A stretch of 64,000 nucleotides of DNA from Ruminococcus bovis (GTDB taxonomy: Bacteria > Bacillota > Clostridia > Oscillospirales > Acutalibacteraceae): positions 1,113,941 to 1,177,940 of the forward strand of contig NZ_CP039381.1 in NCBI RefSeq assembly GCF_005601135.1. Reading direction: 5' to 3'. Of the stretch, positions 1 to 64,000 are shown one piece after another (position 1 is the first letter of the stretch; each line of letters starts with the position of its first letter). The translations under genes were made by a program, and so were the position numbers. The notes under the pieces are model-generated. The model was not told where the DNA came from. It worked only from the letters and a program-made list of their open reading frames with translations, and ran no database searches.

Positions 1-1
1 G

Positions 2-1906
2 AATAGTTATGGTGATGAATTTGCCGGTAAAGTGTATAAAATTGCTGAGGATAAAGGTCAAAGGCTAACTTATCTAAAGGTAACAGGTGGCACATTAAAG
101 GTAAAAGAAATCTTGCAAAGTCCTAAGAATAAAGAGCAAGAAAAGGTACAGCAGATTAGGATTTATTCCGGTGAAAAGTTTACTGCTATTCAAGAGGCTA
201 CTGCCGGTACAATTTGTGCAATAACCGGTATTACCTTTACTTCTTCCGGTGACGGTTTAGGTGTTGAAAATAATTCAAGTCTGCCGGTATTAGAGCCGGT
301 ACTTACATACAAAATCAATTTGCCGAGTGAAGTTGATGCCCATACTGCATTGCAAAAAATGAAAATACTTGAAAATGAAGACCCTCAGCTAAAAGTAGAA
401 TGGAATAGTAGACTGGGAGAAATTCAAGTAAAGTTAATGGGTGATATTCAGCTTGAAGTGTTACAGTCTATTATTTCAGATAGATTTGGCTTTGATGTAA
501 CATTTGGTCAAGGAAATATTATCTATAAAGAAACAATAGAAAATACAGTTGAGGGTGTAGGTCACTTTGAACCATTACGCCATTATGCAGAAGTACATTT
601 ACTTTTAGAGCCAACTAAAAGGGACAGTGGCTTAACCTTTGCAACAGATTGTAAAGAAGATTTGCTTGATAAAAACTGGCAAAGGCTTATCCTTACCCAT
701 TTGTATGAGAAAACTCATATAGGTGTGCTTACAGGTTCACCTATAACAGATATGAAAATCACTTTAGTTTCCGGTAAAGCTCACCCAAAACATACTGAGG
801 GTGGTGACTTTAGACAAGCCACATATAGAGCAGTTAGACAAGGTCTTAGGGAAGCAAAAAGTATTTTGCTAGAACCGGTTTATGAATTTACATTAGAAGT
901 GCCAACAGAAAATGTAGGCAAGGCTATGGCTGATATTCAGTATATGAGTGGTTCATTTAACCCACCTGAACTTGACGGTGATTTTTCAATAATTACAGGT
1001 ACTGCACCTGTATCTACAATGCACGATTATACTAAGGATGTTATCCAATATACCCATGGTAAAGGCAAGTTGGTGTGTAACTTAAAGGGTTATGAACCTT
1101 GCCACAACAGTGAAGAAGTTATTGAAAGTATCGGTTATGATTGTGACAGTGATGTTGACAACACTTGTGACTCAGTATTTTGTTCTAAGGGTGCCGGTTA
1201 TAATGTTAAGTGGGATAAGGTTAAGTCCCAAATGCACCTAACAAGTGTATTATCTCAGCCTAAAGTGACAGAAACTATTGCTGAAAAGAAAAGGTCATTT
1301 ACTAACTATAAAGGTAAAGAAGATTTGTTTGCACTTGATAATGAGTTAATGCAAATTTTTGAGCAAACTTACGGACCTATTAAAAAGAAGAAAACAAATG
1401 TAGAGAAAAGACATTTTGACTTTACAAAGAAAGACCCTAAGTATAAACCATCAAAAGCTCCTAACTATGACGGTAAAGAATACTTGTTAGTTGATGGATA
1501 TAATGTAATCTTTGCATGGAATGATTTAAAGGAACTTGCAAAAACCACCATTGATGGTGCAAGAGAAAAATTGCTGAATATTCTCTGTAACTATCAAGGG
1601 TACAAAAAATGTGAAGTAATAGTAGTTTTTGATGCCTACAAGGTTAAGGGTGGTGTAGGTGAAGTTGATAAGCTGAATAATATTAACATTGTCTATACCA
1701 AAGAGGCAGAAACTGCCGACTCCTATATTGAAAAAGTAACTAAAAAATTAGCCAAGAATAATAGGGTAAAAGTTGTTACTTCTGATGGATTAGAGCAACT
1801 TATTATTATGGGTAACGGTTGCCTTAGAGTGTCATCACAAGAATTTTATCAAGAAGTAAAAGAGGCTGAAAACAATATAAGAGAAATAATTTCAAAAACT
1901 TTTTAA
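2..1906 (+). CDS. TetM-like translational GTPase fused to a YacP-like NYN domain (5' end outside window)
   Basis: The frame is open from base 2, so the GTP1/GTPase domain lies upstream of the window and the GTG at 32 is not a real start. The visible part carries EF-G-like domains II-V of the ribosome-protection (TetM/TetO) type (about residues 1-390). It then has a linker and a C-terminal NYN/YacP-type ribonuclease domain (about 480-624) with the motifs LLVDGYNVI, VVFDAY and VVTSDG, whose Asp residues are the expected metal ligands. Such fusions are often auto-annotated as tetracycline resistance. The fused RNase domain and chromosomal context suggest ribosome rescue or rRNA/mRNA quality control instead (inference). 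A strong terminator follows directly. Confidence 0.85.
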   Translation, partial: NSYGDEFAGKVYKIAEDKGQRLTYLKVTGGTLKVKEILQSPKNKEQEKVQQIRIYSGEKFTAIQEATAGTICAITGITFTSSGDGLGVENNSSLPVLEPVLTYKINLPSEVDAHTALQKMKILENEDPQLKVEWNSRLGEIQVKLMGDIQLEVLQSIISDRFGFDVTFGQGNIIYKETIENTVEGVGHFEPLRHYAEVHLLLEPTKRDSGLTFATDCKEDLLDKNWQRLILTHLYEKTHIGVLTGSPITDMKITLVSGKAHPKHTEGGDFRQATYRAVRQGLREAKSILLEPVYEFTLEVPTENVGKAMADIQYMSGSFNPPELDGDFSIITGTAPVSTMHDYTKDVIQYTHGKGKLVCNLKGYEPCHNSEEVIESIGYDCDSDVDNTCDSVFCSKGAGYNVKWDKVKSQMHLTSVLSQPKVTETIAEKKRSFTNYKGKEDLFALDNELMQIFEQTYGPIKKKKTNVEKRHFDFTKKDPKYKPSKAPNYDGKEYLLVDGYNVIFAWNDLKELAKTTIDGAREKLLNILCNYQGYKKCEVIVVFDAYKVKGGVGEVDKLNNINIVYTKEAETADSYIEKVTKKLAKNNRVKVVTSDGLEQLIIMGNGCLRVSSQEFYQEVKEAENNIREIISKTF

Positions 1907-1911
1907 TACTG

Positions 1912-1944
1912 AAAAAAGCTAACCGTTATGGTTAGCTTTTTTTA
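1912..1944 (+). terminator. Rho-independent terminator of the GTPase-NYN gene
   Basis: An 8-bp stem AGCTAACC/GGTTAGCT (1917-1924 and 1930-1937) with a 5-nt loop is followed by a run of seven T. It starts a few bases after the stop codon. Confidence 0.9.
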
Positions 1945-1961
1945 CTTAATTTTCTATAAAA

Positions 1962-2105
1962 CCGACTAGCCTAATTCTAAACAGAATTCCCTATAAAATC
2001 ACTTGTAAACACCTTGATGTATCAGCTACCCGTAATATAGCCATTGCATTAAAAAATAAGAAAACCTTGTCCCAAGCAGTAAAGAAGTTTCTACAGTATT
2101 TATAG
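1962..2105 (+). pseudogene. Possible LysR-type regulator C-terminal fragment
   Basis: An open stretch without a start codon ends at TAG 2103-2105. Its last residues, reading like ATRNIAIALKNKKTLSQAV and then KKFLQYL, resemble the C-terminus of LysR-family effector domains, which typically end in '..IALKN...LSPAA..F..YL'. No upstream part of such a gene remains. It is probably a decayed remnant, but the similarity is judged by eye only. Confidence 0.35.
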
Positions 2106-2143
2106 AGAATATGCCAAAATAAATAAAAATTAAGAAATATATG

Positions 2144-2172
2144 TTGATTTATTTTGCATATTGTAGTAAAAT
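2144..2172 (+). promoter_or_regulatory. Sigma-A promoter of the DUF4230 operon
   Basis: TTGATT (2144-2149) and TAAAAT (2167-2172) are separated by 17 nt. They sit 39 nt upstream of the first start codon of the following two-gene unit. Confidence 0.6.
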
Positions 2173-2210
2173 ATATTACAAAGTAAATTATTGTTTGGTG
2201 GGGTGGTAGA

Positions 2211-2294
2211 ATGAAAAAAGCATTATTGATTACCGGTGGTATTATTTTAGGTATATTTTTAGTTCTATTAATTAGAGCAATAATAACATATTAA
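2211..2294 (+). CDS. 27-aa single-pass membrane peptide
   Basis: This short ORF has a GGTGGGGTGG ribosome-binding stretch upstream. It encodes MKKALLIT followed by a hydrophobic segment (GGIILGIFLVLLI) and a short tail. It lies between a good promoter and the DUF4230 gene, 21 nt upstream of it, so the two are probably co-transcribed. No family was recognised. It could act as a small membrane anchor or leader peptide, but only the hydrophobic helix is visible. Confidence 0.5.
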   Translation: MKKALLITGGIILGIFLVLLIRAIITY

Positions 2295-2315
2295 AATTTT
2301 AAGGGGTTATGTGAG

Positions 2316-2924
2316 ATGGCAGAAAAGAAAAAGAAAATTTCATTCAAAAAGATTATTTCATATGTTGCCGGAGGTATTGTAATTCTAGCATTGCTATTTT
2401 TATCTTTTCAGTTAGGTAGTTGTGGTAAAGAAAAAGAACCTACAATTTCAGCATCATATATAAGTGGCAAACTTGAACAGTCAAGTGAGTTAACATCTGC
2501 TAAGTTGAAATATACAGGCTTAATAGATTATGATGATAACGGTGTAACATTTATCAATAAGGGAGCTTTTACTATGGTATATAACGCAACAGTAAGAGCA
2601 GGTATTGATATGAAAGAAGTAAAAACTAATGTTAATGAAAGCAAAAAGGAAATTACTATTACAATTCCTAAAGCTAAAATCCTTGAAGTAAAGATTGACC
2701 CTAATTCAATTAGATATTATGACGAGTCATTCTCTTTGTTTAAGTCTGACGAAAAAGAAAGTGCAAACAAAGCACAGACTTTTGCCGAAAAGGATGCTAA
2801 AAAAGAAAGTACAAAATCTGGTATCCTAGAAATGGCTGACCAACAGTCCGAAACACTTATTAAAGGTATTCTTCAAGGTTGTGTAAACGGTTATAAACTA
2901 AAATGTGTTAAGGCTGAAAGTTAG
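2316..2924 (+). CDS. DUF4230 family membrane-anchored protein
   Basis: The 202-aa protein has a lysine-rich N-terminus and one membrane segment (about residues 14-33, SYVAGGIVILALLFLSF) followed by an extracytoplasmic domain. The pattern 'SSELTSAKLKYTGL', 'FTMVYNATVRAGIDM' and 'KEITITIPKAKI' is characteristic of DUF4230, a family of anchored proteins of unknown function common in Clostridia. The start follows AAGGGG at good spacing, and a strong terminator follows the gene. It probably faces the outside of the cell; no enzymatic motif is visible. Confidence 0.8.
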   Translation: MAEKKKKISFKKIISYVAGGIVILALLFLSFQLGSCGKEKEPTISASYISGKLEQSSELTSAKLKYTGLIDYDDNGVTFINKGAFTMVYNATVRAGIDMKEVKTNVNESKKEITITIPKAKILEVKIDPNSIRYYDESFSLFKSDEKESANKAQTFAEKDAKKESTKSGILEMADQQSETLIKGILQGCVNGYKLKCVKAES

Positions 2925-2942
2925 TAATTAATAAGAAACATA

Positions 2943-2972
2943 AATGCTCTGATTTTGTCAGAGCATTTTTTA
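2943..2972 (+). terminator. Rho-independent terminator after the DUF4230 gene
   Basis: The stem ATGCTCTGA/TCAGAGCAT (2944-2952 and 2958-2966), with a 5-nt loop, is followed by TTTTT. Confidence 0.9.
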
Positions 2973-3019
2973 TAATAAGTATGATGAAATGTAATATAAA
3001 ATTTTAAATTTACAAAAGA

Positions 3020-3041
3020 ACTGTCCCATTTTTGGGACAGT
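3020..3041 (+). promoter_or_regulatory. Perfect 9-bp inverted repeat upstream of the SWIM-helicase operon
   Basis: ACTGTCCCA and TGGGACAGT are separated by TTTT. No U-tract follows, so it is not an obvious terminator. A TATTAT-like -10 (3050-3055) lies just downstream, which would place the palindrome over the -35 region. An operator for a dimeric repressor is the likeliest reading (inference). Confidence 0.4.
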
Positions 3042-3099
3042 GAATGTGGTATTATGTTATTGTAGAAAAGAAAAAACTAACTTGTAAAGGAGAATTTTT

Positions 3100-3918
3100 A
3101 TGACAAACAAAATAGGTTTTTATTGTGATGATAAAGAAATTAATGAAAATACAGAAACTATAGCAGTAGAAAAGCCTGAAGTTAAAGCTAGAAAATCCCT
3201 TGTTAGTATTCGTTTTGAGAAGAATAACAGAGTTCTTTCTTATTACAATGATAAATTCGATTTACATAAAGGTGACATTGTTTTTGTTGATGGTAAGTTA
3301 GAGGGTGAAAGAGGCTTTGTTGAAGAAGTGAATTATAACTTCAAGATAAAGCTATCTGACTATAAAAAGGTTGTTGTCTTAGCAGATACTACAGTAAAAG
3401 GTAGGTTTTTCTTTGCCGGTGACTATTTTATTTCTTTCGATAAATCGGTTATCCCATATGAAAAGGTTATAACTTGGCTTAAGCCACCTGTTGTTGATGA
3501 AGAAGAAATTGTTGTTTCAAATGAAGATGAAGAAGGCTTTTTGCTGGAAAAGGATATTTCAGAACTGAAAGTACCTTATAATGTTAAGGAAAAAGGCATT
3601 GATTATTACCTTGACGGTAGAGTAATTTATCTTTCAGTTGACGGTGATACAGGCAAGGCTATTGTTGATGGTACAAATATTTACGAAATTGAATTTACAT
3701 ATAAAAACGGTGAAGTAAGTAACTTTATTTGTGATTGCTACTGTAACTATGCTTGTAAGCATATTGTTGCAGTAATTATGCAGTTGAAAAATATTTTAAA
3801 AAATATTGAAGAAAATTATAAGGAAGAATATAGGGACTATTTCTCAGCAGTAACTTCCTATGAACTTTTTAAGGTCACAAGAAGTTACAACAAAAAAGGT
3901 AGTATTACTTTTAATTAA
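3100..3918 (+). CDS. SWIM zinc-finger protein
   Basis: This 272-aa protein has a C-terminal SWIM motif around residues 205-228 (CDCYCNYACKHIVAVI, the CxCxnCxH signature), preceded by a beta-rich region. SWIM domains bind DNA or protein and are common in SWI2/SNF2-type helicases, usually as an N-terminal part. Here the domain is encoded alone, 63 nt upstream of a large SF2 helicase in the same direction, so it probably acts as a partner subunit of that helicase. AAAGGAG precedes the ATG. The long acidic central region (about 128-150) is unassigned. Confidence 0.75.
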   Translation: MTNKIGFYCDDKEINENTETIAVEKPEVKARKSLVSIRFEKNNRVLSYYNDKFDLHKGDIVFVDGKLEGERGFVEEVNYNFKIKLSDYKKVVVLADTTVKGRFFFAGDYFISFDKSVIPYEKVITWLKPPVVDEEEIVVSNEDEEGFLLEKDISELKVPYNVKEKGIDYYLDGRVIYLSVDGDTGKAIVDGTNIYEIEFTYKNGEVSNFICDCYCNYACKHIVAVIMQLKNILKNIEENYKEEYRDYFSAVTSYELFKVTRSYNKKGSITFN

Positions 3919-3981
3919 TAGCTTTATTAATTTTATAATAAGTGATACACTAAAATCATTAACTAATAAGTAGGTGACAAA

Positions 3982-6900
3982 ATGTTAAAAGATGGTTTAT
4001 ATGAACAGGTTATAAATGAGTCTTTACAAAAGGATATTGATGAGTCAGTTGATAAATTTTCTGAAATTAAAGAAATTGACAAGGCTGAATCTTCAAAGAT
4101 TTTGTCACAATATATTACTGAAATTATTGAAAAAGGACTTAACTATATTAGTGATGATAATTTATCTGATAGAGTTTCTTTAATTAACAAGATAGTTTCT
4201 GTTATAAAGGAAGAAACAGAAGATGAAGATTTTGATAGTTTTTCAGTTAATAGTAAGGCAGAACAACTTCTATCGGTTTTTGATAAAAAGAATAGTGTAA
4301 AATCAGTTAATAATAAAGTTAAGACAATAAGACCGGAAACTTCTATTGCACAAAGTTCACTTTTTACCGGTGCAGTTCATGAACCACAAATGTACACAGA
4401 ACTAAAAAAAGAAATTGTTTCTTCTGATAGAATTGATATGTTGGTGTCATTTGTTAAGTGGAGTGGTCTAAGATTAATTATTAACGAACTAAAGGAATTT
4501 ACCCAAAATGGTGGGGAATTACGCATAATAACAACTTCATATATGGGTGCAACTGATGTTAAGGCTATTGAAGAACTTAGGAAACTTCCTAATACAAAAA
4601 TCAAGGTTAGTTACGATACTAAGGTAACAAGACTTCATGCTAAGGCATATGTTTTTTATCGTGATACAGGCTTTACTACTGCCTATGTTGGTTCATCAAA
4701 CCTTTCAAATGCAGCAATTTCAAGTGGCCTTGAATGGAATGTTAAGGTTACTAAGAAGGACTTGCCTGAGACTATATTAAAAATTGAAGCTACCTTTGAA
4801 AGTTATTGGAATTCTAAAGAATTTGAATATTATGTAGAAAGCCAAAAGGAACGATTATCAAGAGCATTAAAGGCAGAAAAACACTTTGATAATAATATAG
4901 AGTCTCAGAGTTATACCCTTGATATTTTGCCATATTCATATCAGCAAGAAATTCTGGATAAACTTCAAGCCGAAAGAGAAGTTAAAGGCTATTATCGTAA
5001 CCTTGTTGTTGCTGCAACAGGTACAGGTAAGACAGTTATTTCTGCCTTTGATTATAGAAATTTTAGAAGAAATAATAAGGGAAAACCTTGTAGATTGTTA
5101 TTTGTTGCACATAGAGAAGAAATTTTAAAGCAAAGCCTTTATACTTTTAGGGCAGTGCTTAAAGATGCAAATTTTGGTGAATTATTTGTTGGCAAAAATA
5201 AACCGGATAGTATTGATAATTTATTTGTTTCGATACAAACCTTTAATTCACAAAAATTCAATGAAGTTACAACAAATGACTTTTATGATTATATAATTGT
5301 GGATGAATTCCATCATGCAGCTGCTAAAACATATCAGAAGTTACTTGACTATTATAAACCGACTGTACTGTTGGGATTAACTGCTACACCTGAACGAATG
5401 GACGGTAAAAGTATTTTATCCTACTTTGACAACAGAATTGCAGCAGAAATTAGATTGCCGGAGGCTATTGACAGGAAATTACTTTGTCCATTCCAATATT
5501 TTGGTGTAACAGATAATGTTGATTTGGATAGTCTAAAATGGTCAGTAGGTGGATATGACAAGAAAGAACTTTCAAAAATTTATACATTTAGTGGTATGGT
5601 TGCTAACCGTAGAGCTGATTTAGTTGTAAATTCTCTTATTAAATATGTAACTGATATTAATGATGTAAAAGGTCTTGGGTTCTGTGTTTCTATTGAACAT
5701 GCAGAATTTATGAGTGACTACTTCAATAAATGTGGTATTCCGGCAATTTTCTTAACCGGTAAATCATCAGATGAAGAGAGAAACTCAGCAAAAGATAAAC
5801 TTGTAAATGGTGATGTTAAATTTATTTTTGTAGTTGATATTTACAATGAAGGTGTGGATATTACTGAAGTAAATACAGTTTTGTTTTTACGACCTACAGA
5901 GTCCCTTACAGTTTTCTTGCAACAGTTAGGTAGAGGACTTCGTTTATCAGAAGATAAGGAATGTCTCACTGTTCTTGATTTTATCGGTCAGGCCAATAAA
6001 AAGTATAATTTTGAAGATAAATTTTCTGCTTTATTATCAAACACAACAAGAGGAATAACCAGAGAAATTAAGGATGGCTTTGTTTCAGTTCCTAAGGGTT
6101 GCTATATTCAACTTGAGAGAAAAGCAGAAAAGTATATTCTAGACAATATACGCAGTTCATATGGAAATACTGCAGGTCTTGTTGCAAGAATTGCAAGTTT
6201 TGAAGAAGATACAGGCAAGACACTAACTTTGTCAAATTTCCTACAACACTACAGATTAGACCCTAGAGCAGTTTATAAATATTCCACATTTTCCGGATTG
6301 TGTGTTAAAGCCGGAAAACTAGATAATTTTTCTGAACCGATAGAAGAAGTAATGTCAAAAGCATTTGTAAGGTTTACTTCTATTGACTCTAGAAGATGGA
6401 TAAAATTCTTAATTGATTTTCTAAACAATATAGATAATATAGATTTTGAAAAATTATCTTCAGTTGATAAACGAATGTTACAAATGTTTTATATTACAGT
6501 TTGGAGTAAGGCAATTGAAGATTTTAGTGATGAAGAAGTATTACGTAATTTGTATTCATTATCTGATAGCCCTATAATGAAACAGGAACTTATTGAGTTA
6601 TTAGAATACAAATTCAACAGTATTGATTTTGTGGATGAAACTATTGATTTGGGTTTTGACAGTCCTTTGGATGTGTACTGTACATATTCTCAAAGACAGT
6701 TATTAGCAGGTCTTGATTATCTAAACTTTAGTGCAATGAGACAAGGTGTTATTTGGCTAAAAGATAAAGGTATAGATGTATTTTTAGTAACATTAAATAA
6801 GTCAGATAAGGACTATTCTCCTACAACAATGTATAACGATTATTCCATAAATGAGGAATTGTTCCATTGGCAAAGCCAAAGTACAACTTCGGAAACATCA

Positions 6901-7125
6901 CAGACAGGTCAAAGGTATATTCATCATAAAGAAAAAGGCAGTAAGGTCTTGCTATTTGTGAGAGAGTTTAAGAATGATTCTTTTGGTAATGTGTCGCCTT
7001 ATACATTTCTTGGTGAGGCAACTTATGTCAGCCATACCGGTTCAAAACCGATGAATATTACATGGAGATTAGAAAAACCAATACCTGCAAGGTTCTTAAA
7101 GAAAACTAATAAATTGGTGGTATAA
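3982..7125 (+). CDS. PLD nuclease-SF2 helicase-DUF3427 protein
   Basis: The 1047-aa protein has three recognisable parts. An N-terminal phospholipase-D-like nuclease domain carries an HKD motif (HAKAYVFYRD near residue 217, followed by GSSNLS). The SF2 helicase core follows, with Walker A ATGTGKT near 346, a DEFH box near 441, GLTATPER and a C-terminal helicase motif QQLGRGLR near 650. The C-terminal region is of the DUF3427 type. The family is thought to act in DNA repair or defence. It is the second gene of a likely operon with the SWIM protein before and a NUDIX hydrolase 5 nt after. Processing of damaged or foreign DNA is inferred from the domains, not shown. Confidence 0.88.
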   Translation: MLKDGLYEQVINESLQKDIDESVDKFSEIKEIDKAESSKILSQYITEIIEKGLNYISDDNLSDRVSLINKIVSVIKEETEDEDFDSFSVNSKAEQLLSVFDKKNSVKSVNNKVKTIRPETSIAQSSLFTGAVHEPQMYTELKKEIVSSDRIDMLVSFVKWSGLRLIINELKEFTQNGGELRIITTSYMGATDVKAIEELRKLPNTKIKVSYDTKVTRLHAKAYVFYRDTGFTTAYVGSSNLSNAAISSGLEWNVKVTKKDLPETILKIEATFESYWNSKEFEYYVESQKERLSRALKAEKHFDNNIESQSYTLDILPYSYQQEILDKLQAEREVKGYYRNLVVAATGTGKTVISAFDYRNFRRNNKGKPCRLLFVAHREEILKQSLYTFRAVLKDANFGELFVGKNKPDSIDNLFVSIQTFNSQKFNEVTTNDFYDYIIVDEFHHAAAKTYQKLLDYYKPTVLLGLTATPERMDGKSILSYFDNRIAAEIRLPEAIDRKLLCPFQYFGVTDNVDLDSLKWSVGGYDKKELSKIYTFSGMVANRRADLVVNSLIKYVTDINDVKGLGFCVSIEHAEFMSDYFNKCGIPAIFLTGKSSDEERNSAKDKLVNGDVKFIFVVDIYNEGVDITEVNTVLFLRPTESLTVFLQQLGRGLRLSEDKECLTVLDFIGQANKKYNFEDKFSALLSNTTRGITREIKDGFVSVPKGCYIQLERKAEKYILDNIRSSYGNTAGLVARIASFEEDTGKTLTLSNFLQHYRLDPRAVYKYSTFSGLCVKAGKLDNFSEPIEEVMSKAFVRFTSIDSRRWIKFLIDFLNNIDNIDFEKLSSVDKRMLQMFYITVWSKAIEDFSDEEVLRNLYSLSDSPIMKQELIELLEYKFNSIDFVDETIDLGFDSPLDVYCTYSQRQLLAGLDYLNFSAMRQGVIWLKDKGIDVFLVTLNKSDKDYSPTTMYNDYSINEELFHWQSQSTTSETSQTGQRYIHHKEKGSKVLLFVREFKNDSFGNVSPYTFLGEATYVSHTGSKPMNITWRLEKPIPARFLKKTNKLVV

Positions 7126-7130
7126 ATATA

Positions 7131-7520
7131 ATGAATATAGTAGAAGTAGTTGCAGCTCTAATTTGGAACGGTGAAAAATTTATGATTTGTCAGCGACCTG
7201 CTAACAAAAAGAGAGGATTGTTGTGGGAATTTGTTGGTGGCAAAGTTGAAAAAGGTGAATCAAAGGAACAAGCCTTAATAAGAGAGTGCAAAGAAGAATT
7301 GGATATTGAGATTGAAGTTGACAGCGAATTTATCAGCGTAAAACATACTTATCCTGATATTACTATTAACCTAACTGTCTTTAACTCTAGAATAGTAAGT
7401 GGTAAACCTACTCTTCTTGAACATAACGACTTAAAATGGATAACTAAAAATGAAATTCCAAATTATAACTTCTGTCCGGCAGATAAAGTTATTTTGGAGA
7501 AAATAAAGGAATACTTTTGA
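7131..7520 (+). CDS. NUDIX hydrolase, MutT-like
   Basis: The 129-aa protein is almost entirely one NUDIX domain. The Nudix box runs GGKVEKGESKEQALIREC then KEEL (about residues 37-58), with the REx2EE metal ligands present. The size and the ending resemble (8-oxo-)dGTP pyrophosphatases of the MutT type, which remove oxidised nucleotides. The gene starts 5 nt after the helicase gene, so translation is probably coupled. Pairing with DUF3427 helicases is a pattern I associate with this family; substrate specificity cannot be read from the sequence. Confidence 0.85.
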   Translation: MNIVEVVAALIWNGEKFMICQRPANKKRGLLWEFVGGKVEKGESKEQALIRECKEELDIEIEVDSEFISVKHTYPDITINLTVFNSRIVSGKPTLLEHNDLKWITKNEIPNYNFCPADKVILEKIKEYF

Positions 7521-7550
7521 TTAATTTTTATGTGTTAAATGGTGGTGCTT

Positions 7551-7991
7551 ATGAAGTCAACTACTAGCGAAGATTATATTTCTACAGTTGAGTGGTTGAA
7601 GACTGTAGTGCAAGATTGTGAGTTGATTTTGTGTGAAGTTTCTGCATTAGAATACCTTGAACTATTTAACGGATATATGAATGAATCAAAAATTCAGGTA
7701 TATGCAAAGGAAAAAGGTCAGTTTAGCAATATTGAATATAATGTTGTTGATTCGTTTGATGAGATAGATTATTTTGTTTCAGAGGGTGTTTTGTGTACTA
7801 CACTTAATCAAACAATAAACGATATGTTAGCAAATTATGACAATATAGATGAATTGGCTTTTCTGGAATCCTTAAGTAACTATTATTTTTCAAATAATAA
7901 TTCTTTTGATAATCTAGTGATAAATCCGAAAAATATAGGCTTGTTTAATCAATTAAAGGAAAAAGCTATAACATACTATACTCAGGACTAA
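7551..7991 (+). CDS. Hypothetical acidic protein, end of SWIM-helicase operon
   Basis: The ATG at 7551 is chosen over the in-frame ATG at 7539 because GGTGGTGCTT lies just before it. This gives a 146-aa acidic protein, mostly helical, with no motif I recognise (a long 'MLANYDNIDELAFLESLSNYYFS'-type segment near the middle). It is 30 nt downstream of the NUDIX gene in the same direction and closes the unit before a strong hairpin terminator. Function unknown. Confidence 0.6.
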   Translation: MKSTTSEDYISTVEWLKTVVQDCELILCEVSALEYLELFNGYMNESKIQVYAKEKGQFSNIEYNVVDSFDEIDYFVSEGVLCTTLNQTINDMLANYDNIDELAFLESLSNYYFSNNNSFDNLVINPKNIGLFNQLKEKAITYYTQD

Positions 7992-8040
7992 GGTGCGTTC
8001 TGTTAGTGTTTGGAAAATAAAAATATATTATAAAAACAAA

Positions 8041-8079
8041 AAGACAGGTAACATAACTAAATGTTACCTGTCTTACTTT
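8041..8079 (+). terminator. Strong hairpin terminator
   Basis: A 14-bp stem AAGACAGGTAACAT/ATGTTACCTGTCTT (8041-8054 and 8061-8074) has a 6-nt loop and is followed by ACTTTT. It ends the SWIM-helicase operon and could also work in the opposite direction. Confidence 0.85.
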
Positions 8080-8270
8080 TCGTTAAGAGTCCTAATTCGC
8101 AACGGTTGGGTTCCGTCTCACTGATTTTTTAAAATGGTTCAAGTTCCATCAATTTTGCTTATTTATTTTATATGGTAAAACATCCCATCTTTAAACACTC
8201 CCACTTCGCTGGGTAAGGACATACACCCCTTGATAGGCCAATCCTATCTTCATTTTCATTATATTATAAT
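8080..8270 (-). other. Non-coding region, possibly an IS200/IS605-type end or structured RNA remnant
   Basis: There is no ORF. Read on the minus strand it contains small hairpins (ACGG..CCGT near 8100-8115 and CCCA..TGGG near 8200-8213). Near 8082-8130 there is a sequence of the type seen at the ends of IS200/IS605 elements (GTGAGACGGAACCCAACCG, then GAATTAGGACTCTTAAC). No tnpA or tnpB reading frame remains. A deletion derivative or omega-RNA remnant is possible; an unrelated non-coding RNA cannot be excluded. Confidence 0.25.
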
Positions 8271-8423
8271 AATTAATAAGTGTCAATATGTTAAGTTGTT
8301 AGTAACCGTCAAATAAGCCAGCGTCTTGAAGCGGATTTGAAAACATGCGAAAATATCCAAGTAAATAAGTTGTAGACGAACATCTACAATAGACTACAAC
8401 AAAAAACGATTGGAGAGTTTCGT

Positions 8424-8756
8424 ATGAACAAAGGTATCAGAACATTAAGAAAAGAACAGAACCTGGCTCTTTGGGCAAACCAAGTAGAGAAATGCAACAA
8501 CAGTGGGTTAAGTGTTGCGCAGTGGTGCAGAAATAACAATATTCCTGTAAGTACATTTTGGAGCAGACAGAAAAAGGTATACGAAGCCTACACTCAAAAA
8601 AACAGACCTCAATTCATAGAAGTGTCAGTAGAACCAGAAGTAAACGCTAACTCACCTATGATTTCTATCAAAAGAAATGATTTCACAGTAGAAATCAATA
8701 ATGGTGCTGACGAAGCTACAATAACAGCTGTGTTGAGGGCAATGAAAAATGCTTAA
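8424..8756 (+). CDS. tnpA: IS66 family protein TnpA
   Basis: The 110-aa protein is the first small gene of IS66 elements. It has an N-terminal helix-turn-helix-like region (LALWANQVEKCNNSGLSVAQ, then WCRNNNIPVSTFW) that probably recognises the element ends. The gene is complete here, ends 8 nt inside tnpB, and follows TTGGAGAG. In copy 2 the same gene is frameshifted because a run of four A is reduced to three. Confidence 0.9.
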   Translation: MNKGIRTLRKEQNLALWANQVEKCNNSGLSVAQWCRNNNIPVSTFWSRQKKVYEAYTQKNRPQFIEVSVEPEVNANSPMISIKRNDFTVEINNGADEATITAVLRAMKNA

Positions 8757-9105
8757 TGATTTTAATTGTAATTGCCCGATATACCTTGCAAGTGGATATA
8801 CTGATCTACGCAGAGGAATAGACGGACTTGCAACAATAATAGAAAAGCAGTTTAAGCTTGAGTCTTGTACAAATGCTTTGTTTCTCTTCTGTGGACGAAG
8901 AACGGATAGAATTAAAGGTTTGTATTGGGAAGGTGACGGATTTCTGCTTCTGTATAAAAGGCTTGAAAAAGGTAAGTTTCAATGGCCTCGAAAATCTGAA
9001 GAATGTGTCACAATAACACCTCAGCAATATCGTTGGTTAATGGAGGGACTTAATATAATCCAGCCTAAGTCAACACAAAAAATAAGTGGAATAAAGTTCT
9101 CATAA
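8749..9105 (+). CDS. tnpB: IS66 family insertion sequence element accessory protein TnpB
   Basis: The 118-aa protein is of the IS66 Orf2/TnpB type: it has YLASGYTDLRRGIDGLA near the N-terminus and FCGRRTDRIKGLYWEGDGF in the centre, both signature stretches of the family. It is needed together with TnpA for IS66 transposition in studied members. It overlaps the end of tnpA by 8 nt and is identical in both copies. Confidence 0.95.
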   Translation: MLNDFNCNCPIYLASGYTDLRRGIDGLATIIEKQFKLESCTNALFLFCGRRTDRIKGLYWEGDGFLLLYKRLEKGKFQWPRKSEECVTITPQQYRWLMEGLNIIQPKSTQKISGIKFS

Positions 9106-9154
9106 AATGGCTTAAATACTGTACTTTTGCCTTGTTTTGTGGTATAATATAGGT

Positions 9155-10715
9155 ATGATAATCAAGGATAAAACAGTGAAACAATTACTATTTCACTGGA
9201 TGAATATAATGAACTAAAATCATTAAAAGAGCACTGTTCAGAACTTGAAACACAGGTGAAGTGGCTGATGGAGCAGCTTAAGATAAATAATAAAAAGACC
9301 TATGGCTCAAAAAGTGAACAATCGGAATATATTTACGAACAGCTTAGTCTTCTTCATAACGAAGCAGAGCTCTACTCAGATGTAGAAGCAAAGGAAGAGG
9401 TTAAGGTGGCTTCTCATACCCGAAAAAAGAAAGAAGCTACTCTTGACAAATTACCAGAAAACATCAAGACAGTTGTTGTAGAGCATACTCTTCCCGAAGA
9501 AGAAAAGGTATGTCCTAACTGTAATGAACAGCTTGAGGTTATTGGTAAGGAAGTAAAGAAAACATTAAAAATCAAACCTGCTGAGGTGATTATTCAGGAG
9601 GATGTATATTACACCTACGCCTGCAAGAATTGTGAGAAAACGGTATTGAGACCCCAATAGTAAAACACCACAGGAAAAGCCAGTAATCAAAGGCAGCTTT
9701 GCTTCACCAGAAGCAGTGGCTCACATTATGACACAGAAGTTTGTGATATACTCACCACTCTATAGACAAGAACAAGACCTGAAAAGGCAAGGTGTTGAAT
9801 TAACAAGACAGACAATGTCTAACTGGATACTTAAAGCGAGTCAGCTGTGGTTAGAACCAATATATGAGAAGTTAAGAGAGCTTCTCATAAAAGAGGAAGT
9901 AATCCATGCAGATGAAACAACACTGCAGGTACTGAAAACCAAAGAGAAGCCTACTCCAAAGAAAGCATATATGTGGCTGTACAGAACGAGTGGATGCTCT
10001 GAAAAGAATATCGTACTGTATGATTACAAACCAAACAGAAAGATTGAAAATGCGGAGAACTTTCTTGAAGGTTTTAATGGCTACATACACGCAGATGGTT
10101 ATCAGGGATATCACAAACTTGGAGATAACTTCACAGTTGTTGGTTGCTGGGCGCATTGCAGAAGAAAATTTGCTGAAGCATTAGAAATGATAAGCAAGGA
10201 CGAACGAGCAAACTCAACAGCTGGAATTGCTTTAGATTACTGCAATCAGCTATATGCAATAGAAAAGAAATAGCTGATAAAAGCTATGAAGAAATACTAA
10301 AGGTGCGACAAGAAAATCAAAGCCAATTCTTGACGCATTTTTGTGCTGGGCTGAAAAGCAAAGCATAGCATTTAAAAGCAAACTTGGTGGTGCGTTTACC
10401 TATCTTAAGAATAACGAGAAATATCTCAGAAGATATTTAGAGGACGGCAGATTAGAAATTGACAATAACCGAGCCGAAAGAAGCATTAAGCCTTTTGTGA
10501 TGGGCAGAAAGAATTTCCTGTTTGCCAATACTGAGTCAGGAGCTACTGGCAGTGCTGTTATGTACAGCATAATCGAAACAGCCAAAGAGAACAATCTGAA
10601 TCCGTTTAGATATCTGACCTATATCTTCAAAAAGTTCCCTAATATTAAGGAAAATGAAACGGCTGATATTCTACTGCCTTGGAATGCACCAGAGGAGTGC
10701 AAAGTTAAAATTTGA
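9155..10715 (+). pseudogene. tnpC: IS66 transposase TnpC, multiply frameshifted (copy 1)
   Basis: Pieces of one IS66 DDE transposase follow each other in different frames: N-terminal coiled coil and zinc-binding region (9256-9660; CPNC..CKNC), catalytic core (9716-10273; HADETTLQV, HADGYQGY, GCWAHCRRKF) and C-terminal part (10341-10715; EIDNNRAERSIKPFVMGRKN). The frame breaks each fit one missing A in a short A-run: near 9172 (A4 where copy 2 has A5), near 9638 and 9663 (GAGAAAACGG and GTAAAACACC), near 10264 and near 10314. Several breaks are shared with copy 2. As read, the gene is not functional. Confidence 0.9.
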
Positions 10716-10845
10716 TACATATGTGGAAATCCCTGCGAGAACAAACTCGCAGGGATTTTTTAGGATGATTTGACGGTTACAGTTGTTATGCTAAACAATA
10801 TAATAGATAAGTTAAAATCCTAACGTTAGTAAATTATAAGCGTTA

Positions 10846-10979
10846 TTATAATTTTTTATAGTGTTGGACGGCAACCCGAGGATTTTTGCATAAATTTGGT
10901 TGAAATAGACAAAAGAAAAAACACCCAAAAACCGCATACCTAAGCCGTTTTCAAGGTGTTTTGTTTGGCAGGGGCAGAA
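10846..10979 (+). repeat. Copy of the right-end sequence of the 6-kb element, with truncated tRNA-Trp att core
   Basis: This stretch matches 38303-38447 almost base for base (an 11-nt tandem GGACGGCAA-type duplication and a few substitutions differ). It includes a hairpin with AACACC..GGTGTT and ends in TGGCAGGGGCAGAA, the first 14 bases of the tRNA-Trp att core, after which similarity stops. It is a leftover end of a related integrative element. Confidence 0.85.
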
Positions 10980-11123
10980 TACTATTAATCTACCGAAAGT
11001 ACCTACCACGCTTGTTGCGCACAAATACGAAAGGAAAGAGGCATCTACGCTCTCCCTAAAAACAGTCCACAGGACTGTTTTCTTAACGGTCGCCTTCGAC
11101 TCCTTCTGCTTTTTCGTAAAACA

Positions 11124-11150
11124 AAAAGCACATCAAAAGATGTGCTTTCA
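11124..11150 (+). terminator. Hairpin terminator in mobile-element debris
   Basis: The stem AAAGCACATC/GATGTGCTTT (11125-11134 and 11139-11148) with an AAAA loop is followed by CATTTT. It immediately precedes the att remnant at 11154. The rest of 10980-11371 shows no convincing gene. Confidence 0.6.
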
Positions 11151-11153
11151 TTT

Positions 11154-11176
11154 TGGCAGGGGCAGAAGGACTTGAA
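11154..11176 (-). repeat. Partial tRNA-Trp attachment core (23 bp)
   Basis: The sequence is identical to the first 23 bases of the repeats at 32425 and 38434 and then diverges. On the minus strand it encodes the last 23 nt of tRNA-Trp including CCA. It marks an old or disrupted attachment site. Confidence 0.7.
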
Positions 11177-11371
11177 GCGGAATAGGGATATAATCAAATG
11201 TTATTTAATCACCTGTGATGTTATATAGTTTTATATCCTGTTTTCTGTTTGGAAATCAGATACCCCTGCATAATAGTATAGATCATAATGAAAAATCATT
11301 TTGGTATAATTTTGGTAGAAAAATGGTAGAAGAATTGCCCGCTGAATTATTCTGAAACCGGAGTTTGAATT

Positions 11372-11548
11372 ATGAGAGATAAATATCATATTTACCTCAC
11401 AGCAGAGGAACGCAGAGTCGTTATCAACAGCCTGATTGAATTGAGAAACGATCTCATCTCACGAGGTAAATACACCGACATCGTAGATGAACTGATAATC
11501 AAGTTCACTAAAGCTAAAGTCAAGAAAATCAAGATTAAGGAGGTCTAA
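11372..11548 (+). CDS. Small conserved mobile-element protein (58 aa)
   Basis: This 58-aa basic protein (MRDKYHIYLTAEERRVVINS...) ends with KFTKAKVKKIKI. It is clearly homologous to the products at 40099-40278 and 63620-63817: all three share an N-terminal 'YH.(Y/A)L...E', a central 'L..LRN....G..TDI.DELI.K' and a basic tail. The gene directly precedes tnpV (2-nt gap) with which it is probably translated. Function unknown; the pattern suggests a small regulatory or nucleic-acid-binding protein of these elements. Confidence 0.75.
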   Translation: MRDKYHIYLTAEERRVVINSLIELRNDLISRGKYTDIVDELIIKFTKAKVKKIKIKEV

Positions 11549-11550
11549 TA

Positions 11551-11901
11551 ATGGAGATTACATATACACGTCAAGGAGATTATTTGCTGCCTAATTTATC
11601 GTTACCCGAACAGGACAACCGACCAATCGGCTTGTGGGGACAACAACACCTTCGCTATATAAAACGAAGCCGCCCGATTTTTTACACCAATCTGCTCACT
11701 AAATGCAAGCTGAATGAATACCTTGCCGACATTGATGAACAGGCTCAGAAGATGTACGACGAGCTTGTAAAGGCTTTTGCAAAGGAAGAAGGCTGCACTG
11801 AGCAGCTAAAAGCTACCGATCAAATGCTATGGGTAAGCAGGATGAATAATGTTGTCCAGCGAGCGAGAGAAGTTGTGAATGCTGAAATAATCTATAACTA
11901 A
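11551..11901 (+). CDS. tnpV: Transposon-encoded protein TnpV
   Basis: The 116-aa protein matches the TnpV family (TYTRQGDYLLPNLSLPEQ at the N-terminus, YTNLLTKCKLNEYLADID in the centre). TnpV proteins occur in many Clostridia conjugative elements and their function is not established. AAGGAGG lies just upstream, inside the preceding small gene. A homologue lies overprinted inside the large helicase gene at 49967-50320. A strong terminator follows. Confidence 0.9.
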   Translation: MEITYTRQGDYLLPNLSLPEQDNRPIGLWGQQHLRYIKRSRPIFYTNLLTKCKLNEYLADIDEQAQKMYDELVKAFAKEEGCTEQLKATDQMLWVSRMNNVVQRAREVVNAEIIYN

Positions 11902-11908
11902 CACGAAG

Positions 11909-11946
11909 GCTGATGTGATTCGAAAAAGGTCACATCAGCTTTTTTC
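11909..11946 (+). terminator. Rho-independent terminator of tnpV
   Basis: The 10-bp stem GCTGATGTGA/TCACATCAGC (11909-11918 and 11930-11939) is followed by seven T. Confidence 0.9.
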
Positions 11947-12020
11947 TTTGTTCCTAAAAGAGAAAAGTGTTAAAGGTTGCAAAAATCTCTTCCGGAAGGT
12001 TTTGTTTGAAGTTAATAGCT

Positions 12021-13394
12021 TTATTTGTCTTTCAGAGAAATCGAAATATCAAATCCAAGTGCATCAAATATCCGGATTAATGTGTCGATATTGTATTTGT
12101 AAATTAAAGTATCGATATCTGTAAATCCATTGATTTCATTTTTAGGAGTAAAAAGATATCCTTCGATTTCCGTATTGTTTTTTATATTTCGTGCGAACAA
12201 TTCGTGTTGACGTCCGAAAACAGGAATAGATTCAAACAAATCATATATTCTCGGATTGTGCTGACGAAGTGATGTGCAATAAGGCATTCTGTCAAAAGGA
12301 ATGCACCCAAAGCTTAGATAAAGATTTGATAGTAAACTGCATCTTTCAAAATCAATCTGCCTTTTAATAATACGATTATTCATTTTGTGAAGCAAATAGC
12401 GTAATACATTAGATCCTGGCTTGGATTCAATTATTAATTCTCGACATTGATCAAGTAGTTCATAGATTTTAATCGTTTTTGCTCGGGAGATAATTTTACT
12501 TTTTATGACATCATAATATGTTTGATCGCTACAAACAAGTTCTGTTAATGACATTCTAACATTCGTTAGGAAGCTCATCATTTCTTTGTATTCAATCGAG
12601 CTTGTACTAATCTTAATCTTTGGGCCAAATATTTCAGAAAGATTATCCCATTCACAAGGTCGTATAGATACCTCATAACTATCGATAATTAATACTGACA
12701 TATTTTTATCAAGAATACGAATAAGATCATTGTGAATAGAAAATCTGACGGCATAGTTTTCTAAAATCTCGTGTTTTGTAAAAGCTATTACTCGATCAAA
12801 TTTGCTGGCATTGGATGTTGCTGCAGTAAAAGTGACCTCATAATATATCCTTTGATTGACAAAAAACGGTTTTATTTTCTGCACATAGTATCGGTCATTA
12901 TATGTTACGGGAAATCTATTAGTGCTCGGTAACTCAATCCGCTCAGCTATTCTTTTATAATAGTCAGATAATTCCGTATCGGTATTTAACGGGAAATCCT
13001 GGATGTTTTGTAATACTTCAAAATTGAAAGTGTTCTTTAAATATATTTTGATTTTAAGAAGATGTTCATAATATTTTAACATCAAACGTTCAGAACCGTC
13101 TTTGTCTAACGTGTAATGAGACACTGATTTCTGGAGCAACTCGTGAAATTTGTATAAGAATCTTAAGTTCCCGTGTCGTTGCATATCTTTTAGAGCTTCA
13201 ACGTTGACCTCGTAATCGTTAGGATTTACATCGTGACCATTTGAATATATCTTTATAGCAATGTACTCTACAAGATTTCGGACTTGACTAAGAATGTTTT
13301 GGCTTAGTATTCCCCTGTCGTCAGCAGAAAACCGAGTAATATTTTCACAGATTACTTTGTTTGTATCCAGAATTGATTTATCGACACGTAACAT
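12021..13394 (-). CDS. Unknown protein of the GHKL-ATPase operon, C-terminus probably replaced
   Basis: The 457-aa protein begins MLRVDKSILDTNKV after AGGAGG and is mostly helical; I recognise no catalytic motif. It is the last gene of the minus-strand ATPase unit, 166 nt after the DUF6339 gene. The final 24 residues (YNIDTLIRIFDALGFDISIS...) read like the C-terminus of an XRE-type antitoxin/HTH protein. They follow a duplicated IDTLI (residues about 428-439), so the original C-terminus appears lost by recombination at an IDTLI-coding microhomology. The gene is therefore probably truncated and may be non-functional. Confidence 0.6.
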   Translation of the reverse strand: MLRVDKSILDTNKVICENITRFSADDRGILSQNILSQVRNLVEYIAIKIYSNGHDVNPNDYEVNVEALKDMQRHGNLRFLYKFHELLQKSVSHYTLDKDGSERLMLKYYEHLLKIKIYLKNTFNFEVLQNIQDFPLNTDTELSDYYKRIAERIELPSTNRFPVTYNDRYYVQKIKPFFVNQRIYYEVTFTAATSNASKFDRVIAFTKHEILENYAVRFSIHNDLIRILDKNMSVLIIDSYEVSIRPCEWDNLSEIFGPKIKISTSSIEYKEMMSFLTNVRMSLTELVCSDQTYYDVIKSKIISRAKTIKIYELLDQCRELIIESKPGSNVLRYLLHKMNNRIIKRQIDFERCSLLSNLYLSFGCIPFDRMPYCTSLRQHNPRIYDLFESIPVFGRQHELFARNIKNNTEIEGYLFTPKNEINGFTDIDTLIYKYNIDTLIRIFDALGFDISISLKDK

Positions 13395-13560
13395 TTATTT
13401 TCCTCCTAACAAAAGACATCTGTTTAATAATTTTCTTGTTGTCTCGAAATGTTTCAAGATTATATTCAGCGGATAGTTTAGGGTATATTTTTAACTCTTG
13501 GGGAAGTGTTTGATCCTGAGTTTAATACTTTCAAAGAATCACAACAATGATAAATTTTAA

Positions 13561-14307
13561 TTATAGTCTTTTCATATAATCATAGGCGATTGCTTCAATT
13601 TCGCTCGATTCAAGGGTGTCAATTATAGCAACAGCTCCATAGTGATTTAAGTATGAGTCACAACACTTTCGGAATAGTGTTGTACAGGAATTGCCCCGTT
13701 CATCTTGTAATCGTTTGAGTGCCATTAGCAAACCTTTAACAATATCTCGGTTCATACTGAATGATTGATCAAATAAATCTTTCTGGATTTGCTGAGCCGA
13801 AAACAGTGTTTCGGTTAGATACCAAGGATTTGTATCATCTTTTTCTTCATCATAAGTCAGATAACCGGACCACCACAATCTTGATATTGCATTATAGTAC
13901 AGTAAAGATGCTCTTCCTTCCGTTGCGAAAAATCGTCTGTCTAAACGAACTGTTCCGTCGTCTTTTTTCCATCGATCAAGGACGTATTGCTTAAAGGTAA
14001 TGTGGCACAATGCAGACCATAGCAAAGGATCGGATGCCTGTAACGGACTGAGCTTGTCTTTGTACTCACTATAAAGAATCTTGATATTAATCAAATCATT
14101 TCTGTTTTTTGTTTCCGAATCTTCTCCTCCTGTAACAAGTTGAATATTAGGAACAGTAACAGAAGAGGTTTTATAGAATTCATCCAATCCCTTTGAAGAA
14201 AAGTATTCGGTCAACCAAGGTTCATCGGAATAATACTTGTCTTTATTGTTGTTTAAATCTGTTTTCAAATACTTATATGCGTCTTTTGTAAAATATATAA
14301 GATTCAT
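13561..14307 (-). CDS. DUF6339 family protein
   Basis: The 248-aa protein has the N-terminus LIYFTKDAYKYLK and the central 'WSALCHITFKQYVLDRW' and 'LLYYNAISRLWWSGYLTYDE' blocks that I associate with DUF6339, a family seen in operons with GHKL ATPases and restriction-modification genes. Its start overlaps the stop of the upstream gene by 4 nt (ATGA), indicating translational coupling. No enzyme motif is evident; it is likely a structural or adaptor subunit of the ATPase system (inference). Confidence 0.7.
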   Translation of the reverse strand: MNLIYFTKDAYKYLKTDLNNNKDKYYSDEPWLTEYFSSKGLDEFYKTSSVTVPNIQLVTGGEDSETKNRNDLINIKILYSEYKDKLSPLQASDPLLWSALCHITFKQYVLDRWKKDDGTVRLDRRFFATEGRASLLYYNAISRLWWSGYLTYDEEKDDTNPWYLTETLFSAQQIQKDLFDQSFSMNRDIVKGLLMALKRLQDERGNSCTTLFRKCCDSYLNHYGAVAIIDTLESSEIEAIAYDYMKRL

Positions 14308-15242
14308 AGTGCTTCATCCTCTTGCTGAATAGTTGACCAATCAATCATTTTCTGCATAAGTGTATTAATTGAATCTCCTACGACATCACCTAATAGTTTA
14401 TTGGCGATTTCAAAATCCGATTGATTGCAGGTAGCCAACTCATCTATACCCATTTTGTTTAAGGCGTTGTATATAGATTCAGCCCAAATGGTCCCACGAT
14501 AATGGCAATCAGGATCCTCCTCAAGTTCCTCTTCACGACGTAACCTTGCGATAGCTTCGGTGATTGCGGGAAAAACAAGTGCTCCTTGCAGGAAACGAGC
14601 CAAAACATTCTTTAAGTGTTTTTTAGTGCTTAGTTTTGCGTAGTTTTTATATTCAGAATCAGGTAGTGAAATTGTAATGTAGTCAGTAAGCGAAGGATCG
14701 GTTTCTTCAACTGATGCAAAATAAACTTTCGGTTCAGTAATAGCTGAATTGGAATTGATAAAAACTACTCCCGCCATATTCTTTTCGAGTATTGTATTCA
14801 GCTTTATTGTTAAGCCCGGCTCGTTTGCAATGATATCACCTTTTCTCAGTTTAAAGCCCGGATATCCGCCAAAGTAATCCTGATTAAATTCCGGCAAGCA
14901 GTAATTATTTATATTCTGTGCAGCTACTATTGCAGCGCTTATATCAATTGAGTCGGTAACATTCTTTTTTGGTAATGAAATAACAGTAATATCTTCGTTG
15001 CTCATCTCAAAAACTTTTCTGAATGATGTTCTGAAACAAACTACTCTGATAAATACTTTTGCCAGACCTTGTGAAATTAAAGATTGTATTCCCGATCCAG
15101 TTAATGAATATGAAAGTTCAATGTCTATTGAATTTCCCGTGTCACTGTGTGAACCAACAGAAAGATTGAACGCGCAATTATCAAAATCGTTTGTATATTC
15201 ATTAAGAACTGGATGAGGATATTCAATTGCTCTGTTTTTCAT
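14304..15242 (-). CDS. Hypothetical protein of the GHKL-ATPase operon
   Basis: The start at 15242 is chosen because GGAGG sits 6 nt before it; an upstream in-frame ATG at 15272 has no such site. The 312-aa product begins MKNRAIEYPHPVLNEY, has a beta-rich first half and a helical C-terminal half with a charged stretch (RLRREEELEEDPDCHY). It overlaps the end of the ATPase gene by 20 nt and the start of the DUF6339 gene by 4 nt, so the three are one translationally coupled unit. No known domain was recognised by eye. Confidence 0.7.
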   Translation of the reverse strand: MKNRAIEYPHPVLNEYTNDFDNCAFNLSVGSHSDTGNSIDIELSYSLTGSGIQSLISQGLAKVFIRVVCFRTSFRKVFEMSNEDITVISLPKKNVTDSIDISAAIVAAQNINNYCLPEFNQDYFGGYPGFKLRKGDIIANEPGLTIKLNTILEKNMAGVVFINSNSAITEPKVYFASVEETDPSLTDYITISLPDSEYKNYAKLSTKKHLKNVLARFLQGALVFPAITEAIARLRREEELEEDPDCHYRGTIWAESIYNALNKMGIDELATCNQSDFEIANKLLGDVVGDSINTLMQKMIDWSTIQQEDEAL

Positions 15243-16017
15243 CTGAAACCTCCATTGAGAAAACAGGAACAACTGCCATTATTTCGTTGTTGCTGAATTC
15301 TACATACAAAGTATTGATACCTTTTTTCAGAGAAATCGGACCGATCTTTTCGCTGTTAACTTCAATACGAGGGGATCCTTCGAGTTTTAGATTTCTCACA
15401 ACAAGTGAATCCTGTTTATCATCATCACGTCCTGCAAAATACTGAATGAATACTTTTTCATAATCATTGGGTGAATTAATAAAGCATCGATATTTGTTTC
15501 CTGCAAGATAAAAAGTTCGATGTTCTACTATCTTTGGAGAAACAATTTTTACTTTACCTTTACCCGTTGAAACACCCGGTGATTGTCCATCAGGATTAAC
15601 TACTGGGATTCTGTTTTTTGATCTCTTTTTGCGCTTTTTCTTTCCTGTTTTTACGCCTGATTTTTGTGTTTCGGAACCCGATGCACTTTCGGCAGATTCA
15701 TACTGACTATTGTAGAATACTCGCCCGTCGTATGACTTGATTTCTTTTATCTTTACGTCTGTCTTTAATCCATCAGATCCTTCTGTTGCGCCGCTTGAAT
15801 CGGTAGCGTCAGGCAAATAGTTTCCTATGCCTGCATCCATTTTATCGGTAATGTCTGCACGATCATAATCATCTAATACCGATTGTATTTCTTTCCCGAT
15901 TTTTCGTATATATCTGCCTGCACGGTTTTTTAAGGTGATGTTATCGGTAATGTTTTTGGCTCTCCATTCAGTGTGCTGAGGTGGTTCGGCACTACGCAAT
16001 GTTTTGCTCAATCTCAT
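15223..16017 (-). pseudogene. C-terminal part of the GHKL ATPase gene, separated by IS66
   Basis: This open frame continues the coding sequence at 18517-19680 once the IS66 copy and one 8-bp duplication are removed. The join reads ..FSVVIIVNDVGE then MRLSKTLRSAEPPQHTEW.. without a break. It contains the conserved-looking 'SAEPPQHTEW' stretch, a Lys/Arg-rich linker (GKKKRKKRSKNR, about residues 125-137) and a beta-rich end. The ATG at 16017 is internal to the original gene. Whether the fragment is translated is unknown; it lacks the ATP-binding part. Confidence 0.85.
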
Positions 16018-16109
16018 TTCACCTACATCATTAACAATAATAACGTAACCGTCAAATCATCCTAAAAAATCCCTGCGAGTTTGTTCTCGCAGGGATTTCC
16101 ACATATGTA

Positions 16110-17668
16110 TCAAATTTTAACTTTGCACTCCTCTGGTGCATTCCAAGGCAGTAGAATATCAGCCGTTTCATTTTCCTTAATATTAGGGAACTTTTTGAAG
16201 ATATAGGTCAGATATCTAAACGGATTCAGATTGTTCTCTTTGGCTGTTTCGATTATGCTGTACATAACAGCACTGCCAGTAGCTCCTGACTCAGTATTGG
16301 CAAACAGGAAATTCTTTCTGCCCATCACAAAGGCTTAATGCTTCTTTCGGCTCGGTTATTGTCAATTTCTAATCTGCCGTCCTCTAAATATCTTCTGAGA
16401 TATTTCTCGTTATTCTTAAGATAGGTAAACGCACCACCAAGTTTGCTTTTAAATGCTATGCTTTGCTTTTCAGCCCAGCACAAAAGCGTCAAGAATTGGC
16501 TTTGATTTTCTTGTCGCACCTTTAGTATTTCTTCATAGCTTTTATCAGCTATTTCTTTTCTATTGCATATAGCTGATTGCAGTAATCTAAAGCAATTCCA
16601 GCTGTTGAGTTTGCTCGTTCGTCCTTGCTTATCATTTCTAATGCTTCAGCAAATTTTCTTCTGCAATGCGCCCAGCAACCAACAACTGTGAAGTTATCTC
16701 CAAGTTTGTGATATCCCTGATAACCATCTGCGTGTATGTAGCCATTAAAACCTTCAAGAAAGTTCTCCGCATTTTCAATCTTTCTGTTTGGTTTGTAATC
16801 ATACAGTACGATATTCTTTTCAGAGCATCCACTCGTTCTGTACAGCCACATATATGCTTTCTTTGGAGTAGGCTTCTCTTTGGTTTTCAGTACCTGCAGT
16901 GTTGTTTCATCTGCATGGATTACTTCCTCTTTTATGAGAAGCTCTCTTAACTTCTCATATATTGGTTCTAACCACAGCTGACTCGCTTTAAGTATCCAGT
17001 TAGACATTGTCTGTCTTGTTAATTCAACACCTTGCCTTTTCAGGTCTTGTTCTTGTCTATAGAGTGGTGAGTATATCACAAACTTCTGTGTCATAATGTG
17101 AGCCACTGCTTCTGGTGAAGCAAAGCTGCCTTTGATTACTGGCTTTTCCTGTGGTGTTTTACTATTGGGGTCTCAATACCGTTTTTCTCACAATTCTTGC
17201 AGGCGTAGGTGTAATATACATCCTCCTGAATAATCACCTCAGCAGGTTTGATTTTTAATGTTTTCTTTACTTCCTTACCAATAACCTCAAGCTGTTCATT
17301 ACAGTTAGGACATACCTTTTCTTCTTCGGGAAGAGTATGCTCTACAACAACTGTCTTGATGTTTTCTGGTAATTTGTCAAGAGTAGCTTCTTTCTTTTTC
17401 GGGTATGAGAAGCCACCTTAACCTCTTCCTTTGCTTCTACATCTGAGTAGAGCTCTGCTTCGTTATGAAGAAGACTAAGCTGTTCGTAAATATATTCCGA
17501 TTGTTCACTTTTTGAGCCATAGGTCTTTTTATTATTTATCTTAAGCTGCTCCATCAGCCACTTCACCTGTGTTTCAAGTTCTGAACAGTGCTCTTTTAAT
17601 GATTTTAGTTCATTATATTCATCCAGTGAAATAGTAATTGTTTCACTGTTTTTATCCTTGATTATCAT
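16110..17668 (-). pseudogene. tnpC: IS66 transposase TnpC, multiply frameshifted (copy 2)
   Basis: It has the same layout as in copy 1. The start region is intact here (MIIKDKNSETITISLDEYNE, A5 run). The frame is lost near 17395 (A5 where copy 1 has A6), near 17190-17165 and 16560 (shared with copy 1), near 16488 (two bases fewer than copy 1) and near 16334 (AAGCCTTTGTG, one T fewer). The fragments 16549-17106, 16325-16519 and 16110-16328 hold the core and C-terminal parts. Not functional as read. Confidence 0.9.
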
Positions 17669-17717
17669 ACCTATATTATACCACAAAACAAGGCAAAAGT
17701 ACAGTATTTAAGCCATT

Positions 17718-18074
17718 TTATGAGAACTTTATTCCACTTATTTTTTGTGTTGACTTAGGCTGGATTATATTAAGTCCCTCCATTAACCAACGATATTGCT
17801 GAGGTGTTATTGTGACACATTCTTCAGATTTTCGAGGCCATTGAAACTTACCTTTTTCAAGCCTTTTATACAGAAGCAGAAATCCGTCACCTTCCCAATA
17901 CAAACCTTTAATTCTATCCGTTCTTCGTCCACAGAAGAGAAACAAAGCATTTGTACAAGACTCAAGCTTAAACTGCTTTTCTATTATTGTTGCAAGTCCG
18001 TCTATTCCTCTGCGTAGATCAGTATATCCACTTGCAAGGTATATCGGGCAATTACAATTAAAATCATTAAGCAT
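17718..18074 (-). CDS. tnpB: IS66 accessory protein TnpB (copy 2)
   Basis: The protein is identical to the 118-aa TnpB of copy 1, including the TDLRRGIDGLA and GDGFLLLYKRLEKG blocks. It is the only intact gene of this IS66 copy. Confidence 0.93.
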   Translation of the reverse strand: MLNDFNCNCPIYLASGYTDLRRGIDGLATIIEKQFKLESCTNALFLFCGRRTDRIKGLYWEGDGFLLLYKRLEKGKFQWPRKSEECVTITPQQYRWLMEGLNIIQPKSTQKISGIKFS

Positions 18075-18398
18075 TTTTCATTGCCCTCAACACAGCTGTT
18101 ATTGTAGCTTCGTCAGCACCATTATTGATTTCTACTGTGAAATCATTTCTTTGATAGAAATCATAGGTGAGTTAGCGTTTACTTCTGGTTCTACTGACAC
18201 TTCTATGAATTGAGGTCTGTTTTTTTGAGTGTAGGCTTCGTATACCTTTTTCTGTCTGCTCCAAAATGTACTTACAGGAATATTGTTATTTCTGCACCAC
18301 TGCGCAACACTTAACCCACTGTTGTTGCATTTCTCTACTTGGTTTGCCCAAAGAGCCAGGTTCTGTTCTTTTCTTAATGTTCTGATACCTTTGTTCAT
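18067..18398 (-). pseudogene. tnpA: IS66 TnpA, frameshifted (copy 2)
   Basis: The product is the same as in copy 1 for the first 83 residues. Then ATCAAAGAAATG replaces ATCAAAAGAAATG (one A lost), and translation stops after EMISQ at 18132 instead of continuing to 18067. Confidence 0.85.
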
Positions 18399-18516
18399 AC
18401 GAAACTCTCCAATCGTTTTTTGTTGTAGTCTATTGTAGATGTTCGTCTACAACTTATTTACTTGGATATTTTCGCATGTTTTCAAATCCGCTTCAAGACG
18501 CTGGCTTATTTGACGG

Positions 18517-19680
18517 TTACATAATAACAACAGAGAAATGCGGTAACACATCATTTGTTGTTGTATTAATAAGCATACCGGTAGATCTGAATCGGGACAA
18601 AGACGCAGAATACTTTTCATCATATTTTACATAAATACTCAAATCATCTTTTTCGGCGATTTTGGCTTTTATTAACTCACCGTTTGTGATTGTTTCGTAC
18701 GTTTGACGAGTATATTTCAATTGAGGATCATCGCTGAATTCATTAAACAACAATTGCTCTAACGTTTTTGCTTCAATTACATATTCGATTTTAGGGGACT
18801 TAACAGTTACCGTCAGTTGGCCGTTCATAATAGCAAGAACAAAGTTTTTAATAATAGCAACGGCAGTAAGTCTTTCCCAATCAGTATAATCACTTTTCTT
18901 GAAACCGACAACAGCAACATCTGTTCCGATTTCAGAACGTTTAAAAACATCCATTTGCGCAATTGGACAATCATCGGAAGGCAAAAGCGGTCTTCCGGTA
19001 TAATCGTCAATTAAATATAGGTATTTACCGATAGGTTGAGTTGGTCGCATAGTACCGTTGTATTCTCTTTGAGTTGTAACTAATCGAGTTACTCCTTCGA
19101 ATGCTCTACCACCGTCTTTTGCTAATGTATTATAAAACACTAAGTTTAAAGCAGAATAGGCAAAAGGAGCATTTTTTCCGATACCAAAGCTTCCTGCGCT
19201 ATTGTCATTTTGTTTAATTGAGATACCCTCTGTATTAACCAGAAGATTCCAAAAAGATTGTTCGTGTGGTAATGCATTAACACCGTTCAATCCAACCGTG
19301 TTAAAATCACTCATTACAAGCATTGGAATCGTTTCACTATCTAATGCTGTTTTTATATTCGATAGAAATTCTGTTATTGAAGGCGTACATAGAGGACTGT
19401 TGTTCCAATATTCAATACTGCTATCTACCGCTTCTTCATAGCTTTTAAACATCGGATAATCACTTTTATTTACATCAAATAGTTCAAATTTTACTTTCAC
19501 AGGATTATCAGAGGGGAGAGAACTATCTTTTGCATCAAGAGAATTTTGACAGATTTCTCTTGCTAATCCATCCATTACGCCGCTTCCCTTGAACATAGTA
19601 ATAGCAGCAATATTGTTACCGCTTTCATTTCCGGTGCCCAATAAAGGAAAATCCCAGCAGATTTTTCCCACAAAAAACAA
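18517..19680 (-). pseudogene. GHKL (MORC/MutL-like) ATPase, N-terminal part, interrupted by IS66
   Basis: The 387-codon fragment holds a complete GHKL ATP-binding fold: N-box REICQNSLDAKD (about residues 42-53), MSDFNTVGLNG (about 121-131) in the place of the DxGxG motif, and the lid GSFGIGKNAPFAYSAL (about 162-177). Uninterrupted, the protein would be about 650 aa. ATPases of this kind (prokaryotic MORC relatives) are known beside methyltransferases and nucleases and are thought to form a DNA clamp in restriction-like systems. It starts 4 nt after the 73-aa gene. The IS66 insertion at residue 386 removes the C-terminal region. Confidence 0.9.
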
Positions 19681-19684
19681 CTCC

Positions 19685-19906
19685 TTATTTTAGTGTAAAT
19701 TTCTCATCTTTTGCATCTATGCCCATAAAACGATTTTTAGTGATTTTCAGCTCTTTTTCAAGAGCGGAAAAAATTTGTTTTACGTCTTCCTCGGTGTATT
19801 CGTAATTTGCTTTACTGGAACAGTTTCCCAGCAACCGCATCATTTCAAGAATTTTATTAGTTCTTGCTTCTGCTATACGTACAAATCTATCTCTTTTTGA
19901 TTCCAT
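19685..19906 (-). CDS. Small helical protein opening the GHKL-ATPase operon
   Basis: GGAGG 9 nt upstream selects the ATG at 19906, giving a 73-aa protein (MESKRDRFVRIAEARTNKIL...) that is almost wholly helical, with 'NYEYTEEDVKQIFSALEKEL' near the centre. It lies 4 nt before the ATPase gene, downstream of a terminator, and is thus the first gene of the second operon. The pattern of an arginine-rich first helix followed by an EF-like acidic helix recurs in small partners of such ATPases in my recollection, but no formal family is claimed. Confidence 0.75.
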   Translation of the reverse strand: MESKRDRFVRIAEARTNKILEMMRLLGNCSSKANYEYTEEDVKQIFSALEKELKITKNRFMGIDAKDEKFTLK

Positions 19907-20014
19907 AATTATAGTCCTCCTTTTATATCCTGACATTATTATACATAACGCGACATATATTGTCAATATATTTGCTGAATATTCTTAGAATATATTTTAT
20001 ATATCAAAATTATA

Positions 20015-20065
20015 GTTAAAAATAATAATGCAGCAGCCAAGATCACACTTGTCTGCTGCATTATT
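20015..20065 (-). terminator. Terminator between the RM operon and the ATPase operon
   Basis: The 13-bp stem AATAATGCAGCAG/CTGCTGCATTATT (20024-20036 and 20053-20065) overlaps the stop codon of the methyltransferase and is followed on the minus strand by ATTTTTAAC. It separates the two minus-strand operons. Confidence 0.85.
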
Positions 20066-20999
20066 ATTTTGATATATCATAAAGTATTTTCGCAATATTA
20101 TAAATAACAGGTACACATACTGAATTGCCGATTTGTTTGTAAACGCTTTTCAGTGATGTCTCGGCGATATTGAAACTTCCAGGGAACCCCATCAACGCTA
20201 AACACTCATCAGGTGTAATGGTGCGGATTCCGTAATTGTCTTTTATTATGGGTACTCGATCATACCAAGTGCCCATATTTGCTTTTAGGGTAAAACAGAT
20301 GCCGTCTTTGCTGGATTGTATCCCATAGTCTGAGAAACGATAGATTTGATTATCATCGATAATAGCCTTAACCATTTTATTGTATTTTGCTGTGTTTTCG
20401 GGAAGATAAAAGCTATCATCAACTTTGACAGTTTTATCAATAATATCAAATACACGTTTTTTCAATCTAACCTTTTCGGGAAAATGATAGGATTCACATT
20501 GATCAACGTTACGAAATGCAAGAAGATATGTTCTGGTGCGATGTTGAGGAATACCATAATCACAAGCGTCGGCAACTATATAGCGCAGATAATATCCTCT
20601 TGATACTAACTCGTTGTGAATTACATTAAATGTGCGTCCCTTGTCGTGCTCAACAAGATTAGCGACATTTTCAAGAAAAATGATTTGCGGATTAACGGCA
20701 TCGGTAATACGCATTATTTCAAAGAACAGGTTGCCTCGATTATCAATAAAGCCTTTTTGATTACCGCAAACCGAAAACGGTTGACAAGGGAACCCCGCAG
20801 TAATAATATCAACCTTTTGGAGTGAAGAAGTGATCAACTTCCGAACATCGCACTCAAACATAGTTGTTTCGGTGAAGTTTAATCTATAAGTTTTGCAGGC
20901 ATCGCTGTCTATATCATTTGCCCACACAATTTCAAATCCCGCCTGTTGAAATCCAAGGTCAATTCCGCCGATTCCAGAAAATAAGCTACCGATTGTCAT
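20064..20999 (-). CDS. DNA (cytosine-5-)-methyltransferase
   Basis: The 311-aa protein is a complete C5-cytosine methyltransferase: motif I LFSGIGGIDLGFQQAGF, the catalytic motif IV GFPCQPFSVCG with the Cys nucleophile, motif VI ENVANL, motif VIII QHRTRTYLLAF and the C-terminal motifs ALMGFPG and QIGNSVCVPV. The short target-recognition region (about 200-265) implies a simple palindromic site, which cannot be deduced. The ATG overlaps the stop of the preceding endonuclease gene by 4 nt, so they form a restriction-modification pair. Confidence 0.95.
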   Translation of the reverse strand: MTIGSLFSGIGGIDLGFQQAGFEIVWANDIDSDACKTYRLNFTETTMFECDVRKLITSSLQKVDIITAGFPCQPFSVCGNQKGFIDNRGNLFFEIMRITDAVNPQIIFLENVANLVEHDKGRTFNVIHNELVSRGYYLRYIVADACDYGIPQHRTRTYLLAFRNVDQCESYHFPEKVRLKKRVFDIIDKTVKVDDSFYLPENTAKYNKMVKAIIDDNQIYRFSDYGIQSSKDGICFTLKANMGTWYDRVPIIKDNYGIRTITPDECLALMGFPGSFNIAETSLKSVYKQIGNSVCVPVIYNIAKILYDISK

Positions 21000-21613
21000 T
21001 CTGTGATTTTTGAAACCATTTCAGGTGTTATGACACTTGCTGCTGTAATAACATCTACCTTACCTGGGGCCATAAAGCATTTAGTTTTTAAATTCGTAAT
21101 AAATGAATCAAAAGAATCGTCTGTTGTAAGTATAGCTTGGTTTAATCCCAATAAATCGCCGTTTTTAATTTTTCTTGATACAGTATTTGCTTCTTGTTCA
21201 TCCATTGTAAACAGATAATTTTCAGCTTTTCTATGAACATATTTTAGAGCAACTGCTTCCAGATCGGCTTGCTTGTATCTTTCTCGTAAACTTGTCTTCA
21301 AACTTAATGCAATTGGTCCTTCGGCTGTATAAAGAACTGCATCAAATTTTGCGTTAGGAACAAATGCTACTTGAGCCTGAAGATGAAGTGGCAGAATACC
21401 CTCTTTCACTAATAATGATGAAATAATTAATTCAAATATAATTCCATTAAGAGAATTATTGTGGTTAATATTTGCTTGCGTGTATTTATCCCAACAATAC
21501 TTTACATACTCACTCGCTGACATAGTGTTAGTAAGAAAATCAGGACAAATGTATTCGTTAAATACATTGTACCCTTTAGTCTTTCTTTTAACAATTTTTA
21601 GTTTTTTCAGCAT
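20996..21613 (-). CDS. Probable type II restriction endonuclease
   Basis: The 205-aa protein shows a PD-(D/E)XK-like arrangement: an acidic helix (SLNGIIFELIISSLL), then KFDAVLYTAEGPIALSLKTS with Asp and Lys in place of the D..xK active site, followed by conserved basic residues. It lies 9 nt after the HpaII-like fusion gene and overlaps the second methyltransferase by 4 nt. Context makes it the cognate endonuclease of that methyltransferase; specificity is unknown. Confidence 0.75.
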   Translation of the reverse strand: MLKKLKIVKRKTKGYNVFNEYICPDFLTNTMSASEYVKYCWDKYTQANINHNNSLNGIIFELIISSLLVKEGILPLHLQAQVAFVPNAKFDAVLYTAEGPIALSLKTSLRERYKQADLEAVALKYVHRKAENYLFTMDEQEANTVSRKIKNGDLLGLNQAILTTDDSFDSFITNLKTKCFMAPGKVDVITAASVITPEMVSKITE

Positions 21614-21622
21614 AAAAATACC

Positions 21623-23734
21623 TCATTTTATGAATCTAATTTGAAGATTTAATTTCAAATAGTATTTATTATTTTCTTTATATATAGTTCCGAACTGATG
21701 GCGACTGGTACTTGCAGTTTCAAACTTGGTGTTTTGGAGCAAGTAATTTTCAAATTCATTGTGATTGAAAAGGTGATAGCACAGCACTTCGCCATCTTCT
21801 CTTACAATTATATATCCTCCTGTAGCATCGGCTATTCCGTCCCAAGTTTTTCCGGGTAACATACCGAGGGCACATTCCGAAAGCATTCTTTTGAATTTAT
21901 ATGAATAGAACGGATGACCGTTTGAAAGGTTGTAATTCAAAGGATTTGTTTCTGTAATACTGTTCAGCGAATCAATTACTTTATTCAAACCGGAGCTATA
22001 ATAGCTTTTGAGCATATATCCGCATATTTTCGGTAAGTCTCCGTCAATCAGCATTAGATTACCTTCAAACACAGAGTTTTCCATTCCGACATACTCTATA
22101 TCACAAGCGTTATTATGCAAAACGGTAAACTTGTCTTTGAATTTCTTGGAACAGGTATTAAAATTACTCATAATCTCATCGTTGATCGGTCCGTTAACTT
22201 CAAAAATAAAGTTTGTTGTTTTACCAGCGTTAATAAGCGTAGACGGACCGCCGAGTCTTGATTTAATACTAAATCCCTGTACCGATTCAAATCCGGAGTT
22301 AATATCGTGAATCTTGATTCTTATGTCAGCTTTGTCCTCAGATGGAGCTTTGAGTGAAGAAATTCCTAAATTATCCAAAAAAGCTTCTGTATCTCTCAAC
22401 GAGAAAGCGCCCTTCGTATTGTTTTGCGATTTGGTGATTTCAGAATAAAGCTTGTCAGCAGCTGCTTTAAACTCTGTTACCGGCATTGTTCCGAGAACGC
22501 TTTCATCGGTTGTATTTATTATTGTAATGGTGTCTTCGCTCTGATTAACTCTAAATTCCAGTTTTCCAATGTTTTCCTGACGTAGTATTTTTATAATGTT
22601 ATAAAATACGTCATTCATTTTGTTGAGATTTTCATCGGCTGCGTATAGTTTTCCTATTTCCAACAATCGGAGGAAAACATATATTTCCGACCATTCGCCT
22701 TTATTTCCTGATAAATCGGGTTTATATGTTCCGTCTGCCATTTCAAGTACTTTTTTGATCTTTTTGGCGATTGCTTCAATAACAGGAACTGTTACGCTGT
22801 TTCCGAGTTGTTTGTATAAATGAGTATCAGCCAACGGTAAAACGAAATCATCGGGATAGCCTTGTAAACGAGCCCATTCACGAGGCGTCATTTTTCTGAT
22901 TCCGTAAGGATTGATTTCGCCTTTAATATTTGTGGTGGGAACGAGCTTTTTTTGCCTACTGTCTGTAACGAGATTTCTCTCTCTGCCCATACCACCGCAT
23001 ACTATTGCGCCTGCAACATCATCCCAATCTCTTATCTCATATCCAAAGCCGTTTCCTTTGGATTCGTGACGTTTTTTGTGAGCAATAAGGGTGTCCATAT
23101 ATTTGCTGCTCAAATAATACTTTGCCGGAACAGCTTCTTCTTCTCTGATATCCCAAAGAACTTTTGAGCTATCGGTGGCTTCGGGAAATATAAAATTCTT
23201 AGGTGCGATATCATTTCGAAAAGCAACAAGATAGATTCTTTCTCTGTTCTGTGGTACTCCGAAATTTCTACTGTTAAGAATTTTATCAAAGACTTTATAT
23301 CCCAAATCTTCAAAAGTTTTCTTTATAATTTTATAGGTGCGTCCTCTATCGTGAATAGTGAGTCCTTTCACGTTCTCACAAAAGATCACCTTTGGCTTAT
23401 GGTAATCGCAGATACGAGCCACATCAAGAAACAATGTGCCTCTGCAAGTGCCTTTATAGTCATCATCAAATCCCTGCTTACGACCGGCCATACTAAACGC
23501 TTGACACGGGAAACCGGCAAGACAGATATCAAACTCAGGGATTTGACTCTCATCTATTTTTGTAATATCTCCGGCGATTTCAAAATCGTCGTCAAAATTT
23601 GCCCGGTAGGTTTCCTGTGCCTTTTCATCCCATTCGCTAACGAATACTGTTTCTATTTCATCCTTGAAAGCACGGTCGAACCCTAAACGGATTCCGCCTA
23701 TGCCAGCGAACAAATCGATTGACTTATAAACCAT
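21623..23734 (-). CDS. Fused cytosine methyltransferase-HpaII-type restriction endonuclease
   Basis: GGAGT 8 nt upstream selects the ATG at 23734 (MVYKSIDLFAGIGGIRLGF), giving 703 aa. Residues about 1-335 are a C5-methyltransferase (motif I DLFAGIGGIRLGF; motif IV GFPCQAFSMAGRKQGF; motif VIII QNRERIYLVAF; QLGNSVTVPV). Residues about 350-703 resemble HpaII-family endonucleases, beginning with NKGEWSEIYVFLRLLEIGKL and containing IKSRLGGPSTLINAG and YSYKFKRMLSECALGMLPG. HpaII recognises CCGG, so CCGG is the predicted site. Modification and cleavage in one chain is unusual, because HpaII itself is encoded by separate genes. Confidence 0.88.
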   Translation of the reverse strand: MVYKSIDLFAGIGGIRLGFDRAFKDEIETVFVSEWDEKAQETYRANFDDDFEIAGDITKIDESQIPEFDICLAGFPCQAFSMAGRKQGFDDDYKGTCRGTLFLDVARICDYHKPKVIFCENVKGLTIHDRGRTYKIIKKTFEDLGYKVFDKILNSRNFGVPQNRERIYLVAFRNDIAPKNFIFPEATDSSKVLWDIREEEAVPAKYYLSSKYMDTLIAHKKRHESKGNGFGYEIRDWDDVAGAIVCGGMGRERNLVTDSRQKKLVPTTNIKGEINPYGIRKMTPREWARLQGYPDDFVLPLADTHLYKQLGNSVTVPVIEAIAKKIKKVLEMADGTYKPDLSGNKGEWSEIYVFLRLLEIGKLYAADENLNKMNDVFYNIIKILRQENIGKLEFRVNQSEDTITIINTTDESVLGTMPVTEFKAAADKLYSEITKSQNNTKGAFSLRDTEAFLDNLGISSLKAPSEDKADIRIKIHDINSGFESVQGFSIKSRLGGPSTLINAGKTTNFIFEVNGPINDEIMSNFNTCSKKFKDKFTVLHNNACDIEYVGMENSVFEGNLMLIDGDLPKICGYMLKSYYSSGLNKVIDSLNSITETNPLNYNLSNGHPFYSYKFKRMLSECALGMLPGKTWDGIADATGGYIIVREDGEVLCYHLFNHNEFENYLLQNTKFETASTSRHQFGTIYKENNKYYLKLNLQIRFIK

Positions 23735-23748
23735 AATTCTTACTCCAT

Positions 23749-24252
23749 TCAATATCCGATAATCAATATTCCTTTTAAAGGAATAGAAAACTTATTACTG
23801 GCATACATAGCATCAAAAAATTCGCAGACTTTTTTGTAGTCGTCATTCTTTCTGTACAGTAATCTTACTGCGATGCATAGATAGTCGGCGTCGTCCATAC
23901 AACACGATTCAAAGAAGTCTTTCAGAAACTGATAGTTTGTTACTGCTCTGCCGGCTTCAACTTCAATAACAATATTATTACTTGGATTAAATGCATCTGC
24001 TTCAAAGTTTAGTGATGGTTTACCGCATTCGCCGTATAATACAGGCATTTTGATCTTATCTTCGTCACGCTTACTTTTTTCAACGGAATATCCAATCTCT
24101 TCAAGTCCATTTGCTATCGAATGCAATACTTCATCGCTTTTTAATTTGTGTTCAGACGAATTAATATGATTGTTGTTACGATTAAATACATCAATAACTT
24201 TAAGTAAGTCATCTGTTATTCTTTGGTTTCTCGGAAAATATGACCACTTCAT
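23749..24252 (-). CDS. Putative PD-(D/E)XK-type nuclease of the RM operon
   Basis: The 167-aa protein has a central FEADAFNPSNNIVIEVEAGR (about residues 90-110) with Asp and an ExE pair that fit a PD-(D/E)XK core (D..ExE). Its ATG overlaps the stop of vsr by 4 nt, and it ends 14 nt before the fused methyltransferase, so it belongs to the same operon. It may be a further restriction or repair nuclease. No named family was recognised; the active-site reading is tentative. Confidence 0.6.
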   Translation of the reverse strand: MKWSYFPRNQRITDDLLKVIDVFNRNNNHINSSEHKLKSDEVLHSIANGLEEIGYSVEKSKRDEDKIKMPVLYGECGKPSLNFEADAFNPSNNIVIEVEAGRAVTNYQFLKDFFESCCMDDADYLCIAVRLLYRKNDDYKKVCEFFDAMYASNKFSIPLKGILIIGY

Positions 24253-24665
24253 TTTATACTCCTAACAGCTGCTTCTATTTTATCGGCACAGCCTGATAAG
24301 TCTTTTTTGATCTCATTACCCCAAAATCTTAATACTATCCATCCCTCGGACGTGAGCTTTTCGGTTACCTCACGATCACGTTGCATATTCTTTTCGATTT
24401 TAGGTATCCAAAAATCACGATTGGACTTAATCTCTTTGTTTTTGTTTTCCCAATCATATCCGTGAAAGAACTCACTGTCACAGAATACGGCAACTTTTTT
24501 TCCGATAAAGGCTATATCGGGTTTCCCGTAAACGGTTTTAGCGTTTTTTCTGTATCGTAAACCTCTGTGCCATAATTCTTTTTGCAGCATAGTTTCAATT
24601 TTGGAGCCCTTGTTTTTTACCGCTTTCATATTACGGCGACGTTGCTCCGGAGTATGATTGTCCAT
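24249..24665 (-). CDS. vsr: Very short patch repair (Vsr) endonuclease
   Basis: The 138-aa protein is a full-length Vsr: it has the N-terminal TPEQRRRNMKAVKNKGSKIE, the core KPDIAFIGKKVAVFCDSEFF with the catalytic Asp, then FWIPKIEKNMQRD and GWIVLRFWGNEI. Vsr nicks next to T:G mismatches that arise when methylated cytosine deaminates, so it protects the sites of the two cytosine methyltransferases downstream. It opens the RM operon. Confidence 0.95.
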   Translation of the reverse strand: MDNHTPEQRRRNMKAVKNKGSKIETMLQKELWHRGLRYRKNAKTVYGKPDIAFIGKKVAVFCDSEFFHGYDWENKNKEIKSNRDFWIPKIEKNMQRDREVTEKLTSEGWIVLRFWGNEIKKDLSGCADKIEAAVRSIK

Positions 24666-24715
24666 CTATGTCACTTCTTGTCAGTTTATTATTATATTTT
24701 ATCATATTTGAATGG

Positions 24716-25375
24716 CCTTATCAACCTTTAAATATGATGATTTTGCGTCTGCTTTTCGGCAGGCGTTATTTTTTTGCAAAAAATTTTTGAAATAGACTTA
24801 AAATTTGACCTCTCCCATTGGGTATAGGTGAAGGGACAATATTTTTTTGAAAGAAATTTTTCACGTATGGTCATATTTCCCTTGATTATTTTGCATTAAG
24901 GGTGAGGGGATTATTTTTTAACGAATACATCTATATCCCGATAGAACAAAAGAAGAAAATATTTTTTCTCAAAATGGGGTAACAAAATCCGCTTCCCAGT
25001 GGGTAATAGTGAAGGGATACTTTTAAAACTGAATATTGCACAATAACAATGCACTGAATTTGTGCAATGCTACAAAGATTTGTAAACAGACTTCAAAAAT
25101 GACCTCTCCCATTGGGTATAGGTGAAAGGGTTATTTTGAAAACTGAATACTACACAAGATTTTAGATAGCTTTTGTGCAAAGAGCAACTTGTAAAAAAAG
25201 TTTTCAGAAAACACCCTAACAAAACACATCATTTTGTCCATATAGGTGAAGGGCATTTTTGAGGTGATGCTCGCCAAAACAAACTTACAATTGAATAGCT
25301 GCCAAGCGAAGGATAAACCGCCACGACCTCTACGGAGCGAGCGCAGCCGAAAGGCTGACGGCACAGCGTCGAGTA
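24716..25375 (+). other. Non-coding ICE leader-type region
   Basis: No gene is present. The stretch has degenerate repeats (see 24811-25260). It ends with CCACGACCTC..GAGCGAGCGC (25321-25347), which also occurs in the leader upstream of parA at 40513-40540, in the same order and orientation relative to the repeats. It appears to be a displaced copy of an ICE leader whose following genes are lost. The downstream edge cuts an acyltransferase gene near 25375. Confidence 0.55.
24811..25260 (+). repeat. Degenerate 25-bp repeats around CCCATTGGGTATAGGTGAAGGG
   Basis: Copies lie at 24811-24835, 24992-25016 (CCCAGTGGGTAATAGTGAAGGG), 25105-25130 and 25238-25254 (partial). A related TTTGCATTAAGGGTGAGGGG is at 24889-24909. 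Two copies are followed by AAAACTGAATA. The TTTGCATTAAGGGTGAAGGGG form recurs at 40383-40403 before parA. Spacing is 90-180 bp. They could be binding sites for a partition or replication protein. Confidence 0.6.
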
Positions 25376-25884
25376 GGATTGCCTGTCAGGAAAGTACGCT
25401 TTGGCAGCGCCGACATACAGCCTACCAAAAGCGCTATTGGAAGAACGATTTTTATGCTGTAGCTTCTGAGCAGCCAGGTAAGCACAATAAAAACCGCCAT
25501 AGCGCCCATAAACCAAGCGTAAGAGTCGTAAATATCCAGCACGGCGAACTGTGGATTTTCGCCGAGGAACAGCTTTAAAATAGAAGTAAACGCCCTCAGC
25601 ACAATTCCTATCGCTATAAAGGCTATAACCTTGTCCTTCGGAAACTTTGTATCCTTATCCATAGGCTTTAAAAACAGTCCGCTTACAAAGAGGAACAGCG
25701 GCATATGGAAGGAATATATCAGGACGTACAGGCTTTTTTCAAACTGGTTTTGATTTGCTCCCGCGTGTGTCAAAAAGTCGATGGCGTGACCGATTACAAC
25801 CAGTATTATCGCCAGACATTTCACATTGTCAAAAAGGTAAATACGCGGTTTTTCCGTGTGTTTTTCAAGTCTTGCAGAACTCAT
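25375..25884 (-). pseudogene. Acyltransferase-3 family membrane protein, 3' truncated
   Basis: The N-terminal part (about 165 residues) is an acyltransferase-3 protein: 'RIYLFDNVKCLAIILVVIGHAID' contains the family's conserved His in the first membrane helix, followed by further helices (FHMPLFLFVSGLFLKP). After about residue 168 the reading frame runs into the unrelated leader DNA and stops at 25330. Such proteins are normally about 330-380 aa, so over half is missing. The gene was cut by the insertion or recombination that placed the ICE leader here. Confidence 0.85.
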
Positions 25885-25928
25885 TTTTGTTACCTCACAT
25901 TTTTAACTACTAGTCTGTTTCATCTAAT

Positions 25929-25980
25929 CTTGGGGGATTGCCACGTCGCTTGCGCTCTTCAGGGTGACGCGGGATTTCAT
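25929..25980. repeat. Possible dispersed intergenic repeat
   Basis: The sequence GGGGATTGCCACGTCGCTTG, followed by CGCTCTTCAGGGTGACGC, resembles the 'GGATTGCCACG..TCGCAATGACG' type of short interspersed repeats seen in intergenic regions of many bacteria. Only one copy is in the window, so repetition cannot be shown here. Confidence 0.35.
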
Positions 25981-26024
25981 ACTCAAATAAATTTACAAAG
26001 ACGGTTCGCGGATTGGATGCAACG

Positions 26025-26567
26025 TCACGTTGTTGCCTCGTATTTTGCTCTCTCTCCGCCGATGTATTTCGGGCGCGTTCTCGCGGCGATAATTATGGCG
26101 CTTCCAATATGGTCAAGGCTCAGCCTTACCGGTACGGCGACCCTTTTAAGGTGCATACCGATCAGCGTTCCGCCTATGTCAAGCCCCGCGTCTGCCTTAA
26201 TCTCCTCAACCATCATCGGGTTTTTAAAGGTTCTGTAAGCAGTCGTCGCGAACGAACCTCCTGCCTTGGGTTGGGGCACTACGCAAACCTCCTCGGCAAA
26301 CGGCAGAGCCTCGCGCTCAACACAGATAGCGCGGTTAAGGTGCTCGCAACACTGCGCGGCAAGGTAAATTCCCTTTGCGTTTAAAACCTCATAAATTCCG
26401 GCGAAAACCGCCTCAGCCGTTTCAAGGCTCGAGTTGTGTCCTATAACGCCGCCGGCAACCTCGCTTGAGGAGCAGCCTACCACAAAAATATCGCCCTTTT
26501 TCAGCGCGGCAACCTCGCACAGCTCCTCAGCGGCGCGCTTTGCCTGCGAATATATTTCAGTGTTCAT
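26025..26567 (-). CDS. UPF0340 (TIGR01440) family protein
   Basis: With the ATG at 26567 (GGAGATGAT just upstream) the product is 180 aa, the normal length of the UPF0340/YwlG family. Signature stretches are GDIFVVGCSSSEVAGGVIG, QCCEHLNRAICVE and DIGGTLIGMHLKRVAVPVR. The upstream extension in the same frame is not coding. The family is conserved in Firmicutes, and its biochemical role is not known to me. Base composition is clearly GC-richer than DNA on either side. Confidence 0.92.
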   Translation of the reverse strand: MNTEIYSQAKRAAEELCEVAALKKGDIFVVGCSSSEVAGGVIGHNSSLETAEAVFAGIYEVLNAKGIYLAAQCCEHLNRAICVEREALPFAEEVCVVPQPKAGGSFATTAYRTFKNPMMVEEIKADAGLDIGGTLIGMHLKRVAVPVRLSLDHIGSAIIIAARTRPKYIGGERAKYEATT

Positions 26568-26712
26568 ATTATCATCTCCAAATGTATTATAACACAAATA
26601 TAAAAAATGGCAACGGTTTTTGTGACAAAGGCGTTTGCGCCGTATAAAATAAATTAAGGCGCGTTCGGGCAATTCAAATAATATTCCTACGCGTCCGAAT
26701 AAGCCTTATAAA

Positions 26713-26745
26713 CAAACAGCGCCGCTGTAAAAGCGACGCTGTTTG
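26713..26745 (-). terminator. Hairpin after the aquaporin gene
   Basis: The stem CAAACAGCG/CGCTGTTTG (26713-26721 and 26737-26745) lies 33 nt beyond the aquaporin stop. On the minus strand it is followed by TTTATAAGG, a weak U-tract. Confidence 0.6.
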
Positions 26746-26777
26746 TGTTAAGGAAGAATTAAATGCTTTACTTATTC

Positions 26778-27485
26778 TTAAGCTTCTTTTTTGCCCTCGA
26801 GAAATCTGTAAACAACAGCCGCGAATGCCGCGCCTACAAGAGGACCTACGATGAACACCCAAAGCTGGCCGAGGGGAGCGGCGTTGCCGTTGATAGCCGC
26901 TACAATTGCAGGGCCGAAGCTTCTTGCGGGGTTAACTGATGTGCCTGTAAGGCCGATGCCGAGAATGTGAACCAGTGTAAGTGTAAGACCGATTACAAGA
27001 CCGCCGAAGGAACCGTGCTTAGCCTTCTTTGAGGTAACGCCGAGAATAGCGAATACAAAGATAGCTGTCAGAACAGCCTCAACAACAAGACCTGCAAGTC
27101 TGCTGCCGCCTACGCCTGCAAGGCCGTTTGTGCCAAAGCCGCCTGTCTGGTCAACAATGTGGCCTTTCCAGAATACGAAAGCCAAAATACCTGAGCCTGC
27201 AAGAGCGCCGAGGCACTGCGAAATGATGTAGCCGATAAAGTCCTTAAAGGAGATGTCTCCGTTGATAAGGCAGCCCAGCGAAACCGCGGGGTTAATGTGG
27301 CAGCCTGAGATATTGCCTACGCTGTAAGCCATTGCAACGATAACAAGGCCGAACGCAAGAGCGGTAAGAATGTAGCCGCCGCCGTTTTTAGCGTCGCAGC
27401 CTACGAGCATTGCTGTACCGCAGCCCATAACTACAAGAACCAGTGTGCCGATAAATTCGGCAATGTATTTTTTGATAGATTCCAT
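26778..27485 (-). CDS. Aquaporin / MIP family channel
   Basis: The 235-aa integral membrane protein has six membrane segments and the two NPA boxes of the MIP family: GCHINPAVSLG (about residues 60-70) and GTSVNPARSFGPAI (about 183-196). It conducts water or small neutral solutes such as glycerol. AGGAGG precedes the ATG. It is complete and GC-rich like its UPF0340 neighbour. Confidence 0.93.
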   Translation of the reverse strand: MESIKKYIAEFIGTLVLVVMGCGTAMLVGCDAKNGGGYILTALAFGLVIVAMAYSVGNISGCHINPAVSLGCLINGDISFKDFIGYIISQCLGALAGSGILAFVFWKGHIVDQTGGFGTNGLAGVGGSRLAGLVVEAVLTAIFVFAILGVTSKKAKHGSFGGLVIGLTLTLVHILGIGLTGTSVNPARSFGPAIVAAINGNAAPLGQLWVFIVGPLVGAAFAAVVYRFLEGKKEA

Positions 27486-27601
27486 ATTTGTTCCTCCTTT
27501 GAATATGGATTATATTTCTGTAAAATAAATATACCATATTTTTTAGTGGAATGCAATACTTTTGCCGATTTTTTGTTGTCATTTTTGTAACCTTTTATAA
27601 G

Positions 27602-27883
27602 TCATTTGCTCCAAATCAGGCTCGAAAAAAACTGCTCATAGGCGTCGTCCCAGCCCTCAATGGCGTTAACTCCGCCGCCGTTTACGCTCCTTAGTTTTGC
27701 GTCGTTTTCATTTAAGCCCAGCGCCATAAGCTCGCCGGCGTTAATTTTGTAGCCGAGGCTTAAGGCAAGTTCGCAAAAATCCTCTACAGGATTATCTGTT
27801 TCGCGCGTTTTAAGCAGAGCCGCCTTTAAGCTTTCGTCGCGCTTTGCGTCAAAAAGCAGGCGTTCAAGCTCGCGTTCAGTCAT
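27602..27883 (-). CDS. Nif11-type leader peptide family protein, possible RiPP precursor
   Basis: AGGAGGAAT before the ATG at 27883 gives a 93-aa protein. The N-terminal 60 residues resemble the Nif11/N11P leader domain (ERLLFDAKRDESLKAALLKT, then DFCELALSLGYKINAGEL). They are followed by SVNGGG and a 22-residue tail (VNAIEGWDDAYEQFFSSLIW and two more). In the family, Gly-Gly marks the leader cleavage site in front of a core peptide. No modification enzyme is nearby, so it may also be a stand-alone Nif11-like protein. Confidence 0.65.
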   Translation of the reverse strand: MTERELERLLFDAKRDESLKAALLKTRETDNPVEDFCELALSLGYKINAGELMALGLNENDAKLRSVNGGGVNAIEGWDDAYEQFFSSLIWSK

Positions 27884-27904
27884 ATTATTCCTCCTTTTAA
27901 AACG

Positions 27905-27931
27905 AAAAATGCCCGACAAACCGTCGGGCAG
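27905..27931 (-). terminator. Terminator between two minus-strand genes
   Basis: The stem GCCCGAC/GTCGGGC (27911-27917 and 27923-27929) with a 5-nt loop is followed on the minus strand by ATTTTTCGTTTT. It lies just after the stop of the truncated gene at 27938. Confidence 0.8.
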
Positions 27932-27937
27932 AAAACG

Positions 27938-28046
27938 TTATTCAATTGCGCTGTCGAGGTACTCCATAAGCTCCTCGTCGTCTTTCTTTTGCTTATCCTT
28001 TACAATAAAGAACGCGGTGCAGGCAGCGGTAAGAGCCGCAAAGCAC
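27938..28046 (-). pseudogene. C-terminal fragment of a small membrane protein
   Basis: The minus frame ending at 27938 reads ALTAACTAFFIVKDKQKK then DDEELMEYLDSAIE: a hydrophobic stretch, a charged turn and an acidic tail. It has no start, because similarity to a gene is lost at about 28040 where the plus-strand mobilization gene begins. It is the broken edge of the 25.4-28.0 kb fragment. Confidence 0.55.
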
Positions 28047-28289
28047 TATGGGATTTCGCTCTCGGAGTATCTGAGAAAGGTCGGTTTGAACAAAAAGCTG
28101 ACCGAAAAACCGAGCCAAAAGCTCTATGAAGTGTACGCTTCGGTGAACGATTTGCGGAACAATTTATATCCGCTTGACGGAAGAATTTTGGAGAGAAAAC
28201 TCTCGTATATCGAGCAGAAAATTCTTTCCGCTTACCACGAAAGAGAGGAGGATGACAGCGGTGGCGACGACAAAAATCTGGGCGGTTAA
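28041..28289 (+). pseudogene. MobC-like relaxosome protein, 5' truncated
   Basis: The frame reads KHYGISLSEYLRKVGLNKKL.. and then ..VYASVNDLRNNLYPLDGRIL.., the C-terminal pattern of ribbon-helix-helix mobilization proteins that lie upstream of relaxases. The upstream part of the frame belongs to the minus-strand gene fragment, so the DNA-binding N-terminus is gone. The 3' end overlaps the relaxase start by 38 nt, as in intact mobC-relaxase pairs. Confidence 0.65.
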
Positions 28290-29631
28290 GGACAACTTGG
28301 AGCGCACGGTGAACTATGCAGCCAACCCCGAAAAGACGGTTGATTCCGATTTGAAAAAGGCGCTCCGCTACGCCGGAGACGAAGCAAAAACGGAAAGCCG
28401 CTGCTATGTAACAGGCGTAAACTGCAACGCTGAAACTGCCTTTGAGGAGATGAACGCCGTGCAGGAACGCTTCGGGAAAACAGGCGGAAACGTCGCCTAT
28501 CACGCTTACCAGAGCTTCAAAACAGGCGAGATCACGCCGGAGCTTTGTCACGAAATCGGCGTTGAGTTGGCAAAGAAAATGTGGGGAAACGAGTATCAGG
28601 TGTTGGTAGCGACACATCTGAATACCGGTACGCTGCACAATCATTTTGTCGTTTGCAGCACTAATATGTGGACGGGCAAAAAGTTCAATTGCAACGAGGG
28701 CGCTTACTGGAAATTCAGAGCTCTGTCGGACAAGCTGTGCGCCGAACACAATTTGACCGTCATCAAAAATCCGTCGGGCAAAACGCCGAGGAGCATTTAC
28801 TTTGCGGAGAAAAACGGCGAGCCGACGACGTTCAATCTTATGCGGAAAGCGATTGATTTCGGTATAGAACGTTCATACAGCATATCAAGTTTTGACCGTG
28901 TAATGAAAAACCAAGGCTTTATTGTCAACACCAATCCTCGGCGAAGATATTGGACGATTTGCTCCGTAAACAGCAACAAGTCTGTGAGAATGTATCGGTT
29001 GGGTGATGAATATACAAACGAAGCCATCCTCCGCAGAATCAAGATTCACTACCAGCAGTACGGCTACAAGCACTTTGATGGATATCAATATTCCAGAGTC
29101 AGAATGAGAGATTTTAGACCAAAGAAAATCAGATACCGTGGCAGTTTCAAGCTGCTCAAATGCTTTAGCGGTTTATACGCCAAATACCTGCACTATATGT
29201 TCCTGATGGGTAAGTTACCAAGGTGGAATCAGCGCAAACCGCTGTCGCTCGAGATGCGTGAAGCGTGGCGGCATTTGGACAGATTTTCACGGCAAGTGAC
29301 GTTGGTTTCAAACAAAAAGCTGCAAACGATTGACGATGTAAAATCCTTTATAGCCGATACCGATAAGGAGATTAATGAAGTCATCGAACTGCGTGAGAAG
29401 GTGTATAACAAGCTGCGCCGCTGCGATGACGACGACAGAATCAAGGAACTGAAAAAGAGCCGTGACGATTGCACAACGCTGTTGCGGCAGCTCCGCCGGG
29501 AAAAGAAAATCGCCCTCACGATCATTGAGGACGAACCGAAGATCAACGAAAATATTAGCTGTGAAATTCAGGCGCAAAACCTCGCAAGAGGACGGAAACC
29601 AAATACGAGAAAGAAGGTGTATGAGAGATGA
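28252..29631 (+). CDS. Relaxase/mobilization nuclease (element A)
   Basis: AGAGAGGAG before the ATG at 28252 gives 459 aa. The first 200 residues are a relaxase domain: TTKIWAVKDNLERTVNYAAN at the start and the metal-binding HxH motif THLNTGTLHNHFVVCST (about residues 120-136). The C-terminal part is basic and helical. It is homologous to the ICE relaxase at 60531-61907, with the same N-terminal block and HLNT.HLH.HFV motif. It would nick oriT and lead strand transfer; in this truncated element no oriT is left upstream. Confidence 0.92.
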   Translation: MTAVATTKIWAVKDNLERTVNYAANPEKTVDSDLKKALRYAGDEAKTESRCYVTGVNCNAETAFEEMNAVQERFGKTGGNVAYHAYQSFKTGEITPELCHEIGVELAKKMWGNEYQVLVATHLNTGTLHNHFVVCSTNMWTGKKFNCNEGAYWKFRALSDKLCAEHNLTVIKNPSGKTPRSIYFAEKNGEPTTFNLMRKAIDFGIERSYSISSFDRVMKNQGFIVNTNPRRRYWTICSVNSNKSVRMYRLGDEYTNEAILRRIKIHYQQYGYKHFDGYQYSRVRMRDFRPKKIRYRGSFKLLKCFSGLYAKYLHYMFLMGKLPRWNQRKPLSLEMREAWRHLDRFSRQVTLVSNKKLQTIDDVKSFIADTDKEINEVIELREKVYNKLRRCDDDDRIKELKKSRDDCTTLLRQLRREKKIALTIIEDEPKINENISCEIQAQNLARGRKPNTRKKVYER

Positions 29632-30470
29632 AAATAGCAATCAACAAGCTTCATCCGTTCTATAATCATCCCTTTAAGGTGATTGATAACGCAGAAATGG
29701 ATGATCTTGTTTTAAGTATAAAGGAGCAGGGCATTCTTACTCCAATCATAGTCAGACCGCTTGAAAACACAAGTGATGAATTTGAAATAATATCGGGACA
29801 CCGCCGGTATCGTGCCGCCCAATTATTAGGGCAGAAAGAGGTTGAAGTTAGCGTTCGTTTTGTAAATCGTGACGAAGCCGCCGTAATGCTGGTGGACAGC
29901 AACTTACACCGAAGCAGAATTCTGCCAAGTGAAAAAGCTTTTGCTTATAAGTTGAAGCTGGAAGCATTGAAGCGTCAGGGAAAGAGAAGTGATTTAACTT
30001 TGTCGCAATTTGCAACGAAGTTGGACACCGCTTCCGTTATCGGTCAGGACGCAGGAGAAAGTCGGGATACGGTTTACAGGTATATTCGATTAACCAATTT
30101 AATTCCGGAACTTTTGCAGTTGATGGACGATGAGAAAATCGCTTTTTCTGTCGGTGTGGAATTATCTTATCTTTCCGAAAATCACCAGCGCAGATTATTT
30201 GAAATCATCGAAAGAGACAACTGCACGCCATCGTATTCTCAGGCATTCCGAATGCACCGTGCGTTTAAGGATAATTGTCTGGACAGCCGTTTGCTCGAAA
30301 GAATTATGTCCGAGGAAAAGCCCAATCAGCGTGAAGTTCTAAAAATCTCGATGGAGAAAGTAAGGCGTTTTGCGCCCAAAGCCAGCAATACACAGCTCGA
30401 GGATTTTGTTATAAAAGCCTGCGAGCATTACAGAAGATATTTGAATAAAAACCGTGACAGAGGGAGGTGA
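29628..30470 (+). CDS. ParB/Spo0J-like nuclease-domain protein
   Basis: The 280-aa protein starts inside the relaxase stop (ATGA overlap). The N-terminal ParB domain has HPFKVIDNAEMDDLVLSIKE, ISGHRRYRAAQLLG and MLVDSNLHRSRILPSEKAFA, and a helix-turn-helix region follows (SRDTVYRYIRLTNLIPELL). It closely resembles the ICE ParB at 41576-42523. Here no parA is linked, so it may act on plasmid-like maintenance or regulation of the element. Confidence 0.88.
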   Translation: MKIAINKLHPFYNHPFKVIDNAEMDDLVLSIKEQGILTPIIVRPLENTSDEFEIISGHRRYRAAQLLGQKEVEVSVRFVNRDEAAVMLVDSNLHRSRILPSEKAFAYKLKLEALKRQGKRSDLTLSQFATKLDTASVIGQDAGESRDTVYRYIRLTNLIPELLQLMDDEKIAFSVGVELSYLSENHQRRLFEIIERDNCTPSYSQAFRMHRAFKDNCLDSRLLERIMSEEKPNQREVLKISMEKVRRFAPKASNTQLEDFVIKACEHYRRYLNKNRDRGR

Positions 30471-30472
30471 AT

Positions 30473-30667
30473 ATGATGACCGACAAGGCTTATGAAATGT
30501 TTTCCGATTACGAAGATGTCGTAACAGTTGACGATGTTATGAAGATGCTTCATATCGGTAAAAATTCAGTGTATGATCTGCTGAAGAATCACAGAATTGA
30601 ATCTATAAGGGTAGGAAGCAGATATGTGATACCTAAGAAAAGCGTTATCAATTTTCTTAACATATAA
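30473..30667 (+). CDS. Excisionase-like HTH protein 1 of 3
   Basis: The 64-aa MerR-like/HTH_17 protein has VVTVDDVMKMLHIGKNSVYD, LLKNHRIESIRVGSRYVIPK and an SVINFL end. The ATG at 30473 follows GGAGGTG within 6 nt. The fold (winged HTH with 'R.G..Y.IPK') is that of excisionases and small element regulators. Two paralogues follow immediately, upstream of the integrase. Confidence 0.8.
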   Translation: MMTDKAYEMFSDYEDVVTVDDVMKMLHIGKNSVYDLLKNHRIESIRVGSRYVIPKKSVINFLNI

Positions 30668-30756
30668 GTTCATTTAATCCGCACATTTGATGTTTGAGAG
30701 CCTGTTGTGCTATTCTATATACACAGCGGGCTTTCATCCAAATGAAAGGAGACACT

Positions 30757-30948
30757 TTGAAAAACACAACTGAATTATTCGCTGAATACTGTGACGTCGT
30801 ATCGGTTGACGATGTTACGAAAATGCTAAAGCTCAGCAAAGTAACTGTTTACAAGTTATTAAAATCCGGCAAAATCCGAACTATCAAAGTTGGCAAGAGA
30901 TACATTATCCCAAAGAGATGTGTTTCGGAATTTCTTGAAAGCTGTTAG
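30757..30948 (+). CDS. Excisionase-like HTH protein 2 of 3
   Basis: A TTG start at 30757 is chosen because AAAGGAGACAC precedes it; the longer frame upstream has no ribosome binding site. The 63-aa product (MKNTTELFAEYCDVVSVDDV...) has the same layout as its neighbours (VTKMLKLSKVTVYKLLKSGK, then IRTIKVGKRYIIPK). An 89-nt gap before it contains a possible promoter. Confidence 0.78.
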   Translation: MKNTTELFAEYCDVVSVDDVTKMLKLSKVTVYKLLKSGKIRTIKVGKRYIIPKRCVSEFLESC

Positions 30949-30965
30949 ATAGGAGGATAAATTGT

Positions 30966-31178
30966 ATGGATAAAACAAAAGAAGCTTTTGCAGAGTATAA
31001 AGACGTTGTCACAGTATGCGAGGTAATGGAAATGTTAGGTTTGGGAAGAGTAGCTGTCTATCGCTTGTTGCGTGAAGGAATCATCCGCACAATCAGGGTA
31101 GGCAAAAAGTATATCATTCCCAAGCAGAGCATTATCGACTTTATCTCAACAGGAGAATCATTTTTTAGAAAGGGTTAA
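30966..31178 (+). CDS. Excisionase-like HTH protein 3 of 3
   Basis: The 70-aa paralogue (VVTVCEVMEMLGLGRVAVYR, LLREGIIRTIRVGKKYIIPK) lies 5 nt before the integrase gene. Its position directly upstream of a Tn916-type integrase is the usual place of the excisionase. The homologue at 39827-40027 in the ICE has the same KQSIIDF end. Confidence 0.82.
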   Translation: MDKTKEAFAEYKDVVTVCEVMEMLGLGRVAVYRLLREGIIRTIRVGKKYIIPKQSIIDFISTGESFFRKG

Positions 31179-31183
31179 TTGTT

Positions 31184-32353
31184 TTGGAAGGAAGCTTAAT
31201 AATAAAAGGCAATTACTACTATGCCAAATTTCGTGTCAACGGCAAACAGAAAATGATTGCCACTAAGATACCCGTTAAGGGCAACAACAAACGCCGAGCA
31301 GAGCAGAAGATGAAAGAAATCATTGAGAGCTATAAGGATATCAATCTTGAATGCGACGATGTTCTCTTTACCGACTTTCTCGACAAATGGCTGAAGGGTA
31401 TCAAGGGAATCATAAAGCCCTCTACGTGGGAATCCTACGACAAGACCGTGAGCGGCAAGCTAAAGCCCTATTTTGAGTCAAAGAGATACAAGTTCAAGGA
31501 TATGAAGCCGGAGGTGTTCACCAAGTATTTTGTGTTTCTCTCTCAACACGGTAAGTCAAACGGAAAGGGCGGATTGAGCTACAAAACGGTCAAAAATATC
31601 CGGGGAGTGTTGTCTTCGGCGTATGAATACGCTCTTGAGAATCGCTACGTTAACGAGAATCCGGTATTAAGGAGCCGTATGCCGTCATTTCCGCACAGTA
31701 TCAAGAAGGACGTTCCTGAGTACAACGCACAGCAGGTCAGAAAGCTCCTGCTTTACGCAAAAGAGCACGAGAGCCATATCTACATATTCCTGCTTTTAGC
31801 GCTCTATACAGGGCTGAGAAAGGGCGAATTGCTCGCCCTGACGTGGGATGATGTAGACTATGATAAAAAGCTCTTACGGGTAAACAAGAGCAGAACAGGC
31901 AGTCGCAAGGACGTGACAATGCAAATTACAACGCCGAAAACGGCGAGCAGTAACCGCAAGATTCCGCTCAATGATACCGTTATGGAAGCACTGAAAGAGG
32001 AAAAACAACGGCAGGAGGATTATGCCAAGCTGTTGGGCAATGGCTACGACAAAAGTCACAACTTCATTGTCCGCACCGTTCTCGGAAAACCGTATGTCAA
32101 CCTCAGCGCAATCAATCGAGTGGTAAACCGTCTGACTGAAAACGCCGGCTTGTCGCATTGTACGATCCACGGCTTTCGTCACTCTGTGGCGAGTATCCTC
32201 GACGATAACGGCGTACCGATTCAGGACATTTCCGTTTTGCTCGGACACGAAAGCGTACAGACCACCGAGAGGATTTATATCAACCGTCGAAAGACCGCAA
32301 AGGAGACGACGATAAACGCTCTCGACAGCGCCATAAATTTGAACATCGCATAA
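31184..32353 (+). CDS. Tyrosine recombinase/integrase, Tn916 type (element A)
   Basis: The 389-aa protein probably starts with TTG at 31184 (AAAGGG upstream). It has an AP2-like arm-binding N-terminus (IKGNYYYAKFRVNGKQKM), a SAM-like core-binding domain (about 65-165) and the catalytic domain with LYTGLRKGELLALTW (Arg), HGFRHSVASI (HxxR), LGHESVQTTERIY (His and Tyr nucleophile). It would integrate at the tRNA-Trp 3' end, because the att core lies 72 nt downstream. Confidence 0.95.
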   Translation: MEGSLIIKGNYYYAKFRVNGKQKMIATKIPVKGNNKRRAEQKMKEIIESYKDINLECDDVLFTDFLDKWLKGIKGIIKPSTWESYDKTVSGKLKPYFESKRYKFKDMKPEVFTKYFVFLSQHGKSNGKGGLSYKTVKNIRGVLSSAYEYALENRYVNENPVLRSRMPSFPHSIKKDVPEYNAQQVRKLLLYAKEHESHIYIFLLLALYTGLRKGELLALTWDDVDYDKKLLRVNKSRTGSRKDVTMQITTPKTASSNRKIPLNDTVMEALKEEKQRQEDYAKLLGNGYDKSHNFIVRTVLGKPYVNLSAINRVVNRLTENAGLSHCTIHGFRHSVASILDDNGVPIQDISVLLGHESVQTTERIYINRRKTAKETTINALDSAINLNIA

Positions 32354-32389
32354 AGGTGGTATAATTTTTGGTAGAATTAAAAGAGAAAA

Positions 32390-32420
32390 GGCTTCGGAAA
32401 TCGCTTTCCGAAGCCAAAAA
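32390..32420 (+). terminator. Terminator of the element A integrase gene
   Basis: The 11-bp stem GGCTTCGGAAA/TTTCCGAAGCC (32390-32400 and 32405-32415) is followed by AAAAATTG; on the minus strand it is preceded by a matching T-run. It lies 5 nt before the att core. Confidence 0.7.
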
Positions 32421-32424
32421 TTGA

Positions 32425-32469
32425 TGGCAGGGGCAGAAGGACTCGAACCCTCGGCACGCGGTTTTGGAG
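32425..32469 (-). repeat. tRNA-Trp 3'-end attachment site (left end of the 6-kb element)
   Basis: On the minus strand the 45 bp encode the 3' half of tRNA-Trp: anticodon loop CTCCAAA (anticodon CCA), 3' anticodon stem ACCGC, variable GTGCC, T stem-loop GAGGG-TTCGAGT-CCTTC, acceptor TGCCCCT, G and CCA. The 5' half of the tRNA is absent, so this is an att copy and not a gene. It differs from the copy at 38434-38478 at one base. Confidence 0.9.
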
Positions 32470-32963
32470 TGCTATTTTTAACTTTTTGTCATTTTTTGCC
32501 ATCTCAAATAATCGCATAGGTAAGCCATTTTTAGCACTTTTGATTTTTGTAACTTCTCGTAATTTTGACCGTTTACGCGGTAGAATAAACGGTCAATAAA
32601 CGGTCACCCGAGGGGCAAAAAAACAACCCTATTTCATAGTGTGAAAACTGCTGTATATAATACTTGAATTTATCCACAATTTATTATTGCTATAATTTAT
32701 TATTGCTATGTGGAAAATATAGAAGTATGTTTATGTGTGGTGTTTGTATATCCTTTCTTTTCTCCTTTAGGCTCTATATTCTCACTACAGCAGTTTTATT
32801 ATTATGGTGGGGAAGTTGTACCCATAAAACCACAACACCCCATACAAGGCAAAATAAAAGGAATTATAGTTCAAATATAACTTGCCTTATGATTTTATTG
32901 CTGTATAATGTATATAGGAGAACGGCTTAAGCTGTTCCACAATTGAAAAACTTTTTATTATTT

Positions 32964-33005
32964 AATAACCGTCTTGCAATTGCAGTGCAGGGCGGTTATT
33001 TTTTT
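32964..33005 (+). terminator. Hairpin terminator in element B left part
   Basis: AATAACCG/CGGTTATT (32964-32971 and 32993-33000) is followed by TTTTTAT. The inner part contains a second small palindrome TGCAATTGCA. Confidence 0.7.
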
Positions 33006-33066
33006 ATATCCGGTACTTTTACAAGCAATAAATAAACCACCCTATACAGCAGTATAAATAAAATGT

Positions 33067-33104
33067 AACACACCTAAGAGATATTTACAAATCTTAGGTG
33101 TGTT
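33067..33104. terminator. Long bidirectional hairpin terminator
   Basis: The 13-bp stem AACACACCTAAGA/TCTTAGGTGTGTT (33067-33079 and 33092-33104) is flanked by T-rich sequence downstream and A-rich sequence upstream. It would end the minus-strand vapE transcript. Confidence 0.75.
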
Positions 33105-33324
33105 TTGCTTTATTTTATCCAATTTTAGGGGAGGGGGGGTCACACGCGTAAGATGTGTGTTTTTTCAAACTCTTGCACCGGTATCTATTGAAAAATATAT
33201 GTGCTTTTGATTAGGGGGGATATGTTTACTGCTGTAAGTATAATTTATTATTTTGCAGTCAACTGCAAAATTAATAGGAAAATTATAGGGCTGTCCTGCT
33301 GTATCGGTGGGGCGGTCTTTTTGT

Positions 33325-33504
33325 TTATATCTGCTTTTCAAGTCGGCAACTGATTTGTACAAGTTCACACTTGATTTCATTGAGTTTATAAGCCTTTAAA
33401 ATCTCAATACTTTCAGCAGTAGAAACACCACAAACAGATTTGATTATATCTATTTGTTGGTTAAATTCTTCTATCTGTTTCGCAAATAAATTGTTATTTA
33501 TCAT
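33325..33504 (-). CDS. Small element-B protein (59 aa)
   Basis: The ATG at 33504 follows AGGAAAGGAA. The 59-aa product (MINNNLFAKQIEEFNQQIDI...) is helical, with a heptad-like pattern suggesting a coiled coil, and ends CRLEKQI. It lies downstream of vapE on the same strand, beyond the candidate origin. It is not similar to anything I recognise. Confidence 0.6.
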   Translation of the reverse strand: MINNNLFAKQIEEFNQQIDIIKSVCGVSTAESIEILKAYKLNEIKCELVQISCRLEKQI

Positions 33505-33530
33505 TATTAAATTCCTTTCCTTTCAATATT

Positions 33531-33763
33531 GTGGTGTATGTGAAAAGGTGTATAGCACCTAAATTCTATATATTATATAAAACTAAAAAAAAAAATAAAA
33601 AAATATAATTTATTATTTTTTATATTCTATGGTATTCTATTAGAAGTTACATACACCACATACACTAAATATTAAGTAATACAGTATTTATCTAGGTTAT
33701 CGAGGGTGTAGGTAGGTAGTGGAAATGTATGCACTTTTCATACACCACCTACACCAGAATTAC
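33531..33763. other. Candidate replication origin with iterons and AT-rich core
   Basis: Short related motifs occur in both orientations: GTGGTGTATGTG (33531-33542), ATACACCACATACAC (33651-33665), GGGTGTAGGTAGGTAGTGG (33704-33722) and ATACACCACCTACACC (33740-33755). Between the first and second lies about 90 bp of nearly pure A/T (33551-33640). Iterons flanking an AT-rich unwinding region beside a VapE-type helicase gene are what a satellite origin would look like. Confidence 0.5.
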
Positions 33764-33779
33764 ACTTTATTCAACATAT

Positions 33780-35408
33780 TTATAATAAGTGTCGATTAAT
33801 TAGCCTTTCAATTTCACCGATATTTAAAGGTAAAAAATACTTATAACCTTGTTTTGTTCTTTTTTTGTTCATATCTTTGTAACTTTTTTGTAACTTTGAA
33901 AGAATTGTACCTACTTGTTTGGCGGTGCAATTACCTAAATTTTGACTTCTTATACACATAGAAATTTCAGCAGGTGAATAATAATTCCACAGTTCAACCG
34001 ACTTATTAAAGTCTAGTAAAGATAATACTTCCTGTTCAAAAGGTAACTCGGTTTTGTATTCTTCATTCTTCGCGTTAAGTTTTTGAAGTTCAAAGTCAGC
34101 AAGCCTAAAAGAATTATTATCCTTTTGGTATAGGTTTTCTATATAGCCCCACATATTGAATATATCTTCCTCAGTTAGCTTGTGCAATTTTTCCTTATCA
34201 ATGAAAGTGATAGGAATTACCCAAAACCTGCGGTTACCGGTAGTATCCTTTAGGAACTTTTCCTCGTTCACAGTACCACAAAATGAAGTAGTACGGGGGT
34301 TAGTGGTAAAGGTAGGGGCATAGGGTAGCCTAATATTATCGAATGATTGAGTAATAAAGGCTTTTAGTTCTGCTTGTTCCTTTTTCAATGTACTGTCTAG
34401 TTCCCCAAGTTCACATATCCAACCACTTAACGCGTTTATTATGGTATCTTTATTCCTAACATCAATAGAGGCACCCTCTATAAACCATTCCCGTTTACCT
34501 GCCAATTTACGGAAAAATGAGGTTTTCCCTTTAGCTTGTAAGCCTTGAAGAACGAGAACACCTTCCGCCTGTACAGGATTTTCCGTTGTGTTATGTGCAA
34601 GTGCCACGCATTGTATAAGCCACTTTCTTAATAACTCTTTTTGTAAATCGTCAGTAAGATTGAGAATATTATATATCTGCTGTAAGTAGCTTTCATTATC
34701 GTTCTTATATTTCTTTAACATATCTAAAATAGGGTTGTACCTATTTTCTAATGCTAAATTATTTAGATAATTAGTTATCATCTTTAAACCGGTGGGAAGT
34801 CCTGTAACTTCGTTTTCTTTGCATATATCATAGAGAATAGTAGGCAATACAGAAAGTTGATTTTCTCTAGGGTAAGGGGATAATAAATCACTTTTAGAAA
34901 GTTCTATTTTTCTAGTTGCTTGATTGTAACTAATATCAATATAATTTTCTATAAGAATATCCCTTATAACATTTTTTGAAAGTGGTTTACCATAGTAGGG
35001 GTGTAACTTCTGTACCTCGGAAAAATATTTTTTCCTTTCTTCTTCCTGTTGTTTCTTAATTCTTTCCTTTCTTTTCCTTTTCTCTTGCTTGATATGGTTC
35101 AAAAACTCGGTTTTACACTTCTGTTCTTTTGCTAGTGGTGTAAGTTCATAGTCCACTAACTCTCTAAACATATCATCATTATCAAGATTAAAGATATAGT
35201 CAAGAACTATCCTGTCTAGTACATTAGATTTAGCTACAATATACATATCATAAAGAGGGAAAATGTTTTCTAATTTTCCGCCTAGATACTCAATATAATT
35301 TTCTGCTAAATCTTTTGCTTTTTCTCCTAATACTTCTATGTAGTCAATATTAACCGTTCCTATCGGGTCAACTTGTGGCAGTTCTTTTCTTTCTTTTTCT
35401 TCCGCCAT
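33780..35408 (-). CDS. VapE/VirE-family replication helicase
   Basis: The 542-aa protein has a C-terminal 'virulence-associated E' P-loop domain: Walker A GLQAKGKTSFFRKLAG (about residues 284-299), an acidic GELDSTLKKEQ (about 335-346) and FCGTVNEEKFLKDTTGNRRF (about 372-391). An N-terminal region holds a coiled, Lys/Glu-rich segment. VapE proteins act as initiator helicases in phage satellites and some integrative elements. It lies 12 nt after the HTH gene and next to the candidate origin. Confidence 0.88.
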   Translation of the reverse strand: MAEEKERKELPQVDPIGTVNIDYIEVLGEKAKDLAENYIEYLGGKLENIFPLYDMYIVAKSNVLDRIVLDYIFNLDNDDMFRELVDYELTPLAKEQKCKTEFLNHIKQEKRKRKERIKKQQEEERKKYFSEVQKLHPYYGKPLSKNVIRDILIENYIDISYNQATRKIELSKSDLLSPYPRENQLSVLPTILYDICKENEVTGLPTGLKMITNYLNNLALENRYNPILDMLKKYKNDNESYLQQIYNILNLTDDLQKELLRKWLIQCVALAHNTTENPVQAEGVLVLQGLQAKGKTSFFRKLAGKREWFIEGASIDVRNKDTIINALSGWICELGELDSTLKKEQAELKAFITQSFDNIRLPYAPTFTTNPRTTSFCGTVNEEKFLKDTTGNRRFWVIPITFIDKEKLHKLTEEDIFNMWGYIENLYQKDNNSFRLADFELQKLNAKNEEYKTELPFEQEVLSLLDFNKSVELWNYYSPAEISMCIRSQNLGNCTAKQVGTILSKLQKSYKDMNKKRTKQGYKYFLPLNIGEIERLINRHLL

Positions 35409-35420
35409 TGTGCCACCACC

Positions 35421-35705
35421 TTAATAAACCGCCCTAATGCCATTTACAACACTTACAGCAGTATTATTATTTTGCTTGAATTTCTCTGCTGTAGGGTTTT
35501 GTAAATACTCTAGTACAGTATCTAGGTTAACTAAATACTTCTTGCCTGCCTTAACACGAGGAATAACACCGGTAATAGTTAGTTGTCTTAGGTGGTATTC
35601 TGTTACTGCAGTATGTGGGTCAAGTTCCCTGATTTCATTAATACATTCCTTTATAGTTCGCATTTTAGGAACTTTTAAAGGAGTTACATTGTTATAATTA
35701 GTCAT
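35421..35705 (-). CDS. HTH DNA-binding protein (excisionase-like)
   Basis: The 94-aa protein has a winged-HTH core (VTEYHLRQLTITGVIPRVKA, GKKYLVNLDTVLEYL, about residues 38-72) as in excisionases and small regulators that precede vapE in satellites. AAAGGAA precedes the start. It is the gene before vapE and probably acts as excisionase or as a regulator of replication. Confidence 0.72.
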   Translation of the reverse strand: MTNYNNVTPLKVPKMRTIKECINEIRELDPHTAVTEYHLRQLTITGVIPRVKAGKKYLVNLDTVLEYLQNPTAEKFKQNNNTAVSVVNGIRAVY

Positions 35706-35862
35706 AATAAAATTCCTTTCTATAAAAAATAAAAATTATTGAAACACCTATAAAATAATGCTATAATCAACTTAAAGGCTATTCAATAATAGTCTTTGTT
35801 TCTGATGTACCGCTGTTTTGATTTGGAGTTATGACAGCGGTTTTCTTTTATGCAGTAGGATA

Positions 35863-36054
35863 TTATTCTACTGCTTTTTCTTTTGCCAACTTTTCAATAA
35901 TGGTAAGAATTTTGTTTTGTTCTTCTGTTGGCAGTTCTTTTCTTAACTTCCTAGAAAAGTTACTATCTAAAATTCCTAATTCATCAGCAACTTCCCAAAG
36001 AAATACACCTTTATTTTTGGCGGTTTGCTTTATTATAGAATTTTTCTTTTGCAA
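35863..36054 (-). CDS. Small Cro-like DNA-binding protein (TTG start)
   Basis: AAAGGAGA lies 9 nt before a TTG at 36054; the upstream hydrophobic extension of the frame has no ribosome binding site and is rejected. The 63-aa product has an HTH pattern (KNKGVFLWEVADELGILDSN, FSRKLRKELP). It is the first gene of the vapE operon and is divergent from the CI-like gene, which matches the Cro role in a phage-like switch. Confidence 0.65.
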   Translation of the reverse strand: MQKKNSIIKQTAKNKGVFLWEVADELGILDSNFSRKLRKELPTEEQNKILTIIEKLAKEKAVE

Positions 36055-36262
36055 TCCTATAGTCTCCTTTCTTAACAATATTGTTATGTTATAATAGTTA
36101 ATAACAACTATAACAATAATTATTATATATACAATGATAAAATTTTGCAAGTGGCTTATTTTAAAAATCTTGACATTTAATTATTTATGTTATAGAATGA
36201 TAACAACAATAATAATCATTATTAATCAATAATAATTAATTATAGTCAAAAATATTCAATTT
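36055..36262. promoter_or_regulatory. Divergent promoter/operator region of element B
   Basis: Plus strand: TTGACA (36169-36174) and TAGAAT (36192-36197) with 17-nt spacing drive the repressor and integrase genes. A 14-bp palindrome TAACAATATTGTTA (36073-36086) and several TAACAA/TTGTTA half sites lie between the two divergent starts and overlap the probable minus-strand promoter. These fit operators shared by a CI/Cro-like pair. Confidence 0.55.
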
Positions 36263-36274
36263 ATGAGGTGTAAT

Positions 36275-36829
36275 ATGGATATAAAAATTTTTTGTGAACG
36301 ATTAAAAAAAGCAAGAAAAAACAAAAATTTAACTCAAAAAGAGCTTTCTTCATTATCGGGTGTATCTGCTGTAATGATTTCAGCATATGAAAATGAAAAT
36401 GCAAAAACCGGAAAAAACCCAACATTAGAGAATGTTTATTTATTAGCCAAACAATTAGGTGTGTCTATTGATTGGTTATGTGGTTTGTCTGATAATAGTG
36501 GCAATGAAAAGAAAAGTGTTGACTCAACATTTGATGAACTTATGCGGTCACTTAAAGATTTAACCAAATATGGGTATTTTACTGTTAATAATAACGATTA
36601 TTACGGTATTGCTTGTTGTCAGTTTACTAAAAATTTTGCATATGATTTCATAAATGAATGTACAAAAATTATTGAGGTAGAAAAAGTTGGACTCCTTACA
36701 GATGATATGAAGGCAAACCTATATAACGGTTGTTATGAAAGATATGCAAACATTACTGATAATGATGTTAGAAAATTTCTTGATGAAAGTTATTATAAAA
36801 AAATGTATGAAGATGATTTACCTTTTTAA
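36275..36829 (+). CDS. XRE-family (CI-like) repressor
   Basis: The start at 36275 is chosen because GAGGTG precedes it; an ATG at 36263 lies upstream in frame. The 184-aa product has an N-terminal HTH_3 domain (RLKKARKNKNLTQKELSSLS, GVSAVMISAYENENAK, about residues 8-45) and a C-terminal part without a recognisable peptidase motif. It lies 17 nt before the integrase, so repressor and integrase share a transcript. Confidence 0.85.
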   Translation: MDIKIFCERLKKARKNKNLTQKELSSLSGVSAVMISAYENENAKTGKNPTLENVYLLAKQLGVSIDWLCGLSDNSGNEKKSVDSTFDELMRSLKDLTKYGYFTVNNNDYYGIACCQFTKNFAYDFINECTKIIEVEKVGLLTDDMKANLYNGCYERYANITDNDVRKFLDESYYKKMYEDDLPF

Positions 36830-36846
36830 AGGTGGTGATGTAAGTA

Positions 36847-38232
36847 ATGGCAACAATAAAGAAACGCAAGGATAATTATTTAATTACTGTTTCCCTCGGT
36901 TATGATGTAAACGGAAAGAGAATAAGAAAGTATCTAACCTATACACCAACAGCCAAAACACCAAAGCAGATAGAAAAAGAGGTAAAGAAACAAGCTGTAT
37001 TATTTGAGGAAAAGTGTTTGAGCGGTCAAGTCCTTAACGGTAATATGAAATTCAAAGATTTTGCAGTTATTTGGTTTAAAGACCGCAAGAAAGATTTAAG
37101 ACCTAAAACCTATGAAAGGTACTTGACTTTATTACCTCGTATAAATCAAGCTATCGGGCATTTATCGTTGTCAAAGATACAGCCCCCACACCTACGCAAG
37201 TTCTATAAAAACCTTGCAGAAGGCGGAATTAGACTTGATACTAAATACAAGCTAAATATTAGCCTTGATGATTACTTAAAGGAAAATAACTTGACTACTG
37301 CGGAATTTTGCAGACGGTCAAACCTTCCTAATACTACAGTTATTTCTATCCGGAAAGGGAACAATGTTTCTAAAGAGAACGCGGAAAAGGTGTGTAATGC
37401 TTTAGATATGGCACTAGAAAATATCTTTACTGCTGTAGATATTAGTAAACCACTAGCAGACGAAACAATAAGACACCACCACCGTTTAATATCTAGTATT
37501 TTAAGTACAGCAGTAGAATGGGGATATATTTACTCTAACCCTTGCGAGAGAACTAAACCGCCCAAAGTAGCACATAAAGACCCTATTTATCTTGATGAAA
37601 AGCAATGCCAAATACTATTGGAACTATTAGAACACGAAACACCAACATATAAAACATTGATACACTTGTTATTAATGGAAGGTATGAGAAGGGGCGAGTG
37701 CTTAGGTTTAAAGTGGTGTGATGTTGATTTTGATAACCACACTATGAAGATATGCAGAACTATTCAATACACTAAGGAAAATGGAGTGTATGAGGACGAA
37801 ACCAAGAATAATAGTTCTAATAGAGTTATAGCATTATCACATAGCATAATGCAGGAACTAAAGGACTATAGACGATACCAAACAGAACAACGGTTAAAAG
37901 TAGGGGATAGGTGGAAGGATAAAGGATATATCTTTACTAATGACTTCGGCGAACCCCTAAACCCTAATACTGTTTCTAGTTGGTTTAGTAAGTTTATGAA
38001 AAAGCATACCGACCAACTACCTTATATTACTTTGCATAAGTTAAGACATACCAACGCAACATTACAAATTGCTTTAGGTACACCAATTACAACAGTTGCC
38101 GACCGTTTAGGACATAGTACAAGTTCAACCACAGCGGATATATACGCACACGCAATACAAACAGCCAATAGAAAAGCTAGTGAGAAATTAGACTCTTTAC
38201 TATATGGGAATAATAAAAAGAATATAGGGTAA
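36847..38232 (+). CDS. Tyrosine recombinase/integrase with an inserted HTH domain (element B)
   Basis: The 461-aa protein has an arm-binding N-terminus, a core-binding domain (about 65-130), and the catalytic domain with LLMEGMRRGECLGLKW (Arg), LHKLRHTNATL (HxxR) and LGHSTSSTTADIYAH (His, Tyr). Between core-binding and catalytic domains, about residues 136-200 read as an XRE-like HTH (LDDYLKENNLTTAEFCRRSN, LPNTTVISIRKGNNV), which is absent from ordinary Tn916-type integrases and accounts for the extra length. The att site follows 201 nt downstream. Confidence 0.93.
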   Translation: MATIKKRKDNYLITVSLGYDVNGKRIRKYLTYTPTAKTPKQIEKEVKKQAVLFEEKCLSGQVLNGNMKFKDFAVIWFKDRKKDLRPKTYERYLTLLPRINQAIGHLSLSKIQPPHLRKFYKNLAEGGIRLDTKYKLNISLDDYLKENNLTTAEFCRRSNLPNTTVISIRKGNNVSKENAEKVCNALDMALENIFTAVDISKPLADETIRHHHRLISSILSTAVEWGYIYSNPCERTKPPKVAHKDPIYLDEKQCQILLELLEHETPTYKTLIHLLLMEGMRRGECLGLKWCDVDFDNHTMKICRTIQYTKENGVYEDETKNNSSNRVIALSHSIMQELKDYRRYQTEQRLKVGDRWKDKGYIFTNDFGEPLNPNTVSSWFSKFMKKHTDQLPYITLHKLRHTNATLQIALGTPITTVADRLGHSTSSTTADIYAHAIQTANRKASEKLDSLLYGNNKKNIG

Positions 38233-38302
38233 AAAAATAAAGGTTTTGACTAAAGAAATTTTTTTCAATAGTCAAAGCCTTTTAATTATTTTTGATGATT
38301 TT

Positions 38303-38447
38303 TTATAATTTTTTATAGTGTTGGACGGCAAACGGACGGCAACCCGAGGATTTTTGCATAAATTTGGTTGAATTAGATAAAAGAAAAAACACCCAAAAAC
38401 CGCATACCTAAGCCGTTTTTAAGGTGTTTTGTTTGGCAGGGGCAGAA
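38303..38447 (+). repeat. Right-end sequence of element B (copy of 10846-10979)
   Basis: The stretch is nearly identical to 10846-10979. It contains a tandem GGACGGCAA pair (38330-38352), candidates for integrase arm sites, and a hairpin ACACC..GGTGT before the att core. Confidence 0.85.
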
Positions 38448-38478
38448 GGACTTGAACCCTCGGCACGCGGTTTTGGAG
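38434..38478 (-). repeat. tRNA-Trp 3'-end attachment site (right end of the 6-kb element)
   Basis: The same 45 bp as 32425-32469 with one substitution (TTCAAGT instead of TTCGAGT in the T loop). The sequence after it (GCTCTGACG on the plus strand) is not the 5' half of tRNA-Trp, so the intact tRNA gene is not here. Confidence 0.9.
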
Positions 38479-38651
38479 CGGCTCTGACGTATTACAGCTC
38501 CATACCAAGAGGTGTTTTTTGTGAATAGTAGACAATAATTGCTCTGCCGCATTTGTTAATAGTTACAACATATTTCAGTTGTTTTCAGTTTCATCTGATT
38601 TTTTTATTGTTTTTTGCCGCCATTAATGGTGGAAACGAAACCGACCAATAA

Positions 38652-38970
38652 TCATCTATTGAAGTATCCAGCCAAATATATTATGTTTCTATAATATACT
38701 TTAAAAACTAACTTGTCCATAGTTTCTTTCAGTGCAAGAATATAATCTCCTTCTTTATCTCTTATTGCTTTGGCAATTTCAGTTTGTGTACCCATTGCGT
38801 CAATCGTCACAATACATCCTTTTATCTCCAGCATTTCAAGAAGTTTTGGAATCGCTGTTATTTCGTTGCTTTTTTCTTCACAGGCAAGCTGACCTATTAC
38901 AAGACCGTGTTCGGCTGAAAATGGGTGAGCAACGGAAGGCTGACCTCGTTCTCCAAAAATAATTTCAAGA
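38652..38970 (-). pseudogene. ISAs1-family transposase fragment
   Basis: The minus strand encodes the middle of a DDE transposase of the ISAs1 type: [56 protein letters not shown], then [13 protein letters not shown], after which the frame leaves the family. Neither end of the gene nor terminal repeats are present. Confidence 0.8.
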
Positions 38971-39009
38971 GCCTGTTTGATATGGAGGATAATGATTCAT
39001 TCAAATCAC

Positions 39010-39056
39010 ATAAAAACAAACTCCCCGGAACTGCTCATACGAACAGCTCCGGGGAG
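39010..39056 (-). terminator. Terminator of the hsp20 gene
   Basis: The stem CTCCCCGGA/TCCGGGGAG on the minus strand (39021-39056) is followed by TTTGTTTTTATG. It lies about 30 nt after the hsp20 stop. Confidence 0.85.
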
Positions 39057-39087
39057 CATCATTTTGGGATCATAACTTAGCGAGGTA

Positions 39088-39531
39088 TTATCCCTCAATT
39101 GCAATATACTTGTGATTCTCCAGCTTCTTAGGCTCTGCCTTCGGAACGCAGATGTTCAAAACACCGTCCTCAAACTTCGCCTTCACATCGGCTTCTGTAA
39201 CAGTATCTCCGATATAGAAGCTCCTCTGCATTGCGCCTGCGTAACGCTCCTGACGGATCAGCTTGCCCTTCTTAGCTTTTTCGTCCTTGTCAAGTCCCTT
39301 TGCGGCACTGACAGTCAGATAACCGTTCTGAAGCTCAAGATTGATCTGATCTTTCTTGAAGCCCGGCAGGTCGATCACGATCTCATAGTGATCATCATGC
39401 TCATGAACATCAGTCTTCATAATCTGGGCGGCGTGTTTACCGTACAGCTTCTTCTCCACGTCTCTGTTAAAATCAGGGAATCTGAAGAGATCGTCGAATA
39501 AGTTTTCACCGAAAATACTTGGATACAACAT
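39088..39531 (-). CDS. Hsp20/alpha-crystallin small heat-shock protein
   Basis: The 147-aa protein begins MLYPSIFGENLFDDLFRFPD and contains the alpha-crystallin domain (about 38-140): DVHEHDDHYEIVIDLPGFKK, LQNGYLTVSAAKG and the C-terminal GVLNICVPKAEPKK. It is an ATP-independent holdase chaperone. AGGAGG precedes the start. The promoter carries a CIRCE box, so the gene is probably under HrcA control. Its place between mobile elements suggests it travels as cargo. Confidence 0.95.
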   Translation of the reverse strand: MLYPSIFGENLFDDLFRFPDFNRDVEKKLYGKHAAQIMKTDVHEHDDHYEIVIDLPGFKKDQINLELQNGYLTVSAAKGLDKDEKAKKGKLIRQERYAGAMQRSFYIGDTVTEADVKAKFEDGVLNICVPKAEPKKLENHKYIAIEG

Positions 39532-39642
39532 AGGTCAGTCCTCCTTTTTACTCGTTACATTGTTTCCATTGCTTCGAGCAAGGGGACGGAGGGTTCAGCA
39601 CCCGGATCCTTTGGTGCTTCTCTGTTCCTTTGTTCTGATTAT

Positions 39643-39685
39643 ATTATAGCACTCTTGATTAGCACTGTCAAGGGGAGAGTGCTAA
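39643..39685 (-). promoter_or_regulatory. Sigma-A promoter with overlapping CIRCE (HrcA) operator
   Basis: On the minus strand TTGACA (39671-39666) and TATAAT (39648-39643) are separated by 17 nt. Overlapping the -35 is TTAGCACTG-N9-GAGTGCTAA (39659-39685), the CIRCE consensus with one mismatch. HrcA binding there would block the promoter until heat shock. Confidence 0.9.
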
Positions 39686-39826
39686 TTTTCACACAGGTTT
39701 CATATTTTTTGACAAGAATGTCACATTGGGTTGTGAGCAATAATGCAGGTTTTTTGAATGAGTAGACAATTATGAACAAAGCCAATTCATAACGATTGTA
39801 TCAAGATATTCAAAAACCCTGGAGAG

Positions 39827-40027
39827 ATGATTATGAATAATAAAAAGTCGAAAACTTTGTCTGAGTATCCCGATGTTATATCACCAGAGGAAATAAAAGA
39901 AATACTCCGAATTAGCACAAGTGGTGTTTATCATTTGCTTCAGGCAGGAACAATAAAGTCTATAAGAGTTGGTAAAAGATATATCATACCAAAGCAAAGC
40001 ATAATAGATTTTCTTAGTCTGGACTAA
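39827..40027 (+). CDS. Excisionase-like HTH protein of the ICE
   Basis: The 66-aa protein (DVISPEEIKEILRISTSGVY, HLLQAGTIKSIRVGKRYIIP, KQSIIDFL) belongs to the same family as the three proteins at 30473-31178. GGAGAG precedes the start. As the first gene of the ICE it may be the excisionase or a regulator; no integrase is adjacent. Confidence 0.8.
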   Translation: MIMNNKKSKTLSEYPDVISPEEIKEILRISTSGVYHLLQAGTIKSIRVGKRYIIPKQSIIDFLSLD

Positions 40028-40098
40028 GCGATTATTGATTCGCAGCCTTTTATTATTATTTTTTTGTCGTACAATAATCATAGAAAGGATTGACGAAT

Positions 40099-40278
40099 AT
40101 GAAAATGCCTAATTACCATTTGTACTTAACCGATGATGAATATAGCCAAGTTATCCATTGTCTTGTGGAGCTAAAGAACAAAATGATGGAACAAGGACGA
40201 TATACTGATGTTATAGACGAGGTTTTACTTAAGTTCAGTAAAGCCAAAAAAAAGAAAATAAGAATTACCTATAGATAA
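40099..40278 (+). CDS. Small conserved mobile-element protein (59 aa)
   Basis: This is a homologue of the 58-aa product at 11372-11548 (NYHLYLTDDEYSQVIHCLVE, then YTDVIDEVLLKFSKAKKKKI). The ATG at 40099 follows GAAAGG at 11 nt; a TTG at 40090 is too close to that site. Function unknown. A terminator follows at once. Confidence 0.75.
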   Translation: MKMPNYHLYLTDDEYSQVIHCLVELKNKMMEQGRYTDVIDEVLLKFSKAKKKKIRITYR

Positions 40279-40292
40279 GCTTCCAATTCCTT

Positions 40293-40330
40293 AGCCTACC
40301 TACTCATTTGAGTGGGTAGGCTTATTTTTT
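40293..40330 (+). terminator. Rho-independent terminator
   Basis: The stem AGCCTACC/GGTAGGCT (40293-40300 and 40315-40322), extended inside by ACTCA-type pairing, is followed by TATTTTTTTT. Confidence 0.9.
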
Positions 40331-40339
40331 TTAAAATTT

Positions 40340-40794
40340 TTTATATTTTTTTAAATTAGTGGTCATATTTTTGCCCGTTTTTTTGCATTAAGGGTGAAGG
40401 GGTTATTTCCGAGCAATCGGAAAAGTCCTTTTCGCTGAACTTTGACAACTGAATATCATTTCTTCAAGTACGTTACTTGTGTAAGCAGAAATGCAAAGCT
40501 ACCGCAGCGGTACGCCACGACCTCCATATAAGAGCGAGCGCTAATTCCGTCTGTGAGTATCGGGCTGCTCCCGATATGGCGACGACCTACACAAGCGATA
40601 ATGATACTTCTCTACGGAGCTGGCGGAGTACCCGGCAGAGGTGAGATTCCTATGAGCCTGATAGCAGTCAGGCGCTTGAAGAACTTCCCATATAGATTTA
40701 TCTATCCGCTGGGGTGTCGAGGACAAATAAGCGGAAAAGTTACATAGCTGTTTTTGCAGGACAGCTATTAAACCATTTGAAAGGAGGAAAACGA
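40340..40794 (+). promoter_or_regulatory. Long leader region upstream of parA
   Basis: There are 455 bases without a gene. The leader starts with TTTGCATTAAGGGTGAAGGGG (40383-40403) and ACAACTGAATATC (40446-40458). It continues into a GC-richer part with several possible hairpins (for example CGGGCTGCTCCCG, 40560-40572, and AGCTGTTTTTGCAGGACAGCT, 40747-40767 in part). The same order of motifs occurs at 24716-25375. It probably holds the control region of the parAB operon and perhaps a partition site. Confidence 0.45.
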
Positions 40795-41619
40795 ATGCCA
40801 AACTGCAAAACTATTGCTATTTGCAATCAGAAGGGCGGCGTCGGAAAAACGACAACCACAATGAACTTGGGCATTGGCTTGGCAAAGCAAGGTAAAAAGG
40901 TACTCCTCGTTGACTGTGATCCACAGGGCGACTTAACAACCTGTCTTGGTTGGCAGCGTGTCGATGAAATCCCTGTTACCCTCGCTACCAAAATGCACGA
41001 GATTATCCGTGACGATAGCACAGATGTAAAAAGCGGTATTCTCCACCACGATGAAGGTGTAGACCTCATTCCTTCCAATACGGATTTGGAAGCGCTGGAG
41101 ATGTACCTTGTTACGGCTATGAGCCGAGAGAACATCTTGAAAAACTATCTGAACAAGGTGAAGCCGAACTACGACTATATCCTTATTGATTGCAGACCTT
41201 CACTCGGTATGTTGACCTTAAACGCTTTGACGGCTGCTGACAGCGTTGTTATTCCTGTTCAGGCGCAGTATTTGCCTGCAAGGGCTATGACACAGCTTCT
41301 TCGGACAGTATCAAAGGTAAAGGCGCACACCAATCCTAATTTGGCGATTGACGGCATTTTACTGACAATCGTTGATAACAGGACAAACCTTGCTAAAAGC
41401 ACGATGGACGCAATTCGTGAAAACTTTGGGAGCGTTATCAGGATTTACAAATCCAAAATCCCCGTTGCGGTAAAAGCCGCCGAGGTATCGTCTAAAGGAA
41501 AGAGTATTTACGCCTACGAGCCAAACAGCAAGGCGGCTATGGCATACGCTGATTTCACAAAGGAGGTGCTTGCAAGTGGCAGACAGAAAGAGCGACTTCG
41601 CTCTGCCGACGCTCGATGA
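40795..41619 (+). CDS. parA: ParA-family ATPase
   Basis: The ATG at 40795 follows AAAGGAGG; the frame upstream is not coding. The 274-aa protein has the deviant Walker A KGGVGKTTTTMNLG (about residues 13-26), LLVDCDPQGDLTT and the Walker B YILIDCRPSLGML. It is a type Ia-like partition ATPase without a long N-terminal HTH. It works with the overlapping parB to maintain the excised circular element. Confidence 0.95.
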   Translation: MPNCKTIAICNQKGGVGKTTTTMNLGIGLAKQGKKVLLVDCDPQGDLTTCLGWQRVDEIPVTLATKMHEIIRDDSTDVKSGILHHDEGVDLIPSNTDLEALEMYLVTAMSRENILKNYLNKVKPNYDYILIDCRPSLGMLTLNALTAADSVVIPVQAQYLPARAMTQLLRTVSKVKAHTNPNLAIDGILLTIVDNRTNLAKSTMDAIRENFGSVIRIYKSKIPVAVKAAEVSSKGKSIYAYEPNSKAAMAYADFTKEVLASGRQKERLRSADAR

Positions 41620-42523
41620 CCTTTTCTCCACGCAGGAGGAACGGGACGACGCAAGGCTCGAAAAGATTAGGGATATTCCCATTGACTTGATTGATGACTT
41701 TCCCGACCACCCATTTCACGTTAGAGATGACGAGGATATGGTACAGCTTGTCGAGAGTATCAAGACCAACGGCGTTTTAACGCCTGCCGTCCTTCGTCAA
41801 AAAGAGGACGGGCGTTATGAGCTTGTCGCAGGTCACCGCAGAAAGCGAGCTTGTGAGCTTGCAGGGCTTACTACTCTCAGAAGTGAGATTAAGGACTTAA
41901 CCCGTGATGAAGCGGTTGTATATATGGTTGAGAGTAATTTTCAGCGTACAACAATCCTTCCCAGCGAGAAAGCCTTTGCTTACAAAATGCGGTTGGAAGC
42001 TATAAAGCGACAAGCAGGCAGACCGAGCAAGAATAATTCTGCACCAGTGGAGCAGAATTTCGGTGGCAAGACCAGCCGTGATTTAATTGCAGAGCAGAGT
42101 GGAGAAAGTAGAGAGCAAGTCCGACGATATATTCGTTTAACGAACCTTGTTCCCGAACTTTTAGAGCTTGTGGACGAGGGCAGAATCAAAATGCGTCCTG
42201 CCGTTGAGCTGTCCTATCTCGACGAAGATAGTCAGCGTGATGTTGTCGAGCAGATTGACATTAACGACTGCACACCGTCGCACGACCAGACAATCCGAAT
42301 GAGGAAAATGTTTGATAGCGGCAAACTGACGGCGGAAGCTGTTGAAGCGATTATGTCGGAAGAAAAGCCCAACCAGCGTGAGCGTATTGTGCTGCGTGGT
42401 GACAGAGTACGAAGCCTTATTCCGAAGAATGTTCAGTTGAAGGACACGGAGGACTATGTGTGCAAGGCTCTGGAGCATTACGCCAAGTATCTGCGCCACC
42501 GTTCAGAACGTGACAGCAGGTAG
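41576..42523 (+). CDS. parB: ParB/RepB/Spo0J-family partition protein
   Basis: A GTG at 41576, 9 nt after GGAGG inside parA, gives MADRKSDFALPTLDDLFSTQ and 315 aa; the gene overlaps parA by 44 nt. The ParB core contains HPFHVRDDEDMVQLVESIKT, VAGHRRKRACELAG and ESNFQRTTILPSEKAFAYKM, and the HTH is SREQVRRYIRLTNLVPELLE. It is homologous to the protein at 29628-30470. Confidence 0.93.
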   Translation: MADRKSDFALPTLDDLFSTQEERDDARLEKIRDIPIDLIDDFPDHPFHVRDDEDMVQLVESIKTNGVLTPAVLRQKEDGRYELVAGHRRKRACELAGLTTLRSEIKDLTRDEAVVYMVESNFQRTTILPSEKAFAYKMRLEAIKRQAGRPSKNNSAPVEQNFGGKTSRDLIAEQSGESREQVRRYIRLTNLVPELLELVDEGRIKMRPAVELSYLDEDSQRDVVEQIDINDCTPSHDQTIRMRKMFDSGKLTAEAVEAIMSEEKPNQRERIVLRGDRVRSLIPKNVQLKDTEDYVCKALEHYAKYLRHRSERDSR

Positions 42524-42716
42524 GAAGTGCAAAACTTATTTTTTTGACTTCCCCCTTTCTCACACTCTAACCCCTAAGACTACCTGTACCAACCGAAAAG
42601 AAAGATATTAACTATCTCTTAAATATACTCTATCTCATAAACAATATCTTTCTTAAAGGTGCAGGCAAACCGATTCAAACACACAATTTCAATTCAAAAC
42701 TTATGGAGGTAAACCA

Positions 42717-45700
42717 ATGACAAAAGTTTTCAACAAGAGAAACGCCAAGCGTGTTACGGCGATCCTTTTAGCCGTTGTAGCTGTCGTTTCTTCAATTTTC
42801 ATCATTCCCACCGCCAGCGCTGCCGGAAAAGAGGTCACTGTGACCTTTGATTACTGCTACGACACAGGCGGCAATATCATCTCATTCGTAAAGTACACCG
42901 AACACGGCGGCTATACCGTCGGAACTGTCGGCGAGGAACTCTGCCGCATCTATGCAGACGGCAAAGACGCATATTGCATTGAGCCGGGACACTCGCTCTA
43001 TTCAGGCAACACCCTGACTACCGACGCTTCGGCTGCGTGGAACGCACTCAGCAAGGCTCAGAAAAAGGCGGTCAATCTCGCCCTTCTTTTCGGAAAGTCA
43101 GGCAGCAGCTCCAGCCTTGTCGGTACTGACGGACAGAAGTGGATTGCAACCCAGCTTGTTGTATGGGAATTCTGCACAGGCTGTCGTGACGCTTCTACGT
43201 TCAAGCTCAGCAATTCCAAGTTTATTGACGGTATCACCGCAGGCGACCACAATCCGAATGTAAAGACCAATTACAACAAGATTATCGCCAAGCTCAACAG
43301 CTATAACGTGATTCCGAGCTTTTCTTTCGATACACAGGCAAAGGCAAAGAACAGCGTCAAGGAGCTGAAATACAGCGACGGCAAGTACAGCCTTACGCTG
43401 ACTGACAGCAACAAGATTTTATCCGACTACACCTTCAAAAAGACAGGCGATGTGTCTGTTTCCGTTTCGGGTAACAGCATTACTCTGACATCGACGAAGG
43501 CAATCCCCGACGCTCTCGTATTCAGCGCCACGAAGAAAATGCCCAATGTCACGACAACCCTTGTCGCTTGCGGCAGCTCCTCAAAGCAGGACGTTGTAAC
43601 GGGCGTTCAGTCCGATACCGAAACCAAGACAGCGTATTTCGCTGTTAAGACTTCGGCAGGCTCACTCAAAATCGTCAAGACCTCCGACGACGGAAAGGTC
43701 GAGGGCGTTAAGTTTAAGATTACGGGCGCTGACAATTACAGCAAGACAGTTACCACCAACGCAAAGGGCGAATTTCAGATTGATGACCTCAAGGTTGGCA
43801 CATATACCGTAACTGAGGTCACTGAGGAAAGATATGAGGATCAGAAAGCGCAGACCGTTAAGGTAGAAAGCGGCAAGACCGCCACCGTGAAATTCAGCAA
43901 TATTCTGAAGCGTGGCGACCTTGAGGTTGTAAAGACCTCGGAGGATAATTTCAACGAGGGTGTTAAATTCCACCTTTACGGCACATCACTCTCAGGCGCA
44001 AATGTTGACGAGTACGCTACCACCGACAAGAACGGCGTAGCCAACTTCAAGAATATCCTTGTAAGCGGCGACAAGCCCTACACCCTTGAAGAAGTGGATA
44101 CCGCTACTCGTTACGTTGTTCCGAAGTCCCAGACCGCACCTATCACTTGGGATACGGTGACAAAGAGAGAATTCACCAACACCCTCAAAAAGTTTATCGT
44201 TGAGGTTGCAAAGGTCGATTCAGAAACAAAGAAGCCGCAGGGCGACGCTTCTCTTGCAGGAGCGAAGTACGGCATCTATGACGGCGATAAGCTGATTGAT
44301 ACCTACACCACCGATAAGGACGGTAAATTCACCACTAAGGAATATGTTTGCGGCGATAATTGGACTATCAGAGAGATTGAGCCGTCCGAGGGCTATCAGC
44401 TCGATAAGACCGTCTATCCTGTCGGCGCAGAAGCCAAGAAATACACCATCGAACACAACAAATGCGTACTCAGCGTAAACGAGGACGTTATCAAGGGCGA
44501 TATTGAAATCGTTAAGCACACCGATCAGGGGCAGACCAAAATCGAAACACCCGAAGAAGGAGCTACGTTTCAACTTTTTCTCAAAAGCGCAGGGAGTTTT
44601 GACAACGCACACGAAAGCGTCCGTGACACCCTTGTCTGCGACGAAAAAGGCTACGCAAAATCCAAAAAGCTGCCCTATGGCACTTACACCGTGCATCAGA
44701 CCTACGGATGGGAAGGTCGTCACTATGTCGATGATTTCGATGTGTATGTTTGCGACAACTCCAAACCGTACAGCTTCATCATTAATAATGATATTTTTGA
44801 ATCCTATCTCAAGGTGGTTAAGGTGGACGCTGAATCAGGAAAGACAATCCCCTACGAGGGAGCGGGATTCCAGATTTATGCACCCGATAATACTCTGATT
44901 ACAATGTCCGTGCCGTACCCCTCAAACCTGACAATCGACACCTTTTACACCAACAGCGAGGGCTATCTGATTACGCCCGAAATGCTCGTGTACGATAAGG
45001 GCTATAAGCTCGTAGAGGTACAGGCTCCGCACGGGTATGTGCTTGACAGTACACCTATCACCTTTGACATCACAGAAGAAAACTCCACAGAGGAGGGCAG
45101 CATTGTTTTGACTAAGGTAAACAAGCCGAACTACGCTCAGAAAGGCAAGATCACCATTGCAAAAGAGGGCGAAGTGTTCTACGGCGTAAATGTCAGCGGC
45201 GGAACTGATGAGGACGGCAATGAAATCCAGACCATTTACCAGCCTGTTTATGAAAGCGCAGGACTGAAAGGCGCTACTTATGAAATCCGTGCCGCAGAAG
45301 ATATTATCACTCCCGACGGCACAGTCCGCAATCACAAGGGCGACCTTGTAGATACCGTTACCACAGGTAATGACGGCTTTGCAAAAAGTAAGGCTCTCTA
45401 TCTTGGTAAGTACGAAATCAAGGAGATCCACGCACCCTACGGAATGGTACTTAGTGATGAAACTCATAATGTGGAGCTTGTCTACGCCGACCAGACCGTA
45501 GAAATCACAGAAACCTCTACATCGTTCTACAACGAAAGACAGAAGGTTAATGTAAACCTCGAAAAGTGGCTTGAAACCAACGAGCCGTTTGACATCGGCA
45601 CTAACGAGGAAATCAAGAATATTTCCTTTGGCTTATTCGCTACCGAGGAGCTTGTATCTGCAAGCGGAACTACCATTCCCGCAGACGGCTTGATTGAGAT

Positions 45701-46919
45701 CATCACGCTTGATGAAAACGGCAACGGCTTTGTCGGTACAGACCTTCCCTTTGGCAGTTACTATGTCAAGGAGCTTGCCACCGACGAGCATTATATCTTG
45801 ACCGACACCAAATTCCCCGTTGTATTTGAATACGAGGGTGAAAACACAAAGACCGTTGACCTTACCGTAAATGACGGTGAGCCTATCACCAATGAGCTGA
45901 TTTACGGTACTGTTTCCGGCAAAAAGATTGACGAGAACGGCGAAGCACTCGGCGGCGCAGTTATCGGACTGTTTAAGAGCGCAGACGCAGAGTTTACTGC
46001 GGAAAACGCAACCTTGACAACAGAATCAGCCGAGGACGGCAGCTTCACCTTTGGCGAGGATACTATCCCTTACGGCACTTGGTATGTCAGAGAAATCGAA
46101 CAGCCGACAGGCTTTGTACTCAATGATACTGTCTATCCCGTTACAATCGGGAAGGACGGCGATGTAGTTGAAATCGAGATTGTCAACGAGCATATTCGTG
46201 GCAATGTTAAGACCACAAAGGTTGACGCTGATTATCCCGACAATAAGCTGACAGGCGCAGTATTTGAAATCTATTCCGATACCAACGCTGACGGCAAGCT
46301 CGATAAGGACGATAAGCTGCTCGGCGAAATCAAAGAAACCGACACAGGCATTTATGAGATGGACGACCTTGTTTACGGTCACTATCTTGTAAAAGAGAAG
46401 AAGGCTCCCGACGGCTTTGTCCTCGATGAAAACACCTATCCCGTCTTTATCGAAACTGACGGTAAGACCTATGATGTTGAGAACGACGCAGGCAAGGGCT
46501 TCCTGAATGAAGCTATGAAAGGCTCGCTCAAAATCGTTAAGACTTCTTCCGATAACAAGGTTGAAGGTATTTCCTTCCGTGTAACAGGCGAAAACGGCTT
46601 TGATAAGGTATTCAAGACCGACAAGAACGGTGAAATTCTCATTGAGGGTTTACGCATTGGCAAGTATGTTGTGTCTGAGGTAAACGACGACGCTTCTGCC
46701 GGATATATTCTTCCCGATGACGAGGTTATCGAGATTGAGTACGGCAAGACCGCAACCGTAAAAATGCACAATGAAAAAATCCACGTTCCGCAGACAGGCG
46801 ACGACAGAACGCCCAATAACCTTTGGCTTGTGCTTGGCGGCGTTTCGGCTGTCGGTGTTGCGGCTTGCGTGACAGCTCTTGTAAGAAAGAGAAAGAAGAA
46901 TAACAAGGAGGCAGCATAA
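42717..46919 (+). CDS. Sortase-anchored thioester adhesin with SpaA-type repeats
   Basis: The 1400-aa protein has a signal peptide (about 1-36, ending TASA). A thioester domain follows, with AYCIEPGHSLY (Cys near 86) and ATQLVVWEF (Gln near 144), the two residues that form the internal thioester in TQXA-type domains. Next come about ten SpaA/Cna-B prealbumin-like repeats, each with a '(K/T)G..(T/Y).(V/L)(K/R)E(V/I)..P.GY' pattern. The end is VPQTGD (near 1357), a membrane segment and a KRKKNNK tail for sortase anchoring. It likely mediates cell contact during conjugation or host adhesion. Confidence 0.92.
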   Translation: MTKVFNKRNAKRVTAILLAVVAVVSSIFIIPTASAAGKEVTVTFDYCYDTGGNIISFVKYTEHGGYTVGTVGEELCRIYADGKDAYCIEPGHSLYSGNTLTTDASAAWNALSKAQKKAVNLALLFGKSGSSSSLVGTDGQKWIATQLVVWEFCTGCRDASTFKLSNSKFIDGITAGDHNPNVKTNYNKIIAKLNSYNVIPSFSFDTQAKAKNSVKELKYSDGKYSLTLTDSNKILSDYTFKKTGDVSVSVSGNSITLTSTKAIPDALVFSATKKMPNVTTTLVACGSSSKQDVVTGVQSDTETKTAYFAVKTSAGSLKIVKTSDDGKVEGVKFKITGADNYSKTVTTNAKGEFQIDDLKVGTYTVTEVTEERYEDQKAQTVKVESGKTATVKFSNILKRGDLEVVKTSEDNFNEGVKFHLYGTSLSGANVDEYATTDKNGVANFKNILVSGDKPYTLEEVDTATRYVVPKSQTAPITWDTVTKREFTNTLKKFIVEVAKVDSETKKPQGDASLAGAKYGIYDGDKLIDTYTTDKDGKFTTKEYVCGDNWTIREIEPSEGYQLDKTVYPVGAEAKKYTIEHNKCVLSVNEDVIKGDIEIVKHTDQGQTKIETPEEGATFQLFLKSAGSFDNAHESVRDTLVCDEKGYAKSKKLPYGTYTVHQTYGWEGRHYVDDFDVYVCDNSKPYSFIINNDIFESYLKVVKVDAESGKTIPYEGAGFQIYAPDNTLITMSVPYPSNLTIDTFYTNSEGYLITPEMLVYDKGYKLVEVQAPHGYVLDSTPITFDITEENSTEEGSIVLTKVNKPNYAQKGKITIAKEGEVFYGVNVSGGTDEDGNEIQTIYQPVYESAGLKGATYEIRAAEDIITPDGTVRNHKGDLVDTVTTGNDGFAKSKALYLGKYEIKEIHAPYGMVLSDETHNVELVYADQTVEITETSTSFYNERQKVNVNLEKWLETNEPFDIGTNEEIKNISFGLFATEELVSASGTTIPADGLIEIITLDENGNGFVGTDLPFGSYYVKELATDEHYILTDTKFPVVFEYEGENTKTVDLTVNDGEPITNELIYGTVSGKKIDENGEALGGAVIGLFKSADAEFTAENATLTTESAEDGSFTFGEDTIPYGTWYVREIEQPTGFVLNDTVYPVTIGKDGDVVEIEIVNEHIRGNVKTTKVDADYPDNKLTGAVFEIYSDTNADGKLDKDDKLLGEIKETDTGIYEMDDLVYGHYLVKEKKAPDGFVLDENTYPVFIETDGKTYDVENDAGKGFLNEAMKGSLKIVKTSSDNKVEGISFRVTGENGFDKVFKTDKNGEILIEGLRIGKYVVSEVNDDASAGYILPDDEVIEIEYGKTATVKMHNEKIHVPQTGDDRTPNNLWLVLGGVSAVGVAACVTALVRKRKKNNKEAA

Positions 46920-47008
46920 TGAAAGTGATTATTGCTATCGTTTTACTTGTTTTCATTATCGGCGGTTTTATCTTCTTGCAGATTAAAAACCGCAACAACA
47001 AAAAGTGA
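46919..47008 (+). CDS. 29-aa membrane peptide
   Basis: The ATG overlaps the stop of the surface-protein gene (TAATG) after AAGGAGGCAGC. The product MKVIIAIVLLVFIIGGFIF then LQIKNRNNKK is one hydrophobic helix with a basic tail. It is translated with the adhesin and may assist its membrane or sortase stage (inference). Confidence 0.6.
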   Translation: MKVIIAIVLLVFIIGGFIFLQIKNRNNKK

Positions 47009-47018
47009 AAAACTACTG

Positions 47019-47047
47019 CGACGGGCGGCTCAAAAGGTCGCCCGTCA
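47019..47047 (+). terminator. Hairpin, possible attenuator
   Basis: GACGGGCG/CGCCCGTC (47020-47027 and 47039-47046) is a strong stem without a following U-tract, between the 29-aa gene and the next ORF. It may reduce read-through or stabilise the upstream mRNA. Confidence 0.4.
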
Positions 47048-47063
47048 GATTTAGGAGGTACGA

Positions 47064-47387
47064 ATGTACAAGTTAAAAACCGTTGAGAATATGGTGTTAA
47101 ACGTCTTAATCTCAAATCCCGACGCTCGTGACGACGATATGAGATTATACTTTTACGTTTGCCGTGATTGCATAAGCGAAACTCACGGTGAAGCAGACCT
47201 CTCTTTTGAAGAAGTTATGACCAACTATAAAGAGCTGGGCTGCCCCGGCTTTGAGAGCGTTCGACGGACAAGACAGAAGATTCAGGCGATTTTGCCGGAA
47301 CTCGGTTGCTCGCCTGCTGCCCGCCGAAGAAGAAACAAAGGCGTTGTCGCTTACACGAACTACGCTTTAGACAGGGAGGGTAACTAA
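47064..47387 (+). CDS. Conserved ICE protein, unknown function (107 aa)
   Basis: The 107-aa protein begins MYKLKTVENMVLNVLISNPD and has a basic C-terminal region (RRTRQKIQAILPELGCSPAA, RRRRNKG) typical of small phage-type or ICE regulators with a winged-helix shape. TTAGGAGG precedes the start, and its last base overlaps the next ATG. No named family was recognised. Confidence 0.7.
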   Translation: MYKLKTVENMVLNVLISNPDARDDDMRLYFYVCRDCISETHGEADLSFEEVMTNYKELGCPGFESVRRTRQKIQAILPELGCSPAARRRRNKGVVAYTNYALDREGN

Positions 47388-47623
47388 TGGCAGATAAAAC
47401 CGTAATTACTCCCCAGCACAGGTTTAAGGTGCTGACAAAACTTTTTGAAGCGGGCTTTAAGTCTGAGAAGGACTTGCAGAGCATCAACTTTCAGAATGTT
47501 TTCCGCATCGAAGGCTTAACCGTGCAGGATATGAGTATCATTTCCGAATTACAACAATACACAAAGAGCAATAAGCTCTATTCTTATCTTGGAGGTATGT
47601 TTGATGAACAACACAACGAATAA
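47387..47623 (+). CDS. Conserved ICE protein, unknown function (78 aa)
   Basis: The 78-aa helical protein (MADKTVITPQHRFKVLTKLF...) shares its first base with the preceding stop region (TAATG) and overlaps the following start. It sits in a cluster of small accessory genes between the surface protein and the helicase. No motif recognised. Confidence 0.65.
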   Translation: MADKTVITPQHRFKVLTKLFEAGFKSEKDLQSINFQNVFRIEGLTVQDMSIISELQQYTKSNKLYSYLGGMFDEQHNE

Positions 47624-48170
47624 CAAAAAGATTATCTGGACAAGTATCAACCCCGGCTTGCTGTGCGCCAAAGAAATGGTAAAGCAGGAAACACCAAACA
47701 TTAGCAAAGAAGAACTGAACGCCATCGTTTTAGCTTTCAATTTCCGCTACTTTGAAAAGGTCAAGAAAATGCTCGATAAAGCGAGTATTGGTAAGCCGAT
47801 AATCGTTATTACCAAGTATGAGGGTATTAATGAAAGCGTTGGGGACTATACTCGTGTTACAGTCATTGACTCTGGCAATCTTGGTGGCTGTCTTGATACG
47901 GATTATGACCTTGCCGAGTGGTATATCGACGAAAACGGCGATTTTTGCTCGTATGGTGTTGACCGTTTGGGAGTACGAACAGAACAATACTTTGCACTTA
48001 ACGAGGAAGCTCCGCTGAGTATGATTCAGCATTTATTTGCAGACTTTGATGATGAGGATTTTGATTACGAAGTGCTTGACGAAATCCTTGACAGCATTGG
48101 CGACGATGTACTCTCTGCACTGAGAAACAATCGTTGTTTCGATTGCAGAGGTGCTTATAATGGAGAGTAA
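47604..48170 (+). CDS. Conserved ICE protein, unknown function (188 aa)
   Basis: The ATG at 47604 follows GGAGGTATGTTTG, inside the end of the previous gene. The 188-aa acidic product has a C-terminal stretch FADFDDEDFDYEVLDEILDS. Acidic accessory proteins of ICEs are sometimes DNA mimics, but no anti-restriction family is recognised here. Function unknown. Confidence 0.65.
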   Translation: MNNTTNNKKIIWTSINPGLLCAKEMVKQETPNISKEELNAIVLAFNFRYFEKVKKMLDKASIGKPIIVITKYEGINESVGDYTRVTVIDSGNLGGCLDTDYDLAEWYIDENGDFCSYGVDRLGVRTEQYFALNEEAPLSMIQHLFADFDDEDFDYEVLDEILDSIGDDVLSALRNNRCFDCRGAYNGE

Positions 48171-49128
48171 TGTCGCACCGCTGAAAGGCAAGGAATATCT
48201 TTACACCTACCGCAATAGTCAGCAAATTTCCTCGCAGACAGGCTTAATCGGTTATCTCCGTGCGGATATGGGAACGCTTGGCACGGAATTCTTCTCAACG
48301 TGGAACGGTTTCCGTGATGACCTGAATACACAGGATTTCAAAGACGATATTGATACCGTCATTAACTCCTTCAGGGAGAAAGGCGGTTTTCTTTCCAACC
48401 GTGACCAGCTTGAAGATTTTTGCATTAACAGCGACAAAGTATTCGCATATAATACAGGCGTTGATTACGGCGTAAGAGTGAATACGAAGGACTACGCCTT
48501 CCTTATGCGCCTTAACCCGTATAAGGGTAACTACAATCTTTACTGCTACTGCTATAAGAAGGATTGGCTTGACCACCATCTTGAAAAGGCGGAGCGTGGG
48601 ATTCGCTTTATTGATTCCCATTACAACGAGAAATTCAGGCTGTATGACGGCGACCAAATCGTTATCGGCAAGCCCGACGGCAGCTTTGATACGCACAACG
48701 GTTTGCGTGACCGTTCCGAAAGGTATGATGTTCGATATATCGACGACTATCATTTTGAGTACGGAAGAAATCTTCGTCACATTTGCGAATTTGCAGAGCT
48801 GCTCGAAAAGTCAGGCAATGTTGTTGTCCCGCTCAGAGCGTCGCTCCCCGACCAATGCTACACCTTTGTTGAAGGGCTGAATATGATTGCGATTATCAAT
48901 AAGGGCGAGCTTGGCTACACAGACGCTAAATCCGCAAACGGCAGACCGAGCGAAAACCGTGCTATGGTAAACAAGATGAACGAGCAGCTCGGCGTTACAA
49001 AGGCACAGTATGCGGCAATGAAGCAAGGCTCACGTTTTGGCTTTGATAAGCCGGACGCTGATCCTAAAAACTATACCGAGAAAGGAACTTTAATCAAGCC
49101 TAAAAACAGAAATCACGACGCAAGATAA
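48160..49128 (+). CDS. Conserved ICE protein, unknown function (322 aa)
   Basis: The ATG at 48160 (after GAGGTGCTTATA) gives 322 aa. The first 225 residues are rich in Tyr/Asp with GYLRADMGTLGTEFFSTW and NPYKGNYNLYCYCYKKDWLD. The C-terminal 100 residues (LPDQCYTFVEGLNMIAIINK, GSRFGFDKPDADPKNY) resemble a domain found at the ends of several large ICE proteins. It overlaps the previous gene by 11 nt and lies 15 nt before the giant helicase gene. Confidence 0.7.
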   Translation: MESNVAPLKGKEYLYTYRNSQQISSQTGLIGYLRADMGTLGTEFFSTWNGFRDDLNTQDFKDDIDTVINSFREKGGFLSNRDQLEDFCINSDKVFAYNTGVDYGVRVNTKDYAFLMRLNPYKGNYNLYCYCYKKDWLDHHLEKAERGIRFIDSHYNEKFRLYDGDQIVIGKPDGSFDTHNGLRDRSERYDVRYIDDYHFEYGRNLRHICEFAELLEKSGNVVVPLRASLPDQCYTFVEGLNMIAIINKGELGYTDAKSANGRPSENRAMVNKMNEQLGVTKAQYAAMKQGSRFGFDKPDADPKNYTEKGTLIKPKNRNHDAR

Positions 49129-49143
49129 GGAGGTGCTTTTCCT

Positions 49144-52100
49144 ATGGCGAGAAAGTTTGACCTTATCTCACAACTATATGTAGATACCTCGAAAGAGGTT
49201 TTGTCGCCCGATAAATGGGCGGCTTTTTTACGCACAGCCTGTTATAATTACAGACTGCGCTTTGACGAACAGCTCCTTATTTACGCTCAGAAACCGGAAG
49301 CAACCGCTGTTCTTCCTATCGAGAGGTGGAACAGGACTTTTGGACGCTGGGTAAACCGAGGAGCAAAAGGTATTGCCGTTTTTGAAAGGCACGACGGCGT
49401 TTCACAGAAATTAGTACATTACTTCGATATATCCGACACCCACGCAGGCGAATACTCACGAGCTGTCCCTATTTGGACTATGCAGCCCGAATATACAAAT
49501 GATGTGATTGCTACGCTTGAAAGCAGCTTCGGCGACCTCGAAGATAAGGAAAGCCTTGCGAAAGCGATAATGTCGGCGGCAACCAACGCTGTCGAGGATA
49601 ACACGCCCGATTATATCAGGGACTTGCTTCTTGGCACAAACGACACCTTCCTTGAAGATTTAGGTGAGGACAGCGTAACAGCTATGTATAAAGAGCTTGT
49701 CACAAACAGCGTTGCGTATATGCTGATGACAAGGCTCGGTATTGATACCGAAATGTATTTTGACGACGACGATTTCAGAAACGTCGTCAATTTCAATTCC
49801 GATGACACCCTGAACGCACTCGGCGTCGCTACCAGCGCTATTGCCGAGATGGGCTTATCGGAAGTATCCAAAACCGTTTTGGCACTCAACCGACAGAATC
49901 GCACATTTGCGGAAAACAGGCAACCCGAATATACTAATGACAGAAACATTGAAAGGAGTTTTGAAGATGGCAGAACTGACTTACACAATGCAGGGCGATT
50001 ATCTGCTTCCCAATCTGACGCTTCCCGAACAGCCGAAGGTCGAGCTGGGACAGTACGCTCAGATGAGGAGGAAGTATCTGTATCGTCAGCGCAGAATCCT
50101 CTATACCAATCTGCTGACGAAGGGCAAGCTGACCGAACACTTGGCGGAAATCGAACAGACAGCGCTGGAGATGGAGGAACGCCTGCTCAAACAGATGGCA
50201 GCTCAGGAGGGCGTGACGGAGAAGCTGAAAGCGGAAGATCCGATGAAGTGGACACGCCTGATGAACAATCTCCGGCACTCAGCACAGGAGATCGTACAAG
50301 CGGAAGTGATTTACGCTTAAATCCAGAAGAACAGGCTCAGAGTGTTGAGCCTGTTTTTTCTACCGCAGATACCATTCAGCTTATCGGTAATGTGGTAGAT
50401 TTCTTTGAAAGATACCCGCACTTATACTCTGAATTAAATCTTGGAACTGACCGCACGCAGGCGTTTGTACGGCTCAGCTACACCTTTAATCACGCCGAAG
50501 ATACAGAAAGGCTTTTGGATAAAATGAAAGCCCTTATTATCCCCGAATCGGCAAGTGAGGATTTTGAAGGAGTATATAAGCAGGTTGAACAGCGCCGCAA
50601 TTTACTTACCGTTATAAGCAGCGACAAGTATGTTAGCGGCGACACTAATTTCAACGTCTTTGACGAGGACGGAGAACTCAGAAAACACCCATTTTTCGGT
50701 GTCGATGAAGTGGTGAATGAGATTTTTGCTACCACACCGCACCTCAAGGCAAGCCTTGATGAAATCCGAGGATACTTTGAAGGTTTTTCAGACATTCAAA
50801 AGCGTACCGAGTATATCCGCAGCATATTCAACGATGATTTTACGGAGATTATCCTTGCTGATGATACCCGTGTAGGCTATAAGACCTACGAAAACGGACT
50901 GCTCATTTGGAAAGGGCGTTATCCTGACCGTGAGGGACAGAGCTTTCATCGTTGGGACGCTGTTGCCGGACACTTTGAAGCAATGCGCTTACTTGGTATG
51001 CTGCACAGCGTTATTAAACCATTACCGTCACAGGACGGACAATTACAGCTTATTACAGAATCGGCAGGAAGGAACAATCCTGCCTTTTCTTTTTCGCAGG
51101 AGCTTATCGACGCAGCTCTCACAAGAGGAAGCGGCGTGGAAGAAGGCAAAATGCGAATTTATGAGCAATATCAGAAATCACTATCAAAGAGTGAAAATAT
51201 ATCTTTCCTCAAAAAAGAGTACGGTATAGGCGGATCGTCAAGTGCCGTACCGTACACAGGTGTCGGAGAGGATCACGACAGTAAAGGGATTGAACTTCAT
51301 CTTGGTTATGGCGAAGGCTCTCCACGACAAATGCTCACTTGGAATTACGTTGAAAAGCGTATCGGTGAACTTATCAAACTTGACCGTTATCTCAACTCAA
51401 AAGAAAAAGAGTATTATCCGAGGTGGCTTGAACGTCAGGAAGAACTACGGGCAGAGCGAGCCGCTGAGCGAGAGATTCGTGAAGCACTTTTTACGCCGCC
51501 GTCAGAAAAGTCTGAACCTGAGCCTGTTGAGTATGAATACCGATATACGCTTGGTGCTTCGGTATATATCGGCGCAAGCGAGTATGAAATCCTCTCCGTT
51601 GATGATGACCGTGTAATGCTCTTTGACAAGAGTTTCCCGTTATTCAACAAGGAAATGCCGAGGGCTGAGTTTGACGCAAAGGTCAAAGAAAACCCGATGA
51701 ACGACCATTTGAAGGTCGCCGTACAACCCAAAAAAGAGCAGGAAACCGCCCAGCGTGACTATTCAAAATACAATCCTCTTATGCAGGAATATTTCAGGTT
51801 GAAGGACGAGCATCCCGACACCATTATTCTGTATAGAATGGGTGAATTTTTGGAAGCAATGGGCGACGACGCAGAGCTTGTATCTCAGGCGTTGGGACTG
51901 CAATTAACAAGGCGTAGGATTTCTTCCGAAGAAGATATTAAGATGTGCGGCTTTCCTGTCCACAAATCAACGCCTAATATTGATATGCTTCTTGACAGAG
52001 GTTTTAATATCGGAGTATCGGGTGTAAATTTTGATGGCAAGCGGTACTACCTCAATATGCCATCACAAAAAGCTGACAATCCTATTGAATCACAGCCTAT

Positions 52101-55100
52101 TGCACGTCTTGATTATTACGACAGCAATAATTCTGATAAGAAGATTGAAACGAGCTTTGAATATCTCGACGCAGAACAGTTACGTCGGGATATTTTGGAC
52201 GATATTAACCGTCCTTCTCCGATGGGACTTGTGGTGTACGCTGATGAAAACGGCAAGACGATTGATTACAGCTTTGTTGATGATTTGCCAAAGCCGTTAG
52301 TCAGCGTGACCGTTGAGCCACGCCCTGAAAGACCGTCTGAGTATAAGGTTTTGCTTGATAGAGCAAGACAGCTTATCGGCGAATATAACGAAAGAGAATT
52401 TGGTACAGATGACTTTGAGTTACCCGACGATTTATCTGAAATCAACGTCGCATACACAACCACCGAGGACGAAAAGCACGAATTAACGGCTAATGTAAAC
52501 CTTGTTGATTTTCGTATCGAAACAAAGATTGATAATACCGTTGTCCGCACTGAGCAATATGATTCATTGCAGGATATTGTCGAGAACGGCTTGGACGGTA
52601 TGGAGTTTGACGACCTCATTTATGTGTCCGATGAGGAGCTTGCACCGTTCTATGAGGAACACGACGAGCTTGACGACGTAGATCCCGCAGTTATTCGTCA
52701 GCAGCTTGAGGACGCAGGGATAGTCAACGGTGAGCTTGTCGATGAAGATAAGCTGAACAGTGATCCCTTTATTCAACAGGTTATGGCTGACGCAGAAGCC
52801 GTTGCCGACAAGTCCGACCTTATCGGTCAGGAACTAACGCTTGATGAACGCAAATTCATTGTTGAGAGCGTGGGCAGTAACGGCGACGTTTCAATGCGTG
52901 ATATTACCTTTGAGGACACTAACGGTTTTCCAATATTCCGTTCCGAAAAGGTAGGTTTTGTACGCCGTGCTATTGAAGAACAACAGACACAGCAGGAAGA
53001 AATTACACCCGCTTGGGAGCGTCAACCGAGAGCAAAGGCGCAGACCTTTGACCTTCACCCCGACATTCCTATGGCTGACCGTCATACCTTTGACCTCAAA
53101 GCCTTTGAGGTAGAGGAGGTTGGCAAAAAAGCACGTTTCCGCAGAAATGTTGAAGCTATCCGTGTCTTGAAAGAATGTGAGTTTGATAACAGATTTGCCA
53201 CACCCGAAGAACAACAACTCCTCGCACAGTACGTCGGTTGGGGCGGAATCCCCGAAGCATTTGACGAGAACAATACAGCGTGGTCGGACGAATTTACAGA
53301 GCTTTACGGCTTACTCTCACCCGAAGAATATCAGTCTGCGAGAGAAAGTACGCTGACCGCATTTTACACCCCACCCGTCGTGATTTCAGCCATTTACAAG
53401 GCTATGGAACAGATGGGCTTTAAGGAAGGTAACATTTTGGAGCCGTCCTGCGGTATCGGTAACTTTATCGGTATGCTGCCGCAGAGTATGGAGAACAGCC
53501 GTGTTTACGGTGTGGAGATTGATAAGATTTCCGCAGGTATCGCACAGCAGCTCTATCAGCGTTCCTCTATTGCCGGACAGCCGTTTGAGGAAGCGAATAT
53601 CCCCGACAGCTTTTTTGACGCTGTTGTGGGCAACGTCCCCTTCGGCGATTTCAGCGTAGCAGACAAACGCTACGATAAAAACCATTTCCTTATACACGAC
53701 TACTTCTTTGCTAAGTCCCTCGATAAGCTCCGTCCGGGCGGCGTTATGGCTCTTGTAACTTCAAAGGGTACAATGGATAAAGAAAATCCCGCCGTGCGTA
53801 AATATATTGCACAGCGAGCCGAGCTGCTCGGAGCAATCCGCTTACCGAATAACACATTTAAGGGCAACGCAGGCACGGAGGTTGTGTCGGATATTCTTAT
53901 CCTGCAAAAGCGTGACCGCATTATCGACATCGAGCCTGATTGGGTGCATTTGAATACCGATGAAAACGGTATCCGAATGAACAGCTATTTTGTAGAACAC
54001 CCCGATATGGTACTCGGTGATATGAAGATGGTGTCGGGACGGTTTGGCGAGGAAGCAACGTGTGTTCCATACGAAAATGCTGACCTTGCAGCTTTGCTTG
54101 ATGAAGCTGTTTCCAATATTCACGGTGAGGTAAACGAGTACGAGCAAGACGAGGAACTGGAGGAAGAAGATAATTCTATCCCCGCTGATCCGAACGTCAG
54201 AAACTTTTCTTACACGCTGCTTGACGATGTAATCTATTTCCGTGAGAACAGCCGAATGTCGCCTGTTGATATGTCAGCGACAGCAGAAAACCGAATCAAG
54301 GGCTTGATTGAGATCCGCAATTCCGTCAGGCACTTGCTGGAGTTGCAGACTGAGGACTATCCCGACAGCGATATAAAAGCCGAAATGCAGCGTTTGAATA
54401 CGCTGTACGACGAATATACGAAGAAGTACGGACTTATCAGTAGCCGTGCTAATAATATGGCGTTTTCAAGGGACAGCTCCTATTCGCTTTTATCCTCTCT
54501 TGAGGTGTTGGACGAGGACGGAAACCTTGAGCGCAAGGCTGACATTTTCTTCAAACGTACCGTCAAGGCACATAAGCCTGTTACTTCTGTTGATACCGCA
54601 ACCGAAGCGCTCGCCGTTTCTATGGGTGAAAAGGCAGAGGTCGATATGGACTATATGTGTGAGCTGACAGGTAAGAGCGAACAGGAGATTTACGACGAAT
54701 TACAAGGCGTAATTTTCCTCAATCCTTTGTATGAAAACAACCGTTATTCAGAGCAGAAATATCTGACGGCTGATGAGTACCTGTCGGGCAATGTCAGGGA
54801 GAAACTTGAAACCGCACAGAAATCGGCGGCAGTAAACCCTGATACCTATTCCATCAATGTGCAGGCTCTTGAACGGGTACAGCCGGAGCCTTTGACAGCT
54901 TCTGAAATCTCGGTCAGGCTCGGCGCTACTTGGATACCGCCTGAGATTATCCAACAGTTTGTGTTTGAATTTCTCGGTACACCACGCTATGCCCAGTGGA
55001 AAATGCAGTTACACTATTCACCCTATACGAGTGAATGGAGCATTGAAAACAAGAGCTATGATAACACCAATATCAAAGCGTATCGCACCTACGGTACTGA

Positions 55101-57870
55101 CCGAATAAACGCTTACAGAATCATTGAGGAAACCCTTAATCTGAAAGATGTTCGTATCTTCGATTATGTCGAGGACGAGTTTGGCAAACGCAAGCCGGTA
55201 CTTAATAAAAAGGAAACGACAATCGCTTTGCAGAAGCAGGAGCTTATCAAAGAGGGCTTCCGAGAATGGATTTGGAAAGATCCACAGCGCCGTGAACGGC
55301 TCTGTAAAATCTACAATGAAAAGTTTAACAGCACCCGTCCCCGTGAGTACGACGGTAGCCATATTACGTTTAGCGGTATGAATCCCGAAATTGAACTCAG
55401 GGAACATCAGAAGAACGCTGTCGCCCACATTTTATACGGCGGCAATACGCTCCTTGCACACGCAGTTGGGGCTGGGAAGACGTTCGAGATGACGGCGGCT
55501 GCTATGGAATCTAAAAGGCTTGGACTTTGCTCCAAGTCTTTATTTGTTGTGCCGAATCACCTTACCGAACAATGGGCTGCGGAGTTTTTACAGCTCTATC
55601 CGGCGGCGAATATTTTGGTGGCGACAAAGAAAGATTTTGAAACCGCCAACCGTAAGCGTTTCTGCGGCAGAATCGCCACAGGCGACTATGACGCAATCAT
55701 TATCGGTCACTCTCAGTTTGAGAAAATTCCGATGAGCATAGAGCGTCAACGTGCTTTGCTTGAACAGCAGATTGATGAAATCACTGATGGTATTGCCGAG
55801 CTGAAAGAAAACCGAGGAGATAACTTCTCGATTAAGCAGCTTGAAAAAACCCGAAAATCCATCAAGGTAAAACTGCAAAAGCTGAACGACCAAACCCGAA
55901 AAGATGATGTAGTCACCTTTGAGGAACTCGGCGTAGACAGGCTTTTTATTGATGAAAGTCACTACTACAAAAACCTTTACCTCTACACAAAAATGAGGAA
56001 CGTCGGCGGTATCGCTCAGACCGAAGCGCAGAAAAGCTCCGACCTCTTTATGAAATGCCGCTATCTTGATGAAATCACAGGCGGCAGAGGAACGGTATTT
56101 GCAACAGGTACTCCTATCTCAAATTCAATGGTTGAGTTATATACCATTCAGAGATATTTGCAGTATGAAACCCTTGTTGAGAACGGCTTGCAGCACTTCG
56201 ACGCTTGGGCTTCCACGTTCGGCGAAACCGTAACCGCCTATGAGCTGAAACCCGAAGGAACAGGATACAGAACGAAAACTCGTTTTGCTAAATTCTACAA
56301 TCTTCCCGAACTAATGGCGATGTTCAAACAGGTTGCGGATATAAAGACGGCGGATACATTAAATCTGCCGACGCCAACGCCGCACTATCACAATGTCGCC
56401 GTGAAACCGTCCGAAATGCAAAAGACGATGGTTGCAGACCTCGCCGAGCGAGCTGAAAAAGTCAGAGGTGGTAATGTTGATCCGAGCGTAGACAATATGC
56501 TGAAAATCACCAATGACGGACGCAAGCTCGCACTCGATCAGCGTATGATTAACCCTATGCTCCCTGATAACGAGGGTAGTAAAATCAATGCCTGCGTAGA
56601 TAATATTTTTACGATTTGGCAGGATAACACCGATAAGAAATCAGCGCAGCTTGTGTTCTGTGACCTCTCAACTCCGAAGCCGGACGCTGAGTTTTCCGTT
56701 TATACGGATATACGGCAAAAGCTGATTGAGCGAGGTGTGCCGGAGAGCGAAATCCGCTTTATTCACGAAGCAAAAACCGAGGTACAGAAGCAGGAGCTTT
56801 TCAAAAAAGTCCGTAAGGGCGAGGTCAGAGTTTTACTTGGCTCTACACAGAAAATGGGTGCAGGTACAAACGTACAGAATAAGCTCATAGCCTTGCACGA
56901 CATAGATTGTCCGTGGCGACCAAGCGACCTTGAGCAGCGTTCGGGACGTATCATCAGACAGGGCAACGAAAACCCTGATGTTGAGATATACAGATATGTA
57001 ACAGAGGAAACCTTTGACGCATATTTGTATCAGCTCGTCGAGGGTAAACAGAAGTTTGCGGCTCAGATTATGACCAGCAAATCACCTGTGCGTACCGCCG
57101 AGGATATTGACGACACGGCTCTTTCCTATGCCGAGATTAAGATGTTGGCGACAGGCAATCCGTACATCAAAGAGAAGATGGATTTGGATATTCAGGTGAA
57201 CAAACTGAAAATGCTTAAATCCTATTACCTCTCTCAGAAGTACGACCTTGAAGATAAAATCATCAAGTTTTATCCGCAGGAAATCGCTTTGCAAACAGCA
57301 CGAATCAAAGGCTTAAAAGCTGATTTGGAAATCCAAAAAACGCACCCGAAGGAAATTGACGGCAAGTTTGTCGGTATGACAATTCAGGGTACTGAATACA
57401 AGGATAAAGCCGAAGCGGGCAAAGCTATCATCGAGTTTTGCAAAACAAAAACAAACGCTGATACAGAAATCCTCGGTGAATATCGTGGCTTCAAGATGGA
57501 AATTGAGTTTAATCAGTATGAGCGAGCTTATGTAGTAACTCTTAGGGAAAACTCCTCTTACCACGTTACACTCGGTACAGATATTCACGGTAATATCACA
57601 CGTTTGGATAACGCTATCGACGGTATTGAAAGCCGCCTGAATAAAGCGGAAGAACAACTCGCAAACACGCAAGCCCAGCTCGAAACCGCAAAGGTCGAGG
57701 TGGAAAAACCATTCGCCCAAGAGGACGAATTACAACAAAAAATGGCTCGGTTGACCGAGCTGAACGCCTTGCTCGATATGAATCAGGGCGACGTTCCCGT
57801 TGTCGGCGGCGAGCCTGACGAAAAGGATTCACAGCAGACACGGGACAGAAACAACAGAGAAGAACGATAA
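49144..57870 (+). CDS. Giant N6-methylase-like/SNF2 helicase protein of the ICE
   Basis: The 2908-aa protein, from N to C, has: an ArdC-N-like region (about 20-85; FDEQLLIYAQKPEATAVL), a low-complexity linker (about 265-395) that overprints tnpV, a MutS domain-I-like segment (about 872-960; PLMQEYFRLKDEHPDTIILY then RMGEFLEAMGDDAEL), an N6-adenine methylase-like domain (about 1415-1600; EPSCGIGNFIGMLP and VVGNVPFGDF, a variant of NPPF), and an SNF2-type helicase (about 2090-2650; HAVGAGKTFEMT, DESHYYKN, EQRSGRIIRQGN). Such proteins of conjugative elements are thought to protect or process incoming DNA. Confidence 0.9.
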   Translation: MARKFDLISQLYVDTSKEVLSPDKWAAFLRTACYNYRLRFDEQLLIYAQKPEATAVLPIERWNRTFGRWVNRGAKGIAVFERHDGVSQKLVHYFDISDTHAGEYSRAVPIWTMQPEYTNDVIATLESSFGDLEDKESLAKAIMSAATNAVEDNTPDYIRDLLLGTNDTFLEDLGEDSVTAMYKELVTNSVAYMLMTRLGIDTEMYFDDDDFRNVVNFNSDDTLNALGVATSAIAEMGLSEVSKTVLALNRQNRTFAENRQPEYTNDRNIERSFEDGRTDLHNAGRLSASQSDASRTAEGRAGTVRSDEEEVSVSSAQNPLYQSADEGQADRTLGGNRTDSAGDGGTPAQTDGSSGGRDGEAESGRSDEVDTPDEQSPALSTGDRTSGSDLRLNPEEQAQSVEPVFSTADTIQLIGNVVDFFERYPHLYSELNLGTDRTQAFVRLSYTFNHAEDTERLLDKMKALIIPESASEDFEGVYKQVEQRRNLLTVISSDKYVSGDTNFNVFDEDGELRKHPFFGVDEVVNEIFATTPHLKASLDEIRGYFEGFSDIQKRTEYIRSIFNDDFTEIILADDTRVGYKTYENGLLIWKGRYPDREGQSFHRWDAVAGHFEAMRLLGMLHSVIKPLPSQDGQLQLITESAGRNNPAFSFSQELIDAALTRGSGVEEGKMRIYEQYQKSLSKSENISFLKKEYGIGGSSSAVPYTGVGEDHDSKGIELHLGYGEGSPRQMLTWNYVEKRIGELIKLDRYLNSKEKEYYPRWLERQEELRAERAAEREIREALFTPPSEKSEPEPVEYEYRYTLGASVYIGASEYEILSVDDDRVMLFDKSFPLFNKEMPRAEFDAKVKENPMNDHLKVAVQPKKEQETAQRDYSKYNPLMQEYFRLKDEHPDTIILYRMGEFLEAMGDDAELVSQALGLQLTRRRISSEEDIKMCGFPVHKSTPNIDMLLDRGFNIGVSGVNFDGKRYYLNMPSQKADNPIESQPIARLDYYDSNNSDKKIETSFEYLDAEQLRRDILDDINRPSPMGLVVYADENGKTIDYSFVDDLPKPLVSVTVEPRPERPSEYKVLLDRARQLIGEYNEREFGTDDFELPDDLSEINVAYTTTEDEKHELTANVNLVDFRIETKIDNTVVRTEQYDSLQDIVENGLDGMEFDDLIYVSDEELAPFYEEHDELDDVDPAVIRQQLEDAGIVNGELVDEDKLNSDPFIQQVMADAEAVADKSDLIGQELTLDERKFIVESVGSNGDVSMRDITFEDTNGFPIFRSEKVGFVRRAIEEQQTQQEEITPAWERQPRAKAQTFDLHPDIPMADRHTFDLKAFEVEEVGKKARFRRNVEAIRVLKECEFDNRFATPEEQQLLAQYVGWGGIPEAFDENNTAWSDEFTELYGLLSPEEYQSARESTLTAFYTPPVVISAIYKAMEQMGFKEGNILEPSCGIGNFIGMLPQSMENSRVYGVEIDKISAGIAQQLYQRSSIAGQPFEEANIPDSFFDAVVGNVPFGDFSVADKRYDKNHFLIHDYFFAKSLDKLRPGGVMALVTSKGTMDKENPAVRKYIAQRAELLGAIRLPNNTFKGNAGTEVVSDILILQKRDRIIDIEPDWVHLNTDENGIRMNSYFVEHPDMVLGDMKMVSGRFGEEATCVPYENADLAALLDEAVSNIHGEVNEYEQDEELEEEDNSIPADPNVRNFSYTLLDDVIYFRENSRMSPVDMSATAENRIKGLIEIRNSVRHLLELQTEDYPDSDIKAEMQRLNTLYDEYTKKYGLISSRANNMAFSRDSSYSLLSSLEVLDEDGNLERKADIFFKRTVKAHKPVTSVDTATEALAVSMGEKAEVDMDYMCELTGKSEQEIYDELQGVIFLNPLYENNRYSEQKYLTADEYLSGNVREKLETAQKSAAVNPDTYSINVQALERVQPEPLTASEISVRLGATWIPPEIIQQFVFEFLGTPRYAQWKMQLHYSPYTSEWSIENKSYDNTNIKAYRTYGTDRINAYRIIEETLNLKDVRIFDYVEDEFGKRKPVLNKKETTIALQKQELIKEGFREWIWKDPQRRERLCKIYNEKFNSTRPREYDGSHITFSGMNPEIELREHQKNAVAHILYGGNTLLAHAVGAGKTFEMTAAAMESKRLGLCSKSLFVVPNHLTEQWAAEFLQLYPAANILVATKKDFETANRKRFCGRIATGDYDAIIIGHSQFEKIPMSIERQRALLEQQIDEITDGIAELKENRGDNFSIKQLEKTRKSIKVKLQKLNDQTRKDDVVTFEELGVDRLFIDESHYYKNLYLYTKMRNVGGIAQTEAQKSSDLFMKCRYLDEITGGRGTVFATGTPISNSMVELYTIQRYLQYETLVENGLQHFDAWASTFGETVTAYELKPEGTGYRTKTRFAKFYNLPELMAMFKQVADIKTADTLNLPTPTPHYHNVAVKPSEMQKTMVADLAERAEKVRGGNVDPSVDNMLKITNDGRKLALDQRMINPMLPDNEGSKINACVDNIFTIWQDNTDKKSAQLVFCDLSTPKPDAEFSVYTDIRQKLIERGVPESEIRFIHEAKTEVQKQELFKKVRKGEVRVLLGSTQKMGAGTNVQNKLIALHDIDCPWRPSDLEQRSGRIIRQGNENPDVEIYRYVTEETFDAYLYQLVEGKQKFAAQIMTSKSPVRTAEDIDDTALSYAEIKMLATGNPYIKEKMDLDIQVNKLKMLKSYYLSQKYDLEDKIIKFYPQEIALQTARIKGLKADLEIQKTHPKEIDGKFVGMTIQGTEYKDKAEAGKAIIEFCKTKTNADTEILGEYRGFKMEIEFNQYERAYVVTLRENSSYHVTLGTDIHGNITRLDNAIDGIESRLNKAEEQLANTQAQLETAKVEVEKPFAQEDELQQKMARLTELNALLDMNQGDVPVVGGEPDEKDSQQTRDRNNREER
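49967..50320 (+). CDS. tnpV: TnpV homologue overprinted in the helicase gene (+1 frame)
   Basis: Within the giant gene, in another frame, is a full-length 117-aa TnpV (MAELTYTMQGDYLLPNLTLP...), with YTNLLTKGKLTEHLAEIEQT in the centre and VQAEVIYA at the end. It has its own GAAAGGAG ribosome binding site 8 nt before the ATG. It aligns end to end with the stand-alone TnpV at 11551-11901, so it is a real protein family and not a chance frame. The host frame across the same bases encodes only a Ser/Asp/Gly/Arg-rich linker. Confidence 0.85.
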   Translation: MAELTYTMQGDYLLPNLTLPEQPKVELGQYAQMRRKYLYRQRRILYTNLLTKGKLTEHLAEIEQTALEMEERLLKQMAAQEGVTEKLKAEDPMKWTRLMNNLRHSAQEIVQAEVIYA

Positions 57871-57885
57871 GGAGGAATTACTGTT

Positions 57886-58221
57886 ATGACAGACAAAAAT
57901 TACAATGAACTTCTTTTTAAGAAGGTCACACAGGAACACAAGGAATTGGTAGAGGAGCTTGAAAAGCTCCCTGCCAACGAAGCATTGAGCCGTGCTTATG
58001 AGAAGGTTATCAAGGAAGATTTGGTGTGCAGTATCGGCGACAGCAACCTTACTCAGAACGAAGCAAGAGCTTTGCTTCGCCTGAGCCATCCGCTTGACGC
58101 TCTTTACAGCGAGTGGCTGCATAACGATTACAGCTACAACGATATACTGCGGGATACCATCAAAGACCGTGCGACTTCGGCGGTGCGTGAGATGAAAAAT
58201 CAGACGCTCGACGCAAGATAA
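57886..58221 (+). CDS. DUF3848 family protein
   Basis: The 111-aa protein has the DUF3848 pattern: ..NEALSRAYEKVIKEDLVCSI.., LTQNEARALLRLSHPLDALY and SEWLHNDYSYNDILRDTIKD. AAGGAGGAA precedes the ATG, 15 nt after the helicase gene. The family is typical of Clostridia ICEs and has no known function. Confidence 0.82.
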   Translation: MTDKNYNELLFKKVTQEHKELVEELEKLPANEALSRAYEKVIKEDLVCSIGDSNLTQNEARALLRLSHPLDALYSEWLHNDYSYNDILRDTIKDRATSAVREMKNQTLDAR

Positions 58222-58226
58222 CGGCT

Positions 58227-59189
58227 ATGCCGTATATAGACGCTCAGGCTGTTGCCAAAGCGAGAGAAATGGACTTGCTCACTTATTTGCAGAACTACGA
58301 GCCGCAGGAGTTGGTCAAGTTTTCCGCAGACACCTACTGCACCCGCAGCCACGACAGCTTGAAGATTTCCAACGGTAAATGGTATTGGTGGTCAAGGGGA
58401 TATGGAGGTTACTCCGCCCTTGACTACCTCGTGAAAGTACGAGGTTTAGGCTTCACGAGAGCCGTAGAAACTATCATCGGAAAGTGTGCGGTTGAGCCGC
58501 CCGTCTATGTAGAACAGAAGAAAAACAAAAAGCCGAAGCCTTTACTTCTGCCGGATAAAAGTGCTTCCAACAGAGTGATTTACAGGTATCTAAGCGGCAG
58601 AGGAATAGACCGAGAGCTGATAGATTTATGTGTAGCCGAGGGGAGAATTTTCGAGAGCCTTCCGTACCATAATGTTGTTTTTGTGGGCTTTGATAAGGAA
58701 AACAAACCGAGGTACGCTTCCTACCGAGCGACGGGCAGTATGCGGATATTGGGCGACTGTTCGGGTAGTGATAAGCATTATTCATTCAGATTGGCGAACA
58801 GCGAGAGCAACACAGTCCACATTTTTGAATGTCCCATTGACCTTTTATCTTACGCTACATTACTGAAAATGAGGGGCTATGATTACCGCCGTTTCAATCT
58901 GTTGTCCCTTGCGGGAATCTACTCACCGAACAAAGATAAGGAGCTTGTGAAAGTCCCTGTTGCCCTTGTGAATTATCTGCAAGAACACCCTCACACACAG
59001 AAAATCGCTATCCATTTTGACAGCGACAGCAAAGGCAGAGAAGCCGCCGTTGCACTCAAAAATAGGCTTCAAAAAGAGTATCAGGTCGTTGATTTACCTC
59101 CCCCGCAGGGCAAGGATTTCAACGACTTTTTATGTTTACAACTGAATATCCAAAAACATAAATACAAGGAAAGGAACGATGACCGATAG
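58227..59189 (+). CDS. DUF3991/Toprim-domain (primase-like) protein
   Basis: The 320-aa protein has an N-terminal zinc-ribbon-like, CHC2-type region (DTYCTRSHDSLKISNGKWYW, WSRGYGGYSALDYLVKVRG), a DUF3991 domain with RVIYRYLSGRGIDRELIDLC, and a Toprim fold (FECPIDLLSYATL with the Glu, and KIAIHFDSDSKGREAA with DxD, about residues 255-270). It may act as a primase-like enzyme for the transferred strand. It starts 5 nt after the DUF3848 gene. Confidence 0.88.
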   Translation: MPYIDAQAVAKAREMDLLTYLQNYEPQELVKFSADTYCTRSHDSLKISNGKWYWWSRGYGGYSALDYLVKVRGLGFTRAVETIIGKCAVEPPVYVEQKKNKKPKPLLLPDKSASNRVIYRYLSGRGIDRELIDLCVAEGRIFESLPYHNVVFVGFDKENKPRYASYRATGSMRILGDCSGSDKHYSFRLANSESNTVHIFECPIDLLSYATLLKMRGYDYRRFNLLSLAGIYSPNKDKELVKVPVALVNYLQEHPHTQKIAIHFDSDSKGREAAVALKNRLQKEYQVVDLPPPQGKDFNDFLCLQLNIQKHKYKERNDDR

Positions 59190-59933
59190 ATGAAGATTAA
59201 CATTTATCAAATCAACCACGAGCGTGACGATAAACGATTGATGTTCTTCGGATTGGACGAAGTACAAAAGCTCACGGGCAGTAAGATGGTCAAGGCTGAG
59301 ATTTACGACAAGATTTTCAGCGGTGATGTTGACTGCCATTCGCTTGAAGATGTTTACAGAAAATTCAACGAGGAACACCCCGCAGGATATAAAGGCAGAT
59401 CGCTTTCGGTGTCCGATGTTGTTGAGATTATCGAGAGCAATAACACAGAAAAAGGTTTCTACTACTGCGACAATTTCGGCTTCAAGACGATTAGTTTTGC
59501 GCCTGAGAAAGCACAGGATACCGTCAGCAAAAATCAGATTACCGTTCTCTATTTGCAGGTCGGTAAGTTACCACAAACGGTTTCCATTGACAACTCCCTT
59601 GAAGCAATGCAGCGTCTTGTCGGTGGGTATATTGAGGAGTATATGCCCTTTGATGATGAGGTTGCTTTAATCTGCAACGAGGAAGGCAAAATGAACGGCA
59701 GCTCCTTGAATAGAGCCGTCTATGACGAGCATAGCAAGGAAATGATTGAGATTATCGCCGGAGATTTCTTTATTGCGTATGCTCCTGTTGGATCGGAAAA
59801 CTTTAAGAGCCTTCCGAAAGATTTGGAGAAGAAATACGCCGAGAAATTCAAATATCCTGAACGGTTTTACAAGCAAAACGGACAGATTAAAGCCTATCCG
59901 GTTAAACCGAAAAATCGTGATATGGAACGCTAA
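59190..59933 (+). CDS. YodL-DUF3846 domain protein
   Basis: The 247-aa protein begins MKINIYQINHERDDKRLMFF and YDKIFSGDVDCHSLEDVYRK (YodL domain, about 1-100). The second domain has ITVLYLQVGKLPQTVSIDNS, LEAMQRLVGGYIEEYMPFDD and ALICNEEGKMNG (DUF3846 pattern, about 113-200). Both domains are frequent in ICE accessory proteins. The ATG directly abuts the previous stop (TAG-ATG). Confidence 0.82.
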   Translation: MKINIYQINHERDDKRLMFFGLDEVQKLTGSKMVKAEIYDKIFSGDVDCHSLEDVYRKFNEEHPAGYKGRSLSVSDVVEIIESNNTEKGFYYCDNFGFKTISFAPEKAQDTVSKNQITVLYLQVGKLPQTVSIDNSLEAMQRLVGGYIEEYMPFDDEVALICNEEGKMNGSSLNRAVYDEHSKEMIEIIAGDFFIAYAPVGSENFKSLPKDLEKKYAEKFKYPERFYKQNGQIKAYPVKPKNRDMER

Positions 59934-59947
59934 ACCTTGAAGAAATC

Positions 59948-60060
59948 GGCAGCCCCTGTGTGAGATGTATAATCTTAGCAAGCATACTGTTTGTATCCAC
60001 GAAGCGGATAAAACAGTGCAGAGCTTGTTAGGGGCTGCCCCCTAATACCCCGTAAAGAAA
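59948..60060 (+). other. Candidate origin of transfer (oriT)
   Basis: The intergenic region before mobC and relaxase holds nested inverted repeats. The outer pair is GGCAGCCCCT/AGGGGCTGCC (59948-59957 and 60030-60039). The inner pair is ACTGTTTGTATCC/GGATAAAACAGT (59986-59998 and 60006-60017, one bulged base). They are followed by CCCCCTAATACCCCGTAAAG. Position, symmetry and the conserved-looking GC-rich tail fit an oriT with a nic site near the outer right arm. Confidence 0.6.
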
Positions 60061-60071
60061 GGACTGATATA

Positions 60072-60218
60072 ATGAACGGAATTCTTTTATTCATACTCGG
60101 CTGTTTCCTCGGCGGCTTTCTTGGTGTGACTATGATGTGTCTGCTTCAAATCAACCGCCTGAATCATTACGAGATGAAGGATAAGGAGGATAAGACCGCC
60201 GATGAGGAGAAGCTATGA
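60072..60218 (+). CDS. Small membrane protein (DUF3789-like, 48 aa)
   Basis: The ATG at 60072 follows GAAAGGACTGATATA. The product MNGILLFILGCFLGGFLGVT and MMCLLQINRLNHYEMKDKED is a one-helix membrane protein with a charged tail, as in DUF3789 proteins that often precede mobC in ICEs. Its end overlaps the mobC start by 17 nt. Confidence 0.75.
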   Translation: MNGILLFILGCFLGGFLGVTMMCLLQINRLNHYEMKDKEDKTADEEKL

Positions 60219-60540
60219 TAAGCATATACGCCTGACTAAAGAGGAGCGTGATGATTGGCAGCACAAGGCAGCTATGACTTGCTTGAATGAATCATCACTT
60301 ATTCGTTTGCTGATGAAAGGTTACGCACCAAAGGAAAAGCCTGACGAGCGTTTCTTTGAAGCTATGCGAGAGTTGTCGGCTATCGGCAACAATATCAATC
60401 AGCTCGCCGCAAAAGCAAACTCACTTGGCTTTGTTGACGCTCCAATGCTCTACCGTGAAGCGGAGCGTTGGCACAAATTTCAGGCAGATATTGAGAGCGT
60501 GTTCTTACGCCCTGACAAATTGGATTTGAAATGGCAGTAA
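60202..60540 (+). CDS. MobC-family relaxosome protein
   Basis: The 112-aa protein has a ribbon-helix-helix N-terminus (MRRSYDKHIRLTKEERDDWQ) and the MobC signature FFEAMRELSAIGNNINQLAA (about residues 51-70). It binds oriT and helps the relaxase to open the DNA. It overlaps the relaxase gene by 10 nt; GAGGAG precedes its start. Confidence 0.92.
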   Translation: MRRSYDKHIRLTKEERDDWQHKAAMTCLNESSLIRLLMKGYAPKEKPDERFFEAMRELSAIGNNINQLAAKANSLGFVDAPMLYREAERWHKFQADIESVFLRPDKLDLKWQ

Positions 60541-61907
60541 CAAAGCTATGGGCGGTCAAAACCAACTTAGGGAAGGTTATTGACTACGCCAACAATCCTA
60601 ATAAAACCCGCAACCCGAAATATACCGAGGAGCAGTATCAGGCTCTTGCCGATGTTCTCACCTATGCAAAGGACGAGGAGAAAACCGAGAAACAATTTTT
60701 TGTTGACGGTATCAACTGCAACCCCTCAACTGCCCGTGACCAATTCATAACGACCAAAGAATATTTTGGTAAGACAGACGGTATTCAAGCCTATCACGGA
60801 TATATGAGCTTCAAGGAGCAGGACATCACTCCTGAGAAAGCGCAAGAGGTTGGAATGGAGTTTGCTCGCCGAGCTTGGGGCAAGCGGTTTCAGGTGGTTG
60901 TAACTTGCCATCTTAATACTCAGCATTTGCATTGTCACTTCGTTATCAACAGTATTTCTTTTGTTGACGGCAAGCGAATGGTGGATAATGAAAAGAATTG
61001 GTTTAAGTTTAGACATATCGCCGACGCTGTTTGTAAAGAGTATGGCTTGCATTTCAATCCAAATCCCAAATTTGAGCGACCTACCAATTACTATTTTGAC
61101 AAGCTCGAAAAAGCGGGTATGCCGAACAGGTATCAACTGATCCGTGACGCTATCAACCACGCTATTGAACACAGCAAAAGTGTAGCAGAGGTTGGTTATG
61201 CTCTGAGAGATATGGGTTACGGCTATGACTTTAACCCACGCAGGAAGTATTGGACTGTCAAGCCGCCCGGCTATACGAAGTCTATCCGTTTGAACAGAGT
61301 TGGCGACGACTACACGAGAGAAGCTATCCTCAGACGGTTACAAGAAAACAGAAGTCGTGTCGGTATGCACCGTTACACCCAACTCACAGTAGTCAGCCGT
61401 CAGTATCGACTTCCCACACGGGGAGATAAGATACGGAGAATCGGCGGCTTATACGGTCTTTATCTTTACTACTGCTATCGGCTTGGCAAGCTGCCGAGCT
61501 ACCGAAAACTTAACAGCGCTCAGATTCACTATTATTTTAAAGAGGAGTTATTGAAACTCGATGAACTGAGCGAACAGACAAGGCTGCTCGGAAAGCACGG
61601 CATTCAGACCGACGAGCAGCTTTTACAATATAAGTCCTCTGTTGAGGGCGAGATTAAATCCCTTACTGCCGACAGAACAGATCTCCGAAAAATGACACGC
61701 AGAAAGATTGATGATGTTGAGCTGTCACAGGCAAAGGATAAGATTTCGCAAATCACAGAGAAGCTACGGACACTCCGTAAGGAAGTGAAACTCTGCAACG
61801 GCATTGCCGAGAGGTCGGGACTGATGAAGGAACACCTCGCACAAGTGCTTGCAGAAGAAGAAAAATCCAAAGGAAAGGAGAGCCGTGAATATGACCAACG
61901 GCGGTGA
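60531..61907 (+). CDS. Relaxase/mobilization nuclease of the ICE
   Basis: The 458-aa protein begins AVTKLWAVKTNLGKVIDYAN and has the metal-binding motif CHLNTQHLHCHFVINSIS (about residues 126-143). A conserved region with RRKYWTVKPPGYTKSIRLNR and a helical C-terminal half (from about 340) follow. It should nick the oriT candidate 0.5 kb upstream and attach to the 5' end of the transferred strand. It is homologous to the element A relaxase. Confidence 0.93.
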   Translation: MAVTKLWAVKTNLGKVIDYANNPNKTRNPKYTEEQYQALADVLTYAKDEEKTEKQFFVDGINCNPSTARDQFITTKEYFGKTDGIQAYHGYMSFKEQDITPEKAQEVGMEFARRAWGKRFQVVVTCHLNTQHLHCHFVINSISFVDGKRMVDNEKNWFKFRHIADAVCKEYGLHFNPNPKFERPTNYYFDKLEKAGMPNRYQLIRDAINHAIEHSKSVAEVGYALRDMGYGYDFNPRRKYWTVKPPGYTKSIRLNRVGDDYTREAILRRLQENRSRVGMHRYTQLTVVSRQYRLPTRGDKIRRIGGLYGLYLYYCYRLGKLPSYRKLNSAQIHYYFKEELLKLDELSEQTRLLGKHGIQTDEQLLQYKSSVEGEIKSLTADRTDLRKMTRRKIDDVELSQAKDKISQITEKLRTLRKEVKLCNGIAERSGLMKEHLAQVLAEEEKSKGKESREYDQRR

Positions 61908-62712
61908 CGCTGCCGAAATGTTAGTCAGGCTGTACCTTGAAGGTTTTGAGGAAGTTGTCAAGTTGTCCGGCAAGGGTATTAAGGAATTAGTACCGCTGCT
62001 CGCTTCGACGCTCAAACAGGAATCAAAATCTAAGGGCAAAGCTCGGCTGACACAGATGATTAAATCAGGCAGCCCTTTGAAAGTTTTTACTTTCAAAAAC
62101 AAAGACTTAAAAAAGTTTACCGAACAGGCTAAGCGCTACGGTGTTTTATATACTGTCCTCCGTGATAAGAACAGCAAAGATCCAAACGCTACGGTTGATG
62201 TAATCGCCCGTGCGGAGGACGCTTCAAAAATTCAGCGTATCGCAGACAGGTTTGAATTCTCCAAGGTTGACAAGGCTTCCATCGTTAAGGAAGTTGAGAA
62301 GTCAAAGGAAAAGGATAAAAAGGAAACTCAGATTGAGGAACCCGTTAAATCCAAAGGAGAGATTATCGTCGAGGAAGCTATGGCGGAGCCTTCCGAAAAA
62401 AAGGAAAATGCCCACGAAAACCCCATTGCTGCCAAGACCGACAAAAGCCCTCAGTCAAGGCAAAACTCAGGCAAACAAGATACGAACACTGATAAGGGTA
62501 CTTCCAAATCCGACGGCAAAAAGCCTTCCGTAAAGGAAAAGCTGGAACGCTATAAGGCTGAACACGCCGCAGGACAGAAGAAAGAAGCAGAGCGTTATCA
62601 GCCTAAACACATTCAGGAGAAGAAGAAAACTCCTTCAAAAAACAGACAGACCAAACACAAGCAGCCTAAGAAGAAACAGAAGGCTAAGCACTATAAATCG
62701 AAAGAGAGGTAA
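61891..62712 (+). CDS. pcfB: PcfB family (DUF3801) protein
   Basis: AAAGGAG before the ATG at 61891 gives 273 aa. The first 130 residues match PcfB/DUF3801 (AEMLVRLYLEGFEEVVKLSG, GKARLTQMIKSGSPLKVFTF, LKKFTEQAKRYGVLYTVLRD). The rest is a Lys/Glu-rich disordered tail ending KKKQKAKHYKSKER. PcfB is an accessory factor that couples the relaxosome to the VirD4 protein. It overlaps the relaxase by 17 nt. Confidence 0.88.
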   Translation: MTNGGDAAEMLVRLYLEGFEEVVKLSGKGIKELVPLLASTLKQESKSKGKARLTQMIKSGSPLKVFTFKNKDLKKFTEQAKRYGVLYTVLRDKNSKDPNATVDVIARAEDASKIQRIADRFEFSKVDKASIVKEVEKSKEKDKKETQIEEPVKSKGEIIVEEAMAEPSEKKENAHENPIAAKTDKSPQSRQNSGKQDTNTDKGTSKSDGKKPSVKEKLERYKAEHAAGQKKEAERYQPKHIQEKKKTPSKNRQTKHKQPKKKQKAKHYKSKER

Positions 62713-62717
62713 TATCT

Positions 62718-63602
62718 ATGACCAACGATTTTAAGGCGAGAAAAAACGGCTATCGTCAGCCGCAGCGTTCTCCCGAAGAATATAAGCAGTTTAAGAAAGA
62801 GGAAAAGGAAGCCGTCTATCAGCTTGTAGACAGCGCCGTTGCCAATGTTGTATCCTCGCCCACCGAGTTTCAGAAGTTTCTCGACACGCAGGCTCGTATG
62901 GACAGGTACTCGGCAGCAAACGCCTTGCTTATCTATAAGCAGTGTCCCGAAGCTACTCAGCTCAAGGACTTTGACGGTTGGCGTGAAGAAAACGTCCGTA
63001 TCAAGAAAGGCGCAAAGAGCATTTCGATTCTTGAGCCTGTTGACTACACCAGATCCGACGGCACACAGGGCATTTCCTATAACGTCAAAAAGGTTTTCGA
63101 CGTTACACAGACAAACGGCAGACGCAAGCCTGCTCCTACGGTAAACCGTGATCCGAGAAATCTTGTTACCGTTATGATTAACACTTCGCCCGTGAACTGC
63201 GAGAGCGCCGAACAGCTTCCCAATCCCGACGCTGTTGCGTACTACGATAACAGTAAGGATACCCTTTTCATCAAGAAGGGCGTCGGCGACAGCGTAGCAC
63301 TCTTTCAGGGCGTTGCCCTGGAACTCGGCTACGCTGAGCTGTCAAGCAGAAGCGAGAGCTTCAGCCGCAAGGATATGAGCTTTCAGGCGGTATGCGTCGG
63401 CTATATGCTCTGTAAAAAGTACGGCGTTGACACCAAGAGCTTTGCCGTAGACCGTGTTCCCGCTGAGTGGAAGGATAAGGAGCCGAAAGATGTTCGTGCG
63501 GAGCTTTCCAAAGTCAGAACGGCTATGAGCGATATTCACTCCCGTATCTCCGACGAGCTTTATCGCCAGCAGCAGGAGCGCACGGCTGACCGTGCAAGAT
63601 AA
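62718..63602 (+). CDS. ArdC-like protein lacking the protease motif
   Basis: The 294-aa protein has the ssDNA-binding ArdC N-terminal domain (about 40-150): FLDTQARMDRYSAANALLIY, DFDGWREENVRIKKGAKSIS. Where ArdC proteins carry HExxH in the C-terminal metallopeptidase domain this protein reads GVALELGYAEL, so the zinc ligands are missing and only the DNA-binding function is likely. It may protect single-stranded DNA during transfer. Confidence 0.8.
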   Translation: MTNDFKARKNGYRQPQRSPEEYKQFKKEEKEAVYQLVDSAVANVVSSPTEFQKFLDTQARMDRYSAANALLIYKQCPEATQLKDFDGWREENVRIKKGAKSISILEPVDYTRSDGTQGISYNVKKVFDVTQTNGRRKPAPTVNRDPRNLVTVMINTSPVNCESAEQLPNPDAVAYYDNSKDTLFIKKGVGDSVALFQGVALELGYAELSSRSESFSRKDMSFQAVCVGYMLCKKYGVDTKSFAVDRVPAEWKDKEPKDVRAELSKVRTAMSDIHSRISDELYRQQQERTADRAR

Positions 63603-63619
63603 GGACGGAGGTGTTTGTT

Positions 63620-63817
63620 ATGAAAGAGCCTATGTATCATATCGCACTCGATGATAACGAACAGAGCGCCGTTATTCAGTCCCTCAACGATTCCCGAAAC
63701 GCTCGTATTGCCGAGGGCAAGCCTACGGATATTTACGACGACCTTATCCTCAAAATCGGTAACGCCCCTTATCGTAAGGTTAAGGTGATTGAGAGGGACA
63801 GGGATAATGCAAGATAG
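63620..63817 (+). CDS. Small conserved mobile-element protein (65 aa)
   Basis: The ATG at 63620 follows GGAGGTGTTTGTT. The product (MKEPMYHIALDDNEQSAVIQ, then PTDIYDDLILKIGNAPYRKV) is the third member of the family at 11372 and 40099, with a weaker match. It overlaps the coupling-protein start by 11 nt. Confidence 0.7.
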   Translation: MKEPMYHIALDDNEQSAVIQSLNDSRNARIAEGKPTDIYDDLILKIGNAPYRKVKVIERDRDNAR

Positions 63818-64000
63818 CGACAGAAAGTCAGCTATCATTCTTTCCGCAATCGGTATCGTTCCCGTAGTGTGGTTATCGCTACTGATTGCCCCGTTTGTAA
63901 AAGGCGGCTTAACGGAAATTGTGACGGGACTGATGAAGTCCTTTGAACACCCATTCCAAATACAGCTTTGTGAGGACAGCTTAAAAACTGTCCTCTTTTT
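63807..64000 (+). CDS. VirD4/TraG-type coupling protein, N-terminal part (runs off window)
   Basis: The frame MQDSDRKSAIILSAIGIVPV, VWLSLLIAPFVKGGLTEIVT, then SFEHPFQIQLCEDSLKTVLF is the start of the T4SS coupling protein found after pcfB/ArdC genes in Clostridia ICEs. The hydrophobic stretch is the first membrane helix; the ATPase domain lies outside the window. Confidence 0.75.
   Translation, partial: MQDSDRKSAIILSAIGIVPVVWLSLLIAPFVKGGLTEIVTGLMKSFEHPFQIQLCEDSLKTVLF

Follow-up and report, generated by a model that had tools for sequence, protein, structure and literature searches.

A MORC-like ATPase module matching defence candidate PDC-M33 is linked to cytosine methyltransferases and interrupted by an IS66 element in Ruminococcus bovis

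Does the GHKL ATPase operon that lies beside a restriction–modification (RM) operon in Ruminococcus bovis encode a defence complex of its own, and does it use the methylation marks made by its neighbour? An earlier note on this DNA proposed as much, describing a five-gene RM operon followed by a terminator and by five tightly overlapping genes, one of them a ~650-aa GHKL ATPase. A connection between GHKL/MORC proteins and restriction genes was drawn in 2008 solely from gene order (PMC2292703, in the parts of that paper covered here). We analysed the locus within the window, the whole 64,000-nucleotide stretch of contig NZ_CP039381.1 (positions 1,113,941 to 1,177,940), and compared it with relatives from other genomes and plasmids (Table 1).

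Table 1 Features of the locus, in window coordinates
Feature	Position	Strand	Evidence
457-aa N-terminal half of PDC-S53, helicase half missing	12021..13394	-	PDC-S53 1.4e-162 over profile 1-434 of 900
248-aa DUF6339 protein (PDC-M33C)	13561..14307	-	PF19866 8.5e-44, PDC-M33C 6.3e-56
312-aa PDC-M33B protein	14304..15242	-	PDC-M33B 7.4e-46
GHKL (paraMORC2, PDC-M33A) ATPase, C-terminal part, ExxxH motif	15223..16044 (ORF 16017-15223)	-	PDC-M33A positions 364-611, 1.7e-19
IS66-type element inside the GHKL ATPase gene	16045..18520	.	Terminal inverted repeats, perfect 8-bp target repeat
GHKL (paraMORC2, PDC-M33A) ATPase, N-terminal part, ATP-binding motifs	18529..19680 (ORF 19680-18517)	-	PDC-M33A 1.6e-80
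73-aa small protein, M33 module gene 1	19685..19906	-	Aligned with 33 other loci (alignment A8)
Terminator hairpin at end of RM operon	20019..20070	-	-28.6 kcal/mol, z -7.3, U-rich 3' side
C5-cytosine methyltransferase, 311 aa, last RM gene	20064..20999	-	PF00145 1.8e-83
205-aa probable restriction endonuclease, partner of the 311-aa methyltransferase	20996..21613	-	Weak RE_BsaWI 0.0025, below cut-off; homologue pairing
C5-cytosine methyltransferase–HpaII restriction endonuclease fusion, 704 aa	21623..23737	-	PF00145 8.1e-96 and RE_HpaII PF09561 4e-131
167-aa protein, family unassigned (earlier label: nuclease)	23749..24252	-	ORF
vsr, very-short-patch-repair endonuclease, 138 aa	24249..24665	-	PF03852 4.3e-24; resembles annotated Vsr genes

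The RM operon is largely as described, with all five genes present on one strand and an intergenic hairpin (z computed against 200 shuffles) bearing out the terminator. The label 'nuclease' for the 167-aa protein found no support; profile searches returned no family above chance, and no relative was found in the PDB. A C5-methyltransferase with a cognate endonuclease, the pairing that defines a type II RM system, is present as the methyltransferase–HpaII fusion, and the 205-aa gene pairs with a C5-methyltransferase elsewhere, its homologues overlapping such a gene in Desemzia and Bacillus subtilis plasmids.

Beyond the terminator, profile matches identify the second operon as a four-gene module (73-aa protein, GHKL ATPase, 312-aa protein and DUF6339 protein) matching the PADLOC phage defence candidate PDC-M33. 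The window shares the A, B and C profile genes of PDC-M33 (PADLOC-DB 2.0), both halves of the ATPase matching M33A, and has them in the same order, which the relatives keep as well. It departs from that system in two respects: an IS66 element interrupts the A gene, and a conserved 73-aa gene lies upstream that matches no M33 profile. Rather than one gene of ~650 aa, the ATPase thus consists of two ORFs on either side of a 2,476-bp insertion. A second IS66 copy, 99.7% identical, lies at 8302-10780 of the window, and ten matches to the element occur in the genome; eight, the copy in the ATPase gene among them, are full length. The window therefore has no intact M33 ATPase gene, its M33 copy is probably inactivated by the insertion, and, the gene being interrupted, the strain probably has nothing that now uses the methylation marks.

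Tight overlap holds for the C-terminal ATPase part, the 312-aa gene and the DUF6339 gene only; an operon of five tightly overlapping genes is ruled out by the insertion and by the 166 bp that separate the DUF6339 gene from the start of the 457-aa gene. The profile searches that placed the 312- and 248-aa proteins in M33B and M33C/PF19866 assigned the 457-aa protein to PDC-S53, of which it matches the N-terminal half; the superfamily I helicase half is missing. Relatives measure 921 and 934 aa, and in the 921-aa protein (L125) the C-terminal half carries superfamily I helicase domains. As a fifth M33 subunit the 457-aa gene was rejected: searching the ORFs of L010-L104 at E 0.01 gave no homologue, M33 genes are absent from the four fetched loci that match S53 (in one the copy is broken, in another fragmentary), and an intact M33 module from the same genus (L133) has no S53 gene downstream. 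Two of the four S53 loci adjoin McrBC-type genes (McrC confirmed in L126, read by eye in L127). PDC-S53 is a separate gene of other islands, and the 457-aa gene does not belong to the operon in which it had been placed.

By its GHKL and ExxxH motifs, the M33 ATPase is MORC-like and of paraMORC2 type. The N box, G1 and G2 residues (E37, Q40, D44, D115, T118, G120, G151, G154 and G156) are invariant in 15 homologues (alignment A1), and the same motifs can be read by eye in the N-terminal part of the window ATPase. E374 and H378 of the ExxxH motif are likewise invariant in the 15, and the C-terminal part in the window reads EPPQH; this motif, late in the S5 domain, is a published mark of paraMORC2 (PMC2292703, as far as covered). 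The AlphaFold2 model of M33B (pLDDT 87.5, pTM 0.64) has a beta-rich N-terminal half and a helical C-terminal part, and the model of DUF6339 (pLDDT 92.4, pTM 0.90) is mostly helical. Sequence searches of the PDB gave no convincing relative of the ATPase, M33B, DUF6339 or the small protein (best E 0.019), and Foldseek returned nothing at E <=0.001 for the M33B and DUF6339 models. VIA-align placed M33B residues ~20-150 against GH2/fibronectin-type sandwiches with Z up to 8.3 (98 residues, 2.7 A) and gave Z up to 4.4 for DUF6339, levels that the tool rates as common arrangements. No nuclease was recognised in any of the four proteins by Pfam or PDB sequence searches, or in the structure searches with the M33B and DUF6339 models, so any cutting step by M33 is hypothetical.

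Module composition, order and spread were established across 82 dereplicated loci, in which the GHKL–M33B–DUF6339 order recurs. M33B is present in 80 loci and M33C in 75 (both in 74), and the GHKL and M33B genes overlap in 77 of the 80. The eight loci without one or the other comprise six that run into a contig end and two divergent plasmid loci (L022 and L024). The small protein was found in 34 of 82 loci, a count that includes L018, where the match looks unrelated and which was omitted from alignment A8. The tree leaves out L042, where the ATPase is divided between two ORFs.

The link between these loci and cytosine methyltransferases is real and specific. A C5-methyltransferase gene lies near M33 in 40 of the 82 loci, with none in reach in 42, and in 31 of the 51 whose flanks reach 4 kb or more on each side. 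Across 32 whole genomes, 29 of 66 C5 genes fall within an M33 locus versus 4 of 68 N6_Mtase matches (Fisher p 2e-7), a comparison with one N6 family as control, in which the C5 genes were hand-counted from PF00145 matches with pieces of one ORF merged (the 29 being those found in loci) and the N6 matches were left unmerged with weak ones included, one of the four near ones, mapped by coordinates, being the same ORF as a C5 gene. In a clade of 25 rows, 22 have a C5 gene and the remaining three meet a contig end less than 1.5 kb downstream, and in five Paenibacillaceae C5 genes tightly adjoin M33 on both sides. The Paenibacillus locus L060 has such a C5–M33–C5 run. In Paenibacillaceae, a neighbour of the C5 genes is annotated by PADLOC as a type II nicking endonuclease and assigned by Pfam to the HhH-GPD base-excision glycosylases. 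A neighbourhood survey could have shown no association with methyltransferases; it showed a specific one, and the proposal of a distinct ATP-dependent, Z1-less, MORC-like module associated with them held.

Many C5-linked loci also carry an ordinary restriction enzyme, such as the HpaII fusion in the window, NgoFVII fusions in L068, L086 and L094, and AlwI-like and NgoFVII-like genes, so the methyltransferase may serve that enzyme. In L064 (a five-gene Syntrophomonas cassette), L048, L080, L047, L059 and L098, M33 and a C5 gene occur with no restriction enzyme recognised among the neighbours scanned, which were a part of the flanking ORFs. Nor is the cytosine mark universal for M33, because other clades and genomes were found without a C5-methyltransferase. 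No C5 gene lies near M33 in a clade of 18 rows, six of which have flanks of 4 kb or more on either side, and 5 of the 32 M33 genomes, whose completeness is not stated, give no PF00145 match; one of these (G428, locus L097) also lacks a match to PF02384, the N6 family searched. The idea that the module uses the marks of the adjacent RM operon therefore cannot be a general rule, and in the window itself the ATPase is interrupted.

One C5 subfamily (A11), with a conserved target-recognition region, is found at 16 M33 loci, and several of the loci that it serves have no recognised restriction enzyme. Five members outside M33 loci, three from 398 genomes of the phylum and two from 72,556 plasmid records, all follow Mza-type genes with M33 absent; the genome search was limited to matches at E 1e-90 or better, with no more than three candidates scored per genome, so some members may have escaped it. 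Because it accompanies Mza without M33 at these five loci, the A11 methyltransferase is not dedicated to M33, and the candidate role of this long subfamily as an M33-only enzyme was discarded. Its tree requires at least two changes of partner. A scan of viral contigs detected no member of the subfamily, and no conserved nuclease motif was seen by eye in its ~170-aa insertion.

Like M33, Mza (MORC-type GHKL, Z1 helicase, MzaD and MzaE) sets GHKL genes beside a C5-methyltransferase of the same subfamily, often with Vsr. M33, however, is without Z1 helicase, MzaD and MzaE, none of which was matched in the ten region proteins scanned, and its GHKL protein matches M33A rather than MzaB; the absence of a Z1 gene noted earlier was confirmed in these ten proteins and in vsr. 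With paraMORC2 (Iyer, Abhiman and Aravind 2008), M33 has in common the GHKL and ExxxH motifs, a sporadic Gram-positive distribution and a DNA methylase/Vsr neighbourhood, whereas the fixed partners M33B and DUF6339 go unmentioned in the parts of that text covered (PMC2292703). VcSduA, a paraMORC3-type Shedu protein with proven anti-phage activity, shares the N-terminal GHKL ATPase (PMC12137116, in the parts covered), but its C-terminal DUF4263 nuclease was matched by Pfam and PADLOC in neither half of the window ATPase. Literature searches by the names PDC-M33, PDC-S53 and DUF6339 found nothing, the literature on MORC, GHKL and restriction, PDC origin, Mza and methylation-associated defence held no description of this module that we recognised in the parts examined, and no activity of any M33 member was reported in the papers found.

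We give about even chances to the reading that M33, in working relatives, would be a DNA-directed defence complex and that, in C5-linked lineages, the C5-methyltransferase would mark self. M33 may thus be a 'restriction' module of another, GHKL-based kind, which cytosine methylation guards in some lineages. The ATPase would dimerise upon ATP and close as a clamp around incoming DNA, M33B and DUF6339 would act as its structural or recognition subunits, and the loaded complex would block or destroy that DNA. Where a C5-methyltransferase is linked, the host's own DNA would carry its mark, so that M33 would take the restriction endonuclease's part in a type II system, the part ascribed to the MORC–Z1 set of Mza alongside this methyltransferase subfamily. 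Lineages that have no linked methyltransferase would need some other self signal. A stronger version, which we think unlikely, is restriction without a cutter, in which an ATP-driven clamp of MORC type, joined by two partners without enzymatic activity, would load on DNA lacking the host cytosine mark and silence it by entrapment or compaction, as a prokaryotic counterpart of eukaryotic MORC silencing that swaps with Mza around one shared methyltransferase.

Methylation may instead be irrelevant, M33 being a self-contained defence, perhaps by abortive infection, that just happens to occupy the same islands as C5 restriction systems. This is possible, if on the doubtful side, and would suit the clade and genomes without C5 genes, the L038 and L041 cassettes, which have neither a C5 gene nor an N6-type motif candidate nearby, and the other M33 neighbours, which include type I systems, UvrD-type helicases, PLD helicases and PDC-M26-like genes. 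Island clustering alone, however, would enrich N6 and C5 genes equally, whereas C5 genes are far more enriched, near-invariant in one clade and tight on both sides of M33 in the Paenibacillaceae. Several C5-linked loci hold Vsr or HhH-GPD glycosylase genes, which would fit a MutL-like helper that repairs or controls deaminated 5-methylcytosine instead of attacking foreign DNA, but both gene types accompany C5 methyltransferases in general. MutL is itself a GHKL protein that works with Vsr (PMC2292703, in the parts covered). We nevertheless consider the helper role improbable, since M33 occurs in genomes in which no C5 gene was found and deamination repair would lack a substrate there. Some loci adjoin DUF2357/PDDEXK_7 genes (scanned in L082, with the same cluster in L025 and L087), a type associated with modification-dependent restriction, which would agree with a type IV-like attack on foreign-modified DNA, the nearby C5 genes being separate RM systems. 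Yet host DNA in C5-linked loci would itself carry cytosine methylation, so that a system attacking 5mC would be self-harming, and the C5 link characterises the gene order of entire clades; we hold this reading to be very improbable.

How eukaryotic MORC proteins act on DNA that is methylated or silenced is poorly understood. As a compact prokaryotic module with fixed partners and sometimes one methyltransferase without a recognised restriction enzyme, M33 would offer a direct test of whether DNA methylation is read by a clamp of MORC type, and would also allow a direct test of how such a clamp silences DNA.

PADLOC profiles assign the second operon to M33, a four-gene module in which the ATPase matches PDC-M33A, the 312-aa protein PDC-M33B and the DUF6339 protein PDC-M33C. 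As far as could be found, M33 is a catalogued and apparently undescribed defence candidate: searches for PDC-M33, PDC-S53 and DUF6339 by name returned no paper in a literature that mostly excludes subscription papers and preprints, and PADLOC candidates are described as mostly unvalidated (PMC12988326). The ATPase, which the earlier note had described as a protein of ~650 aa, is split by an IS66-type element with inverted ends and a perfect 8-bp target repeat. The single-contig genome (2.44 Mb) holds seven further full-length copies, one of them in the window. By coordinate arithmetic, the element plus one repeat comes to 2484 bp, which is divisible by three and keeps the ATPase parts on both sides in the same frame, a sign of a recent and simple insertion. 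The cut falls 3' of the ATP-binding motifs and 5' of a late ExxxH motif; because no intact ATPase reading frame can be read from the locus, the M33 module in the window is probably inactive.

We aligned 15 homologues of the ATPase, seven from same-phylum genomes and eight from plasmids (Bacillota, an actinobacterium, Deinococcus, a haloarchaeon). Residues of the GHKL motifs and the ExxxH motif are invariant across them, and the C-terminal part of the window ATPase likewise carries ExxxH, as EPPQH. Iyer and colleagues give ExxxH as the signature of paraMORC2, which is among the GHKL families that they connected with restriction genes (PMC2292703). The ATPase occurs in 2 of 148 related genomes, the window's own included, a patchy, mobile pattern.

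The first operon is as the earlier note had read it, except that the label 'nuclease' for the 167-aa protein finds no support, and is an ordinary double C5-cytosine methyltransferase (C5) restriction-modification operon. On the minus strand it comprises vsr, a 167-aa protein without family, a C5–HpaII endonuclease fusion, a 205-aa endonuclease-like gene and a second C5 gene, and is closed by a hairpin (-28.6 kcal/mol, z -7.3). The 205-aa gene is probably the partner of the second methyltransferase, because its homologues overlap a C5 gene on Desemzia and Bacillus subtilis plasmids. The 1047-aa protein elsewhere in the window resembles in layout PLD-helicase genes near several M33 loci, and the defence island may extend to it.

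Positions of mobile, flanking and comparative features
Locus	Positions	Strand	Feature
Window	32-1906	+	Left edge: C-terminal part of ribosome-protection/elongation-factor-like GTPase with NYN-type domain (by eye)
Window	3982-7125	+	1047-aa protein: PLDc_2, ResIII, Helicase_C, DUF3427
Window	8302-10780		Full-length IS66-type copy
Window	11551-11901	+	116-aa TnpV-like mobile-element ORF just past truncated S53 end (by eye)
Window	16045-18520		IS66-type element within ATPase gene
Window	31184-38232		Low-GC, probable integrated mobile element; includes repressor-like ORF (by eye)
Window	31184-32353; 36847-38232		Tyrosine-integrase-like ORFs (by eye)
Window	33780-35408		Phage-type primase-helicase-like ORF (by eye)
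L125	2834-3202		ORF similar to the TnpV-like ORF, near S53
L068	17594-19633		C5–NgoFVII fusion beside M33
L086	8378-10465		C5–NgoFVII fusion beside M33
L094	12903-14951		C5–NgoFVII fusion beside M33
L076	13435-16359		Large fifth gene
L086	4800-8357		Large fifth gene
L047	13508-16465		Large fifth gene
L037	3661-5223		DUF6339 protein with extra ~250-aa region
L045	12805-14349		DUF6339 protein with extra ~250-aa region

The 457-aa protein, previously counted as a member of the second operon, matches a separate candidate, PDC-S53, over profile positions 1-434 of 900 only. Longer S53 proteins measure 921 and 934 aa (loci L125 and L126); superfamily I helicase domains, present in the C-terminal half at L125, account for the matches to that half of the profile in 254 of 398 genomes. 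S53 adjoins genes resembling type I restriction-modification at L125 (by eye) and lies beside McrBC at L126 (McrC, PF10117, 8.9e-96) and L127 (by eye), and M33 genes were found at none of the four S53 loci examined. Given the partial match and these loci, we rejected S53 as an M33 subunit and regard it as a truncated neighbour. A same-genus genome (L133) carries the four-gene module intact with no S53 behind it; its upstream side ends at a contig end, where a methyltransferase would be out of view.

To survey M33 more widely, a species-level genome scan returned 389 ATPase relatives; the best 80 of these were fetched and combined with 15 earlier loci, giving 82 after removal of near-copies, a set that consists of the query's nearest relatives and is not evenly sampled. 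M33B was present in 80 of the 82, DUF6339 in 75 and both in 74; of the eight loci missing either, six run to the end of their contig and the remaining two are divergent plasmid loci (L022, L024). The GHKL and M33B genes overlap at 77 of 80 loci. The module's small first protein (73 aa in the window) was recognized in 34 of 82 loci (one, L018, doubtful): 25 of the 40 that have a C5 gene and 9 of the 42 that lack one. Fourteen loci also carry a large fifth gene, mostly 800–1200 aa and usually directly behind DUF6339; four were scanned, and matched only helix-hairpin-helix/RNA-polymerase-alpha-CTD-like and sigma-70 region 4 domains. Two extended DUF6339 proteins are each 514–520 aa long.

The proposed association of the ATPase with methyltransferases was borne out: C5 genes occur at 40 of these 82 loci, and at 31 of the 51 flanked by 4 kb or more on each side. 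To control for island clustering, two methyltransferase families were set against each other in 32 genomes whose loci are long: 29 of 66 C5 genes lay inside the M33 locus versus 4 of 68 N6_Mtase matches (Fisher p 2e-7). On the ATPase tree the C5 label needs 10 changes compared with 27.3 for shuffled labels, and none of the 500 shuffles gave so few, a clustering due in part to shared descent. In one clade 22 of 25 rows carry C5, and each of the remaining three meets a contig end within 1.5 kb on the downstream side. The window ATPase, on a long branch, falls within a set of 14 C5-linked rows and one without C5. The cytosine link is thus real and specific and is confined to some lineages, and the earlier suggestion that the module uses the marks of the first operon cannot hold generally: another clade has C5 in 0 of 18 rows (6 of them flanked by 4 kb or more on each side) and 5 of 32 M33 genomes have no PF00145 match in a profile search. 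At several M33 loci the C5 enzyme is paired with a known restriction enzyme, by fusion to HpaII in the window and to NgoFVII at L068, L086 and L094, and with AlwI-like or NgoFVII-like genes elsewhere, and there it need not serve M33; the C5–NgoFVII fusions parallel the window's C5–HpaII fusion.

At sixteen M33 loci the enzyme belongs to one shared C5 METHYLTRANSFERASE subfamily (522–600 aa), whose target-recognition stretch is very conserved; 15 members were aligned (39–68% identity to the first row). Its gene lies downstream and convergent, downstream and codirectional, or upstream of M33. No restriction enzyme was recognized among the scanned neighbours, a subset of the flanking ORFs, at six such cassettes: L064 (two transposases), L048 (Rce1-like, RepA-like AAA, a weak RlaP match, an HTH protein), L080 (a HEPN protein, an N_methyl protein, one without family), L047 (CTP synthase, GMP synthase, the large fifth gene), L059 (Schlafen-type helicase, AAA protein) and L098 (a Bro-N protein). 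L059 and L079 also have a vsr-like gene. Beyond M33 loci, the subfamily was found in 3 of 398 phylum genomes and 2 of 72,556 plasmid records (at least 80% coverage). M33 genes are absent from all five loci, and in each the methyltransferase lies directly behind an operon of the Mza type, a MORC-type GHKL system with Z1 helicase (PADLOC: MzaB, C, D and E at L135, MzaE at L139, MzaC, D and E at L140, MzaC at L141; L134 by eye), followed at four by a vsr-like gene (by eye). The subfamily tree requires three partner changes, two forced by well-supported branches. In five Paenibacillaceae, M33 is flanked by C5 genes on both sides, and Mza-cluster genes come next in four (L060, with MzaB confirmed; L084, with MzaC; L089; L093); a glycosylase-like gene there is HhH-GPD by Pfam versus 'type II nicking endonuclease' by PADLOC. 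On these sequence comparisons, M33 and Mza are most simply read as alternative GHKL modules around one methyltransferase type.

For M33, composition, order, spread and linkage are directly observed. As to mechanism, the GHKL dimer might close as an ATP-driven clamp on DNA, with M33B (modelled with a beta-rich N-terminal and a helical C-terminal half, pLDDT 87.5) and DUF6339 (helical, pLDDT 92.4) acting as putative recognition or scaffold subunits. Scans of the ATPase, M33B and DUF6339 recognized no nuclease. In VcSduA, a related GHKL protein is fused to a nuclease and anti-phage protection requires both activities (PMC12137116); a clamp acting without cutting could in principle work, because worm MORC-1 entraps and condenses DNA (PMC8277788). 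CapK, a GHKL kinase controlling immune operons, is another use of the fold, set apart from the M33 ATPase by its HTH and STAS domains (PMC13373217); further context comes from work on S. thermophilus (PMC11514479), TCS-like systems (PMC8011034) and P4 hotspots (PMC9122126). The window thus holds, next to the ordinary double C5 operon, a broken copy of a defence candidate; the copy serves mainly as a pointer to the wider M33 system, which is of interest in itself.

Follow-up and report, generated by a model that had tools for sequence, protein, structure and literature searches.

The 64,000-nucleotide stretch of the Ruminococcus bovis genome analysed here (the window) carries on its minus strand, at 21623..23734, a single gene of 703 aa in which a C5-methyltransferase (M1, PF00145, residues 3-328) is continued in the same chain by an HpaII-family endonuclease (R, PF09561, residues 344-701). 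We consider it probable that this fused gene is a Type II CCGG restriction-modification system with both enzymes in one polypeptide, an 'RM.' enzyme; the M1 recognition region shared with other HpaII-family loci, the MspI/HinP1I-like fold predicted for R and its D...(N/S)IK site make a single-chain CCGG enzyme the best reading. The N-terminal half would modify CCGG at its inner C (CmCGG), the C-terminal half would cut the same site if unmethylated, and a Vsr protein encoded upstream would repair the T:G mismatches left by deamination of the methylated C. In such an arrangement R would probably be made in a constant 1:1 proportion to M1, with the protecting methylase always made first. CCGG specificity, inner-C methylation and cleavage are properties that we infer for the fused protein from homology to its relatives.

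The ORF runs on the minus strand from 23752 to 21623 (709 aa from a TTG), with a better start at the ATG at 23734 that gives the 703 aa, while the plus-strand frame over 21623-23734 is full of stops. The initial annotation had described a methyltransferase and an HpaII-like nuclease in one chain at exactly these coordinates, and the ORF check bears this out: the DNA_methylase domain is complete (E=8e-96, profile 1-324 of 324), and RE_HpaII is likewise present over its full profile (1-359 of 359, E=4e-131, 438 bits with a cut-off of 25) without stops. The two-domain match is far beyond chance and confirms the assignment of the C-terminal half to the HpaII family; the two HpaII-family stretches quoted at the time, NKGEWSEIYVFL and IKSRLGGPSTLINAG, are both found in the fused protein. 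This is the only PF09561 match in the genome (single contig, 2.44 Mb), and a second example of methylase and nuclease in one polypeptide was found in a locus that we call L039.

The M1 domain (22751..23728, minus strand) contains a complete catalytic domain with the PCQ cysteine Cys77, ENV and an HpaII-type recognition region at about residues 200-275; it also matches TIGR00675, and its closest fold is that of M.HhaI (Z 28.6). The recognition region (KYYLS...GNGFGYEI...GGMGRERNL...IKGE) is common to the M1 proteins of other HpaII-family loci, including three (L021, L023, L032) in which no methylase other than M1 guards R. The inner C of CCGG is the base that M.HpaII methylates, and the M1 half, a C5-methyltransferase with a recognition region of this type, probably has that specificity.

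The R domain (21632..22705, minus strand) keeps every column that is invariant across the R homologues, namely D470, S489-I-K491, S492 and E350, and with them the catalytic core D...(S/N)IK of the HpaII endonuclease family. The positions K125, D127 and F145-S149, invariant in 18 R homologues, correspond in the fused protein to D470 and S489-I-K491. The spacing D470-x18-S-I-K491, set in an invariant K-x-D ... F-S-I-K-S pattern, parallels D99-x17-N117-I-K119 of MspI, for which the sequence on the Acinetobacter sp. NEB149 plasmid pMsp22 was used. A sequence search found no solved structure of an HpaII-family nuclease. The R domain was modelled alone (pLDDT 90.1), and above Z 5 the model matched only HinP1I (Z 5.9 over 179 residues, rmsd 5.6, and also 5.2) and MspI (Z 5.8 over 181 residues, rmsd 5.1), and the hit after these, an unrelated one, scored 3.3; a Z near 6 is weak alone. 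Foldseek with the whole fusion gave methylases only among the matches listed (best 50). Since HinP1I and MspI are monomeric enzymes (PMC4081073), an R half with a fold of this type would plausibly be active while tethered. Together, the shared M1 recognition region and the MspI-like predicted fold and active site lend good support by homology to the CCGG target that had been proposed.

The state of the active site also bears on a reading in which the fused protein methylates CCGG but has an inactive or attenuated nuclease half, and the locus serves as a protective or regulatory methylase. This would suit a recent fusion in which the independent translation of R is lost, the linker is six residues longer than in L039 and an IS66-type insertion has disrupted defence genes nearby, but D470, S489-I-K491, S492 and E350 are all kept as in active-looking homologues and the R domain is full-length and free of stops; we regard it as unlikely but not negligible. 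Elsewhere in the family, two Bacteroidales-type HpaII-family proteins without an adjoining methylase (L034, 4989-6074; L038, 3890-4975) have FNVRS in place of FSIKS, and with the catalytic K changed to R their nuclease may be inactive.

The search for PF09561 covered four overlapping sets of Bacillota genomes (398, 295, 250 and 341), and further loci were drawn from genome, plasmid, phage-record and viral collections. Both the R start and an upstream methylase were visible in 24 loci; M1 and R are separate genes in 22 of them, usually overlapping by 1-60 bases, and fused in two, the window and L039 (the IMG/VR contig IMGVR_UViG_3300006134_000205). The L039 fusion comprises 698 aa (PF00145 at 4-331, PF09561 at 342-696) and is 78%/71% identical to that of the window, both copies retaining one intact frame despite 22-29% protein divergence. 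It shows the same order of M1 and R, the same junction position and M2, a second methylase, directly downstream; in contrast to the window it retains an AAGGAGG before R and lacks both the six-residue linker addition and the gene X205 described below. The R tree pairs L039 with the unfused L066 (100/98) and sets the window beside that pair (97/89). Both fusions are thus close kin, and either one origin followed by a reversal or two origins is possible. The only match of the exact-junction pattern in viral contigs (L069) arose by chance and lies outside the vsr-M1-R-M2 operon family, and no near-identical DNA was found in phage records. Among the other loci, a Lactococcus petauri plasmid (L033, 3833-6047) combines an HpaII-family nuclease with a methylase that is M.MspI-like (56% to the pMsp22 enzyme), not M.HpaII-like.

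The junction of the window fusion, MADGTYKPDLSG (residues 332-343; 22706..22741, minus strand), contains an in-frame ATG at 22741-22739 (residue 332), which falls where the separate R genes of the relatives begin. In the unfused L004, L031 and L066 the methylase end and the R start overlap (AATGCCTAA), and the aligned junctions read GTACTTGAAAATGCCTAA in L066, GTACTTGAAATGGCA in the window and TTGGATATGCC in L039; GAAAATG in L066 stands against GAAATG, one base fewer, in the window. From an overlap of M1 stop and R start such as ATGCCTAA in the unfused relatives, the loss of one base would place the R start codon in the M1 frame, and we infer that the fusion arose in this way. Most unfused relatives have an AAGGAGG-type site just before R, for which the window has AAAAAAG, and no AAGGAGG lies upstream of its junction. 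With the ribosome-binding site degenerated, R is probably made only as part of the fusion, although the ATG at residue 332 could act as an internal start and still yield some free R.

In this genome the fusion depends on one base in a short A-run, read in one assembly; were the run AAAA, M1 and R would again be two overlapping genes. An error of one base in GAAA(A)TG, in sequencing or in assembly, would therefore suffice to make two separate genes look fused: with one A added, M1 would end ...VLENGRRNI-stop and R would have its own ATG, close to the situation in L066 and L004, and 22 of the 24 loci are in fact unfused. However, L039 was sequenced independently and is fused at the same place; there the local sequence is a different one (GGATATGCC), with no A-run, and the fused reading frame stays open for 698 codons. 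Moreover, a separate R gene would depend on an AAGGAGG site, which the window has lost. In view of this second, diverged and frame-intact fusion a lone sequencing error is unlikely, and we give the error reading only a low probability, below that of an inactive nuclease.

For the single-chain enzyme a more specific history can be proposed, namely a C5-methyltransferase-endonuclease chain that acts on a 4-bp palindrome (Type IIP behaviour in a Type IIC architecture), arose by one-base loss at an overlapping gene pair and is evolutionarily maintained. Since Vsr is fused to M1 elsewhere in the operon family, junction slippage would on this view have joined its repair, modification and restriction genes more than once. 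We would put the chances of this history at about even. The Vsr-M1 fusions belong to the same operon family and differ from the window in that M1 is in frame with its neighbour Vsr, not with R. There are at least four such in-frame joins, of about 471-475 aa, located at 60-1487 in L029, 75-1490 in L055, 81-1505 in L056 and 2594-4018 in L058. A Vsr joined to a C5 methylase with a longer middle part was also seen (L035, 3236-5011).

The fused gene lies in a minus-strand operon whose first gene, at 24249..24665, encodes the very-short-patch mismatch endonuclease Vsr (TIGR00632, E=5e-43; PF03852), so that its placement in the same operon by the initial annotation holds. Between vsr and M1 is X167 (167 aa, 23749..24252, minus strand), which is present in some relatives and missing from others, with 98.8% identity in L003 and in Ruminococcus bromii ATCC 27255 (L017) and 69% in L004. 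No convincing match to X167 was found in Pfam, NCBIfam or PADLOC; its sequence includes FEADAF...IVIEVEAG, which recalls the core of a nuclease. Downstream of the fused gene follow X205 (205 aa, 20996..21613, minus strand) and M2, a second C5-methyltransferase of 311 aa (20064..20999, minus strand). Further along the minus strand, an IS66-type insertion at about 16.5-18.4 kb interrupts the PADLOC candidate defence pair PDC-M33A/M33B (window 14304-19680); M33A is split into profile positions 3-344 at 18520-19680 and 364-611 at 15226-16017, with M33B then at 14307-15272.

X205 is a putative CC-GG-family restriction endonuclease, found between R and M2 in the window only, and no relatives of it were found in 294 other genomes of the order. 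It carries the motif K-T-x-L-R-E-R (KTSLRERY compared with KTTLRERW), its match to Pfam BsaWI is below cut-off (E=0.0025), and its only PDB profile matches are weak ones to Ecl18kI (E=0.003), PspGI (0.0045) and EcoRII (0.056 and 0.23). Homologues directly adjoin methylases, which are M.MspI-like in L044 and L046 (54-58% to the pMsp22 enzyme) and of another type in L042 and L043. We read X205 as an insertion, putatively related to Ecl18kI/PspGI/EcoRII-type nucleases; from the motif, the weak profile matches and the methylase neighbours, it is a fair guess that it is a CC-GG-type nuclease, perhaps also guarded by M1. X205 and M2 had been taken for an independent second RM pair, a view that we revise, since many related operons have M2 without X205, and the relatives of X205 elsewhere pair with M.MspI-like or other methylases and not with M2-like ones.

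M2 is instead the regular fourth member of the vsr-M1-R-M2 operon family. It follows R, or the slot of an HNH nuclease, in R. bromii ATCC 27255 and in L018, L019, L026, L029, L030, L039, L054-L058, L066 and L067, none of which has X205 in between. The frame of M1 and M2 is constant while the nuclease slot varies, holding R proteins of three clades or the HNH nuclease, whose gene replaces the HpaII-type nuclease in opposite orientation in L018 (3654-4307) and L019 (7053-7736). Plasmid relatives of M2 include methylases beside Bsp6I-family nucleases, and a viral scan for M2 gave no matches. The M2-positive R proteins do not form one clade, so M2 does not track R. A further reading has M1 and M2 each methylating one strand of a single asymmetric site, to which the HpaII-like nuclease would have shifted from CCGG. 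It would agree with M2 staying beside M1 across three R clades and even beside the unrelated HNH nuclease, but we consider it the least probable of these readings because the R proteins of loci with M2 are polyphyletic and scattered among those of loci without it (three changes, at least two of them forced by supported branches), the M1 recognition region is the same in M2-less loci, and there M1 alone must guard R.

The nearest named relative of the operon, R. bromii ATCC 27255, shares 94-100% identity in vsr, in X167 and in roughly 400 bases at the start of M1; from about 23,340 identity falls to 72-82%, and its R belongs to a different clade. This sharp drop within M1 indicates a recombination breakpoint near 23,340 and thus a recombinant locus. 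A count over 400 kb of this genome shows no avoidance of CCGG (obs/exp 1.06) and few CTGG sites (0.47), compared with CCGG values of 0.22-0.87 in nine genomes of the same genus and of 0.22 and 0.28 in two other carriers (G032 and G034). These statistics are as CCGG methylation and very-short-patch repair would give and are only suggestive. As a strong Vsr/CCGG footprint they were rejected, since CTGG is also low in same-genus genomes in which a PF03852 search finds no vsr, the CCGG signal is missing from the two other carriers, and the codon phase is a confounder.

In classical HpaII restriction-modification, methylase and nuclease are separate proteins. Such separation is normal for enzymes that cut short palindromes, and it allows the cell to schedule marking ahead of cutting. 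A C5 single chain of natural origin with a fixed 1:1 output would allow a test of how a nuclease of the monomeric type can be tethered safely to its antidote, and also of whether fusion lowers self-cutting or post-segregational killing; the junctions of the relatives provide a ready-made before/after series. The locus resembles the HpaII system in its nuclease family (a complete PF09561 domain), its kind of C5 methylase, a vsr nearby and the presumed CCGG target, and differs from it in having one polypeptide instead of two and an operon that adds M2 and X205. A functional HpaII-like pair is known from a protist mitochondrion (PMC8099122). R resembles MspI and HinP1I, both monomeric, in its predicted fold and D...(N/S)IK active site, although it has no significant sequence match to them and belongs to PF09561. 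Restriction and modification in one chain are also the hallmark of Type IIC enzymes such as BcgI, AloI, MmeI, BpuSI and BtgZI, which have an N-terminal PD-D/EXK domain and a gamma-class methylase or, in BtgZI, an alpha-class methylase followed by the nuclease, and which often cut away from asymmetric or bipartite sites (PMC4081073). In the parts of a 2025 review that concern combined RM enzymes, these are single polypeptides and no C5 case is named (PMC12707154). A prior listing of the architecture in REBASE or InterPro is possible; the methylase-nuclease chains in PMC4081073 are of gamma or alpha class. In contrast to the gamma- or alpha-class amino-methyltransferases of the described Type IIC members, the methylase of the fused protein is a C5 enzyme (PF00145), placed before an MspI-like nuclease and probably directed at a short palindrome.
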